Assembly (NCBI GenBank): GCA_030220185.1
Contig: JASPKZ010009915.1
Location: 1 to 64,000, forward strand
DNA length: 64,000 bases
Direction: 5' to 3'
Source: Diploptera punctata
Taxonomy: Eukaryota > Arthropoda > Insecta > Blattodea > Blaberidae
Under the pieces are notes generated by a model, which was given only the letters and a program-made list of their open reading frames with translations, did no database searches and was not told the origin of the DNA. Of the stretch, positions 1 through 64,000 are shown piece by piece; the first letter of the stretch is position 1, and every line of letters starts with the position of its first letter. The translations under genes were made by a program, and so were the position numbers.

Positions 1-904
1 ATTTCACCATCTTCTAATATTAGATGGGGAAGGTAGATCGATTAAAGCGTTATTAGCAATTTTGAGTAATGGGTTATAAATTCGTAAGGGTTTATTCATA
101 TGTTATGTGACGAAGGGGCCCTTTAAAAATATTAATAATTCTGTCATTCTTTGCAGTTGTTATATCCAATTCCTTAAACATTTTCTAGGTGAATTCTAGT
201 ATTGGTGTTTCTTCGTTCACTATTAATAATATTTTGATATTACTTTAATGTATATTATTATATTTAATTCGGTTTCTTTCAAACATGCATATAATAAATG
301 TATTAAGAAAAATCATATCAAATAAATCAAACATATTTTTGGTTGCAACAAATTAACTGCAGCTCTGGCGCATATTCAGGTTACAGAACACATCTCTTCA
401 AACTCTATAGTTATATATCTGGACTCTTTCGATGAAGACAGCAATAAAACTAGTACGAATCCTGCTGGGACAGCCATTTTCTGCAGTTCAGAGGTTTAAA
501 CCCGGCTAGACTCGGACAAAATATAATTGTGAATATGGCTACATTCGAGAGGAAACTAGAAACATGGTCTCATGTCGTGAATTTTTTCACTTAAAAACGA
601 CATAAAGACAAAAAAAAGTGTTAAGCCTGTGGCGCCAGTGTTTTAAATATAAAGCTAATAACCTGATATGTAGAAGAGTAACGTTACCTGGAAGAATCCA
701 AGGGAAGTTCTCCGGGAGAGAATTTAAGCCGTGGGCCCGAGTATAGATATTTCCAGGTTAGTAAAACAAACGCAAGTCTGTATAAAAAGGCCACTGTGCA
801 ACAATCAACTGACTTTTATCGAACCAAGATATATATTAGTTGCCTATTAAATGTCACATCTAGACGATGCATTACACTTTGACATATGTAGATAACTAAA
901 AGTA
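1..904. other. AT-rich sequence, no gene seen
   Basis: I found no convincing ORF, RNA gene or repeat family member in this stretch on either strand. It is AT-rich, with a slightly less AT-rich patch around 360-740 that has no long open frame. Confidence 0.5.
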
Positions 905-1150
905 AAAAGTAAAGTGATCCCAAAATAGACCCGGAGCCCTTGGGGTAGTAGGAGGTTAGGGCTCCCACTTTTTCTAAACAATCGGCACTTTATGTCAGCA
1001 GGGTTGACGAGCCCTGCGTGACGGCAGCCTTTACCCCCAGAACAAGCGCCTGGTACTCATTTACTATAGAGGCTGAGTCGACCCCAGGGCCATAGTGCCG
1101 CCAGAGGGTTTGGGTCAGTTTTAATAATCCTGACCCCAACGGGACTTGAA
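905..1150. repeat. GC-richer unidentified block, possible repeat
   Basis: A block clearly richer in G+C than its surroundings, with sharp AT-rich borders and no long open frame. The abrupt change in composition suggests an inserted repeat or SINE-like unit. I see no tRNA A/B boxes, terminal repeat or second copy in the window, so the nature of the block is open. Confidence 0.25.
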
Positions 1151-1597
1151 TGTAGGTAACTAAGCGTAACTAAATTGGTTATGAAACTCCCTTTAGAGAG
1201 GATACGTGTTTCTACGTGTGACGTATGGTATAGTCTGTATGTACACCGTTATCTGCCCATTTTCAGATCAGCTTTACGTCCTTTTAAATATAAGTGTCTT
1301 AGGTAGAATCGACTCTCGAGAGGAGAACTTGCAAACTAACACGTGTACATCTTCGTCCAATCTGACATTCGTAATATTATTATGTTAAATAAGAGTGATG
1401 TGCGTGCAAGCTATGAGCCATGTCTTGTTCTGATGCTGGTACACACGACGTAACCAACTCGCCACTCAGTCTCATCGCTCGAACGCATACAACATGTAGG
1501 TTTCAAAAAAATATATAAATACGTAGATAGATAGATAGTTAATCGGTTGATTTATGTCTTTGACACCGTCCGATTCCCAATAGCCAATTTTGACGGT

Positions 1598-1602
<5 letters not shown>

Positions 1603-1643
<41 letters not shown>

Positions 1644-1845
1644 ATATGAAAAGAAAAATGGATACTTGAGTCGGGATTTGAACCGGAGTCTTTAAACTCT
1701 GTACGTTTAGCGCTCTAACGACCTGAGCTACCCAAGTTTTCCAATTCAAACATACATTTTTGTTATATATGAAAGTATTCTCAATTGACACAAGAGATAG
1801 CGGAAATTTATTCCGACTGACATCTAGTGGCTAACATAACAATTA
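1603..1845 (-). mobile_element. SINE-C copy with tRNA-like domain and (TA)n tail
   Basis: Read on the minus strand, about 1655-1735 resembles a tRNA. A near-complete acceptor stem pairs, box A reads TAGCTCAGGTCG, box B reads GGTTCAAATCC, and a 5-bp anticodon stem TAAAC/GTTTA closes a 7-nt loop with anticodon ACA. About 110 bases upstream of the tRNA-like part are shared with the unit at 2016-2207. Downstream are the shared end TTTTTCTTTTCATATC and a (TA)n tract (1603-1641) that acts as tail. The tRNA-like part therefore lies near the 3' end, unlike usual tRNA SINEs where it is the 5' head. The T stem has a mismatch, so this is a repeat, not a working tRNA gene. Confidence 0.65.
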
Positions 1846-1941
1846 AGCAATTTTTTAAGGAGCATAATTACTTTATAGCAGTAACGCTTGTATATTTAGA
1901 TATTATAACAATTTTTTTTTCATTTGGCAATGAAGTCAAAT

Positions 1942-2208
1942 ATGATATGAAAAGAAAAATGAATGTTTGAGTCGGGATTTGAACTCTAAAAACTGTACGT
2001 TTAGCGCTCTAACTGTTATGTTAGCCACTAGATGTAAGTCGGAACGTATTTCTACTACCTCTTGTGTGAATTGAGAATACTACATATGTAACAAAAATGT
2101 ATGTTTGAATTCGAATAGTTGGGTAGCTCGGGTAGTTAGAGCGCTAAACGTATAGAGTTTAGAGACTCGGTTCAAATCCCGACTCAAGCATTCATTTTTC
2201 TTTTCATA
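1942..2208. mobile_element. Foldback pair of SINE-C units
   Basis: Two SINE-C units meet head to head. The left one (about 1944-2015) is a minus-strand 3' portion carrying the terminal motif and part of the tRNA-like domain. The right one (about 2016-2207) is a plus-strand unit with box A, box B (GGTTCAAATCC) and the end TTTTTCTTTTCATATC. The composite begins with GATATGAAAAGAAAAAT and ends with its reverse complement, so it looks like a ~265-bp element with terminal inverted repeats made of tRNA-like sequence. The anticodon position of the right unit reads ATA. It could be an inverted double insertion, twin-priming product or true foldback element. Confidence 0.6.
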
Positions 2209-2257
2209 TCAAATTTGCCTTCATTGCCAAATTTCAAAAATATAGTTATAACATCTA

Positions 2258-2258
2258 A

Positions 2259-2300
<42 letters not shown>

Positions 2301-2310
2301 TTTTTTTTTA
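2258..2310. repeat. Compound (TA)n(GT)n(T)n microsatellite
   Basis: An uninterrupted AT run passes into ten GT units and then a T run. No associated element end was recognised. Confidence 0.9.
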
Positions 2311-2711
2311 AATAATTTAAATTATTCAAACTGAAGTAACATCAAATAATTTAAATTACTTAAACTGAAGTAACTTTAACTACTTTCTAAAAAAACATGT
2401 TTTTTAACATATGAAAACACTTTATCCGTAACTGTGAGAGTTTGAGCTCTGTTTTCTGAACTCACAATATGAAATAATCCTTCAAAGAACATTTTTACAA
2501 ATATAATTAAAAAGAAAACAATATACCATTTTCCAAAGTTAAAATTCATTTATATCCTTCTCTCAAAATATTACGTGTATTGCAATAGAACTACTAGACT
2601 TGATATGGTAAATATAACAAATACTTAGTACTCAAAATTCCACTTTCTTATCATTTAGGATACGATAAGATAACCGAACTGTATAGAGGCATGTGATAGT
2701 TACACTTCAAT

Positions 2712-2870
2712 ATCATCATCGTCATCATCATCATCAATTATAGCCATGGATTATGTCATTGGTCTGTTCCGCTTCATGATGTAAATTGATTCCTCCATCG
2801 CTTCTTTGGTCTTCCTGGGTCTCCTCGTCCTGTGGGTCTATAGTTGAATAGCTTCAGAGGTAGACACATC
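2712..2870 (-). pseudogene. LINE-H type 3' end with (ATG)n tail
   Basis: The minus strand encodes NYRPTGRGDPGRPKKRWRNQF, the GRP-rich extreme C-terminus typical of many insect LINE ORF2 proteins. It is followed by a degenerate (ATG)n tract (2717-2736 in plus orientation as TCATCATC), a usual tail for these elements. Only the last ~50 codons survive, so this is a 5'-truncated copy. Confidence 0.6.
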
Positions 2871-4849
2871 ATTATTAAGAATATAATTAATAGTGAATGA
2901 TTTAGATTATCTAAAAAAGTATGCAGTATATTTATTTGTGAAGCATAATTACCCAAAATCTTGTAATAATGCCACGTATAAGATATGTAATATTTCTCAT
3001 TGCATTCTATTTTTCAAGTCTGTTCACAACTAACTGACTTTAACAAGTGTGTGACGATTAACAAGTAACTGATCGTTTTACGAAATCAAACCAACCCCCA
3101 ATAATACGCAGTTTGGAGCTTCAAGACTTTAATTAATCATTAAGAATATCCATCATCACAAGAAGAATATGTAAGTGACGATAACAAATAATATATTGAG
3201 ATTGAAATATCGATTTCCAGCCACAGGTATCACAGGTACAGAGACCGGTGTGTTCATAGATGACAAATAAAAAATAAGATGTTCATGTAAAAGTAGATAT
3301 TCTTTATGATATAGATTATCCATCATTTTTCTCTTATAATTAATGTGTTTTCCATTTCATTACGAATATAAACAATTTTAATCCAGATAATTTTCTCCTT
3401 AGCGCTGTAACCTAACGATTTTGGACAGGATCTTTCAAAATAATCACTTCATATCGCCTTGTATTGTATACTTTGTTTAACAGGGAATTTTAAAATACGC
3501 ATTATGAGGAAGGAAGAGCTTCATATTTTAATTAAGGATTCCTTGAGGCAACTATAGTAAAAACAAGCGTTCAGTTCCTCAATGAAAAGTGTGGGACTTT
3601 CTCACAGAAAATAAATTTGTGCAGAAATGTATTACTATGCAAGCATTTGTCTCATTGCCATGCAGTACATGAGAGATGTGACACAGAAATAATTTTTTCT
3701 TTATTTTCTTTTCAATTAAAAATATAATACGCCCATTCCAATATTGCTAATTCATTTGCTTAATATTAGTAGAGATATTCATTTCATTTTTTTAACTTGG
3801 TTTGAGCTAAAACAGACTATGGAGATAAAAAATACGTTATTTCAATGCAAATATTCGCCATAAATTTCTCCACGGATTTTTTCTGACTATACACGAGTTT
3901 ATTATCCAATACACATTTATTTTATTGACAAGAAAATGCATTGGTACTTAATATCTGCAAGCAAATGTAACTTCCACTTTGTACAAGGAAATTCAAAGAA
4001 AGCAGTATCTTGCTTAAAATATCTTCCATTGTCTGTTGCAAAATTGGACTGTTTTAAGGAAATGAATGCATGAGGATCTACGTCAGAGGTGCGGTTTAAC
4101 TTATGTGACATGGAGTCAGACTTAGAGAAAGTCACGTGAAATTCTTCCCCTTCTGCCGGTGACAAATTACCTTCCAATACACGATGCCCGACTTGCTCCT
4201 TTATGAGAAAATAGCAGCACGTTTTTTTAAGAATACTCTACCTTATCTTACTCCGAGTTTCATCATTCAATACAAATAGTGTACATAAATAGTTCAGGTC
4301 TGTGTCTATATAAGTATGCAACAGTTCCCATTTTTAAAATCATTTGAGTTTTTTGTTAAAATGAGTTTGAAGTTTCAATATTAGGGTCCTAACGGATATG
4401 ATTTGAGTGCTTATTCAAAACTGCATCTGAAAAAAAAGACTTGTCTGTGATTTCGACCAATGTATGGACATACTAAGCTATATGAGGATGTTTATATTAA
4501 CTTGTGTAGGTGTTTGAAAATCAAGAATAATAACTAGAAGACCGGGTATGTTGGCTACATATTCACCCACGTTCATAGGGCTGATATTCGTCGAACTCTG
4601 TGATTGGAATTGAGGCCGGCTGCCTGGCGCCTGTCGCCCTATAGCCTTGAAACAATTACAAAAGCGACATTGTATGCTTTAAAAACACTAATAAAGAGAT
4701 ACTATTACTAACTGTTAGTTAAATAATTATTTTGTCAACAATTCTTCCAGATTTTAAACAATAAGTTTATTTATAGTTCTTTGTTGAAAATGATAACACA
4801 TACAAGACGATAACTTTAAAATTAATTGTTTTTCGACGTGCCCTTGCAG
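2871..4849. other. AT-rich sequence, no gene seen
   Basis: No recognisable coding region, RNA or element boundary was found. The longest minus-strand frame here (3917-4177) has no motif I recognise and is most simply a chance ORF. Confidence 0.45.
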
Positions 4850-5770
4850 TAGAAATATCTTCATCATCGTCTTCTTCTTGCAAGGGTTGAACATTTTTGG
4901 TTAGTTCCGGTTCCAAGTATCTCTTTCGTTGGCGTCCCCGATCTCTTTTCCCTCCTCTTGGGTTTTAATTCAGACTTATCTTGGGCAATCTATTGGTAAC
5001 CATTCTGCAAACATCTGTTCATACAATTTTCTCCTATAGTCTTCTATTTTATCTATCAAACTGAATATTTGTGGTTCTTTAAGGATATCTTCACTTCGTT
5101 ATTTATCCATTGAAGTATATCCTGTCACAAACCGTAAATATCCCATTTCTGCGGCTTCTATTATTTTAATTGTCTGTTTATTCATAGTTTATATAGGTTA
5201 TATATTACAATATTGCAGGTACAGCCAATCCTTTATAATTTTTAATGTTTCTTTCATTATTTTCTTTCCCAGTGTTCTTATAAGGGTGTCACATAAATAT
5301 TGAAATATTTATAATTTATTATTTACATCCTTTTCTCTATTATAACTTAAATATACACCTAGATAATTGAAATATTTAACTTGTCCTAGCGTTTTGTCAT
5401 TTAGTATTATTTTTGTTCTTTCCATTTATTTGCCACACTGGGCCTATACTTCAGTTTATTTGAAGGAATTTCTAGATTGTAATCTATTGCAATATTATTT
5501 AATTTAAAAATTGCTCTTCATAAGTCATTCTCTGAAGAGGCCATTATAGCCAGATCATAAGCAAATATGAGTGTGTCAACACGGATTTTATTATTAGATT
5601 TTAAAGTCAGTTGCTATTTTCTGATAAATCCATCAATATATAAATTAAAGAGAATCGGTGAAAGAGGGCATCCTTGTCGTAATCCTTTATTTATTACGAT
5701 TTCATATTTCGATTTTATTTTTCCAGTCTTTAATAAAAATAAATTTGTCCATTGTTTTTTAACTTAATAC
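4850..5770 (-). pseudogene. Decayed LINE reverse transcriptase, 3' half
   Basis: Minus-strand translation, with frameshifts and stops, gives reverse transcriptase motif B (KGLRQGCPLSPILFNLYID), a damaged motif C region (FAYDLAIMASSE, where FADD is expected), the thumb-like KYFNYLGVYLSYN stretch, and a GRQRKRYLEPE C-terminus near 4900. The motif order is as expected for a non-LTR ORF2 C-terminal half. The copy is 5'-truncated at about 5770 and ends in a GAA/GAT-rich tail near 4855. Confidence 0.7.
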
Positions 5771-5996
5771 ACGATAGGTTGGAAATACTGCGTCTATTTA
5801 AAATTTCAACCCAAAAATCATAAAATAAATAATTCATAAATCGTTATATCTATCATATATTGTCGAAAGAGTTCTCTCAGTTGCTGTTTGAGATTCGTGT
5901 TCGACAGATTCCATGTTAAAATTCAAGGTTCGACCAATTTCTCATAGTTATTTCTGGTTCCATATTCGTCAAGCGATTAATGATAAATACATTATT

Positions 5997-6008
5997 ACTA
6001 TTGATCCT
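5997..6008. repeat. Left target-site duplication of LINE-A
   Basis: The 12-mer ACTATTGATCCT recurs exactly at 9315-9326, bracketing LINE-A. This is the signature of target-primed reverse transcription. Confidence 0.85.
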
Positions 6009-6139
6009 AACTCCGCCATGGCCGGTCACAAGCCCGGATGAGAAAGGAGGAGGGGGAGGAGTAACAACCTCGTTAAAAAACCAGGGTTCAGTTGGCTCCG
6101 ACTGATAGTACTCTGTAAGGGCCCCTAGCCAGGGTTACG

Positions 6140-6436
6140 GTGAAGACCTCAACGGCAGAGTCGGCGCAGAAGGAGTCCTTCATCACGGCGGATCAGGCCG
6201 AAGAGGCAACCCTATCTCTAAGGGAAATAGAGAAACGCTGCCTTGCGGGGAAGAGGGATCTTCAAAGTCTATGGGAGGAAAACCCAGACAGAAATTTTTC
6301 TGGTCCTCCAGGTTGGGGGTTTATGCTGTGGGCCAGCTCCCCACACATTAAAAAAAACAAAATGCTAAAAGACCAAATCAATCAAAGCCGGACGGAAAAA
6401 AGTATGAAAGACAAAAGCAACGAAAACGGACATTGA
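6140..6436 (+). CDS. Short upstream ORF of LINE-A, function unknown
   Basis: A 98-codon frame without an ATG (it begins at GTG), ending at TGA 6434-6436, exactly where the endonuclease frame opens. It is rich in Lys and Glu toward the end and shows no zinc knuckle or RRM motif. It may be part of the 5' leader rather than an ORF1 protein. The alternative is a single ancestral ORF2 whose N-terminal part is now separated by a frameshift at 6433. Confidence 0.3.
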   Translation: MKTSTAESAQKESFITADQAEEATLSLREIEKRCLAGKRDLQSLWEENPDRNFSGPPGWGFMLWASSPHIKKNKMLKDQINQSRTEKSMKDKSNENGH

Positions 6437-7764
6437 ATATAGGCACGTGGAATGTACGAGGAATTAGAAACAAAATTAATGAAGTAGCAGGAGAATTATT
6501 CCAGAACAATATAGATATTGCAACAGTGACGGAAACAAAAAAGAAAGGATGGGGAAATTCATATTTAGGAAACTACATACATTTTTGTTCAGGTGTAAAT
6601 AAATCAAAAAGAGCTAAAGCAGGAGTATCAATGTTTGTAAAAAAGAAATACAGTAAAAACATAACAGAATATGAACATATTAATGAAAGATGCCTAAAGA
6701 TTAAAATGAAGCTTATGGGAAGAACAATGGTGTTCTTAGCAGTCTACGCACCAACAGATGATGCTGCACAGAGTCAGAAAGAAAAGTACTATTCAGTATT
6801 AGTGGAACAAATAGAGAAAATACGAAGTAATGAAGAATTAATACTAATGGGAGATTTAAATGGGAAAGTGGGTAGAAGAAACAATGATGAAGCAGTAGGA
6901 AAATATGGGGAACAAGAAGTCAACGAAAATGGAAATAGAATCATAGAGATGTGCAAACAAGATAAATTAAAGATAGTAAACACATTTCTCGACCATAAGG
7001 ATATTCATAAATTTACTTGGGAACGACCTAGTCTCAATCAGAAATCAATAATAGACTACATAATTGTAAAGCAAAATACTTCCTTATTTATTAAGGACTC
7101 AAGGGTTAAAAGAGGAGCAAATTGTGGTTCTGACCACTATCTACTCACAGCACAGATCATCACCAAATTCCCTACAGGGAAAAAAGTGCATGATGAAGCA
7201 AGGGAATCAACAATGCAACCGAAGCAGGAAGAAAAATTTAAACTGTATTTATTTAATCAGAATAGTATCAAAAACTTATATAAAGAAAGACTGAGGATTA
7301 AAATTGAGAATTTGGATTACAAGGAACACATAGAAGAAGAATATAATCAATTAAAGGAAATAATACATTCAGCAGCAAAAGAAGCATTTGGCACAATAAA
7401 TAAAAAACAAAATACCCAAGATTGGTGGAATGATGATATTGAAGAATTAACCAAAAAGAAGAAAAAATGCTACTTAGAATGGTTGGCAATAAAAACAACA
7501 GAAAATTGGATAGAATACAAGAGAACAAACGCCAAAGTTAAAAGGAAAGTGATAGAAGAAAAAAACAAATTATGGAAAAGCAAATGCCAAGAAATAGAAA
7601 GTTATATAGGAGGATCACAATCATCAGAAGTATGGAGATTTCTAAAAACACTGAAAACCAACCAAGGATCCAGCAAGATAAATTTGTTAGCAAAATCAGA
7701 CGCAGAAAAACATTACAAAGCTTCACTGTCAGAAACTAGAAATGAGTTTATGGAAACAACATAA
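6433..7764 (+). CDS. LINE-A endonuclease domain (ORF2 N-terminus)
   Basis: A 443-codon open frame encoding an APE-like endonuclease that would nick target DNA for target-primed reverse transcription. Visible motifs are GTWNVRGIRNK at the N-terminus, the catalytic Glu in TVTETKKKGWG (about residue 34), GDLNGKVG with Asp and Asn near residues 141-143, a DYIIVK segment, and SDHYLL near residue 233 holding the catalytic Asp-His pair. The remainder is the Lys/Glu-rich linker to the RT. There is no ATG at the start: the frame opens with TTG overlapping the upstream stop. A frameshift just after 7764 separates it from the RT. The endonuclease reading is well conserved while the RT half is broken. 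Confidence 0.85.
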   Translation: MNIGTWNVRGIRNKINEVAGELFQNNIDIATVTETKKKGWGNSYLGNYIHFCSGVNKSKRAKAGVSMFVKKKYSKNITEYEHINERCLKIKMKLMGRTMVFLAVYAPTDDAAQSQKEKYYSVLVEQIEKIRSNEELILMGDLNGKVGRRNNDEAVGKYGEQEVNENGNRIIEMCKQDKLKIVNTFLDHKDIHKFTWERPSLNQKSIIDYIIVKQNTSLFIKDSRVKRGANCGSDHYLLTAQIITKFPTGKKVHDEARESTMQPKQEEKFKLYLFNQNSIKNLYKERLRIKIENLDYKEHIEEEYNQLKEIIHSAAKEAFGTINKKQNTQDWWNDDIEELTKKKKKCYLEWLAIKTTENWIEYKRTNAKVKRKVIEEKNKLWKSKCQEIESYIGGSQSSEVWRFLKTLKTNQGSSKINLLAKSDAEKHYKASLSETRNEFMETT

Positions 7765-7789
7765 AATCCATCCATAGAAATGAACGCCC

Positions 7790-9283
7790 TTGGAATTTGA
7801 TACAATAGATATAGAATTAGAAATTCAAACCCTAAGGGATAAAAAGGCACCAGGGCCGGGAAACATAACAAATGAGTTAATTAAATATGGCCCAAAAAAT
7901 TTAATAGGTAGATTGAGGGACTTGTATAATAAGTGCATTGCAATACGGAAGATTCCTGATGAATGGAAAATAAGCTACATAGTACCAATATACAAGAAGG
8001 GCGATAGAAGAGACGCAAAAAACTACAGAGGACTAAGTATAAATAACACATTATATAGAATATTTACGAAGTTATTAAAAACAAAGTTACAAAAAGATGT
8101 TAAAGACAAATTAGGAGAAGATCAAAATGGATTCAGACCAGGAAGGTCATGTGTTGACAATATATTTGCAATACAACAGTTAATTGAAAAACGGACTGCA
8201 GTTGGAGAAGAAACCCATTTGACAATGATAGATTTAGAGAAAGCTTATGACTCAATTCCGAGGAACAAATTATGGGAAGTATTGAAGAAATACAATATTG
8301 ACAGAAACCTAATAGAAATTATTAAACAAACCTATAAAGATAACTCCGCTTATGTTAAAATGGGAAATATAATGTCTAATCCTATAAACACCTCAAAGGG
8401 ATTGAAACAAGGGTGCAGTCTATCACCAATTTTATTTAATATTTATGTAGAATTTATATTAACGAAATGGAAACAAAGCTGCAAAGGTATGGGGATCCCA
8501 ATAGGCAATAGATTTTTGCTGACATTACAATTTGCCGATGATCAACTGGTTTAGCGCAAGACAATTTTGATATGGAATTCATGATAAAAAGGTTGAAAAG
8601 CACATATGAATCATGGGGTCTCACAGTAAATTTACAAAAAACAGAATATCTGGCAATAAATAGCAATGAAAGAGAAAACTTAGTATTGGAAGATGGAATC
8701 CAAATAAAGCAAGTGAAACAAACTAAATATTTGGGAATGATATGGATAACATCGAAGGTATAGGCAAAGAGAACATAAAACATAGAATTGAATTGAGTAG
8801 CAAAATAATATCATCATTAAATTCCATATGGTGGGATAAGCATATTTGGAAAGACACAAAAAATATATTGGTAAAACATTGGTGGAATCTGTTGCAATGT
8901 ACGGAAGTGAGGTATGGACAATCAATAAGTACTACAAGAATAGACTAATAGCTCTAGAAATGGATTATTTACGAAGAAGTGCCAGAAAGTCTAAATTAGA
9001 ACGTGTCACAAATAAGGAAATTAGAAACAAAATGGAAGCAGAAGAAAGCATAATTGAAAGAATTGAGGAAAAGGAATTAAAGTGGTTAGGACATGTTTTA
9101 AGAATGGAAGATGAGCGATGGCCGAAGCAACTATATGAATGGCATCCTAACAGAAAGAAGAAAAGAGGAAGACCAAGGTTAACATGGAAGGAAAACATGA
9201 AGACAGTAATGCAAGCTAGAGGGCTAAGCATCGAAGATGCCCAAGACCGTAGGATTTGGAGGTTTGGCACGGGAAGACGGTAG
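7790..9283 (+). pseudogene. LINE-A reverse transcriptase and C-terminus, frameshifted
   Basis: The RT reads in four pieces. 7790-8554 carries KAPGPGNITNELIKYG, FRPGRSCVDNIF, motif A MIDLEKAYDSIPR, motif B KGLKQGCSLSPILFNIY and motif C LQFADDQLV. A 1-nt shift then moves the frame to 8572-8763 (KTEYLAIN, KYLGMIW), to 8742-8948, and finally to 8846-9283 with WLGHVLRMEDERWPKQ and the GRPRLTW C-terminus. All core catalytic motifs are present, so the copy was disabled by small indels after insertion. Its open-frame fragments should not be read as separate genes. Confidence 0.88.
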
Positions 9284-9518
9284 CAGCTGTAAAAACCCGA
9301 AGATAGATAGATAGACTATTGATCCTCTATTTTTATGTCCGAAGTTGAAAAAATCAACTAGAATAATAAAATGTCAAGTGTCATGGCGGACAGTGAGTAG
9401 TGAATATACTGGTCGCTCGTGTTTTTGTACAGTTTTCAGCAGGTGATTGTTTGGGTTTTACAGATATTATCCGATATTTTGAACTTATTTGTGTGTACAT
9501 TTATTCTGTATATAGTGG

Positions 9519-10180
9519 TGCCACGCAAAACAAAGAATTCCGACGAGAATAAAGAAGTGACAAAGCGTGTGATGCAGGAATGTTTGAGGGACCCTGCCAT
9601 GAAGCAGCTGCTAAAGGACTCTGTGCGTAAGACGATAGTAAGTGAGTTGAAAACAACCATAGATTGGAACAATAAGGGCATTAGACAGTTGTAGCTGTCG
9701 TTACAGGAAATAGACGCTAAAATAATAAAAGTGGAACAACTGTTGTGCAAAAAAAACTGATTCCCTTTAACAGTACCAATGCCGCCAATGTTTATGTACC
9801 TTTGGAATTCCTGAGAAGGACGCTGAGGACACGGACAAAACAGCTATTGATGTGTCGTCTAAAATAGGTGTTAAATTAGAAACATGTGATATTGACAGGA
9901 GCCATCGTGTGGGGAGAAAAGACGGACCGGCCACGGCCGATTATCGTCAAATTCGTAAGTTATAGGAAAAATAGAGAGGTTTTCCAGAACAAAAAACAAC
10001 TGAGTAGTGGTATAACAATGAGGGAAGACAACTCAAATGAGATATAAACTATTAGAAATATGCATCTCCATATATGGTGTAACGACTGTGTGGACAATTG
10101 ACGGTGCAATCCATGTTAATGAAGGAGACAACAAATGTATCATATTCCGGGTCCCAGATATATAATTTGTGCGAACACGG
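9519..10180 (+). pseudogene. LINE-B ORF1 protein remnant
   Basis: The first part (to 9694) reads PRKTKNSDENKEVTKR and a charged, probably coiled-coil stretch. After frameshifts it continues with RIFGIPEKDAEDTDKT, then DIDRSHRVGRKDG, then SYRKNREVFQNKKQL, and ends near FRVPDI. The SHRVG block followed by an R/K-rich segment is characteristic of LINE ORF1 proteins that bind element RNA and act as chaperones. At least three frame changes are needed. GTG stands where an initiator ATG would be expected. Confidence 0.65.
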
Positions 10181-10429
10181 TCAGTGAATAACCGACAGTT
10201 ATCACTTTGAACATTTTATAGATAGTATATAAAATTAAGATATTCTTAGAGACGTGATACCAAGTTTAATATGTAATTTTGTTGAAATATTTTACGACCA
10301 TTTTTCGTTTAAATAATGTCCTTTTTACAGTCTCTGACAGGCTACAGGACAATAACCTTCCCATACCCCTTCTCGTCCCCGCTACTTCAAGGGATGTTTT
10401 AGAAACAGCTTTATACCCATACCCTACTT

Positions 10430-13230
10430 CCTTGCAGGAAGTCCATTTCAATGCGCAAAGTATAACTGCACGTATATATTAAATCAGAACAATTTTCTTC
10501 TCTTTAAATATCAATGCTCTTCTCATATCTGAAAGTGGCTAAATCCCATCATTACCTCCTCTTTAATTAACATGGATGGTTATACTTTTCTTAGATATGA
10601 TCGTGTTTACAGTCGCGGGTACGGTATTGGAACTTTCGTCAGAACGGGCTCTTAATCCTAAAATTGTGTATTTATCTAATAACGAACCATCTGCTGAAAT
10701 TATGTTTATAGAAATATTTTCCAGTTTCAAAAAATGTCTTCTCTGTGTACTATACCATCCTCTTAAAATAAAAGTTATAGCTGGAATAGAATCCATTATA
10801 CAAAACGAACGAATACAATATGTTCACGTTATCGTTACGGGCGGCTTTAATATAAATATACTAGACACTGATAACAGACATACACAACAACTGATGGCTA
10901 CGTTCCAGGCTTGTGATATGACTATCCTACCCGTACAGCCTACACATCACACTCATCACTCTGAGACTTTACTTGACTTAATTGCAACTAATAATCCAGA
11001 CAGAGTACTTACTCACGGGCAACTGCCAGCCACTGCAATATCAATACATGATGTTATATTCTTAGTATATTGGCTGCTGCAGTGTCCTAATCCGACTCGA
11101 AACACTATTACGTATAGAGACTTAAAACATATAGATAATGCAGCCCTAATTGAAGAAACTATGCAGATGCCGTGGCATTCAATATGGACGCTGCATTCTG
11201 TAGACAAAAAAGTTGAGGCACTAAAAAAATTGCCTTATATTACAATTATATAACAGACACGCCTCACTGAAAACTAAACTCGTGAAACGATGTCCTGCAC
11301 CCTGGATAAACTCTTTCAATTCGTAATATGATGACTGATAGAGACGCAGCCCATAAGAAATATAGACTCGACAAAACAGACACAAGTCTCAGTCAATATA
11401 AACAGTTACGTAATAAGATAAATCAAGCTACCAGAAACGCCAAACTGAGACATTTATACAGCCTAACAGATACCAATACTTCAGAAATTTGGAAAAACTC
11501 GAACAGAATGGGAATTGGGAGAAAATACACTCAAGTAGACAAACTACCAGTTTCCCTGGACACACTCAATAATCACTTCACAGGCATAATTGCTGCTCCA
11601 AAAGATAAAGAACTAACAATAAATGAATTATTACTGACAAATCAATCCGACAGAGAACATTTCCACTTCTCATATCTTACAGATTACGCCGTAAAGGAAG
11701 CCATCATGCGAACAAAAATCAAAGCAGAAGGAAATGACCGTATAAATATTACTTTACTGAATAAACTAATCGACGATATACTACCTACTATAACTCATAT
11801 TTTGAACTCCTCGCTAAAAACTTCTACATATCCCTCATTGTGGAAACAAGCCCTCGTACGCCCACTGCCTAAAGTTAAAACGTCCTCAACTCTGAACGAC
11901 TTTCGACCCATTAGCATTTTACCTACCCCTTCAAAAGCTCTGGAATGATTAGTACATAAACAACTAACTGACTACCTAAATGAATACAACCTTTTAGATC
12001 AGTTTCAGTCAGGATTCAGGGCAGAAGACAATACAAATACTGTTCTACTAAATATTTGCGAAGACATACGCGAAGGTGCTGATAATCGAAAACTTACCAT
12101 TCTTACATTACTGGACTTTAGTAAAGCATTCGACACGATAAATTTGGACTTACTGTTGCATAAACTTAAAACCCTCTTACTCTCTGAAAGTGCCACGCAG
12201 TAGTTGAATTTCTACCTTCATGAGCGCCAGCAATCTGTTGTAGGAAATCATGCATTATGATCTTCTTGGTCCATTAATATAAACTGGAGTTCCATAGGGT
12301 TTGGTGCTTGGGCTTTTACTTTCTTCAGTCTACATAAATGACATATCCAACTCCCTAAAGCATTGCAAACATAATTTATTTGCGGACATCATGCTATACT
12401 ACATCCACACAGGCAAATATTCTCTAAATGACGCTGTTGCCAAACTAAACAAGGTTCTTCACTCACTAATCACTTGGACAGTTTTATATGGATTGCAATT
12501 AAATCCTAGAAAAAAGTAACAGTCAACCATTATGAGTCACCAGAGACTATTATCTACAATTAACCTAAACACAGTTTCTCGTATGTGTCACTTAATGGAG
12601 TTCAAATCCCTTATAACGAGACAGTAAAATTTCTTGGAGTATTTAGTCACAACTTAATTGGAATACACAAATAACCATGCATGTAAAACAGTCTTCTCAA
12701 AATATATTAATTAAATCGCGTGAGAAATTGTCTGCCATTTGCCTTTAGGAAATGTTAGTAGAAACACTTGCAATGCCCCAGTTTTATTATTGTGACACTC
12801 TTTTTACAGATTTAAATATTATTTTCACTCAAAGACTTCAACGTGTTCATAATTCTTGCGCACGTTTTATTTGTGGTATTCGCGAATTTGACCCATATTA
12901 CACCGTCCCTGGAATAATTATCGTGGCTTCGTCTCAGAGATCGTAGGACTGTTCATTCCCTATTCCTTCTCTATAAAATACTTCAAACATCCTCGCCTAA
13001 TTTTTATCATGCCGCTTCATCAGACTATCCCACACACATAATCTTGACACTCGATCCCATCAGCACATTTTCCTTTATATCCCTCCTCATCACTCTGTAT
13101 ATTATTCATTATCATTTACGGTCTCACTTACCAAAACATGGGATTCCCTTCCGCCCTATGTCAGAGATTGTCAAACTATAACATCCTTCAAAAACAAACT
13201 AAAGAATTATTTAATAACAAACTAACTTAT
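10430..13230 (+). pseudogene. LINE-B endonuclease-reverse transcriptase remnant
   Basis: The endonuclease is read in pieces: VHFNAQSI near 10445, LINMDGYTFLRYDRV near 10570, TGGFNINILDTDN near 10840, and a PTHHTHHSETLLDLIATN block near 10940. The RT follows from 11328 with DFRPISILPTPSKALE, FQSGFRAEDNT, motif A LLDFSKAFDTINLDLL, a decayed motif B and motif C (about 12290-12400; LFADIMLY in place of YADD), and LNPRKK. The C-terminal domain is scattered over 12560-13230 (QRLQRVHNSCARFICGI). Stops and frameshifts occur throughout. Confidence 0.72.
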
Positions 13231-13607
13231 ACACCTCACAGATAGTATTCTTTTAACAATTAATAAATTTAATTATTTATGAATATAATATTAAGATTAA
13301 CAAATATTTTATTTTTTTAAATTTTGTATAATCGTAAAATTAGTTTTGTATATCTCATTATTTTTCTATGTTTTTATATACACTAGACAGGGACAATTTA
13401 ATATGTCTTGCTTGTATACATTTTATTATTAGTTTTAGTCTTAATTTTAACTAACATTAACTGGTTGCATTATAGATCGTAATATATATTATCCTTTTGA
13501 TCAAATTTTTATTTAGCATTTGATATTAGAGTTCATTGTGATTGTTATATTCTGTCCTGATGAGTGAAAGAGAAGGCCACCAGGCTTAATAAATAAATAA
13601 ATAAATA

Positions 13608-14490
13608 AACCTAAATCTAAAACGCCTAAAAATTGCATGCTAATTTATGTATAACAACTATGCCAAATAATAATTAAAGCACGGTCCCAATTAATTCGTA
13701 AAAACAGTCATAATAATATTTGTAACTAAATGTATTGTAACATCTTAAATGTCAACATATGTTACCTATCCGTTACATGTAAGAACTGTAATATTTTTAA
13801 TAAATAATGATATTCATTTTTTTTTGTTCATACTTCTTCGTTAATGAATTACCTCAGTATTGAAGTAATAATATAGGGCAGTACCTACAAAATTATCTAC
13901 ATCACAGCCAATTTATGAATGGTTACTGCTATTAATTAATTTATTTTTGTTCAACGATAAAGTGAGTTTTCCAAATATCTATATAATATTATAACGAAAG
14001 GCATGGTTTTAAAATACCGATTATCTCAACTATTGGGAGAACATACAGGGTCCCCTCGTTGTTTATATACTTTCATATAAACAAAAGGGGCCAAAAATAC
14101 TAATACATGTGTTATGGTTTTGTCGTGTACTTTATATTGTTATTTTGTTTAGATTTTTTGTCCACCGGTAATTGTTTTGGGTTAACATCGTTGCCTCATA
14201 CGAAACGGGCACGCGTTCGGTCTCCAGTTGGGAAACGTTTGCTGGGTAAAATCATGTCGAGTTTTTTATTCACCTTTATGATAAATTTGGGAACATTTAA
14301 AAGCACAAATGTTCCCCGATAGCAATTGATCATTATAACCATCCCATCATATTCTCATTGCTCAGTAACTTACAAGTATGTGAATGAATGCTGTGGTATG
14401 TGATACAAGTTCCTGCTGACTCGGAGGTAGCCATGCTTTGAACTGATCCCTCCTCATTCGGAGAGCCTCTCCATGTCCTTGCGTTTTCAA
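13608..14490. other. AT-rich sequence, no gene seen
   Basis: No element boundary or convincing ORF was found between the LINE-B tail and the Helitron start. A 71-codon frame at 14107-14322 has no recognisable motif. Confidence 0.45.
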
Positions 14491-15249
14491 TCTTATAAAA
14501 ACAATTAATATGTTTTGTTTGTTTGTTTGTATGTTTGTTTGTTTGTTCTTACTTTATGCGCGGCCATACCTTTGATCCGATTGTGGTGTTTTTTTTGCAA
14601 AACGTTCAGGCGATTCCCGCGATGAACATAGGCTATACGAGAGTTGTGATGCTCAACTCCTACATCCTTAAAAATCGCCCTATGTGGTGAAAAACTTTAG
14701 AAAAGTAGGGCTTGGGACATTTAATATGGCTTACGCTGCCTAAACCATAAAAAATACACGAAATTAATGTACACAGAAATTAATATCTTAAAATCCTCTA
14801 CAAAAACGTCCGCGACAGCATATGTGTATCTCTTACGGATAACTCACAATAACCATTTATATCTTTCATTGATACCAAGAGATTAATACCCATTCGGCGG
14901 AACCTTTCATCTTTATTATTGAAGGTAAAACTCTAATGTGAAAAAAGTAGCTCTTCGGACGCTTAAATGGCTTACGCTGCCTAAAGCGTAAGGAATACCC
15001 AAAACTATTGTACACAGAAATGCATATCTCAAAACGCTCTACAAAAAAGGCAGCGACAGCATATGTTTTTTCTCTTACGGGTAACTCTCAAATAACCACT
15101 TTTATCTTTCATTGTTATCAAGAGTCCCGCGCCATAGCCGAGTGGTTAAGGTAAAAAGTCTTGGCGACGAACTGGGGACTTATGCTGGTTCGAGTCGCCA
15201 TGTGAGAAGAAATTTTCCTCATGGACTTTCGGCAAGTATGGGACCGGTG

Positions 15250-15870
15250 CACAGTGGGTCAGATATGAATTCTAGCTGGAAATAATATATGTTCACTCAC
15301 CCTCATTAATGTATCTTTTATTATTTTACTCCAATATAATCGTTAAATGACAATTCTTAACTTATCTGCAAAGGAGGGTACAATTCTAATGTTTATGAAG
15401 ACAATATAAACATCGGAAGTTGCCGATGGTTAAAAACGCATCTGGTCTACATCCCAATTTTGTTATTAGCGTTGTGTGTTCAAGTGAGCTATTCTTCTTA
15501 TTCTATATGGATACTTCACCTCAAGGTTTGTAATTTTGTTAATACATTTAATGTTTTTCTTTATAACCAGATATTATGTTAAATACATGTGAAACGATAA
15601 CTTCCATGCACTAAAAATTTACATAATCATCTTATTTTCAATTGAGCTACAAAGAAAATAGTTCTGAATAGTTGTACAAATTTTAGTTATAATATAGAGT
15701 GATTTATGGACTTCAATTCCCGCACAATAATATGTGTGCAAATTATTGCGTTTTTTTAATTATCTATCTCATTACAGGCGGTAGCCAGCAACTGAGGCCT
15801 ACCGTTGCGCGATAGAATAATTGTTTGATTTAATATGGAAAATAATGTTACATTATCATTTAGTAAACAA
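15250..15870 (+). repeat. Left long inverted arm of the Transib-like element
   Basis: It aligns in reverse complement with 17115-17749. Shared landmarks are TTATCTGCAAAGGAGGGTA, TTATTCTTCTTATTCT, AACCAGATATT, GTGATTTATGGAC and CAACTGAGGCCT/CAGCTGAGGCCT. Identity by eye is roughly 70-80% with indels. Arms this long are unusual for the superfamily and may have arisen by end duplication. Confidence 0.8.
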
Positions 15871-15965
15871 ATTATGGATGGGGGATGTTAACAGAATATT
15901 TTAAATGATACTATGAATCAGTAATTATTTTGAAAATCGAATTTCTCAAACGTACCAAGTTGGGC

Positions 15966-16510
15966 GCAAGAAAGAAGAATTCAAATGAAATATTCAGATT
16001 GGCTAGGATTGGATGTTAACTTTTCCGTTATGAAGAATTAATTTAGAACTATGACAGTCGTTGGAAAATTCTGTTCCTTCTGATTATGGAATTGGAAGAC
16101 CCAAAAATAACTTTCAAAGAGGCTGGAATTAAAGAAATGTTCATTTAAGCAGGAATTCCCTCGGGATGAACTTGCTATTGCAACAGAAATATCACTTTGG
16201 TCATATGGTAAACGGGATACTGCTGATGTTTTAAAGACATTAATCAAACAACCACAAAAATAGCTTCAAAATAATAATAAACATTACAAATCACCCCGCT
16301 TAACCCCCCTATCTTCAATGTCGACGAAGCGTTGTCTTTTTTGACAATAAAGTATCAATATGACGATATATTAACATGAGACTAGGTGTCAAAAAGAGAG
16401 GTTGTGATACCTAATCCACCTTATAATGCTTCTAGGGAACCAAATTTGTTATGTTACCTTTACAAGACAGACATTTCAGCAGAAATTAGACTTTTTCTTT
16501 GTTTTTTATC
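15966..16510 (+). pseudogene. Decayed Transib-type transposase N-terminal region
   Basis: Read across frameshifts, the plus strand gives KYSDWLGLDVNFS, then GIGRPKITFKEAG, then PRDELAIATEISLWSYGKRD, then NMRLGVKKRGCD and PPYNASREPN. The series GRP-x-F, EEL-x-x-A-x-x-x-x-L, G-K-x-D-A and a Pro-Tyr segment resembles, from memory, the N-terminal part of Transib/RAG1-like proteins found in insects and hydra. The catalytic Asp/Glu core is not recognisable, probably because the interior was replaced or deleted. It lies inside the RSS-bounded element and in one orientation, which supports the assignment. Confidence 0.5.
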
Positions 16511-16721
16511 CCAGCTTATTCGATAGATATTTTGGGTCTTACAATTCCATAAGCAAATGGAACAGGTTTTGTCAACGACTATCAGTGTTCTAAATTCTTA
16601 ATAACGGGAAAGTTTACATTTGCTCTTAGCCAATCAGAGTTGTCTTTGTTGTTAAATGTGGTGCATCTAACACTGAAGATATTACTAGTCTTGCTCTCCA
16701 ATACTATGAAGTCTTAGAATC

Positions 16722-16949
16722 TTAATGTTTGACAGCGATACAGTTGTTCAGATGACCTTCGTCCATTTCTTCATCAGTGTGATTGCATAAAATGCTTTTC
16801 CGTGAAGGCAGGACATTGATTTTGTGAACGTGTATTGCCAGGCAGTCGTGGCCCGTTGTCATCCTTAAATGTGCTGCTTCTGTTTTTCTTGGTATGTTCG
16901 GTATATCAGTATGTTTTATTAGGCATTCCTGTTTTTCGTTACAGGCCAC
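16722..16949 (-). pseudogene. LINE RNase-H-distal zinc-binding fragment within the Transib-like element
   Basis: A 75-codon minus-strand frame reads LRMTTGHDCLAIHVHKI and then LCNHTDEEMDEGHLNNC. The TGHDCL-H-H-I motif followed by C-x-H-C spacing is typical of the zinc-binding segment after the RT or RNase H in several insect LINEs. It is opposite in orientation to the transposase remnant, so it is probably a LINE fragment that landed in the element. It may explain the loss of the catalytic part. Confidence 0.5.
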
Positions 16950-17114
16950 ATTTGAAGTGTATTGTCATTCATAATAGTGTATTTCAGTAGAAATGTAACT
17001 TCTTTTCTGTCGCACAACTTCCTGTGTTTTAGAAAATCGCTTTTAAAAAATGTTATAAAAAATATATTTAAAACGATCTCCGAATACCCCTAACTACAAT
17101 TGATTAACAGAGTG

Positions 17115-17749
17115 TCAATTATTGCCTCCATCGATCACTTTTCTTTCTATATTGAATCAAACAATTCTCTGCGCGCGAAGAAAGGCCTCAGCTGCCGGCC
17201 GCCTCCTCTAATAAAAAAGCTAATTAAAAAAAACGCAATACTTTGCACACATATAATTGTGCGAGGATTGAGGTCCATAAATCACTCCATATTCTAACTA
17301 AATTTTGTACTAATATTCAGAACTGTTTATTTGTAGCTCAATTTAAAGTAAAACGATTGTGTAATTTTTATAGTGTTTCGAAAGTATGATTCCACGTGTA
17401 TTTAACACAATATCTGGTTGTACAGAAGCATGTTACATATATTAATGAAAAGTACAAACCTTGAGGTAAAGTATCCATACAGAATAAGAAGAATAACTCA
17501 CTGACCTTTATGCAAAACGTATATATTTCTACAGCTCGGTACATAACTGGGATGCGGACCAGATGAGTTCTAAACTGTCGGCAAATACCAATATTTGTAT
17601 TGTCTACATCAATTTTAGAATTCTACCCTCCTTTGCAGATAAGTGAAGAACAGTCATCCGACAATAATTTTAAAGTGAAGGAAGATGGTTTGGCGAGAGT
17701 TAGTAAAATATTTTTTTTTCCAGCTAGATTTCATATCTGGCCCACTGTG
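17115..17749 (-). repeat. Right long inverted arm of the Transib-like element
   Basis: This is the reverse-complement partner of 15250-15870, ending in CCCACTGTG at 17741-17749. The outermost 39 bp hold heptamer, 23-bp spacer and an all-A nonamer position. The inner limit is approximate. Confidence 0.8.
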
Positions 17750-18668
17750 CGGTGCCCACCCAGCATCGTGAGGCATTTGGGTAGCTACAATAAGTAACGC
17801 CTCCAGGTTGATAATACAAGCTATAACGGCTAGAGGATCCGACATCCTGACAACATGTCATCCTACACTGGCTACATGATCGTCTAATTCTGTGATTAAC
17901 ACATGTGTATGTGAGGCCAACAGCCAGCTGGTCAGCCAAAAGTATTCTAGGCCTGTCGCGCTTTGAGTTTTTTTTATACCAAGAAGATCGGATAAGCAGA
18001 TTCCCGGGCAAGCGTGCTCTGTCATACCGTTCATCCGATTGTGATGGGGCTTTTTGAAAAATGTTCAGTAGATTCAGGGACTGAACATAGGCTATAAGAG
18101 AGTTGTAATGCTCAACCACGTCACCCCTAAAAATCACCCTTTTGTAGTGAAGACGTGAAATAAATTCCCTATTTTGACGCATAAATGGCTTACGCTGCCT
18201 AAACCATAACAAATACACAAATTGATGTACACAGAATTGAACATCTAAAAAACTCTACAAAAAAGTAGAGTATAACAGCTCACGGCTGGTGGTATAAAAA
18301 CACATTAACATTTATTTAGGAGTAGCAGCGCACGCCGGGTATTAGCTAGTAAATAATAATTCTGTGATTAGAAGTTTGAACGTCCTCATCCGACAGGTCA
18401 TCCCAGGGTCAAATGGAACACGTATAAGCACTACAAAAGGAGAAGTAGAACTGAAACTAAAAAAGTAACAAATACGATATTATACAAAAAAAAACGATAT
18501 TATAATTAGTGTTTAATCAGTTGGTTGACGTTACATGTTGTTGCATATTTTACACAAAGTAATGCAATTAATTGATTTGGCGTTACATGATGAAAATCTA
18601 TTTTCATGTTAATTAAATAGAAATAGAACTGTTAACGGTTTATATGATTTTCAGATTTTTTAAAATAC

Positions 18669-18717
18669 AAATTCGTTACAGCTGTTTCAGTATTGTGTAC
18701 GTTCTTTAGACGAATTT
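18669..18717 (-). ncRNA. Degenerate hammerhead in the opposite arm
   Basis: This is the minus-strand counterpart of 19783-19831. Stem I (AAATTCGT/ACGAATTT), GAAAC and stem III (ACAG/CTGT) are kept. The core reads CTAAAGA instead of CTGAAGA and stem II has mismatches. Loss of the conserved core G should abolish cleavage. Confidence 0.65.
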
Positions 18718-19078
18718 TATGATGATTATAATTTAATGTTGTTGTTATATATAAACTCCAAGTGCATAAAAACTGTAACTATGCAACTGAATATAAACAA
18801 ACAAATTTTAACAAACCTTCTCTTATTATGAAATTAAAAGAGGCGATACATTTAAATGCAGTTGAGAATTTAACAGCCTATTACTCTTTTCCAATTTATT
18901 TATCTGTACAAAAAAATACATCTTTCAGAAATTGTAGAGATAAATCAATTCAAGAAGAATAGTAGGCTGTTAAATTCCCAACCGGATTTTAATGTTTCGC
19001 CTATTTAATCTATAATAAGAGAGTGTTTTAACTTGTTTTTATATGCAGTTGTATAGTTACAGTTGTTATATACTGAAG

Positions 19079-19744
19079 TATATATATAATTCACTCACAG
19101 TGTTCTGCTCAAGAGCAGGTTTTTCACTGCAACTCAGCATTCTCCACTCTTTCCTTAACTCAGCTTTCTTTTTGTATATGCGTACAAACCGTTTATTTTA
19201 ATATTGTCTATCATCTGATGTCTTTTTCTGCCTCTTACTTTCTTTCCGTTAACCATTCCTTCTATGGTATCCTTCAGCAGGCAGTTTCTTCTTAGCCAGT
19301 GGCCAATCAAATTTCTTTCCCTCTTCTTTTTTAGTTCCATCATTGTTCTTCTTTCACCTACTCTGTCTAGCACATCTTTATTTCTTACTTCGTCCATTTT
19401 ATACGTTCCATTCTTTTCCATATCCACACCTGAAAAGCTTGCAATCGCTTTTACTCATTCCGTCGTAATGTCCAAGTCTCTGCACCATACAATTCTACAC
19501 TCCATACAAAGCACTTCACTAGCCTCTTCCGTAATTATTTTGCCAAAGATCCGCAGACAATGCTTCTCTTTTTGTTGAAAGCTTCTTTTGCCATTGCTAT
19601 CCTCTGCTTCACTTCTTGACCCAGTACATGTTACTGTTACAATCCAAGTGTTTGAGGCTCTTCACTTGCTCAATGGCCTCTTAATTCCTCTTGTTTATCT
19701 TCGTTGGTGTCTTTCCTATAATTAAGGCTTTCGTCTTATTTATA
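19079..19744 (-). pseudogene. LINE-F 3' fragment inserted in the palindromic element
   Basis: The minus strand gives NINKTKALIIGKTPTKIN, EQVKSLKHLD and then, in an open frame at 19155-19427, a C-terminus with DEVRNKDVLDRVGERRTMM, LIGHWLRRNCLLKDTIEG and VRGRKRHQMIDNIKINGLY. These are typical LINE ORF2 C-terminal blocks I know from cockroach genomes. The 3' end has a short (TA)n tail (19079-19091). The copy is truncated at the RT side near 19740 and sits exactly where the palindrome's right arm is interrupted. Confidence 0.75.
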
Positions 19745-19782
19745 TTATATATATAATAACACATTAATTTGTAATCATGATA

Positions 19783-19831
19783 AAATTCGTCTGAAGAAGG
19801 TACAAAGTACTGAAACAGCTGTAACGAATTT
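19783..19831 (+). ncRNA. Hammerhead ribozyme, apparently complete
   Basis: Stem I AAATTCGT (19783-19790) pairs perfectly with ACGAATTT (19824-19831). The core CTGAAGA follows (19791-19797), with one extra A. Stem II is GGTAC/GTACT closed by AAA. GAA (19812-19814) is next, then a loopless stem III ACAG/CTGT (19815-19822). The cleavage triplet is GTA, with the predicted cut between 19823 and 19824. Very short stem III is characteristic of Penelope-associated hammerheads, which often work as dimers. The extra A after the core may reduce activity. Confidence 0.7.
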
Positions 19832-19893
19832 GTATTTTAATAAATCTGAAATTCATATAAAACATTAAGAGTTTATTTTTATTTAATTAACAT

Positions 19894-20884
19894 ACAAAAT
19901 AATACATTGGGAGTTAATAACATAAATACACGAAAATAGACTACTCTTCTTAGAACGTTGTTATTCATCTAGAAATAAATATGTAGGCTACATACCACGC
20001 ACAGAGTACCAGAGAAGAAAGTGGACGAGTTGCGCGTACATGCCACAGGCGGCGCTAGTGTAATACAACTAACGACACCTAAATTTTTTCGGTTCTTTTT
20101 TTGGTACTAATATGAAATTCAGCACCGCCTGGTGGTAAAATTATGAATTATAATTATATAACGCCATCTGGTGAATAATTATGGAATTTAACTTTTATAG
20201 GAATAAATAACGTATTAATTAATCTTAAATTGTGGAATTATGTATACCCAGTCTCTCAGACCTATAGATTTTCTTTAATTTTAACAGAAAGGAAGAATGG
20301 AAATAAATAAAACATGTTAATTTATTTTCGTTTATTAAAATTTTAAAACGTGCATTATGAGCTCTTTTAATAAATATGTACAATTGACCTACCCCCTTAT
20401 TCTCACATACATATTTTATACAATATTTATTAAATAACCTTAGCCATGTCGTACATCTGTCCATTATAAAGTCACATTTTTAAAATGTTTATTAGAAATG
20501 GCTGTACACTAACATCACTCTTCCTAACCTAACAAATCTTAGAATTTTATCACTTCTAGAAACTCTGTGGCCGTGAACGACGCCGTGTGCCTTGCATTTG
20601 TTTTATTTAGTTATTCTGTTACTACGAAACAGCGCTACCATTGTAGTTTGCTCATTGTAGTTCATCGTAAACGACCGAAATTTTTTAGATGTCACTGTAC
20701 TCAGTTTCCCCTCTATTCGAAGTTTCTCTATGCATACCACGTACCTATTTGGAGTTTGTTCACCAAAGCTAATTCTGTTCCGCTTATTTCCTTCCATCAT
20801 GCATCAGTGTGTGACATGTGTCGTCTCATCGAGACATTTAGTAAGCAACTGCGAATTACTTGAAAGGAAGGTAATTCAATTTTG
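19894..20884. other. No gene assigned; GC-richer patch at 20560-20860
   Basis: AT-rich sequence, then a patch of more balanced composition with overlapping frames on both strands (98 codons plus, 65 codons minus). Neither shows a motif, signal peptide or splice pattern that I can defend. Confidence 0.35.
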
Positions 20885-21096
20885 CTCACACGTACAAATT
20901 TAGGCTTGAGGTTCATTAAGCAACCCGAAAATCTTGAGACTCGAGACTCATGGCTTGAAGTCTTGAATGAGCCCAATGCGGAGGACATGTCACTTGTATT
21001 TTTCCAGTCTAATAATCCATATACCCCCACCGGATTCGAACATTTTGTCCTTAGAGCCGGTGGCAAGGAATATAATCACTACAGAACGCCGTAGTA
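20885..21096 (-). mobile_element. SINE-B copy
   Basis: The minus strand begins with a tRNA-like head (CTACGGCGTTCTGTAGTGAT; box B TGTTCGAATCC) and continues into a body that ends with GAACCTCAAGCCTAAAT. Related copies are at 52345-52532 and 53752-53988. The head of this copy is diverged, so pol III competence is doubtful. Confidence 0.6.
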
Positions 21097-21230
21097 AACA
21101 ATAATTAATATTATTCCGTGAAAGACTTTACCTACCCGTGACTCTAGTGTTTAATTTCATACAGAAACGTTGAGATATATATTTTAAATTATATTCTAAA
21201 AATACTCGAACAATAACTAATGCAATGTGA

Positions 21231-21690
21231 TTATCGAACCCGTAGGTTCATGACCAAGAACACATAAGCTGTCCATACATTCTTATTCCAGGTTAAAGTG
21301 TAACATAATTCCCTATATAATTATACCTCCCTCAAATCATGGTCAATATTATTCTCTCATCTTATTCTTGACCTTATTGGTAGAACGTTTCCATCGGTTT
21401 TCCTACAAGAAGTTTCTTTCATTCCCTTTTGTTCATATCTCTTCCCGATCCCAATCTACGGAACTTGACAGTTTTCATTATCTGATTATCCACAAATACC
21501 ATATAACTCACCGTTATCCTACCTAGTCTTCTCAATTCACCTGTCTCTTCATATGTCTTTGTTCCAAAAATTTTCATTAGAAATTTATTATCAAGTATTC
21601 GTAATTTTTTCTCCTCCCTTAAACTATTTTTCCACATTTTCCTTCCATATAACCAGAAGAATAATTAGACAAATGTAGAGTAACCATCTA
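21231..21690 (-). pseudogene. LINE-C 3' fragment
   Basis: In plus orientation it starts with ATCGAACCCGTAGGTTCATG, the shared 3' end of LINE-C. It continues through the ORF2 C-terminus, where the minus frame reads KNSLREEKKLRILDNKFLMKI followed by GELRRLGR. It is truncated at about 21690 and lacks the RT palm motifs. Confidence 0.75.
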
Positions 21691-21744
21691 CTTTTGTTAG
21701 AAAGTCATTACTTAACTTGAACGAAATGTATTCGGCGAATTGAA

Positions 21745-21830
21745 TTGATCTGGTGTACCTAAGGCGCTACACTCAGAACCACCTAGACTTGATCTGCTGT
21801 ACCTAAGGCGCTACACTCAGAACCATCTAC
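21745..21830. repeat. 44-bp unit duplicated in tandem
   Basis: Two copies of a 44-bp unit, beginning TTGATCTG and containing CCTAAGGCGCTACACTCAG, differ at only a few positions. The second copy ends at about 21830. The origin is not clear. Confidence 0.75.
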
Positions 21831-22029
21831 AAAGACGGCTTCGTATAGGATGCGCAGAAAACAAGTTACAACATGAACTCTGTTCTATAGTTAGGAGAAT
21901 CTTTTAATATTAAAATAATATAGTTGTGTTTTTACAGTAGTATGCGTAACACGAAATATAAACGGCATGTCCTGCATCAGTAGGCAAGTGAATTTGTGTA
22001 ATTGTGTTTAAAAACTTACAAATCTTTAA

Positions 22030-23235
22030 AATGAAGCCGGGAACCTCAAGAGAAGACAGCTGCAACGTGCTGCACGTGGTGTGAGTTTACGCACTGTGTA
22101 GAGAATCACGAATGAAACAAATATGAATTTAATAGTTTAATCCCCAGAAAAAAATCCGGAATGTCCTAAAGCAATGACAGATATGGATGAAATCAATACA
22201 AATTATTTGCGAAACTATTTTTTATTTAAGGTGAATTTTCATTTTCTGAGAATATAAAGAAAGAAATGATGGATGAAATTAGAATTCAAATTAGAAACAA
22301 TCCATTCTTCGAATTGTGAGAAAATGAGTTTAAGTACCGAAATTATAACGATGAAGGTAATTATGAACTTTGATGCAGCCAGAACTGTTTGTATGAAGAA
22401 AATGCACCGCGTGAGGGAAGAACGGCAGTCCGAAATATTATATTCGGATGAAACTGACCATCAACAGAAATCGCTTTGGAAATGAGCAATATTCAGGAGT
22501 TCTCACGATGCCTGTTGATAAGGCTTAATTGTTTGTCACGCAGGTTCATCAGCCACTCTCTTGGTTGCATATTGTGAATTCATATTTCGCTCAAAAGCTA
22601 AATCTGTCAACTCCTATTATCACGAAGACATGGACTCTTCAGTGTTCAAGAAATGGTTCCTTGAGCAGGTGCTACCGTACATTCCACAACAGTAGTGCAG
22701 AGTGAAAGCATCCACTCCGTTCAACTAGAGTGCATTCCAACGACTAACACCAGAAAATCCGATAAAATACCCTGACATTCAAGATATAAACTACCATATT
22801 CTTCCAATCTAAAAAGAAAATAGCTATTCATTTAATTAAAACATACAAGTTACAGATCAAATCGTATGATATTGTTACTTGCTGAGTGATATGGCCTAAC
22901 ATTTGCACGTCTTCCACCCTACCACTCTCATTATAATTAAATTAGACTCGGACGAAATATTTTGTGGCGAAAAAGAAGAGTATGTTCAGGACAGCTGACG
23001 TTGAGAAGCTCACTAATGAAGCTGTATCCAATATATCCTCGACGCCTGAACAAATTCTGTAGAGCACGTGGACAAACTACAAGAGGAGATTTATGAACCT
23101 GAGATCCCCAGAAATAAAGTTATGGAATCATTCATCATTAATCTTCACGATTCGGACACTGATACAGCAGATGTGCAAGAAGATGATCAAGATCCTAATA
23201 ATGTCATAATTTATTTGTCTCCTTCTGAGTGATGT
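22030..23235 (+). pseudogene. Decayed IS630/Tc1-type DDE transposase
   Basis: Read across frameshifts, the segment gives ILYSDETDHQQKSLW (first catalytic Asp), GLIVCHAGSSATLLVAYCEF, SYYHEDMDSSVFKKWF, LEQVLPYIPQQ, MFRTADVEKLTNEAVSNI, EHVDKLQEEIYEP and an acidic C-terminus VMESFIINLHDSDTD. This order (DET block, CHAGS block, NF-x-x-WF, C-terminal EE-x-x-W-like region) fits a family of insect DDE transposases related to Tc1/mariner. The second catalytic Asp block and the PYH-x-x-NPIE block are not readable. No terminal inverted repeats were located. Confidence 0.7.
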
Positions 23236-24886
23236 CCAGGTATTGTTAGTATTTTTAATTCAATTTTATAACAGTTTCCGTTACACCAAAATTAATTTTC
23301 TCTATTTTAAGTTATAATGATAACTTAAATATTATAGAAGACCAAATTGGAACGATCACATAGAATGGAGAACACTAGATTAGTAAAGAAAGTACGTGAC
23401 TGGATATCTAAGCAGAAAAGCCAATCGCAATACTATAACTACGATGGAAGGACGTTACCATACCCCTGACCTGAAGTGAATGAACACGCAATAAGCTGCT
23501 AGCTTTCATGCGTAGAGAAAGAAGAAAAACTTAAATATCTTTAATCTTTACTATACATCGTGCAATTAAATAAAATGTGTGAAATAAAACATTGAGACTA
23601 GAGTAAACAAAAATATCTTTAATATTGAGCGTGTCTTCAAGGGTGCTAATTAACCAGTTCATCTCTCTCCACTCCATGCTAACAGATGAGATGGCCCCAA
23701 GTCCAGTGTTTGACGTCATACTGAGGGATAAAATGCTAAGGATTATGATTAACTAACGTCGATTAAGAATCACTAATAACTCGCATGTCATCTAATATAA
23801 GTATACATTATCGTCTAAATTTCTTATACATATCTGTAATTTAAGGTATCACTACTATTCCACCAGCTTCTATGTTTTCGGAATAACTAAGGTCGGGCCA
23901 ATATATGTTCATTAAGTTCCCTCACGTTGTAGATGAATAGCCAGAAATAAAAGCGATGTAACTGTAATGTGGAAACCTTTGTTAGTTTGACTTTCTGGTT
24001 GTGCCTTTTGTTTAAAATGCAGGATATATCCACTGTAATATAAATCTATTCTCCAGGAGGCTTACACTGCGCAGAGGGCATCGCTACAGAGTAATCCTCT
24101 CAAGGAAAGGTGAAAGAAGAGCAATAAATTTAGACTAATCCCTCTAATTAAGTTGCACATTGTACGAAAGAGCGTTGAAACCAACAAATTAATCAATACG
24201 CTAATTTCTCTTCTAATTCCTGACTCACTAACCCTGAGTTGCCCTTCTGAATTTAAATAGGCTACAGGATCAAATTAATGAAATTCTACGATGAAGATTT
24301 TACAATCCTGTCCTCAGATTGTCGAAAAGTCACACTGATAACAGAAACGTTTGCATTACCTTAATATTTACTTTATAACAACGCACTTCCTTCTCGTATT
24401 CATGGATAATGGATGAACAGAATTACATAGAAATTGAGTTATTTTAAAATTCATGTGTTTTTTGTATAAACTACTAAGTAAATAAATTGACAGATATATT
24501 CTTTGTTTTTTGTCATTTTATATCGAAATTAAAAATAAATATTGATAATATCATAGCCGTGAAAAAGTGTATGATTGACGTGTTTCAACATTTCTCATAA
24601 TAATAAAAGTGTATTTTTAGTAAAGTTTCATATTAACTTCAAGGTTTGCCCATTTATTTACCTTACAAACATAGATGAGTAGTTCTGGGAAGATGAGATT
24701 AGGAGATAACTCGAAAAAGAATAAGATGGGTTGGATATGAGAAAAGGGAAGCGGAAATCATATGAATGAATGTATGGAGAAAAATCAGGAGGATGTACGT
24801 GGATATAAACTAAAAATATATTGTCGCAGGGTTTTACGGTCAAACGTTTGCTGTGGTTACAAAGAGACAAAAAACTGTGGAAGACA

Positions 24887-24923
<37 letters not shown>

Positions 24924-25801
24924 TCAATAGTCAAGGATTAAAAAGAGAGATCAGGGTTCCCTTGATTTAGGCTGCGACATAGAAATTTCTAAAAAATGTT
25001 GACGAAGGTGACATGCCATTGTATTCAATGCGTGGGACCTCTTAAGACGAAATATATGTACTAGGGAATTATAATGATTTGAAATAGGGGAGACATCAGT
25101 TGTCGAAAGAGTTTCTAATGTCAAATCGTGATACATTGGCATGCTACGAATTAATGGCAAACCCAAAAAAATATATATAAAACTTGGGCAGATATCTAGA
25201 CAAATCGCGGAAAATAACAACACTTATTCTTGAGCTTTAAAAACATGTAAACTAAGTGTAATTATTAACATTAATTAATTCTACTAGTTTGCATAATTGT
25301 TTAATTTGTTACGTAACTGAACTGTTATCTATTGTTTCGTTTCTTATTTTATGACTAAACGTTAATTTATTGAAAACGACATTCAACAACACATACGGCT
25401 GTATACAATCCATTCGTAAATGAAATTGTACAAGTATTTACATGTATTTCATGTTAATACTACTAATGATATTTATGTTAGCATTTAGTTATGTAATACG
25501 TAGACCATATATGGTGTATTTTAGACCACATTACACCGTGTAACTGATAACAATGGCAAAATTAAGATAGAAAATATTAGTAAAGTTGGTCAAGATTAAA
25601 AAAAGAGAGAGGGAGAGAGAGTTACATTCTTATAACGAAGGTACTTGAAAGAAAAATATATATATTTCCGGTAATTTATTTTTTATATATTTTTTATCAA
25701 TTTTGATAAGTTTTTTTATGTTAACAACCAGCATATTTTACATCATCAACAATAATTATTGCAGTTTGCATCTGATCCTATTAACGATTGAATGAATATT
25801 T

Positions 25802-25849
<48 letters not shown>

Positions 25850-26035
25850 AATATATATATATATGTGTGTGTGTGTGTTGTTAATTATGCTATAAAGCTG
25901 GCAATTAATAAGTAAAATCCAAGGATAGGTTTATGACTAAGGAATCGTAGTGGAGTCCTGCCAAGTTCATTCTATTTTAAATAGTTGTGTTTGTCATGTT
26001 TTTCATCTAGCATTATTGATTTACCTTCAATTACT
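23236..26035. other. AT-rich intergenic stretch with microsatellites
   Basis: No coding region was recognised. Two dinucleotide tracts stand out: (AT)n at 24889-24920, and a compound (GT)n(AT)n(GT)n(AT)n(GT)n at 25802-25879. The minus-strand frames at 24658-24927 and 24951-25223 include translated AT repeat or show no motif. Confidence 0.5.
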
Positions 26036-26335
26036 TATTTACTCACTGGCACTCTCGAACCCGGAGGTTCATGGCCACGCGGACATAAGCTCTCCATACA
26101 TCCCTATCCTGAGCTAATGCTTTCCAATCATTCCCTGTATAATCTACTTCCCTCAAATCATAGTTAATGTTATTCTCCCATCTCATTATTGGTCTACCAA
26201 CTGGGCGTTTTCCCTCTGGTTTTCCTACAAGAAGCTTCTATGCACCTCTTTCATTCCCCATACGTATAACATGTCCTGCCCATCGCACTCTATGAGACTT
26301 AATTGTTTTTATTGTATCTGGCTTCCTATAAAGAC
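26036..26335 (-). pseudogene. LINE-C 3' fragment
   Basis: The shared 3' end (CACTGGCACTCTCGAACCCG in plus orientation) is followed by the minus-strand C-terminal coding segment of LINE-C, which runs up to the block corresponding to about 27550 in the near full-length copy. 5'-truncated; no target duplication identified. Confidence 0.75.
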
Positions 26336-27139
26336 CATATTTGAAATAATTATAATGATATGTGAATCATATCAAATTTATTTGTAATTATTTGGGTAAA
26401 AATAGGCTACTAATTGGTTTATTATTTTTAAAAAAGTTCAAACTATTATTTGTTTTTATTTGAGTTCCCGGGCTTCACTTTCGTAAATAAATTGAATAAA
26501 ACTCCCACCCGGAATTTGCATGGGCGTTTTAGGAAAACAAGGAAAATGAATCTGAATAACAAATTCTAACACCTTATATGACAGTGTTCTTTTGTTTTTT
26601 TTTTACAATTAGAGATCTACTAAACAATTATCATCGTCCCTCACGAAATAAGCATTTATAGACCTGTTTCGGCCCCATCTAGCAGTTTTTTAAAAAATCT
26701 TCCTGGTCGACGATGTCTTTTGGGCTTATATTGCATCATCATTTTTGGGATTCTTAAATTATTCATTCTCTTTGCATCGTCGAGCCACTTTAACATCTAT
26801 CTGTTGAGTTTTTGTTGTACTGATTCTAATTTTATTGTTCTAAAATTTCTTCATACTTTTTTCGATCTTAAAAAATGTATCCTGCTGTCTTTCTGAGAAA
26901 CATAATTACCGTTACTTTGATTCTGTCCCTGTATCTTTTTACTTAATGTCGAAATGTCACTTCCGTATAAATGGGAGGGTAATACAAAAGTACTTACTTA
27001 CTTACTTACTCACTGGCACTATCGAACCCGTAGGTTCATGGCCGCGCGGACATAAGTTCTCCATACATCCCTATCCTGAGCCAATACTTTCCAATCATTC
27101 CCTGTATATTCTACTTCCATCAAATCATAGTTAATGTTA

Positions 27140-27377
27140 AAATATATATGTAGTCAATATGCCCATTTCACCAATTAATGTTTTAAAATGGTCAACAAGT
27201 TTCTACAGCCAAGCTGTCATTCTCAAGACCAGATATTGAGTCAATATCTGGTCTTGAGAATGACAGCTTGGCTGTAGAAACTTGTTGACCATTTTAAAAC
27301 ATTAATTGGTGAAATGGGCATATTGACTACATATATATTTTAATATTATATCACCAAGAAGATCACTTGTGTATTAA
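27140..27377. mobile_element. 238-bp insert containing a perfect 207-bp palindrome
   Basis: Arms 27137-27239 and 27241-27343 are exact reverse complements (103 bp each) around a single base at 27240. A ~34-bp unpaired extension follows (27344-27377). The insert is flanked by 13-bp duplications ATAGTTAATGTTA (27127-27139 and 27378-27390) within LINE-C, and other LINE-C copies show the uninterrupted site. Each arm holds GGTC, then ACAGC/GCTGT closed by TTG, then GAAAC and GACC. This is hammerhead-like but lacks the CTGANGA core. Most likely it is a short Penelope-like insertion with inverted terminal repeats; a sequencing or assembly foldback is the alternative. Confidence 0.75.
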
Positions 27378-27394
27378 ATAGTTAATGTTATTCT

Positions 27395-28886
27395 CCCACC
27401 TCATTCTTGGTCTACCAACTGGGCGTTTTCCTTCTGGTCTTCCTACAAGAAGCTTCCATGATCGTCTTTCATTTCCCATTCGTGTCACATATCCTGTCCA
27501 TCGCAGTCTACGAGACTTAACTGCTCTTATTATATCTGGCTTCCTATAAAGACAATGTAGTTCATTGTTATTTAGTCTTCTCCATTCACCTGTCTGTTCA
27601 TCTCTCTTTGGTCCAAAAATTTTCCTAAGAACTTTATTCTCAAATACTCGTAATTTCCTTTCCTCCCTTAAAATACGAGTCCATGTTTCGCATCCATATA
27701 ATATAACTGGTAGAATAATAGTTTTATATATTTTCAGTTTAACGTTTTATGAAAGGAGTTGGGAAGTCAAGAGTCTCTGTATTGCATAATAGCACACATT
27801 TCCAGAATTGAGCCTATGTTTAATACCTTTGTGCAACTCATTCCTATTTGTGATTATTGTTCCTAGGTATTTGAATACAGTCACTTCTTCAAAATTTCCC
27901 TCATTTTTCATTAGCTGCCCATTTCCATGATATAATGTATTTCTACGTGTGACCATATATTTAGTATTATTGATATTTACTTCCAGTCCTAATTTCTTAC
28001 TGTTACTCAACAGTGTGTGCGTGTTGGCCTTTAGTATCTCCTCGATATCGGCCAGTAGTACTACATCATCAGCACAAACTAACAGCTTATTAATACCATT
28101 TAGTTGTAAGCCTTCCTCATTCTCTAAAGATTTAATGGCATGCTCTAGTACAAAATTAAATAGCATAGGAGATAGTGCATCTCCTTGCTTCAACCCATTC
28201 TGGATTTCAAAAGTGTCTGAAAACTGTTTGCCTACGCGCACCCTACTCTTTGAGCCATTTAGACACATTCGTATAAGTCTAACTAACTTTTTAGGAATTC
28301 CGAACTCCAGCAGAATACTATATAACTTCTCCCTCTTAATTGAATCATATGCTTTTTTGAAGTCTACATATAGTTGATGTACAGTACAATTATATTCCCA
28401 TTTCTTTTCTAAAATCTGTCTTATACTAAAAATCTGATCTGTTGTAGACCTGTTTCTTCTAAATGCACATTAATGATCTCCTAGAATGTCATCAATATAG
28501 GGAGTAAGTCGGCTTACTAATATATTTGTTAGAATTTTGTACGAAGTTGAAAGTAATGAGATGCCCCTGTAGTTGTTGCAATTAGTTTTATCTCCTTTCT
28601 TGTAAATTGGTACGATAATTGATTCCTTCCATTCATCTGGAAGAGGTTCTTTTTCCCAAATCATACTAAGCAACCAGCGTATCTTGTCCATCAATTTTTC
28701 TCCCCTGATTTTTATCAGTTCTGCTGGGATCTCATCTGAACCTGATGCTTTATACATCTTCAATTTTTCAATCGCCATTTCAACCTCTAATGCACTTGGC
28801 TCTGCGACTAGCATTTCTGCTGTCTGTAACTTATCCTCCTCAATGTCCTGTTCTGTATGTACATTTAATAGCTGATTAAAGTAACA
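27395..28886 (-). pseudogene. LINE-C reverse transcriptase and C-terminus with nonsense codons
   Basis: In the same frame as the endonuclease are KYKASGSDEIPAELIK-type sequence (KMYKASGSDEIPAELIK), IVPIYKKGDKTNCNNYRGIS, then a stop after LGDH near 28470. FRRNRSTTDQIFSI, motif A VDFKKAYDSIKREKL, motif B NGLKQGDALSPMLFNF and motif C LLVCADDVVLLA follow. A third stop occurs near 27747, followed by IYKTIILPVILYGCETW, ENKVLRKIFG and SRRLRWTGYV. Motif C has CADD in place of YADD/FADD but keeps both aspartates. The C-terminal GRP block is cut by the palindromic insert. Confidence 0.87.
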
Positions 28887-30308
28887 TTACCATGTATTTA
28901 ATATACTCCTAGAATCTGCAATCATATCCCCATTTTCATTCCGAATTATATTTGTTCTAGCCTGAAACCCTTTCTTCTCTATACTAATTCCCTGATATAA
29001 TTCTCTAATATTCCTATTTTTTGCATTCATTTTAAGATCATTAATCTTCTCTCTCAAATATTCCCTCTTTTTACTCTTTAGTAACTTGGTGGTTTCCCGT
29101 CTAACACTACCCAATTGCTCTAAATTTACCTCATTTGGCTCGTATAACCATTTCATTTTTGCTAGCTTTCTTTTCTTTACAATGTCGGCACATTCCTCAT
29201 CAAACCATTTCTTTTTTTGCCTCTTTTTTAAACAACCAATGCTTTCTGATGCTGACAATTTAACAGTATCTCGTATAGCATCCCATTCTTTATTTATATC
29301 AGTTTCTTCTTCGTTTTCCACATCGTCATCTGAAGATTCCAGTACTTCAAATCTATTAGCAATTTTGATTTGGTATTCTTGCCGCATTTCATCATTTTTC
29401 AAATTTTTAAATTCATATTTTACACAATCATCTTTAGCGTTTGTTCCTCTCATAAGCGATAGCCGTTGTCTGATTTTCACTCTGACCAGATGATGATCCG
29501 AATTGCAGTCTGTCCCTCTAACTGATCTAACATCAATGATGTTACTGTGCCAGCGTTTATCCACTAATACATTATCTATCTGGTTCCGAGTTTCTCCATC
29601 TGGAGACGTCCAGGTGTATTTATGAATATCCTTATGCTGAAATGTTGTGCTCTTAACAATGAGATTCTTTGTTGTGGCAAATGTGATTAATCTAACCCCG
29701 TTGTCGTTACTATCTTCATGAAGACTGAATTTGCCTATTGTTGGTTTGAATAAATCTTCCCGTCCCACTTTTGCATTAAAATCTCTTAAGACAATTTTCA
29801 TATGATGTCGTGAAAGGCTATCAAATAAGCATTCTAATTCTTCATAGAACTCATCCTTGATCTTGTCATCTTTGTCTTCTGAGGGGGCATGAACATTTAC
29901 AATTATAAAATCATGTCGTTTACCCTTTAGAATTATGTATGATATCCTATCACTAACAAACTTAATATCTCGGATAGTGGATAGGATCCTCCTTCTGACT
30001 AAAAAACCCGTTCCAAATGCAAGTCTTTCTGCACCCGCATAGTATAATGCAAAGCTTCCTGATTCCTGACTACCTACTCCTGGCCACCTAACTTCCTGTA
30101 AAGCGACTATATCCAAGGGCGATTTATCCAATTCCTGCGTTAATATCTCTAGTGCCCCGCTATTGTATAAAGTCCTAACATTCCATGTTCCTAGGAACAT
30201 GTCCCTGTGTTTGAGCCTTTGGCATGGGTTCCCCGAAGTAGTCCCCGCTCGGAGAACCGAATGGGGGTCTATTTGACCTCCGGAAAATTTTACCCCAGAT
30301 GAACCCAT
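28887..30308 (-). CDS. LINE-C endonuclease domain (ORF2 N-terminus)
   Basis: A 473-codon frame from a true ATG. It has GTWNVRTLYN near residue 40, the catalytic Glu in LQEVRWPG (residue 72), VNVHAPSEDKDD near 138, RDFNAKVG (residues 175-182) and SDHHLVRVK (270-278). The catalytic Asp and Asn of the GDFN motif and the Asp-His pair are present, but the usual Gly before Asp is Arg, an unusual substitution. The C-terminal 200 residues are the charged linker (KKRQKKKWFDEECADI). The frame ends at a TAA that appears to have replaced a sense codon after NTW; the RT continues in the same frame beyond it. Confidence 0.85.
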   Translation of the reverse strand: MGSSGVKFSGGQIDPHSVLRAGTTSGNPCQRLKHRDMFLGTWNVRTLYNSGALEILTQELDKSPLDIVALQEVRWPGVGSQESGSFALYYAGAERLAFGTGFLVRRRILSTIRDIKFVSDRISYIILKGKRHDFIIVNVHAPSEDKDDKIKDEFYEELECLFDSLSRHHMKIVLRDFNAKVGREDLFKPTIGKFSLHEDSNDNGVRLITFATTKNLIVKSTTFQHKDIHKYTWTSPDGETRNQIDNVLVDKRWHSNIIDVRSVRGTDCNSDHHLVRVKIRQRLSLMRGTNAKDDCVKYEFKNLKNDEMRQEYQIKIANRFEVLESSDDDVENEEETDINKEWDAIRDTVKLSASESIGCLKKRQKKKWFDEECADIVKKRKLAKMKWLYEPNEVNLEQLGSVRRETTKLLKSKKREYLREKINDLKMNAKNRNIRELYQGISIEKKGFQARTNIIRNENGDMIADSRSILNTW

Positions 30309-30486
30309 GTCCGCATTTCTTGACGGTTGTATTTTTACGGTGAAAGATCGTCACTCTTTCGCCCAAGGTACTTTTTTCGTCTGGCTTATCACCTTCGACC
30401 AGTCCGGCATGGGTAACCCTATCGGCAGCAATGCTACCGCCCGCATAGCTCTCAGGATCATTTAAGCACGCAAACCACTCCACCAC
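30175..30486 (-). CDS. LINE-C 5' leader ORF, uncertain
   Basis: A 103-codon frame that starts MVEWFACLNDPESYAGGS and overlaps the endonuclease start in another frame. Its placement in the 5' leader of a full-length element fits a leader peptide or a remnant of ORF1, but no domain is visible. Confidence 0.3.
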   Translation of the reverse strand: MVEWFACLNDPESYAGGSIAADRVTHAGLVEGDKPDEKSTLGERVTIFHRKNTTVKKCGHGFIWGKIFRRSNRPPFGSPSGDYFGEPMPKAQTQGHVPRNMEC

Positions 30487-30822
30487 GACAAGGTAAAGAT
30501 ACCATGGAGGGAATACAAAAGTACTAATATATTTTTATTCTTGAAGATTTTTTACATAATTAGATTCTAATATATTATTCACTATTCCTAAGATTTGTGT
30601 AAATTTCGTGATTTCGTGTTCACATATTTCTCATTTTGACAAGATTTTTATAACCTAACTAGTTAAATTTTCTAATTGTTGTAGATATTGGTTATTGTTT
30701 CAGAGAAAAGATGATGAACATTTTATATTCTTTCTTGTTATTGGTTGTTATTGTTATTTTTTGTGTTCCTCAGTCATTATTGGCTAATGAAAAATTTCAA
30801 AAGCCACTGCATTTAAATAAAT

Positions 30823-31166
30823 CCGATTGAGGGTCTTTCCACTTTTCAGCGGTTGCCCTTTTACCAGCCGGCTGCTGGCCCTTCACAACCACATGTGTCA
30901 ATCACAGAGGTAGATGATCAACAGCCAGTGTAGGGGTGACATGTGGTTAGCATGTCGAGTCCCCCAGCCGTTATAGCTGGTTCCTCAACCTGGAGCCGCT
31001 ACTTATTGTAGCTACCCAATTGCCTCACGATGCTGGGTGGGCACCGGTCCCATACTGGCCGAAATACCATGAGAAAATTTCTTCCCCCATGGAGACTCGA
31101 ACCAGCGCAAGTCCCGTAGCTCAGCGCCAAGGCTCCTACCTTAACCTCTCGGCTACGGCGCGGGAA
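30823..31166 (-). mobile_element. SINE-A, complete copy
   Basis: On the minus strand it has a 5' head GCGCCGTAGCCGAGAGGTTAAG (box A), box B TGGTTCGAGTC, a unique body, and an end near GACCCTCAATCGG. It is flanked by 13-bp duplications CATTTAAATAAAT (30810-30822 and 31167-31179). The body contains GGGACCGGTGCCCACCC, the intact form of the site hit by the Transib-like element in the other copy. It lies inside LINE-E. Confidence 0.9.
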
Positions 31167-31989
31167 CATTTAAATAAATAAATAAATAAATCGGTTATTG
31201 TGTATAATCATGTTTAACTGATAATATCTAAATGTTTTACTTAGTGTATATAGTCTTATTTGTAAGTTATTCTCTGAATTGGAAATTATAACTTGATCAT
31301 CTGCGAAGAGTAGGGTATTTAATGTTTAAGCTACTGGTTATTATGATTCATGATTAGGTTTCATTTCCAAATTAATTTAATGTAAATACTAAACAGAATT
31401 GGCGATGGTGCGCCATATATCATTTTTACATATTTTCTTTCGGAGATACGATTATTTATTTTTATATTTATTTTATTGTCAGTGTAGATTTCTGTTATAT
31501 TTTGTAATAACCAATTTGGTATATTTAGTCTTGTAATATGTTAGGTAAAAGGGCTCATCGAACTATGTGAAAAGCTTTTACAAAAACTATAAAAGTATAT
31601 GAGTTTCTAATTGATATTATCTTCTTTTTATAGTAATAATTTGATACTGCACAATAGGTCTATACATTATCTTCCTTTTTTAAAGCCATTTGGCACTCCA
31701 GAAGAAAGGTTTCAGCATATGTTAGTTTTTCGTTAAAAATCTGCCAAATATTTTATAGCATGTGTTGAGGATACTAATCCCTCTAGAAGTTTCAACATTC
31801 TGTTTATCTCCTTTTTTTATATATGGGAATACTTTTAATAGTTTTCTATTCTTCCGGAAAAGTGGCTGTTCGATGTATACAGTTTAAAAATCTTAATAAT
31901 CTTTCTTGAAATAAAGTTCTTGCATATTTATACAAATCTCAATCTAAGTTGGCTTCGCCAGGTGATATGCTACTTTTCGTCTTCCTTAA

Positions 31990-32296
31990 CCCATTCGTTT
32001 CAGGTTTAAATGCTCTATGCATTTTCACAGAAATCGGATTTAAGTCGCCATAAATTACATTGTCTATTTTGAGATATCCAAAACAACCAAAATATAACGG
32101 TACTTAACATCACAATAAGGGCGAAGGCCAAACCACATTCCTCTACTATTCTTAAATATTAACAAAAGATTACGCTGCCAAGTGATGTACAAAAAATTGC
32201 AAAATATATATCATAGTTAAGTGAGTGTACATTGTCTTCTGAGTTAAAGGCCATTTAACTGCCAGCGAGGTTACCTCGCCCTATGAGGCGAATGGG
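31990..32296. mobile_element. piggyBac-type MITE in LINE-E
   Basis: TTAA duplications (31986-31989, 32297-32300) flank a 307-bp element. Its terminal repeats are CCCATTCGTTTCA on the left and CCCATTCGCCTCA on the right. Removing the element and one TTAA restores the LINE-E reading EELKEAL-RKTK across the junction. TTAA targets and CCC-starting termini fit piggyBac. There is no coding capacity. Confidence 0.8.
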
Positions 32297-32420
32297 TTAA
32301 TGCTTCTTTTAGTTCTTCATTTGTAATGCACTGTTCTTCCGTCTTTTTCGTGTCCCAATATTTTGACTCAAAAATAGTGTTTTTCCATCGGTTTTTGCAT
32401 GAATATAAAAATATTTTTAT

Positions 32421-33479
32421 GTTGGGAAAATGATTTATTTTGGTTGATTATTTTATTTATTTGTTCATTTATTTTAAAATTGTATATGTAATGGGTTTTG
32501 TTGTATAGGCATCCGCTTCTAAAACTCTTTTCATGATGTCTGTGACGTGTTTTTAAGTTCTCTGTTAGCTTATAACCTATTTAGTGCTTTAAGGATTTTG
32601 TTTGAAGGAATTATTTATAGGCTTTGTTTTTGTTCTTACTGAACGCTTTAATTTAATTATCCCATTATCTTAATTTATTTTTTGTGTAAAACCTTATATT
32701 TTCCAATATATACCGCGGCTACTTGAGATATTATAGTTTTCATATTTTCCCAATCGTTGTAAATATTTCCATGTTTAGATGTATCTATCATTTTTTATTC
32801 AAGTCTTTTCTGACAAAGCCAACGCATGCTGTCATCATGGATTAAATTACTAAATAAATAACTAAAAGAATTATCCATTACTTCTACAAAGATATACGTT
32901 AATTTGCTTCCTACTGTAACAGGAACCAACAATAATTATGACAAAACGCATAAACGTACTCATCTGATCTCTGCTCCGACCTGAATGTCTACCGATGTTG
33001 TATTCCATATATAAGAAAAATATTATATATATAACACATTTTTAAATGAAGAACAGGATAGATAATTTATCTATTCCCAGGACAGATACATTCTTTCCTA
33101 TAACGTAGCTACCGACTTTTCCAACAAGCGAACCCATTTACCTCTTTCCTGTATCAGGAGATGATGCATAAACACATTCAATGAGGAAATTCAATATTCC
33201 AGGAGGAAACGAACTTGAATATCAGTAAAATATAGTTCACTTCAAAGTTTTCTCACATCCCTTTCAAGCCCAAATGATTACAAATACCTGTACCGTGTAA
33301 TAATAAAACTCTTCTTAGAAATATATCTAATTATTATTCAAAAGTATTAATGTATATAGGCAATATAATCCTGGTGAAGTTGAAGACAAAATTTACTCTC
33401 ATCCATCAGGTAAAATAAAATCTATTATTATTAGTGTTATTATTACTGTTATTATTATTATTATTTTATTATTAATATA
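32421..33479. other. AT-rich sequence, no gene seen
   Basis: Possibly further decayed LINE-E sequence up to about 32800, but no motif is readable. Nothing else was recognised. Confidence 0.4.
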
Positions 33480-33927
33480 TAACACAATTATGAAGAGTAT
33501 TTTATTGTATAGTGAGGAATCATGGACGCTGAAGCAAGAAACCGGAACTAAATTATTAGTCAGAGTAATGGACTTTTTTAGAACATCGGCGAGAATATCG
33601 AAATTAGGCAAAATAAAAATTAATACAATAAGAGAAATAATGAATGTAGAAAAGGATGTTGAACAACAGATTGAAGAAATCCAGCTAAGATAGTATGGAC
33701 GTATAATGAGAAGAAAGGACCCTGAAACAAACAAAGAAGTATTGAAATGGATACCTCCTGTAAAAGGGAAATGTGGTAGACAAACGCCAACGTTGATGAA
33801 GGGAATTCAAGACGACATGAAGAAGATAAATATGACAGAAACAGACCCGCAAGACCGGGACGTGTGGAAGAAAAAAAAAATTATATATTTGGTTGAGAAT
33901 ACACAAACAATCCTGAAAAAGTATAAA
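33480..33927 (+). pseudogene. LINE-G 3' fragment
   Basis: The plus strand encodes YSEESWTLKQETGTKLL, a segment RTSARISKLGKIKIN with an IREIMNVE block, and after one stop YGRIMRRKDPETNKEVLKWI, GRQTPTLMKGIQDDMKK and DPQDRDVWKKK. This is a LINE ORF2 C-terminus. The 3' end passes into (TTA)n, which borders the large trinucleotide satellite. Confidence 0.72.
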
Positions 33928-34650
33928 ACTTTATTATTATTATTATTATTATTATATATTATTATCATCATTATCATTATCATTATTCATTATCATTATC
34001 ATTATCATCATTATCATCGTCTACATCATCGTCGTCATCGTCATCATCATCGTCATCATCATCATCGTCGTCATCATCATCGTCGTCATCATCGTCATCA
34101 TCATCCTCGTCATCATCATCCTCGTCATCATCATCCTCGTCATCATCATCATCGTCGTCATCATCATCCTCGTCGTCGTCATCATCATCCTCGTCATCAT
34201 CATCATCATCGTCGTCGTCATCAACATCCCTCGTCATCATCATCATCGTCGTCATCATCATCATCGTCGTCATCAACATCATCGTCGTCATCAATCATCG
34301 TCGTCATATCATCATCGTCGTCATCAACATCATCGTCGTCATCATCATCGTCGTCATCATCATCGTCATCATCATCATCGTCATCATCATCGTCGTCATC
34401 ATCATCGTCGTCGTCATCATCGTCGTCATCGTCGTCGTCGTCATCGTCGTCGTCGTCATCGTCGTCTTCGTCATCGTCGTCGTCGTCATCGTCGTCTTCG
34501 TCATCGTCATCTTCGTCATCGTCTTTGTAGTCGTCGTCATCGTCGTCATAGTCGTCGTCATAGTCGTTGTATCCGTCATCAGTCGTCGTCATCATCATCG
34601 TCATATCATCATCATCTTCATCATTATCATTATTATTATTATTATTGTTT
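33928..34650. repeat. Trinucleotide satellite of ATT, ATC and GTC units
   Basis: About 720 bp of three-base repeats that grade from ATT through ATC into GTC-rich blocks and back to ATT. The repeats produce long frames of Ser, His/Arg, Asp or Met/Thr on both strands; these are not genes. The tract begins exactly at the 3' tail of LINE-G, so it probably grew from the LINE tail. Confidence 0.93.
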
Positions 34651-37081
34651 ATTGATTATGTTATAATGCATCACGTTATGTTTGAGATGTCTCGATCCAG
34701 CTATCATTAAACTGCCATTCGGCGAAGTTGTACTATTTGAATAACACAACCTAATTAAACTATAAAACCACAAACAGCATGTATTGCTTGTGTACAAAGT
34801 GATAATTAAAAACATAATGAAAAAGAAGCTTACTATATGAAATCGCTTAATCTATTTTTATTTTATTTGAGGAATCCTGTACTATATTCTTGACTTATTA
34901 TATTAGTATTCAAAGTTTGTATTAAACGTACTAACCGCCATTTAGGAACATTTTATATACAGTATTGTTCAACAATAAACTATTTATATACTCCATGTTT
35001 TTTGCATTACTTGGAGTATTATTGCTTTGTTTCTGTGTTGTTCACAACATTATATTCACTAATTACAAACCTTTCAGTTTCTACGGAAATCCCTTTCATA
35101 CATTACTTCAGTGTTTGCATTAGTTGTTTCATCATTCGTATATGTGCTAAGAGGCTAATCGAAAACCAGAGGGAAGAGATTCATTTGCTTTTTTCTTTAT
35201 CGAAGTCTTTCTTTACCTTTCGGAGTAAATCATATTCTCGGATTTGAAAAAAAAAATAAAGTATTCCCTCTTGGCTCGCATCACAATAGTTTCCATAGTT
35301 CACTAGTCGGATAGGTATTCTGATTGTAGAAAGACAATCTGATTCTAGAAAGACCAACGATATTTTCGGAATACACGTTTAAAAATTCAACATGTCCTAC
35401 TCGCGAACTTTAAACTATGTTGGTAGCACGAAGATGCCAATGCCTTATAAGCCATGAAGGAATACAAAGACTAAAACAAAACAGTTCACACTAAACGAAT
35501 GGAATAGTAAGATGAATACCGAATTCAGTAAGATATTTACTCGTCCGTATCTTCAGCCAAATTGAAAATTGTTCATATCTCTGATATCAAGTTCACAAGA
35601 TGCATCTGAAAGGTATTCTCCCACCTACATCTAAGCGTAAGAAATAGTAATTTCTCAGAATAGTTTCCCAATACAAATTTTGAAAGATTCTACCTCATTT
35701 TTGGTCTACCCATTAGACACTTTCCCTCTTTTTTTCGCTCAATACTACATTTCAATTCAAACGTATGTGAGCATTGAAGGCCTATGCCACAAATAGGCTT
35801 AACGTAGTTTAGATAAATATAATAAGTAAATTAATAATATATAAGGATATAATTGCATGACAACTAGGTCATAATAATTTATTACGGTTAGTAAAGTAAT
35901 AATATAGTTAATCATACTGTTTTTGATATAATATAATACATTACAATTATTATCAAATTTTCTTAATTTAGTTTATATTACTGATAGCGCCCGGCAATAT
36001 CTGATAAAACATGGGAGTGAATTCCAAAAACCTGGATCTAAAACCATGAAATATGATGAGTAATAAAAAAAGTAACTTTGTACGAATTAACATTATGAGG
36101 TATGATTTATTTAAGAAAACTTTTTTCACCTCACCTCATATTGTACTTATTATTAGATAGGTTTCGGGACCTAGTTATTTTCCATCTTCAGTGCCTGGAT
36201 TGTATGGCAGAATTTATGTTCATAAATTCCGTTCAAAGGCCACAAAGAATATGGACTTATTACTAGGATTTACTTACAAGAGAATGCACTAGTGTATTAA
36301 CTCTGGTATATTTGTGTTTAACATTTAAAATCACTTAACATTTTCACTTCACATTTATATTTAATAACTTCACTGCAACTTTACTAATATTCTTTGTAAC
36401 ACATTAACTGCGGAGATGGACATATGTTAACTCCATTACTGTAGTCCGCGTCCGAGGTTGCAGGCTGATGCAACGTATATAGAATGTTGAGAAGAAACGT
36501 CTAGAAAATTCTAGTATGTAAAGGAACTTAATTCGCAAACAAAGATTTCCCGCGAAAGTTACAAGAACCAATGGGAAATTGGTATATTTAGTTCTGGATT
36601 ATTCCACAAGAACTTCAATGCAAGAAGGACTTATAATGGATGTATTGCACAATTAAATATAGACTATATGAAGGTTTTTAAAACAAAATTATATAAAAAT
36701 AAAAATAAAATAAAAAGTGTCCAGTACCTTCACGACCGTTCTTTTAGCCGTGAAACTATAAGAACGGTTGAGAACGTATCAGGATGGAAACTAATTAGAT
36801 CACGAAACCGGTCAAATAAGAAGAAGAAAATGAGTTGATGTGATACAATTTTCCTTAAATAAGTAATAAACAGTATTGTGTGAAGGAAATGATAAATCAG
36901 AGAATTCTTGAGATATTGTGCTAACGATATGAAAATTATATACTTAATTAAAGCACTTCCAAGTATTGTAGGTCTACAAAGTAGGACCTCTGAATATTTC
37001 TTCCATTCTGTAGTACGTGTTTTCCCAAATTTTGAGAGTACTAGGCTCCTCAGAAATATCAATATTTGCATCAGTACTCAC
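34651..37081. other. No gene assigned; small LINE-C scrap at about 35612-35740
   Basis: Mostly AT-rich unique-looking sequence. At 35612-35740 two pieces matching the LINE-C 3' part (TATTCTCCCACCTA and TACCTCATTTTTGGTCTACC) flank about 85 bp of other sequence. At about 36150-36215 the minus strand has a Penelope-3'-end-like stretch (CACTGAAGATGG, then CCCGAAACC) without closing stems. Confidence 0.35.
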
Positions 37082-37114
37082 CTGAGTGCTGGCAGTTGTC
37101 ATGGAGCTTGCCAT
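37082..37114 (-). CDS. Possible first coding exon of a host gene
   Basis: On the minus strand, AGCACCATGG gives a strong start context. Eleven codons follow (MASSMTTASTQ), ending exactly at CAG before GTGAGT (37081-37076), a consensus splice donor. Upstream (37115-37460) is richer in G+C and CpG than the neighbourhood, as for a promoter or 5' UTR. No downstream exon could be identified in the 36 kb to the left, which is full of repeats. A chance match is quite possible; nothing identifies the protein. Confidence 0.3.
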
Positions 37115-37460
37115 GGTGCTTGGGAATCCCAAGGTTTAGTTCTTGGCACTACACACTTCACTATACGCTAAACACCTATTAGCACTGGCCTAAAATATTA
37201 CTCACAGTTATTAGAGTTAATATTACAATGGTTAAACCACAACTAAACGGACCACAGGTTAAGCAACATTTCACTAAAGTGAAGGTCGCCCGGAATTGGC
37301 TACCCAGCCGCACCCCGATGTGCCGTGGCACACTATCACTACACTAGACCTAAACATACTTATTATTAGTATCACTGGTGTTGACAAGTAGGAAGTAGAT
37401 GCCGGCCGGAGCCGATGGATCTCGCAGAGTTTAGCGGACGCATTTGTTTGATGACTGAAC

Positions 37461-40400
37461 CCTAGGAGTCACCATTTGAGAATGCAATGCGATGAATGAA
37501 TCTCTTACAGAAGAGTGATACAATAGATATAATTAATGGTTGAGAATCGATTCGTTATCTGAATTTAGAAGAACAAATATGTGTAAAAATAACAAAATAA
37601 TGATAACGGAAATGAAAATTCGCCGAAACGTGAGAGAAAAAGCCTCATATGGGGTATCTTGTTGTGAATAGTAGACTGAAACAGATGCTATAAGATTATG
37701 CACATTTAAAATTGAGAATAATGGTATACGAAAGTACATTCAATGTTGTGGATATAATTTTAGGCTACAAACAGTGAGGTAAGGATCAGAGGAATCTATA
37801 TGCGTTTGGGTAAATTTTTCAGAGACGGGTCCAATTTCGCACGTAATATAGGATCACATACATAAGGACTTTATTACACTAAAAGGAAAATTCATAAAAT
37901 GTTATTTACAAATATGGATCGTACGGGCAGTAAGCGGTACATGCTGTTGACATCCGTTACAATAAGTTGATGTTTGGTAATAATATACTTAAAACAAAGA
38001 AAGGAAAACACAATAATATTACAATTAGTTAACAATATTATTACATTATATATTAATTTAGTTATGTAGAATTATTAAGAATTAATGGTATTGCAATTTG
38101 TTAAATTTATTTATTCATAAATAAGTGTTGTTCTTATTTTCCGCGTGTTGTCCAGAACTCTACCCAGGTTTATCCAATTTTCTGGGTTTACCAATAACTC
38201 GTAGCATGCCATTCTTTCACGATTTCAATTTATAAATATTCCGGTAATAACTGATGCCTCAAATATTCTAAATCGTTACATTTTTCTAATAATATAGGAA
38301 TAGGACATAATGGGGTATTGTTTTGAAATATGTTGGTAAATGAGAAACAAAGTTCCTACAGCTTACCATTATCAATTTATTACAATATTATGATAGTAAC
38401 TCATTTATTTATAATATTAAATTGTCTATAGAACCTCGTAGTTCCAAGCATCTCTGAATAGGGTTCAAACTATACAGAATGCCAGTTAAAAATTGCTTAA
38501 GAGAACTCTGCATCAACAGTGGGCATCTACTTTATAATGAATTGGATATATGCCGCCTCTTCCTTTTCTTTTCACAATTTTCCCTAGAGACGAAAATATT
38601 GCTTTTAGTAGTCATATCTTATGTCATTTGTTTCTTAATTCTTAATTTTTTAAGATACACTATTCAATTCCTGAATACCTTGACTTCTCTTAAAGTAAAT
38701 GCTTACAAGGCCATTTATTTCAAAATTTCAATTGTGACATCAGTAATAATGGTATTTTCCTGTAATGATTTTATTTTCACTGAGTGTGATAGTCATATAA
38801 ATCAGATTCTGTCAGTTCAATTACTTCGCACGAATATCTCCTAATGCAAGAAATACATATTCTTTTTAAAGAGAGCAGAGACCAAAATTCTGAATGTTTC
38901 AGAAACCTCTCTATATTTGAATGTAATGTTGTAAACTTCATGAATGAACAAATTATCTGGTGTTAAGAATTTCATTGTAGTATTTCTAATGTGACAAATT
39001 CCTTCAAGGAAGAAAGTCACAGATGCCCTTTTTACCTTTTGAAATATGAGCAGTAAATTGTAACGTTTACTTTTTATTTAATAAACCAGAACTAACATTT
39101 GCATGGAGTGAAGAAATAGCATTCTGGAGATCAGAACAAATTGTAATTACATAATTTTCTCTATCAATTGTCCTTCATCATAGGGGAGCATTGATATTCT
39201 TTTAAATCAGTGTTACACGTTTCAGACAACACTTCAGTGGTTCTCTTTTTTTTTTTTTTTTCCTTCTGTATCATGTTCAACGTTTCACAAAGATTACATC
39301 GATCTAATTTTGGGACCAAGAATTGAACATTACATCCATTAATAAAATTAAAGTGTAGATTGCCATTTTCACAGTTTCATAATTATTCAAAACGGACTCC
39401 AGTTTTTTGCATTTCATTCATTCGACGTAGGTTTAACTCAGAGCTTAAATAGTAATTTTGTGTGAATGCTCAAAAGTGTTATCTCATATAAAATAAAAGT
39501 TATCATTTCAAACTTATACCCAATAAATTCTTTGTTTCCAAAATATCCCATTATCCTACTTAGTTGAATATGTTTTTTTAGGTTCGGGTTTCTTTTACTC
39601 AATTTTTTCCGAAGCGACCCAGACTCAGAATTTTTATCGTCCAGAAAAATTAATCGAGTTCGGTCAAATGTGAACAAGTGAACCCTGGAATCAAAGGATA
39701 AGAACATAAACACTACTCCACAACTTGATCAAGATTAAGAAACTGTTTTTCTGTCAGCGGGTGGGGGGAATAAAATGTCAACCCTAACTTTTGTATTTTA
39801 TAATTAAGCATCTTTAATATTAGTAATGACGCAGTTAATTGTTCCCAGTGAAATTTATTACTTTAGCATGTGAAATTAGACTACACTTCACCTTAAAGTG
39901 AAGTTCGATGAGAGAGCGTAGCGACAAATGATGCTCGTATAACTAAACTTTGCTAAGCGTTCAAATTATAAGATGTATCATACTCAGTGACGTGAGAGGA
40001 ACGATTTTTTTAATTTTAATTTTCACTATAAAAGTCGATGTGTTAAATCTTTAAACAAATAGGCGACGATATTTGAAAATCAATTAAAATTTAATTTTCA
40101 CCCAAAAAACCTGCGTCATTAACCCACAGGTAAAGATGCCAGCACAGAAATCTCTATTCTGAGATGATTATTTCCAATCAGACACCTGTATAAACTTGAC
40201 CATATCATCAAGCGTACTTAGAGTGGTCTCACCTACTAGGAATTTTGGCCTCGTTACGTTCTACTAGATGTTCCCACGTCCCATTACAGGCCATGCTTAC
40301 TGCCACCATCGGGAAATACCAGGCTTAACTATTATTATGACATCTGGCTTCACATAAAGATAAGATAGGCCTATTTCAGATGTGTTATTTTACTTTACAT

Positions 40401-41188
40401 TTGTATGTGGCCTCTTTTTGGCGAGAAAAATGTTTCTTATGAAACTTCCTTCTCAAATACTCACAATACTTTTTTTCCTTCACCAAAGTGAGAAGAGCAA
40501 TGTTTCGCATCCGCACAAATAACATAAACGGTCGAATAAATCAGTTTATCTATGATATGTATATTTTAGTAGCTAATTATGGAACTTTTAAGAAATATTT
40601 TGGATGACAGGCGTTCCTTTAGAGGCTTACGCTAATCCGTTCTCTGGTCAGAGCGTGTGTTTAATTTATTATCTGATCATTACATCCAATTTATAATAAA
40701 TTTACGAGAGCTAAGGAAACAATTTCATTAATTGTATAGTATAATTTTAATCCTAGGTGATTTGACAGTTCAACCTCTTCTTCAACATACCACCTAATTG
40801 ACAGTTCGTTAAACGAATGTAACTTAATAGTATGCTTCTGATCTGTAGTTTCATCGTATATGTATGCCCTCCATCTTCAGATACTGTCGGATTATTTAAT
40901 AGTAAACCTATGATTTCTGTAGGCTCGGTAGTATTTCTTCACACTCGGCTCACGATAATATCATATCAAAATGTAACAAACAGCTGAATAATACTCTTAA
41001 CTTTTAACAGCGCTTCATTTGTTAACTCATAAAGATTACCATGGCATATTCTATGTGCAAAGATTTAATAGCAAAGGAAGTAGATTATCTTCTGGTTTTA
41101 ATAAATTGTGGAATGTAGAAAAAGACCTAAATGGAAGAAAAAATGTTTACCTAGTCATGCACTACTCTTGTATTTACCATTTAGACGC

Positions 41189-41190
<2 letters not shown>
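37461..41190. other. AT-rich sequence, no gene seen
   Basis: Frames such as 38479-38844 (121 codons, hydrophobic, plus) and 39438-39713 (91 codons, minus) show no motif or splice context I can support. No element boundary was recognised in this 3.7-kb stretch. Confidence 0.4.
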
Positions 41191-41226
<36 letters not shown>

Positions 41227-41543
41227 TTTTATTTATTCTGGCAGATTTAAGGCCATCAAGGCCTTCTCTTCCACTAAACCAGCACCAAATACAAATAAAG
41301 ATTTGATAAACATAGATATACAATATACTTACAAAATAAACAGTTTAAAGCTACATTAAATGAAAGCAAATTGTAAATTTCATGTACAACACAACATTTT
41401 ATCCGATAATAACAATAATAATTACGACGATGATAATAAAATAATAATAATAATAATTTTAATAATGTAATGATAATATAATAATGATAATAATAAAAAA
41501 AATAATAATAATATGATTATGGTAATTTATACAAGAAACACCA

Positions 41544-41575
<32 letters not shown>

Positions 41576-42955
41576 TACACTGGGTAATGATGAAGTCGAA
41601 GTTAGAACAAATATAAATTTAGATTTCTTTTAAAAGTTGCCCATGTCCGGCAGCCCCTTATTTCTTGTGGTAGGAAATTCCAGTTGCGAGAAGTGGAGAT
41701 GGTATATGACATGGAGTGATGTGATGTCCTATTTTGCGGTATATTAAGCAAGAGACTATGTTGTGATCTTGTGTTTAAGTTATGGTTTGAGGATAGATAC
41801 TGGGAACGAGATGATAACTAACTGGGAATCAAGGTACGTAGGATCTTAAATAAGAGAATTATACAATGCGATTTTCTTCTCTCTTTTAGATGTAGCCAAG
41901 ATAATTTGTGGAAAAATGGAGAAATGTGATCGTATTTTCGAACATTAAATATGAATCTGATACACATATTATGGACAAGTTTGAATCTAAGTAAAGTCCC
42001 AAGTTTTTACGACATCGGTGTAAGGAATTTGTTCGTTATCTAATATGACAGCCGGTATATTGCCATTGTTTATGGAGTGTAACAGTCTTGGATGTCCGAT
42101 AATTATTACTTGCGTTTTGTTTACATTTAGTTTTAGCCCATATTGTCTGGAGCATAAAGATATATGTCTGAGGTCAGTGTTTACTTTGTCAATATATTCC
42201 TTAATTTCGTCAGGCCTAAGGTGTGTGTATATCTGTAAGTCGTCGGCGTAAAGATGATGCTTGCAGAGTTGTAGTTTGTTTGTCACATCGTTGATATAAA
42301 TCGAGAAGAGAAGAGGAGCGAGGACGCCGCCTTGAGGTACCCCTTTCCTCACCAAGCGCCAGGAAGAAATGCGATTATTAAGAGAAACTGATTGCTGACG
42401 ATTAGTGATGTAAGATCTAAACCAATCAAGGCAGTTTTCCGACAGATGTAGTGTCTTAAGTCTCGCTAGGATTAAGTCTATATCTACTGTGTCAAAGGCT
42501 TTGCTGTAGTCGAGTAGGACTTTTGCGCTGAGTTTGCATTTGTCCATTGAGTCTCTTATGTCCTCTACAATGTCATGTAGTGCAGTACTTGTATGATGTC
42601 CTGTTCTAAAACCAGACTGATGCTCAACAAGTAAGTCGTGTGTGATGAGGTAGTCTGTTAACTGTGAGTGTATTATGTGTTCCAGTGCTTTAGATAAAGA
42701 GGGAAGAATACCAATTGATCTATAATCATCGAGTGTTGTGGGAGTGTTTGATTTCGGTGTAGAACGAACTGGAGCCATTTTCCATAGCCTGGGATTGATC
42801 ACAGTCATTATAGAGGCATTAAAAATGTGGGTTATTGTCGGGAAAATAATGCCAATTGTTTTTTGCAGGAGAGTTATTGTTGTATTGTCTATTCCTTGTG
42901 CTTTAGATTTAATGCGTAATACTGCTCTTTTGGCGTCATCAGGTGAGATATAGGG
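41191..42955 (-). mobile_element. LINE-B, 5'-truncated copy with (AAT)n tail
   Basis: The 3' end lies at about 41226 (AGAGAAGGCCTTGATGGCCTTA on the minus strand), preceded in plus orientation by an (AAT)n tract at 41191-41225 that serves as tail. Coding runs to about 42955, within the RT N-terminus (DAKRAVLRIKSKAQGID). The endonuclease and ORF1 are missing. Internal AAT-rich and (TA)n segments (41400-41575) lie in the 3' UTR. Confidence 0.8.
41987..42955 (-). pseudogene. LINE-B reverse transcriptase, open 320-codon fragment
   Basis: The frame is open from the truncation point to 41987; the first ATG lies at 42808. Motifs are KMAPVRSTPKS, LDDYRSIGILPSLSKALEH, HQSGFRTGHHTSTALHD, motif A KVLLDYSKAFDTVDIDL, motif B RKGVPQGGVLAPLLFSIYIN and motif C KHHLYADDLQIYTHL, then GLKLNVNKTQVIIIG. 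All three catalytic aspartates are present. After the stop, C-terminal sequence (LLFKILRTLIPS, TSRNWNFLPQEIRG) resumes in another frame near 41880 with the middle missing, so there is an internal deletion. Confidence 0.85.
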
Positions 42956-44074
42956 AAAAAAAAAGATTTTTTTCTCGGGTGGGTTGGGAATATGACGTTA
43001 ATTCATCAGTAAACATAAATTCGTAGAAATTCAGAATTCCAGTTGAATAGGCTACTATTATAAATAAATTTGTATCTTCCAACAGAAAAGAATTTTAAAT
43101 AATGAAATATTGTTACAGCTATAGGACACTGTTCGAACCAACTACTAACATATTGACACCATATAAAACGTAGGTTTGTGGCCGCGCGGATATAAACTAC
43201 CCTTACATCCCTATCCTGATCTAATATTTTCCAACATTACTCTGTATAATTTACCTCTCTCAAGTAATATTTAATGTCATTCTCTCACCTCATTCTAGGC
43301 TTACTACGGAACATTTTCCTTCTAGTTTTCCTAAATTGAGATTCCATTATCCTCTTTCATTGACCTTCATGACATAGTTCTTAAACATAGCATTCTATGG
43401 TACTTAACTCTCCTTATTTCATCTGAGATTTTATAGATTCTGTAGCACAATGTTTTGTGATATTTATTATTATTGCCGTTTTCACCCTTTTTAACTGCGA
43501 GGCGAAGAAATGGAAGCCAGAATCCAGCAATGGCAACCCGTCATATGGAATAGCTGGATATCCCTACTTAAGTAAAAATGGCATTGAGTGAGGCGGGTCG
43601 CGGCTACCAATTCAGCAGTTGTATTACTTCCTTACAGTTTATATGAGAGTTTTGTCACGGGATTTTAATGTCTTCGAGTAAAATCAGGTGGTAATTTATT
43701 TGGACACTGTCTTAGCACATCACAACGCTTTTCTCGAAAAAAAAACTTCAAGGTTGGTTTCGTAATGCAACAGTTAACAGTTTCCTTGAAAGAATTTTAT
43801 TCCCTAGAATTTGTAATCGTTTCGTCTCCCATAAAGTAAGAGTCAATTATTCGCATATTTATTATACAACTGGAAGAATAGCTGTTTAATATATATTTCA
43901 TTTCATGTTGCGATTTAGGGTTGACAAAGTGTCTGTATGCGTAATAACGTGCATTTCCAGGATTGAAAAATTAGTAAAATTGAGTTGTGCGCCATGTTGA
44001 ACCTAAAGATTTGATAATATTTCCTAGTACAAAATTGAATCGTAGAAGAGATAATGCAAATTCTTACTTTAATC

Positions 44075-44856
44075 CCGGCGTGTCCAACCTTTTTTTGGAA
44101 AAGGACCAGTGTCGTTAAGATGAATTGGTTTGCGGGTCACATGATCCGATATTTTACCGTATTAAATAGGATCTAAGATGAATCAATTATTTTAAATATA
44201 AAATAGCTTATATAATGTGGTGTTATTTTTTAAATGATATACATATTTTAGTTAAATTATTTTAAAAATTAGATTAAATGTATATATTTTTCATGTATGA
44301 CCTAATTCTAAAATCTAAACAGGACAGCATTTTCTTGCCGTTACACTTAGAAGCCACAATTAACACTTATAAAACTCACATAATTAATTATATTCTTGAA
44401 ACCTCTCACTAACACTAACACTACAAAATGAGCGAACAACTACAAACTGGAAACTAACTTGAAATGTACAAAATGTGACGATAATAAAACATCTGACACG
44501 CACTTACCTTTGAAAGTAGTAACCGCGCGGTCAACAATGCACGGAGACTTCAAACCGATGCGCGGTAGATAGGATCATAAATAAAAATTTGGGCTGATCT
44601 TTCGAAAATGGGTGTGAATTTCTCCATGTTTTGAGTAAGAGGATGAGTACGATAAACTTTTGTAAACACATGTGTTGGAAACATAAAAGTCTTGCTAATT
44701 CAAGTTTATCTGATGTGAAATACAATTACTTATTTAATAAATTATATTAGATTATAACTTACAAATATTACTGCGGGGTCGAATGCGACGGGATACAGCA
44801 AATATCATTGCGGGCCACATGCGATTGAATCGAGGGCCGCGGGTTGGACATGCTTG
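44075..44856. mobile_element. hAT-like non-autonomous DNA transposon
   Basis: The ends read CCGGCGTGTCCAACC on the left and CAAGCATGTCCAACC (reverse complement) on the right, followed inward by GC-rich GGCCGC-like segments. Flanking 8-mers CTTTAATC (44067-44074) and CTTTAACT (44857-44864) look like an 8-bp duplication, matching the LINE-C sequence at about 28185. The 782-bp interior is AT-rich with no transposase. Confidence 0.65.
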
Positions 44857-44889
44857 CTTTAACTCATTTTGAACTTCAAATGGGTTACT

Positions 44890-45155
44890 CAAGAACAGAC
44901 TATAAAAGTAATTCTGAGATTATCAAAGAATAACAAACAGAATCAGTAATGGAATATGTACAAAATACAGAAACAACAGGAACTCTCACGTATGAAGAAT
45001 AAGCAGAACAAGAATACCACGTCAAATCTTAAATTACCAGCCACCAGGCAAAAGATCTTTGGGCAGACTCTTCAAACGTTGGATTGAGACCGTAACTGAC
45101 CACTAGGTCTATCACATGAAAAGAAGAAGAAGACGAAGAAGAATTCCAACTGTAC
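44890..45155 (+). pseudogene. LINE-D 3' fragment
   Basis: The plus strand near 45030-45100 reads YQPPGKRSLGRLFKRWIETV, the LINE-D C-terminus also seen near 51200 and 55600. A GAA-rich tail follows (45118-45145). It is inserted in the old LINE-C copy; the limits are approximate. Confidence 0.65.
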
Positions 45156-45262
45156 CTGAAAAATGTTTCTTACACTCACCATACTCTTTTTTCCATTTAG
45201 ACATATTAGAATTAGTCTAATAAACTATTTTAGGAATTCCGAAGTGCAGCAGTATACTATGA

Positions 45263-45981
45263 AGTAAACATCAATAAAACTCAAAATAAAACTAAATATA
45301 TGGTCACACTTACAAGTACATCATATAATGTAAACGGACAGTTAATGAAAAATGTTAACTTTTGTAGACGTGGTTGAATTAAAACACCTAGTTAACAATT
45401 ATTAAAAACGGAAATAAGATTTATAGAGAAATTAAATTAGGCTTAAATTTGGAAATGTATGCTATTATGCATTGCAGGGACTCTTTTCTCCCAACTTCTC
45501 TAAAAAAAACATTAAATTGAAAATGTATAAAACTATTATTCTACCAGTTACGAGGATGTTAAACATGGACTTATACTTTAAGGGAACATAAAGGGTTACG
45601 GGTATTTGATAATACAGATCTTAGAAAAATTCTTGGACCAAAGTTAGATGAACAGACAGACAATTGGAGTGAACCATATAACAGTGAGCTACGTGATTGT
45701 TTTGAGAAACCAGATGTAATAAAAGCCGTTAAGCCTCATAGACTGCGATGAACAGGACTAGTGGCATGAAATGGCAATGAAAGTGGAGTGTGGAAGCTCA
45801 ATTGTAGGTTAACCAGAGAGAAAGTGCCCAGTAGGTTGGCAAAAAAGGAGATAGGAAATTAATCATGTTTTGAGGGAAGTAGATATACGGGAGATGATTG
45901 GAAGATATTAGCTCAGGATAGGGATGTATGGACAGTTTATGTTCTTCCGGTTTCGAAGTGTCAGTGAGTTAGTTAACAGAA
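45263..45981 (+). pseudogene. LINE-C 3' fragment inserted into LINE-C in opposite orientation
   Basis: The plus strand matches the final ~720 bp of LINE-C, from VNINKT-type sequence through KMYKTIILPVTRML to the 3' end TCGAAGTGTCAGTGAG. At the junctions the host LINE-C reads AGTATACTAT (left) and AGAATACTAT (right), a probable ~10-bp target duplication. It represents a later, 5'-truncated insertion of the same family. Confidence 0.75.
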
Positions 45982-46689
45982 TACTATACATGTTCTCTCA
46001 TTTAATTGAATAGTATGCATTTTTTAATCTACAATATATAGTTAGTGTTCAGTGCCAATATATTCCTCATTTAATTTCTAAAATCAGTCTTGTAATAAAA
46101 TATATGATCCATTGTATAACTTATTTCTTCTACATCCATATTATCTCCTACCACGTCTTCTATACAGTGAGTAAGTTTGGATACTAATACATTTGTTAGA
46201 ATTGTGTGCGAATTTTAAAGGAATGAGATGCTCCTGTATACGTTGCAATCAGTTTTATTTTCTTTGTTCTAATTTGATTCGCTAATAAATTCTTACTAAT
46301 AATTTTTAAAGGGTCTCATTTTCGAGATTATACTAAGAAGTCGTTGTATATTTTCGATTAACTTTTCTGCCCTGATTTTATTAATTCTGCTGGGATCCCT
46401 TTTGAACCTGATACTTCAAACATCTTTAATTTTTCTATCGCTTGTAGGGCGCTCGGCTCTAGGAATAATATTTCTTCTGTCAATAAATCATGTTTATCCG
46501 TTTAATAGGTGATTAAAATAATTTTTTCAATAGTATTTAATACAATCCTGGAATCTCGAATTTTAACCCCTTGATTCCTAACTATATTTGTTCCTTTCTA
46601 TTCTAGATCTCGGTATTATTATCTGATGTCTTATATTTTAGTCATGCTCATGCAAAATTAACAATATGCTATGAAAGGAGGTCAGCATA

Positions 46690-46830
46690 TTCAAAATGCT
46701 TGGATCCCATCTTATCCTGCAACTTTAAAAGTCCTATCGTCATTTCTATCGCCTGTAGTATGCTTAGTTCTAGGACTAATGTTCCTGCTATCTATAAATC
46801 ATCCTCTAATCCATATGCAATGACCTAATG
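46690..46830 (-). pseudogene. Second LINE-C reverse transcriptase scrap
   Basis: Minus-strand sequence corresponds to about 28720-28840 of LINE-C (the segment upstream of IVPIYKKGD). It repeats what 46390-46500 already contains, so it is a separate copy or a local duplication. Confidence 0.55.
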
Positions 46831-47324
46831 TAACCAATTACTTTTGGACGGGCACAGATTCTTTGTATTCAAGGAATATTTTGTTAGCTCTGTACAAAAA
46901 GAGAAAATAAGTTCACCTTTGTTATTGGTTTCACCGTCAGACTCTGGCGATTGCCAACCGCAAGGACCAAACCACGATAAATAATAAATCGGTGATAATT
47001 AATGACTCATAACTTACTGCTTGCCGAAAATAAGGTGGGATGTAGTTACTCGGGCTCCTCGTATCGAGAGTTTTGAAAACGATAATCTACTAAACAAAAT
47101 TAAACTACTAAACTCAGTTTTTACTTCTTTACTTTTACTGCCATGAAATGAAACTATTGCATTAGGACCTTGATTTGTTTTTAATGCTTTTTAATTAAAA
47201 AGAACAAAAATGTAAGTTTAAAATAACTTTCAATTTTTTTATCGGGATGATTCGCAATTTATTTGGGTTGCCTACCTGGTGGCTACGTCACTTCCTTTAT
47301 CTGTAATTGTAATTCTTACTTATT
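46831..47324. other. AT-rich sequence, no gene seen
   Basis: Nothing recognised on either strand. Confidence 0.4.
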
Positions 47325-47492
47325 CACTGGCACTATCGAATCCGTAGGTGCATGGCCCGCGCGGACATAAACTCTCCATACATCCCTATCCTGAGCTAAT
47401 GCTTTCCAATCATTCCCTGTATAATCTACATCCCTCAAATCATAGTTAATGTTATTCTCCCACCTCATTCTTGGTCTACCAACTGGGCGTTA
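47325..47492 (-). pseudogene. LINE-C 3' tail fragment
   Basis: In plus orientation it runs from CACTGGCACTATCGAATCCG to GGTCTACCAACTGGGCGTT, the last ~165 bp of LINE-C. It stops abruptly at 47492. Confidence 0.78.
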
Positions 47493-47970
47493 ATACCGAA
47501 GTTATTAGCGATTATTTCAGAACTGAACTCGAGTAAATTCAATATACCCAAACGATTTGCTAATAAAATGTTTAAACACAAGTCATTATTGTGTAATCAC
47601 CCAATTGCAATATCACTTGTAACAAGAATAGGTAACATTTTATTAAACAACGCTCTTCATTATCTCAGATAAATCAGTATCAGAATTCAAATCCGAGCGG
47701 CAAAGGACCCATAATTTTTTGAGGGACCTATTTTTTAGGATTGAGGTTCTATTATCCTCCATTTCATTGTGTGCTCCTTTGTTGAGAATCACTCTCCCTA
47801 CAGTTCGTGGCACTGTAACCACCGGGTGATAAGGTGGCCTACCTGTAAAGTGAAAGGTTTTAGTGAGGTAAAGTTTGTGAAAAAAAGAAGAAGAAGCCGA
47901 GACTAGGATTTAATTTTCTTTCTGAAGGAAACTATACATAGGAATTTTATAGCATGACAAAATCTATCTA

Positions 47971-48042
47971 GACCCCGGCCGGGTCGAACCAGGGAACCTC
48001 GGTACCAGAGGCGAGCGTGGTAATCACTAGTCCACCGGGACC
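47971..48042 (-). repeat. tRNA-like sequence, probably a tRNA-derived pseudogene
   Basis: The minus strand has a 7-bp acceptor pairing (TCCCGGT with GCCGGGG, including two G-U pairs), a box A-like segment GGTGGACTAGTGATTACCA and box B TGGTTCGACCC. The T stem pairs poorly, so I do not call a functional tRNA. The resemblance is to the tRNA-Glu/Asp group. Confidence 0.5.
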
Positions 48043-48062
48043 GATTACATATAACTAGCTAA

Positions 48063-48655
48063 TCAGTGGCTCTATCGAACCCGTAGGTTCATGCCCACGC
48101 GGACATAAGCTCTACATACATCCCTATCCCGAGCTAATGTTTTCCAATCATTCCCTGTATAATCTACTTCCCTCAAATCATGGATAACGTTATTTTCCCA
48201 CCTCATTCTTGGTCTACCAACTGGGCGTTTTCCCTCTGGTTTTTTACAATAAGATACCATGCACTTGTTTTATCCTCCATATGTGCCACATATACTGCTC
48301 ATCGCAACCAACGAGACTTAACTATTCTTATTATATCTGGCTTCTATACATATAGCTCACCGTTATGTAGTTTTCTCCATTTACATGTCTGTTTATCTCT
48401 CTTTGGTCCAAATATTTTCCTAAGAACTTTATTCTCAGATACTCTTAATCGTCGTTCTCCCTTAAAGTAAGAGTTCATGTTTCGCATACGTATAATATAA
48501 TTGGTAGAATAACTGATTCATATATTTTCAGTTTAGCTTTTTTTAAGGGGTTGGGACGATAAGAGTCCCTGTAATGCAATATGATATGCATTTCCAGTAT
48601 TGAGCCTACGTTTTATTTATTTGTGCAAGGACACAAATTAGGTGACTGCATCAAT
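48063..48655 (-). pseudogene. LINE-C 3' fragment
   Basis: The minus strand encodes the LINE-C C-terminus, including KPEGKRPVGRPRMRWENNVI (with a frame at 48072-48260) and DWKTLARDRDVCRAYVRVGM. Upstream it continues to the region equivalent to about 27840 of the full copy. Confidence 0.82.
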
Positions 48656-49175
48656 AATTCAAATAACGAAATTAAATTTAAATTATAAAATATTCTGTGA
48701 TGTTGAACAGCAACTGGTGTATAATCCTGGTATTTATGGCAGGTGTTAATATATTTACTGCGTGAACGCAAGCCGCGCTAATTTTGACGAGAAATCATAT
48801 TAATGTTTATACACGCGCTATATTTCATGTTAACTCCAGCATTAAATTCTTATATGAAGAATTTGAAAGAAAAATGCCGTAGACTATATATTTTAAGTGT
48901 TGATTCCATTCCAGAATGAAAAGTGTAAGGGAGCAGTGTTAATTAAACAGTTATTTATTCCACGAAGAGTAAAGAGTATAAACGAACATGAGTTGGATAT
49001 TTCTACGTGTGGAGGAAATCGAAAATATTTTCCCAGAGAATTTAAGTCGAATCATCATGTGTGTTGTGTGTACAATGAACAGGCAGTCTTATGAATTGAA
49101 TTTAATACGATTAGATAACGTAAGCTACGATTACTACTATATCGTTGTTGTTTGTTGTCTCAGTTTATAAAAGAT

Positions 49176-50150
49176 ACTAGCTAATATCGAGCGGGCGCTG
49201 CTACACCTAAATAAATGATAATGTGTTTTTACATTTAGTTGAATAAGTAAAAGGAAAAATAAATATACATTTATATCGTTATTACTTTTAGATACCCTGT
49301 GCTGATTACCCGGCGATGCCAGGAATCTACGCATCCCGAAGTACTTGGGATAAATGCGATGAAAGACAAAATTCGTTATTTTGAGTTATACCTAAAAGAA
49401 TAGCCGCCACGTGATGGCTATGCTTCTCCCGATCTTCTTGGCCTCAATGAAAGACCAAAATAATGGTTCTTGTGAGTTATTCTTTAAAGATAAACATATG
49501 CTGTCGCGGACTTTTCTGTATAGTGTTTTCGATATATTCTATTCTGTGTTCAAATATTTTGTTTATTTGTTAAGGTATGGGCAGCACAAGCCATTTAAGC
49601 TTACAAAAAGCGACAGTTTGTTCACGTTTTTACACACAGAAGGCGATTTTTTAGTTGAAGGGCTTGATCATTAAAACTCTCTTATAACCTATAATCTTCC
49701 CGGGAAATTACTGAACATTTTGCAAAAAGCCCCATGAAAATCGGATGAATGGTAAGGCAGCACATGCTTGCCCGGGGATCTACCTATCCCGATCTCCTGG
49801 GCAACAATGAATGACAAAAATTTTCTATTGTGTGTTACCTGTAAAAGATGAACATATGCTGTCGCGGATTTTTTTGTATATTTTTTTAGATATTCAATTC
49901 TGTGTACATTAATTTTGTGTATTCGTAATGGTTTAGTCAGCGTAAGCCATTTAAGGGTCAAAAGTGGGACTTTTTTCACGTTTTCACTACAAAGGATGTT
50001 TTTAAGAGTGTAGGAGTTGAGTATCTCAACTATCTTATAGCCTATGTTCATTCCGGGAATCTCCTCAAAATTATGCAAAAACCCTAGACAACGGTATGGC
50101 CGTGCATTAAGTACGAACAAACAAAGAAACAAACATTTTTATATATTAGA
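49176..50150 (-). mobile_element. Non-autonomous Helitron-like element, uninterrupted copy
   Basis: On the minus strand it begins TCTAATATATAAAAATGTTT directly after A and has a GTTTCTTTGTTTG region. Two related modules of about 430 bp follow, each with GACAGCATATGTT and ATGGCTT-type segments. It ends GATATTAGCTAGT, with a small hairpin AGCG CC CGCT 9 bases upstream of the CTAGT end. It is 975 bp long and has no coding capacity. It matches 14491-15124 plus 17976-18350. Confidence 0.72.
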
Positions 50151-50720
50151 TTTTAACAAAATAATTCTCCTCTCTGAATGTTTTATTTTATTTTATAAAA
50201 CTGTTTTGTGTATGCATAATTGGATTCTGGTATTAGATAACCTTTTCTGGCTCTAATATCAAACAGAATTAGGTGAATTGTACACAAAGTATAATGTCAT
50301 TACGAGCATGTTTCTACGCTAGTACTTCTGTAACGTAAAATATTTTGTTTTCAGTTAGCCTTGTAATTATATAAAAGCTGATTATATGAAATTCGATATT
50401 ACTTATAATAAGCGAATTTGTTTTTTATTTGCAAACGTAATATTTCCGTATATCATTTGTGTTGACTATTTAACTCATGCCCCAAATGGCAGTCAATGAT
50501 CAATCACATTTCAGTGAATTTTGATTTAAAACCAATCACAGTCGTTTTTCACCTCGATTTTATCAATTTAATCTTATCACATTAAAATTAAGCTCCTCCT
50601 TTTTAACATTCTGAATAGGTCAGAGCATTATTTTGCAGGGTCTGACTCTCTTAGAAATAAGTTGAATAAAAAAATTTATATATTAAGATGTAAGATTTCT
50701 AGAATGCGAGTGGCTCCCAG

Positions 50721-50724
<4 letters not shown>

Positions 50725-50773
<49 letters not shown>
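50725..50773. repeat. (TA)n microsatellite
   Basis: About 24 uninterrupted TA units. No element end was recognised next to it. Confidence 0.92.
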
Positions 50774-50775
<2 letters not shown>

Positions 50776-51145
50776 AACGAATTTAACCAGATTCTGCTTG
50801 CGGGATATAATAGAACAACGTTTGTAGCGATTAATTATACACAATTTAAATTGTTTCCACTTTCTTAAATGTATTATTTCTCAGGTATTTACGTTTCAGA
50901 AAAGTATAATTGACATATTTACATCATAGGACATCATAAAATAATTAATAACCTATAATGTTGGTTATAAACAGTTTGATGTGATTAATTTTTTCTCCAC
51001 TAGGGTGCAGTGATGAACAAATTAAACATAACAAACGTTTCTCATTTGTTTTCAAATATCGCCATTTACATTAAATATATACATATTTTAGAATAATTAT
51101 ATTTAAATAATGATTTTTGAGTAAACAGCATAATTTTGTTCGTTA

Positions 51146-51800
51146 AATCATCATCATCATCATCATCATCGTCCTTTCAAGTATTAGGCCCAGTGGCCCG
51201 TTACGGTCTCCCGCCATCTCCGAAAAGGTCGACCCACAGATCTTCTGCCTCGAGGAATGTAGTGAAGTATTTCTTTTGGTATTCTGTGACGATCCATGCG
51301 CTGAATATGCGCTAGCCAATTGTTTCTATATTCTTGGAGGTATTCAGATATAGGTACGATGTTTAACTCTGTGGCTATTGTTGAATTTCTTTGGTGGTCT
51401 AGAAGGCTATAACCTGCAGTTCGTCGCAGAAATTTCATTTTCGTGGCTGTAATATGACGATCATCCTGAGTTCTGATGGTCCAAGCTTCACTGCCATAAC
51501 AGATTTTGGGTCTAGCGAGAATTTTATAGATTTTCATTCTTGTGTGTGTCTGCACTTTTGATGGTTTAAAAACTTGGTTATAATTCTTAAAGCTTTATTA
51601 TAGTTTTGTATTTTAAAGGATATATCATATTCCTCATTATAAGTTAGATTATATCCTAAGTATTTAAATGAAATAACTTGCTCTAATATTGAATTCTGAA
51701 TAAAAATTTTACTTCTTACTGGGAATTTCCCTTGAAAGGCCATAACTTTAGATTTTGTTGTTGATATTTCCATGTTCGTTAAATAGTCCTTACAAATGCG
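51146..51800 (-). pseudogene. LINE-D 3' fragment with (ATG)n tail
   Basis: Minus-strand frames 51534-51773 and 51184-51555 overlap and carry TTKSKVMAFQGKFP, ISFKYLGYNLTYNEEYD, PKICYGSEAWTIRTQDDR, KMKFLRRTAGYSLLDHQRN, NWLAHIQRMDRHRIPKEI and GRRSVGRPFRRWRETV. This is the LINE ORF2 region after the RT palm, broken by one frameshift near 51540. A TCATCATC tract at 51148-51170 is the (ATG)n tail. Confidence 0.85.
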
Positions 51801-52105
51801 ACTCTATTTTTCCAAATTCTCTAGATAAATTGTAAATCATTCGTGGCATTACTTATGATAAAATTTAAGTCCGTTTTAATAGTAACACAGTTCACTATAA
51901 CGTTCAATTTTTCAGTCCATAAGTTATTGAAATGTGACATAGTATGAAATAAAGAATTATAATGCCCAATACGTTCCGCGTGGGAACAAGGATGCTCCCT
52001 AACGGGAGTTTCTCGAACAAGGTAATTTAGTTAGGCTTATTTGCCTATATATGTCAACAGAGGCATGTCAATACTTTTAAAATTCATTACAAAACACCGT
52101 TGAGG

Positions 52106-52262
52106 TCACTACGTAAAAATTAAAACTATAAAATTGGACCTGAGATCTCAGTCGTCCTCTAACATTAAATTAATAGTTGAGGGTGACTGAGATCTCAGGT
52201 ACCAATTGAGGGTGACTGAGATCTCAGGTACCAATTTTATATTTTCAACTTTTACAGAGTGA
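52106..52262. mobile_element. Small MITE with a partly duplicated arm
   Basis: Left CACTACGTAAAAATTAAAA and ATAAAATTGG-ACCTGAGATCTCAGTC pair with the reverse complement of the right side (CACTCTGTAAAAGTTGAAAA, ATAAAATTGGTACC). The segment TTGAGGGTGACTGAGATCTC is present twice in tandem on the right, so one arm is duplicated (~28-bp unit). No target duplication was recognised. Confidence 0.6.
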
Positions 52263-52344
52263 CATGGGTAAGCATATCGCTTCACACAGATATTTAGTAC
52301 GTATTATTGGGTGGGTGAAGGCCGTTAAATTTTTATCAGTGTCA

Positions 52345-52532
52345 CTAATTTAGGCTTGAGGTTCCCTCACTGGTCCGAAAATGTTCGAATTCGGGACCCA
52401 CGGCTTAAAGTTGCTTCCGAAGGACTTTGACCCTTGGATTTTTTCTTTCTAAAATCTATCGTCCCCTGTTGGGGTTGAACCGCGATTCTCGAGACTAGAG
52501 GAAAGGAATATAACCACTACACCACCGAGGCA
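52345..52532 (-). mobile_element. SINE-B copy
   Basis: The minus-strand head reads CTGCCTCGGTGGTGTAGTGG (box A region) and CGCGGTTCAACCCC (box B), with a body ending AACCTCAAGCCTAAATTAG. It matches the copies at 20885-21096 and 53752-53988. Confidence 0.68.
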
Positions 52533-53279
52533 GATGAAATAACGTATTTTAGGTAAAAAAGTCACTGCATTTTGATATGACGCGTTATACTTAAATGATG
52601 AAGGAAAATGATGACCTTAAGAGTACGAATAAAAGGAAATATTTTGAGAGGAAACAATTCTTAAGATTCTCTCTGAATGAAAATGGGAAGGAGAAAAAAA
52701 CGGAAGTCCTAGAGATATAGATAAGGGATCTTACTGACGCCATGTAGGGGAGAGGAAAACTTCAAGATTTGGATTTCTAGTATAGAGAAGAGTGGAAGAA
52801 GGAAATAAAATTAAAATAATATCGAAAACAAGAAGATGCACAATGCATTGTAAAATCTGTATACAACATCAAGGGATGTTTTGAATTTTTCATCTGCTGA
52901 CGTTTGTAATAATGAAACATTAAAAATTCAAGAGTTTTACAAATTCTATAAATAAAGCAGAAAAAAATCGCCGCTTACCTTATACCTAAGAGAATTTGTT
53001 CATCATAACAAACGGGAATATCCATAAATGTCTATAACTACGACTCAAAGAATTATAAGACGGTAGTTTTGGTACATGAAAAGATAATTAACGTTTCGGA
53101 AATGAGATCTATATTTAAAAGAAAATAAATTGCATTAGTTACAAGATCCTCAGGGTTTGTCGACACAATAATTAGGACTGCAGAAGATTTAAATGGTTGA
53201 TACCCCATACGAGCCGCGAGGGGAGGAAACTTTACTCCGTAGCTGCAGTTTTTTTAAACCTAACTAATTTAGTTACGCC

Positions 53280-53282
53280 TTT

Positions 53283-53324
<42 letters not shown>

Positions 53325-53560
53325 GGTATATATACCGAATTTTAATGTTTACACATCTTTCTGTGCCTAAAGTTTTATTTTTCTTCTCCACTCCATGTCC
53401 TCCATTTCCTCTTGTTCTTATTCCAGTTCTCATGTCTCGCATACACGAGTTTCTAGGTCTTCCTTTCCTTCTTCCTTCAGGCGGACACCATTCCAATGTT
53501 TTCCTGGGTAATCTTTCTTCTTGCATTCGTCGTATGTGCTATTACAATCTAAGATCTAAT
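53280..53560 (-). pseudogene. LINE-F type 3' end with (TA)n tail
   Basis: The minus strand encodes RLPRKTLEWCPPEGRRKGRP, the GRPRNS block and LGTERC, a LINE ORF2 C-terminus. The 3' end passes into (TA)n at 53287-53323. This sub-family differs in sequence from the one at 19079-19744 but shares the TA-type tail. Confidence 0.7.
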
Positions 53561-53596
53561 TGCTTACATCTTATACAATCTACTATTGTATATCTA

Positions 53597-53740
53597 ATAT
53601 ATATATGGTATGATAAGAAAAATAAATTCCTGGACGGGATTCGAACCCGGATCTCTGAGTATGTACCTCAGTGTGATATATCAATGAGAGACTTGTTATT
53701 AGTCATCTCTTGATTGAGACATGTATTGAGCGACTAAGCG
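53597..53740 (-). mobile_element. SINE-C relative
   Basis: The minus strand carries an anticodon arm CTGAG/CTCAG with a 7-nt loop (anticodon ACA), box B GGGTTCGAATCCC, then the end TTTTTCTTATCATACC and a short (TA)n tail. As in the copy at 1603-1845, the tRNA-like part lies next to the 3' tail. The upstream part is not well conserved. Confidence 0.55.
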
Positions 53741-53751
53741 GTATTACATGG

Positions 53752-53988
53752 GTGGATGAAGGTCGATTTAATTTTGCACAGAACCAATTTCATTCAGGCC
53801 TTGTGGTCCGTTTACGAGCCAGCAAGTCTTCATACTTTGTAATGCCCGGGCTTAACGTCGCTCTCTGAAGGAATTATCCCTTGGAGCGGTCAATACTACG
53901 AATCCATAGTCCCCGGTCGGTATTCAACCCGCGACCTTCGGGACTAGACCAATTTACATAACCACCAGACTACCGCGGCCGACAAGTG
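53752..53988 (-). mobile_element. SINE-B copy
   Basis: The minus-strand head GTCGGCCGCGGTAGTCTGGT and box B CGGGTTGAATACC start a ~235-bp unit ending near CCTTCATCCACCCATG. It is the longest of the three SINE-B copies in the window. Confidence 0.68.
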
Positions 53989-55524
53989 TTACACCGTAGA
54001 TACTTAAAATGTTCATTGCACGGCACTGTAAGATAATTGTAATCTGATTTCAAATTCGCTATCATTCTAATTGAGTATAGAAGCAGTGAATTTAATTCCA
54101 GGATTACTGCACTCAACAATGTTCAGATTACCGACCTGACTTTCCACAACAATAATAATAATTAAAGGCATTACCTTTAGCTGTTCAAATTAAACGGAAA
54201 AAACAACAATAGGACTGCACTTGAATTAATCGCACACCATTCGATTTCAAGCAACACGCGGGAGTTAATGGTGCGAAATTACATAATTTAAGCGATAAGG
54301 CTTCACTGCATATCTACAGACAAGAACTTCTGAAGGTACTTGCATTACAACTGATACCTTAGGTATAAACAAAATTCTTCCCGTTTCCTTCATAAATTGC
54401 TGCTGTTAAGGAACTAATGTTAACAATTTTTGTAAAAGTATTCAAGGTTACACATGTAAAGTTGCTCTTATTAATATTCGGTATAACCGGAAAATAATAC
54501 CTTGATTTGAATAATAACTTGGGAATCTGTTTACTTAATTTTTAATTTAAAAAAGTGACATAAATAATCCAAATTAAAAATTATTTATTGAATAATGATA
54601 AAACATGATAAATATATTTATAACAGTGATCGAAGAATAACAATCAATACATCATACCTATTATTGTGATAAATAATATATATTGAAATTTACTGACAAA
54701 TGGTTATGACAAGAGGATGTTCAAATAATGTAGGCTTGAATCGGTCGGACATAACATATATGATTGGAGATTTGAGGAAGGAGGCGAGCGAATCGTGTTC
54801 TTTCTTAATTATATAGCCAATAAAAATTTGACAACAAATATTGTCAGAGTGGATAATGCGATAATTCTCAACAAAAGAAAACGAGAGATGGCTGAAAGAA
54901 AAATTTGGATGATTGACTCCATTAAGTGTTATCTACATAAAAGTTAATCTAACATAGGCCTATATATTAAGTATAGTGAAAAATGAATTCTGAAGTACGT
55001 AAATAACGTAACTGTAATAATATTTTATTTTATTTATGAAGTTATAAGAAATTTGATTATAAATAAAATATATGAAATTGATATAAAGCATTAGAAATAA
55101 TAGAATATAATAAGTAAATATTTATTATTAAAGTGATAAACAATTTAATCACATTTAAAGAAGAATCGTTTATAAATTTAATAATAGAATTAAGTATAAA
55201 ATATTAATAGCAACTTTGTTGCAAATATATTATATTAATAGTCATCGTATTTAACAATTGAGACGATTATAAATGTTTCATATTCAAAATAAAAACTTAT
55301 TTGTGAATAAAAAAGTAATTTAATAAAGAATAGATATAATTTATTTAATTAAAGGTAATATTACTCGTCAAATATTTCAAGAATTAGCTCCCTTGAGAAG
55401 AGAGTAAATCCATTTACATCGGTTATTTTAATATTTATTTATTATTTATTTTATTTTAACATCATAAATGCTTTAGGACGTGTCCAGGTTACAATCTGTA
55501 CATAGAGAACAATATAAAGTATAA
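53989..55524. other. AT-rich sequence, no gene seen
   Basis: Very AT-rich, with no open frame of note, no RNA and no repeat boundary recognised. Confidence 0.5.
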
Positions 55525-56712
55525 CACATACTTCTTCTTCTTCCTTCCAAGTATTAGGCCAAGGCCTGTTACGATCATATAGAAAATTTTCCCTCCAGCG
55601 TTTCATAGGACGGCCCAGTGATCTTCGTCCTCTTGGTATATAATTATAAACAGCTTTGGGGATCCGATTTGAATTCATTCTTTCAAGATGGTGTTTCCAA
55701 TTTAGTTGATACTGTTTAACCCTTTGCCCCGTATAGCGTAGTAAAACGTACTGAATGTGCTTTGTCGCTGCCCCGCATAACGTACCAAAGCGTAGTAGAC
55801 TGTAATAGGGCTGTATTTCAACTTGTATTTATTTTCTTGGAAAATTTTATTATTTTTGTCATAGTTTGGTATCTGTGGAATGCATTAAAAGTGGCAACAA
55901 GGCTTGCTTTGTACATTTTCGTAAATTTCTTAACGGTATTTTCTTTGTGTACCGAACCCTTTTTTGAAAACCTCTATCGGTTCATCTCTAACCATTGTTA
56001 ACGAAAGCAAAAATTCAGGTCTTAGGAAAACTATTTCTAGTTTCAATCCACTGTGCAGTGAAGACATTGTGGCCGCGATTGATGAATAAATTGATTATTA
56101 AAGTGATGGTTGGAACGCTAAGTAGAGGGATAGCTTAGCGCAAGACTGTTATATAGAGCAAGCGTGTGACTGTGAACAAGATTTCCAAGCGTCAACTGCC
56201 GAGCCTAGAGATAACCAAGGAAAGAATATTATTACTCTTTTAATAAAATTGGTCCTCAAAATTAAAAAAAAAACTTTTATCGTTTACTTATGTTGTACAT
56301 AGTTTGGAGGCTGGAACAAACGAAAGATTTTTTTTCCCACTATTCAGGCCTATAGATAGTAATTTCAATGTCCTGATTTCAGAAGAAAATAATATGCCGC
56401 AAAAATTGAGAGGAAACAAATAAATAAAACTAAAATGGGTGAAAACATATCTAAATGAAATTAAAGCTTAAGTTGGAATTTTAATACTTTTGATAGATAT
56501 TTTTATTGTCAGAAACATAGTACAATGTATGACTTCAATTAGTACGTAATTAATGTGGTGTTTCAACCAATCAATGCTGATATATTCATGGACAGTATAA
56601 AGAGGATTTAATGTCAATGCTGATTTATTTATTTTTAAATTTTGAAACAAGAAAATACTCTATACCGTCTTCAAGACTATTGAATATATTCACAGATACC
56701 ATCTTATATCTA

Positions 56713-58239
56713 CACTCGTGTCCAAAAGTTTAGGATAATTTTTAAAACGGAAAATCAAAATGCTTAAAGAGGAGCAAGGAGTAAAAATTATTTATCAAAA
56801 CGTTTCTCAGTACATTTTAGTTTAGTTTACATACTAAATTATAATCTCTCTTCAACAATGAAAAAATTAATAGCAATTATAAATGAAAATTGCATTGTTG
56901 CAGTTAAGCCCTGTTCCATAAATCTTCATTTTTAAAGAGAGTTATGATATAATCAGATGTAGTGTAAGAACAGATTGCAGTAAAATGGCACAAATACAAC
57001 ATCTGGACCCTCTGCTTCGGGGTAGAATTATTGGGAGGCTAGAAAACAGGACCGACACAAACTGAGGTCTCCATAGCACTTAATGTGCCACAAAATGTTA
57101 TATCTAGGTTATGGCGACGGTTCCAAGAGACCGGAGACGTTAGGCGAAGACCAGTGGGAGGTCGTCCAAGAGTTACAAATCCTCAGCAGGATCGATATCT
57201 TGCGTTAACTGCAAGAAGAAACCGAACAATGTCTGCCAGACAACTGAGTTCAGAACTTGCGGCCGCCTCAGGTATCAGAGTATCCAGACAAACTGTCTAT
57301 AGAAGACTCAGAGCTGCTGGTCTGTATGCTAGACGGCCTGTAGTGTGCGTCCCACTCACCCTTGATAACAAGAGAGCACGTTTACGGTGGAGTCAGGAAC
57401 ATCGCGACTGGACTCTAAATCAGTGGAGCAGCGTGCTATTTACAGACGAGTCCAGATTCAGCTTGAACTGTGATTCGCATCGCGTGACTATCTGGAGGGA
57501 GCAAGGAACTCGTTACAACCCATGAACATCATGGAAAGACATCCATTTGGTGGCGGTGGTCTCCTGGTATGGGGAGGTATAATGATGAATGCACGCACAG
57601 AGCTTCACATCTTCGCAGGTGGCACTGTTAATGCTCAGCGGTATAGAGAAGAGATCCTGGAACCTCATGTAAGACTTTTCAGGGGAGCTGTGGGTCCAGA
57701 ATTCATATTCATGGATGACAATGCCCGACCTCACAGGTCACAACTGGTGGATGAGTTTCTTCAGGAGGAAGATATCCAGCGTATGGAGTGGCCAGCGAGG
57801 TCTCCGGATATGAATCCTATAGAGCATGCATGGGATGCCTTAGGGAGACAAATTGCATCTCGTCAGCCTCCTCCGAGGACACTTCAAGACCTTCACATTG
57901 CTCTTCATGAGGAGTGGAATTTGCTGAGCATCGAACTCCTGAACAACCTCATCACTAGCATGCCACGTCGATGTGAGTCTTGTGTATCTGTCAGGGGTAA
58001 TCACACCCCATACTAATCATCTGAACCATTGTTGTTCAACTTTTATGTTCGAATTCTGAAATGCAGTTTTCGTTTGTTGTGAAAATGACAAGTGAATGAC
58101 GTATTCATGCCATTGTTTCTTTCGTGCCATGTTTCTAATTATCTGTGACATACCCTTACCAAATTTTGTATTATTCTGACAAATGCTTTATAATAAGTCG
58201 GCAAATGAACTAATTATCCTTAACTTTTGGACACAAGTG
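56713..58239 (+). mobile_element. Tc1-family transposon
   Basis: A 1527-bp element with TA duplications (56711-56712 and 58240-58241) and ~30-bp terminal inverted repeats: CACTCGTGTCCAAAAGTTTA on the left and, as reverse complement, CACTTGTGTCCAAAAGTTAA on the right. It encodes a DD34E transposase on the plus strand with two frameshifts. Length, target site and ends fit the Tc1 group. It lies inside the piggyBac-type element and is the youngest layer. Confidence 0.93.
56985..58016 (+). pseudogene. Tc1 transposase (DD34E), two frameshifts
   Basis: An ATG at 56985 starts MAQIQHLDPLLRGRIIGRLE. A 1-nt shift near 57045 leads to TEVSIALNVPQNVISRLWRR and the N-terminal helix-turn-helix (GRPRVTNPQQDRYLAL). 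A second helix-turn-helix region carries SGIRVSRQTVYRRLRAAGL. The DDE core has VLFTDESRFSL (first Asp), a frameshift at about 57522, GGGGLLVWGGI, FMDDNARPHRS (second Asp) and PDMNPIEHAWD (Glu, 34 residues after the second Asp). The C-terminus ends with SVRGNHTPY. All three catalytic residues are present, so only two small indels disable the gene. Confidence 0.93.
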
Positions 58240-59158
58240 TATTTTGAGTTATAGTAAATTTACATTAATTAGAGGCTATTTTTTGATGATATTTGTGTAT
58301 GTCCTATTTTAAGACAAGCAATGACTCTCAAGCGATTCGAAAAACATCACAGTATCTCCATTTGAGTGATGTTATGGGAAGAATATTACGAAATAATATT
58401 GAAAGTGCGCCACGCACTGAACATGATACATATGTTAGGGCTGATTGTAAGAGGTCTTATAAATTTATATCACAGTGAGAGAGGAGTGCAAATTAAAAAT
58501 TAGTGTTAATTTAAAGAGTTTAAATTTTAATTTAGGTAGAGAGATTTTTAAGTAGTGATATATGTGTGACTATATGAATATAACAATACATATTGTATAT
58601 TATGCAATTGAGAAGAACATCTAGACACGAAAATGGTGAGTACTCTTACTAAATTAAATATTTAATAATTTACCTACTAGCGAGTTTAAAAAATATTCAA
58701 ATTCAGTAATTACTGCGAAAAATTTAATTGGAGACCAATATTATAATAAATTATTTTTAAAAGTATAAAACTCATATTTTGTCGGTATATTATATTAAAA
58801 TTATCACGGCATATGGGGGAATTTTTTCTTCAGATATAAAATATATAAATAGAGAGAGTAATAAGAAAATAAATTGGCAAATAAAGTTGTAAGTAAATTT
58901 AATAAATTTCAACAAATATACTTTATCCGTATTCGAACATTGGAATTGCTTATGTAATCAATGATACTACTTTCTCTGTGTTACATTGTTTTATTTATTC
59001 AATTATTTTTTTAAACATTGGCATAATACTTTCAACTGGAATTTAAAATTTAGAAATTGCCTAATTAATACGGTTTCTTAATATATTGATTTTAAAAATA
59101 TATGTTATGGATATTGTAAACAATACCATCTCCATAAAATGTTGATTTAAGATTAGTT

Positions 59159-59186
59159 TAATATATATATATATATATATATATAT
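59159..59186. repeat. (TA)n microsatellite
   Basis: About 14 TA units in the right part of the piggyBac-type element. Confidence 0.9.
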
Positions 59187-59739
59187 TGTATCTTTACATA
59201 TTTGCTTAAATATTTCATGAAGAAATTCGTAATTACAAAACAACCAGATTCTGATGTAATTTGTTTCACATTATTTTCAAAGAATTATTCCACATATGCC
59301 TGCCACTGTTCAATTAAAATAGTCGAGAAGACATTTAAAATTTAAATACCCCAAAATGAATATGTCTCTCCACAGCTATCTAGTAGAAATCATTGAGCGG
59401 GGCAAAGGGTTAATATATTCCAAAATTGGCACACATACATACATAAATATATAATGATTCTAATTTACATTACAATTAAAATACGGCACCATAATACCAA
59501 GGGGCAGCACTTTCACAAGAAAAGATGGCGATGCAAATCGAATCAAATATTACTTAATATTTTAGATTTAGGTATTCACTCACACTTAACGGTATGTAAG
59601 ACAATAAAATGTTCTCATGACAAATAATATGGGAAATTATTCCAAACCCAGGAAGAATTAAAATGTAAACTTCTGGATGTCTAAAAAAAATAGATGCTAA
59701 CCATAACCACAAATAAAAAAGAATGGATTATATCGTTAT

Positions 59740-60010
59740 TTTAATTTCTTTACAGCAAGGTTAAATTTTCTGCCCGTAAGAAGTTTAACATTGGAAGGGA
59801 GATGATTATATAGATTGCTACCTCTATGTGATAGGCTGTTAATACTTCTGGTGAGCCTGTGACAATTCAGGTGTATATTATTAGATATTCTAGTGCTATA
59901 TTGATGTAAATCTGAATTTATTTTGAAGAGTTTTAAATGTTTATGAATAAATCAAACTGATTCTAAAATGTAAATACAAGGAACCGGTAATATTTTTAGT
60001 TTTTCAAGAG
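59740..60010 (-). pseudogene. LINE C-terminal fragment (CR1/Jockey-like)
   Basis: The minus strand reads CHRLTRSINSLSHRGSNLYN followed by HLPSNVKLLTGRKFNLAVKK. This is the pattern of a LINE ORF2 end (R-x-x-x-x-LYN-x-LP, then a Lys-rich helix). There are no RT motifs and the limits are approximate. Confidence 0.55.
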
Positions 60011-60544
60011 TTTCTTACTTTCTGTTGGGAATGGTGCTTTCTTCTTGATTTTAATAATTATTTTTTGTTTGTTATTATTGTCGGATATTCCAGCGCACAT
60101 GACGGTCTATGGATATTCAAGCAGATAAATTAATAACTCTATCGATATATTTCTCTTGCCTTCGGTTCCCTCTTGCGCTACCGCCTAGCTTGTCATCATG
60201 TTTTATTGTTCAGTTCCTGCCATATTGTTAATCCACATGAATTATTTCCCACAAACTTTGAAATTCATAACATTATGAATACATGCAAGACAAAATGGGC
60301 AAATACGTATGTCTTGTGTGTTCTAATGCACTCACTGATTTTATCGTATTACGAGTTCCAACGCTGGGAGAACAGATGGTGTTCATATGTTCTTTTTTTT
60401 TTAATTTACGCATTACGTCGGTTGACAACTTTACTTAGATGATGAATTCTTGTATTGTGCAGTAAAAAACGGGTGTATGTTCATGTGTTTTTGTGTGTTG
60501 TAAAGTATGTATTATGAAGGGTAATCATCAAATAGAGAGAGAAG

Positions 60545-60847
60545 TCATAGCCCGGTGTCGGCATGTAGCCTAATCTGTCGAAAAGCACCAAAGGGACGTC
60601 AGGCATAATGTCCTCATCCGACAGACAAATCACTTTCAATATTCCACATACCTTCTAGAAATGTGCCGAGGGAGGACTTAGAATTTAGGAAGGAACCTGG
60701 TGCCCAATCTAGCAATTAAAAATTATACAGCACCATCCCTCCTGTTCCTGAGATTGAACATTTTACAATTTAATGTTTCAACTCGGCCGAGTATCGAACT
60801 CGGGCCCGCTAGTAAGGAATTTGACCTGAGCTAGTACAGCGGACCTA
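60545..60847 (-). mobile_element. SINE-D, tRNA-derived repeat
   Basis: The minus-strand head GGTCCGCTGTACTAGCTCAG (box A region) is followed by box B GAGTTCGATACTC and a unique ~230-bp body. A body motif, GTCCTCATCCGACAG in plus orientation at 60610-60624, also occurs at 18384-18398, hinting at a second fragment. No target duplication was found. Confidence 0.55.
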
Positions 60848-61401
60848 AAAAATGTGAAAATGGACAAATGTAATGTGAGTACTTTGTTTGTCTTTTCAAG
60901 TTTATCACAGTGAATATTCTTTTACTTTATGGCGCATTTCTGCCGGTTGGTCATCCTACTGCTATCTTTGAATGTTACGTAAGGTTAACTACACGGTTTT
61001 AGAGAATTTGTACCCCAAATATTCAAACAATTTTCAGCTTTTTCAGTACTTTCTCCACATACATACAGGCCTATATTCCTGAGGAGCTTTTCACATACTA
61101 CTACAGGACTTGTCGCTATTTTTAATCCAATTATAGCAACGAATTTTCTGCACTCTATACTTGGTCCGCTCTTTAAGTGATCCTCGTCAAAACAAAGCCA
61201 TGTGACCTTCTCGCTTTTCATTGGCTATGGACACCGACATGGTTTTGTTTGAAGAGGATCACTTTAATAGCGGACAGGATATACATGCTCACTATTTTGT
61301 GAATATTTTTAACCGTGAAGTAACTATTCCTTCAGCATAAACATCCATCCCAATTATTGTTATTTAAGATATTTTTTCCTACTGATCATACCTTATACAT
61401 T

Positions 61402-61480
61402 TACTTTATTTATTTATTTAACAAACTTACCCTTATAGGGTCTACCAAAAGTGACAAAGTATACTAGGCAATAGAGAAGG
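61402..61480 (-). pseudogene. LINE 3' tail with (TAAA)n
   Basis: The minus strand ends GGTAGACCCTATAAGGGTAA and then (TAAA)n at 61405-61417, like the 3' ends of the LINE-B group. Only the tail is present. Confidence 0.5.
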
Positions 61481-61764
61481 AAAACAATAAAAACATTATG
61501 TAATATAGATACAATATATATTTGCTTTGATTTTGTGTAGTAGACATAGAAATAATGTTTTTTCTCGCATTTTATTTCTGAAATATAGAACGTTATTTTC
61601 GTTTTACTACACCGAATTACAATTATAACACTTTTTAATAAATTGGTATCTTGTAGAATGAATGTAAAACTGTTTAGAAATTAATGCTAATTGGATAAAT
61701 TGTAGTTTATTAATAAAATTTCAGTAAAATAAGATATTCAATAAATATAGACTAGTGAGTTTAA

Positions 61765-61838
61765 GATATGGATACCTTATGTCCGCGCGGCCATGAACCT
61801 ACGGGTTCGATGGTACCAGTGAGTAAATAAGTACGTAA
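61765..61838 (+). pseudogene. LINE-C 3' tail fragment
   Basis: The plus strand reads GTCCGCGCGGCCATGAACCT, then the LINE-C 3' end and a (GTAA)n-like tail. AGTTTAAG flanks both sides (61757-61764 and about 61839-61846), a probable short target duplication. Only ~70 bp of the element remain. Confidence 0.7.
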
Positions 61839-61846
61839 GTTTAAGG

Positions 61847-64000
61847 AATTTTAGTAGCGATCTTACTTTTTAAGATCTCGTACGTATGGAGGTTAAAAGC
61901 ATCTGATTAATTTGATAGTTTTAATATTCCTCACCATTAGTGTCCAGCATTACATAAATGCAACACCTGCATCTTTAAACAGTAATACCTCAAACGCATT
62001 GTTGAAAGTATAAAGTTTATACAAATTACACATTGTTGTGATCCGGGAAGTGTGGTCTTTCAGTCTGGCGTTTGTGTTTCGTTGTATCAGTTCATAGTGT
62101 GAAAAAGTGGATGAATACGTATGACTAATTTACGGATTGCATAATTATACTACACCATAGAGGAAGATTAAGTATAAATTTAATAATATATTAAATAATG
62201 ATGTTTATTACATACAAAAGTTTTGAATATTGAATAATATTCACATTTCTGGTACATTTAGTTGTTATGAATACTTGGAATTGACACAGGGTTGTGTTGA
62301 AGTTTGTTGTAACATAAATGTTACGCTAGGCAGTAACGTAAGCAGATTTCAGTATTAAGTGCCAGTTTATGTTCCCCAGTATAATATATGAAATGTTATC
62401 TTTTGCTTTCAAAATAATTTTGTGACAGTAGGATTTAGGAAATCTGTTTATTTTTATGGAACTTACTAAGATCCTAGCCCCGGGATTTACAGTCAAGGAA
62501 GCTCTAAACAATTTATTTGGCGGGGGAAAATGATGACATATAACATAAGATATTTTTATTACCCCTCCTGATTCTAATCTCATGACTGATGAAGATTCAG
62601 GAGATGAAGACGCAAATGAGATTCCTTATAATCTCAGTGGAAAACTCCTTGCTAAGGTTGAATAAATGCCAATGGAAGAGAAATGCAATCTGAACCAGCT
62701 GAAAAGGAAGCAAACTTCCTGTCATGTGCATCAGAAACACGAGTTCCTCCGGTATCGTACACATAGTACACAAACAATATACATTGGGTGGACGGTGATT
62801 TTCAAAATATCAATAGAAATTTTAACGCTTTTAATTTATCTTCACAAGAAGAAAAAATCGAAATTAAGCTTTAGAACTCTTCCTCACTGACGTACTTCAT
62901 AATATAAGAATGTAATATTGTGCGGGCGTGGTGAGGGAATAGTATAACCTCTCTAATAAACCACGCTTCTGCGCAACCATTTGTGCAGGCGCGGTGAGAA
63001 CCTCCTCACTACTCGCCACTTTTGTGCGGGATCGTGTTTTGTTGCTGTTGCCTCTATTAGCGTAGATCTGATTACCTCCAAGGTTATTAATCGCAAAATT
63101 ACTTGCCTCGGGCCCATGGAAGGCAAGGATTGATTCATCTTTCTTTCCTAGATATATTAACATAAATAAATAATGATTCTCAAATCCACAGAGTGACTGA
63201 AAATGATGGTTTTCACAATAATTATCAATCAGGAAAGCTAGACAGCAAAAGTAAGGGAGCTGGAAATGATTTCCTAAGTGAGTGAGTTTCCGTATAGGAT
63301 ATCTAAACAGCTACGTGCACATAAATCAGATAGCAGATGAATTATATAAAATATGATATTTAATGCAAACAAGTTGTCTGAAGTAAAAACAAAATCAAGA
63401 TTGACATTTGGATCATTCAAGAAAAAAGGAATATAAATAAATAAATAATAGTATTTCTACAAGACAGAAAACCACATCGTACCACATACCACACTCATGC
63501 TAGAGTCCAAGCCAGGGGCGGCATCTTCCCTGGTCTACAGGACAAACTAAACTACGCCGCTTCTCGGCTTCAGACGACCTTGTCCATATTAGAGTTCCAA
63601 TCCCATCTCGGACTGGATCGATCATTCAAACATTGAATGCTGAATGAACGATCTGCTTGAATGATAACGTTCTGCCTGTGCACCACGTATATGAAGGTTC
63701 CGATGTAGAGGGGAGATGCGCCGTAGACACAGCGCGGCAGGAAGGGTAAAGAGGGTACAGTGGGGGTAAATGCAAGGAGAAAGGAATATGGGCATAGTTC
63801 ATAAATATCCCAGTCTACGGAGGACAACGACGCTGCAGTAATGAACCGAAAGACGCACTTTCGGTTCAATATATATGCATTGCACAGAAATTAACCCCAC
63901 ACTATCATATCAGCAGCTGGAATTAGATGTTTTATAGCTATTCTCGTTCTTGTTGGTTACAATCAATTACATTCTAAGAGAATGTATTCGGAGAATATGA
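61847..64000. other. No gene assigned; GC-richer patches
   Basis: AT-rich sequence with two less AT-rich patches at about 62920-63130 and 63480-63850. The 99-codon minus frame at 63570-63869 has a true ATG and a fairly hydrophobic middle, but no recognisable domain or splice context. It could be a repeat-derived ORF or part of a host gene that extends beyond the window. Confidence 0.35.

Follow-up and report, generated by a model that had tools for sequence, protein, structure and literature searches.

The DNA analysed here (the window) is a 64,000-nucleotide stretch of contig JASPKZ010009915.1 from Diploptera punctata. The 2500-bp Transib-like element at positions 15250-17749 of this window is very probably a dead, non-autonomous fold-back Transib that inserted into a SINE and has since been multiplied inside a Helitron-like element. 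Transib transposons are regarded as the likely ancestors of the recombinase that assembles vertebrate antibody genes. The RSS-like signals at the two termini of the element are its true ends. The features that define these ends and their insertion site are as follows.

15245-15249, no strand: target duplication CGGTG, left copy
15250-15288, plus strand: left end, with heptamer CACAGTG at 15250-15256, 23-bp spacer at 15257-15279 and A-rich block at 15280-15288
17711-17749, minus strand: right end, with heptamer at 17743-17749, spacer at 17720-17742 and A-run at 17711-17719
17750-17754, no strand: target duplication CGGTG, right copy
30863-31165, minus strand: uninterrupted SINE copy, the empty site

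An earlier note on this DNA had reported CACAGTG at both termini, spacers nearly identical between the ends, a 5-bp duplication and an empty site, and all four were found as described. The 23-bp spacers, GGTCAGATATGAATTCTAGCTGG and GGCCAGATATGAAATCTAGCTGG, agree at 21 of 23 positions; CGGTG directly flanks the element on either side; and the empty site is exact, the other SINE copy reading GGGACCGGTGCCCACCC without interruption. The element thus shows two characters of Transib, an RSS-like terminal heptamer starting with CAC at both ends and, at its founding site, a 5-bp target duplication. Passages of PMC8355894 describe RSS-like Transib ends, among them some with canonical heptamer and nonamer and a spacer of 12 or 23 +/- 1 bp. 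Heptamers identical to that of the RSS are thus already on record for some Transib ends, a correction to the note, which gives most reported insect heptamers as not exactly CACAGTG.

A-rich blocks resembling a nonamer are indeed present, with a weak match to ACAAAAACC, 4 of 9 positions on the left and 6 of 9 on the right; scores of at least 4 occur in 22.8% and of at least 6 in 2.2% of 9-mers in the copy consensus. Equal scores are also reached in the window at neighbouring spacings, 22-25 on the left and 23-25 on the right, so the nonamer match is unspecific for a 23-bp spacer. The copy consensus scores 7/9 and 5/9 against ACAAAAACC, and its left heptamer is CACACTG.

A first genome search returned 2283 first-look candidates. 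Scores were computed for the best 40, and 20 copies were fetched; the sample therefore represents the copies most like the one in the window. Eighteen of the 20 are complete, and L022 and L028 show no right end within 6.1 kb. Every complete copy occupies the same SINE position with SINE sequence on both sides. Their 5-bp flanks are identical on the two sides in 11 and different in 7; L011 and L017 have TGGTG on both sides. Homology continues beyond the SINE. On the left it does so in 18 of 18 copies over the 300 bp fetched, reaching 14489-14536 in six loci with longer left flanks; on the right it ends at 18332-18361 in 16 of 18 and at 17880 in L014, and it runs on in L009. It does so because this last locus (G000:C9265:400844-406944) nearly duplicates that of the window, at 99.4% identity across 6.1 kb; it is probably a second haplotype in the assembly. 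The shared ends delimit an outer repeat.

14491-18349, plus strand: outer non-autonomous Helitron-like element with 5' TC and 3' CTAG, host A at 14490 and host T at 18350
14701-14935, plus strand: first tandem unit of about 240 bp of the outer element (limits approximate)
14943-15124, plus strand: second copy of the unit of about 240 bp (limits approximate)
15121-15249, plus strand: interrupted SINE, left part (start approximate)
17750-17932, plus strand: interrupted SINE, right part (end approximate)

With a slash at each boundary, the outer element in the window reads A/TC...CTAG/T. Right ends could be read at 14 further loci; including the window, nine of the 15 are CTAG, five CTAA and one CTAT, giving CTRR in 14 of 15, and a T follows in 15 of 15. 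At the left, A/TC is found at 12 of 21 ends, the others being unreadable or changed. In the second batch of loci, L045 and L046 are probably wrongly oriented, and the readable right end of L038 belongs to a neighbouring copy. DNA outside the shared ends differs between loci. A 5' TC, a 3' CTRR, and insertion between A and T without duplication (this last read from filled sites alone) agree with the canonical Helitron criteria given in parts of PMC4067079 and PMC5876387. Helitrons carry a hairpin some 11 bp ahead of their 3' end; here only a weak fold of -4.9 kcal/mol was found, and for this reason we name the outer element Helitron-like.

The composite might instead have spread by SINE retrotransposition or segmental duplication, with no Helitron involved. 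The lack of a clear 3' hairpin and the variable number of tandem units would suit such a history, which we nevertheless consider improbable, because the copies share the ends A/TC...CTRR/T, with different DNA outside them, and these fit the Helitron criteria in the cited parts of both papers. Like non-autonomous Helitrons, the outer element has 5' TC, 3' CTRR and A/T insertion with no duplication seen; unlike them, it has no clear 3' hairpin, it contains a SINE into which a Transib has inserted, and its tandem units hold the first ~143 bp of that Transib.

The single SINE site in 18 of 18 copies, the shared DNA beyond the SINE and the Helitron-type ends together indicate that CGGTG most likely records one founding insertion, which then multiplied as a passenger. 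The TGGTG pairs of L011 and L017 speak against a single insertion into CGGTG, as they need a shared later change. The earlier reading of the element as a transposition into the SINE is thus upheld for the founding site, with its 5-bp duplication, and not for this locus, where the element most likely arrived within the Helitron-like repeat.

That each of the 18 complete copies occupies one and the same SINE position between CGGTG-like flanks, and that two of them have TGGTG on either side, could also be explained if Transib targeted one SINE site and every copy of SINE plus element were a separate insertion. This explanation was dropped as very improbable, since homology between the copies continues past the SINE, on the left in 18 of 18 and up to a common right end in 16 of 18, and since nine of the 20 ends inspected are outside both the SINE and the outer repeat. 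Distances between copies also oppose it. Across 17 copies, those in the right flank correlate with those in the left half of the Transib at r 0.72, a value reached by 0 of 2000 permutations, and weakly with those in the right half (r 0.35, 152/2000). The left flank gives r 0.56 (26/2000) with the left Transib half, 0.51 (20/2000) with the right flank and 0.31 (255/2000) with the right Transib half; the two Transib halves give 0.23 (313/2000). Such weak correlations, including that between the halves of the element itself, suggest that passenger copies have probably recombined with one another. L009 was excluded from the distance and heptamer counts, and L014 from right-flank distances.

Together with its multiplication as a passenger, the family has inserted elsewhere by itself with these ends. 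The end pattern preceded by a base other than G matched 688 + 710 times with at most one mismatch in the 3.12-Gb genome, the reversed control 0 + 0 times; because the mismatch could fall on the non-G base, many of these matches may be Helitron copies. We inspected 20 of the 100 zero-mismatch places listed. Eight are in the left part of the SINE, one is in the right part, two stand beside the tandem unit and nine are in other DNA. The nine flanks of the last group (121 bp) have no match at E 1e-3 to the SINE, to the outer repeat (from the window and L029) or to each other, while the remaining 11 do match SINE or outer-repeat sequence at this threshold. Right ends were sought at six of the nine independent sites and found at four; for L051 and L052, right-end homology was absent at the place tried. 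All four retain the heptamer, one with a 1-base loss. L054 is 1615 bp long and flanked by CATCC/ATCCT, 1/5 in register with ATCC common at a 1-base offset; L066 (about 2.25 kb) has TTATA/CTATG, 3/5; L057 (about 2.1 kb) has CATTA/CATTG, 4/5 when one base is taken as missing from its right heptamer; and L060 (about 2.5 kb) has CGCTT/CACTG, 3/5. The ends proposed from the window are therefore kept at four independent sites, where the duplications are worn and unable alone to prove a length of 5 bp. It is the nine ends in unrelated DNA and the four right ends that establish independent movement.

Twelve passenger copies of near-standard length are on average 96.8% alike (91.4-99.2%), and the window copy is 86.5-91.8% identical to them. 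The left heptamer is CACAGTG in 11, CACACTG in 6 and CACAATG in 3 of 20 passenger copies; the right is CACAGTG in 14 of 18, with four single variants. The left end occurs at least twice in 17 of 20 second-batch loci, because tandem units took up part of the SINE and the beginning of the Transib, an uptake seen in the 8 loci laid out; the number of tandem units in the outer element varies. L042 and L043 (G000:C1949 and C7783) have four copies of the left end each, mostly within tandem units; the Transib end there now belongs to an array of satellite-like kind. Helitron-like spread of many RSS pairs and tandem solo ends, in 23/23 geometry, could leave intact ones open to cutting in trans by a live Transib, an idea we regard as doubtful. 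If true, it would yield large composite movable segments and rearrangements, and a natural model of RSS pairs flanking unrelated DNA before V(D)J.

Assignment to Transib, which the earlier note had offered as an inference, is borne out by coding sequence: the consensus of 12 copies matches a Transib profile on both strands at scores above those of shuffled sequence. A Transib-like bait found 968 proteins at E <= 1e-5, the 120 listed serving as the set for the profile and for tblastn. Because the bait matches the solved HzTransib chain 6pqn_A at E 9.5e-115, followed by RAG1L and RAG1 chains, this set is Transib.

16114-16323, plus strand: broken N-terminal remnant of a Transib transposase, profile positions 104-176 (1-230 in the consensus)
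16504-17179, minus strand: second, inverted transposase-start remnant, limits approximate and placed from the consensus; in the window copy its score lies within the shuffle range

In tblastn of the 120 proteins against the window, the top match before masking, at 33.9-34.6 kb, was to a simple repeat, which was hence masked. The best match in the element then has E 1.3e-4, at 16114-16323, and the best outside it E 0.021; 67 of the 120 proteins score higher inside the element than in the remaining window. Frameshift-tolerant alignment to the profile (670 positions) scores 58.0 on the plus strand of the consensus, where profile positions 1-230 align with consensus positions 564-1268, and 42.5 on the minus strand, over profile positions 1-84. 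Sixty dinucleotide shuffles of the consensus have a mean of 21.4, SD 2.5 and a maximum of 29.8. For the window copy alone the scores are 40.8 and 27.4, the latter, from the minus strand, lying within the shuffle range. The consensus thus carries the N-terminal third of the transposase on one strand and the transposase start again on the other; its relation to HzTransib and RAG1 is through this N-terminal part only, and in broken form. The match ends at profile position 230 of 670, so that the DDE core is absent from the element, and no autonomous Transib partner was found among the copies examined. Queried directly, the window remnant matched nothing in Pfam (five pieces) or PDB, and none of 344 candidates from the protein collection reached E <= 1, so that recourse to the bait was necessary. 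Viral contigs gave 0 exact matches to the 27-base end pattern and 11 pattern matches, none of them confirmed as a Transib relative; none was found in phage records.

A RAG-like (RAG1L/RAG2L) transposon would likewise have RSS-like ends starting with CAC and 5-bp duplications, which passages of PMC7204232 give as common to both groups. It is an extremely unlikely source here, since the coding remnant fits the Transib N-terminal profile over 230 positions and the end consensus of protostome RAGL elements in those passages, CACTWMCAAACKTYKBB, differs. The Transib remnant and the perfect 5-bp duplication at the founding site leave a negligible chance that the element is from a different DDE superfamily whose ends are of the CA..TG type (EnSpm/CACTA, Chapaev or Mirage).

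Long inverted arms set the element of the window apart from Transib transposons such as HzTransib.

15250-16133, plus strand: left arm, apparently the 5' end of a Transib running into the transposase gene (905 bp in the consensus)
16504-17749, minus strand: right arm, apparently the same 5' end copied in inverted orientation and split by 16639-16979
16639-16979, minus strand: later insert within the right arm, missing from 16 of 18 other complete copies

These arms had been put at about 620 bp; they are real, and the figure understates them, as they extend for about 900 bp in the consensus of 12 copies, where they are 84% alike over 905 bp. At 2 x 905 of 2182 bp, they make up most of the consensus element, as in foldback elements, and the independent copy L054 consists of nearly nothing else. 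In the window the arms are 76% alike over 615 columns plus a second block of 140 bp, the match being split because the insert of about 340 bp interrupts the right arm. The insert, shared with L009 and L019, is presumably akin to the tail of a non-LTR retrotransposon; a Pfam scan of its ORF gave no match. Judged by their sequence, the two ends seem to derive from a single Transib 5' end. With the arms as an inverted pair made from that end, common descent would be the first reason why the spacers are so similar.

A CAC-starting RSS-like heptamer, a spacer of about 23 bp, a 5-bp duplication and a homologous transposase N-terminus are shared with Transib as represented by HzTransib. Unlike elements of that type, this one has no intact gene, has inverted arms of about 900 bp, appears to have derived both ends from one 5' end, and multiplied as a passenger. 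Very long inverted arms with little or no intact coding sequence recall the foldback elements Galileo and Tetris; Galileo is reported to belong to the P-element superfamily (PMC3688188), whereas the fold-back here is a Transib. Among the papers listed by a literature search on Transib with fold-back or long inverted repeats, none concerns a Transib fold-back. Among those listed by a second search, none has a Transib as nested passenger of a Helitron. While RSS-like ends of Transib have been published before, the fold-back architecture and the passenger history are new as far as these searches show.

The following history would account for these observations. Two inverted copies of one Transib 5' end, each with its end signal, the untranslated leader and the first part of the transposase gene, may have been joined into a fold-back with a heptamer and 23-bp spacer signal at both termini. 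The cut 5' of each CACAGTG was most likely made by a Transib transposase supplied in trans, and a single insertion with a 5-bp stagger would have followed, at a CGGTG within a SINE. The SINE would itself have lain within a non-autonomous Helitron-like element, so that SINE and Transib were copied together to many places, presumably by rolling-circle transposition. The window copy would be one of the products, having later gained the insert of about 340 bp.

This history suggests that a different transposon, by carrying RSS-like signals as cargo, can raise their number with no Transib at work; the copy number of the ends would then tell little of past transposase activity. A fold-back with both ends derived from one 5' end would be a natural, symmetric 23/23 substrate for end recognition by Transib or RAG proteins. 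A caution also follows for the reading of insertion sites, as the copying of a larger repeat can hand down a perfect target duplication for which an empty site exists.

Several other features of the window were recorded. A long simple-repeat tract at 33850-34700 reads as acidic or serine-rich runs and yields false protein matches. Positions 57043-58013 hold a Tc1/mariner-type transposase in two pieces, with Pfam matches to HTH_Tnp_Tc3_2 and DDE_3, and a tRNA-like sequence at 1663-1737 on the minus strand is the sole Rfam match at gathering threshold. ORFs resembling those of non-LTR retrotransposons lie at 6352-9280, 10567-11945, 27366-30350 and 41990-42997; the four, when scanned, gave Exo_endo_phos and RVT_1 matches, one below the Pfam cut-off. 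For a LINE protein of the window, Blattella germanica supplies the best relative (72% identity); Periplaneta, ants and Cryptotermes give weaker hits.
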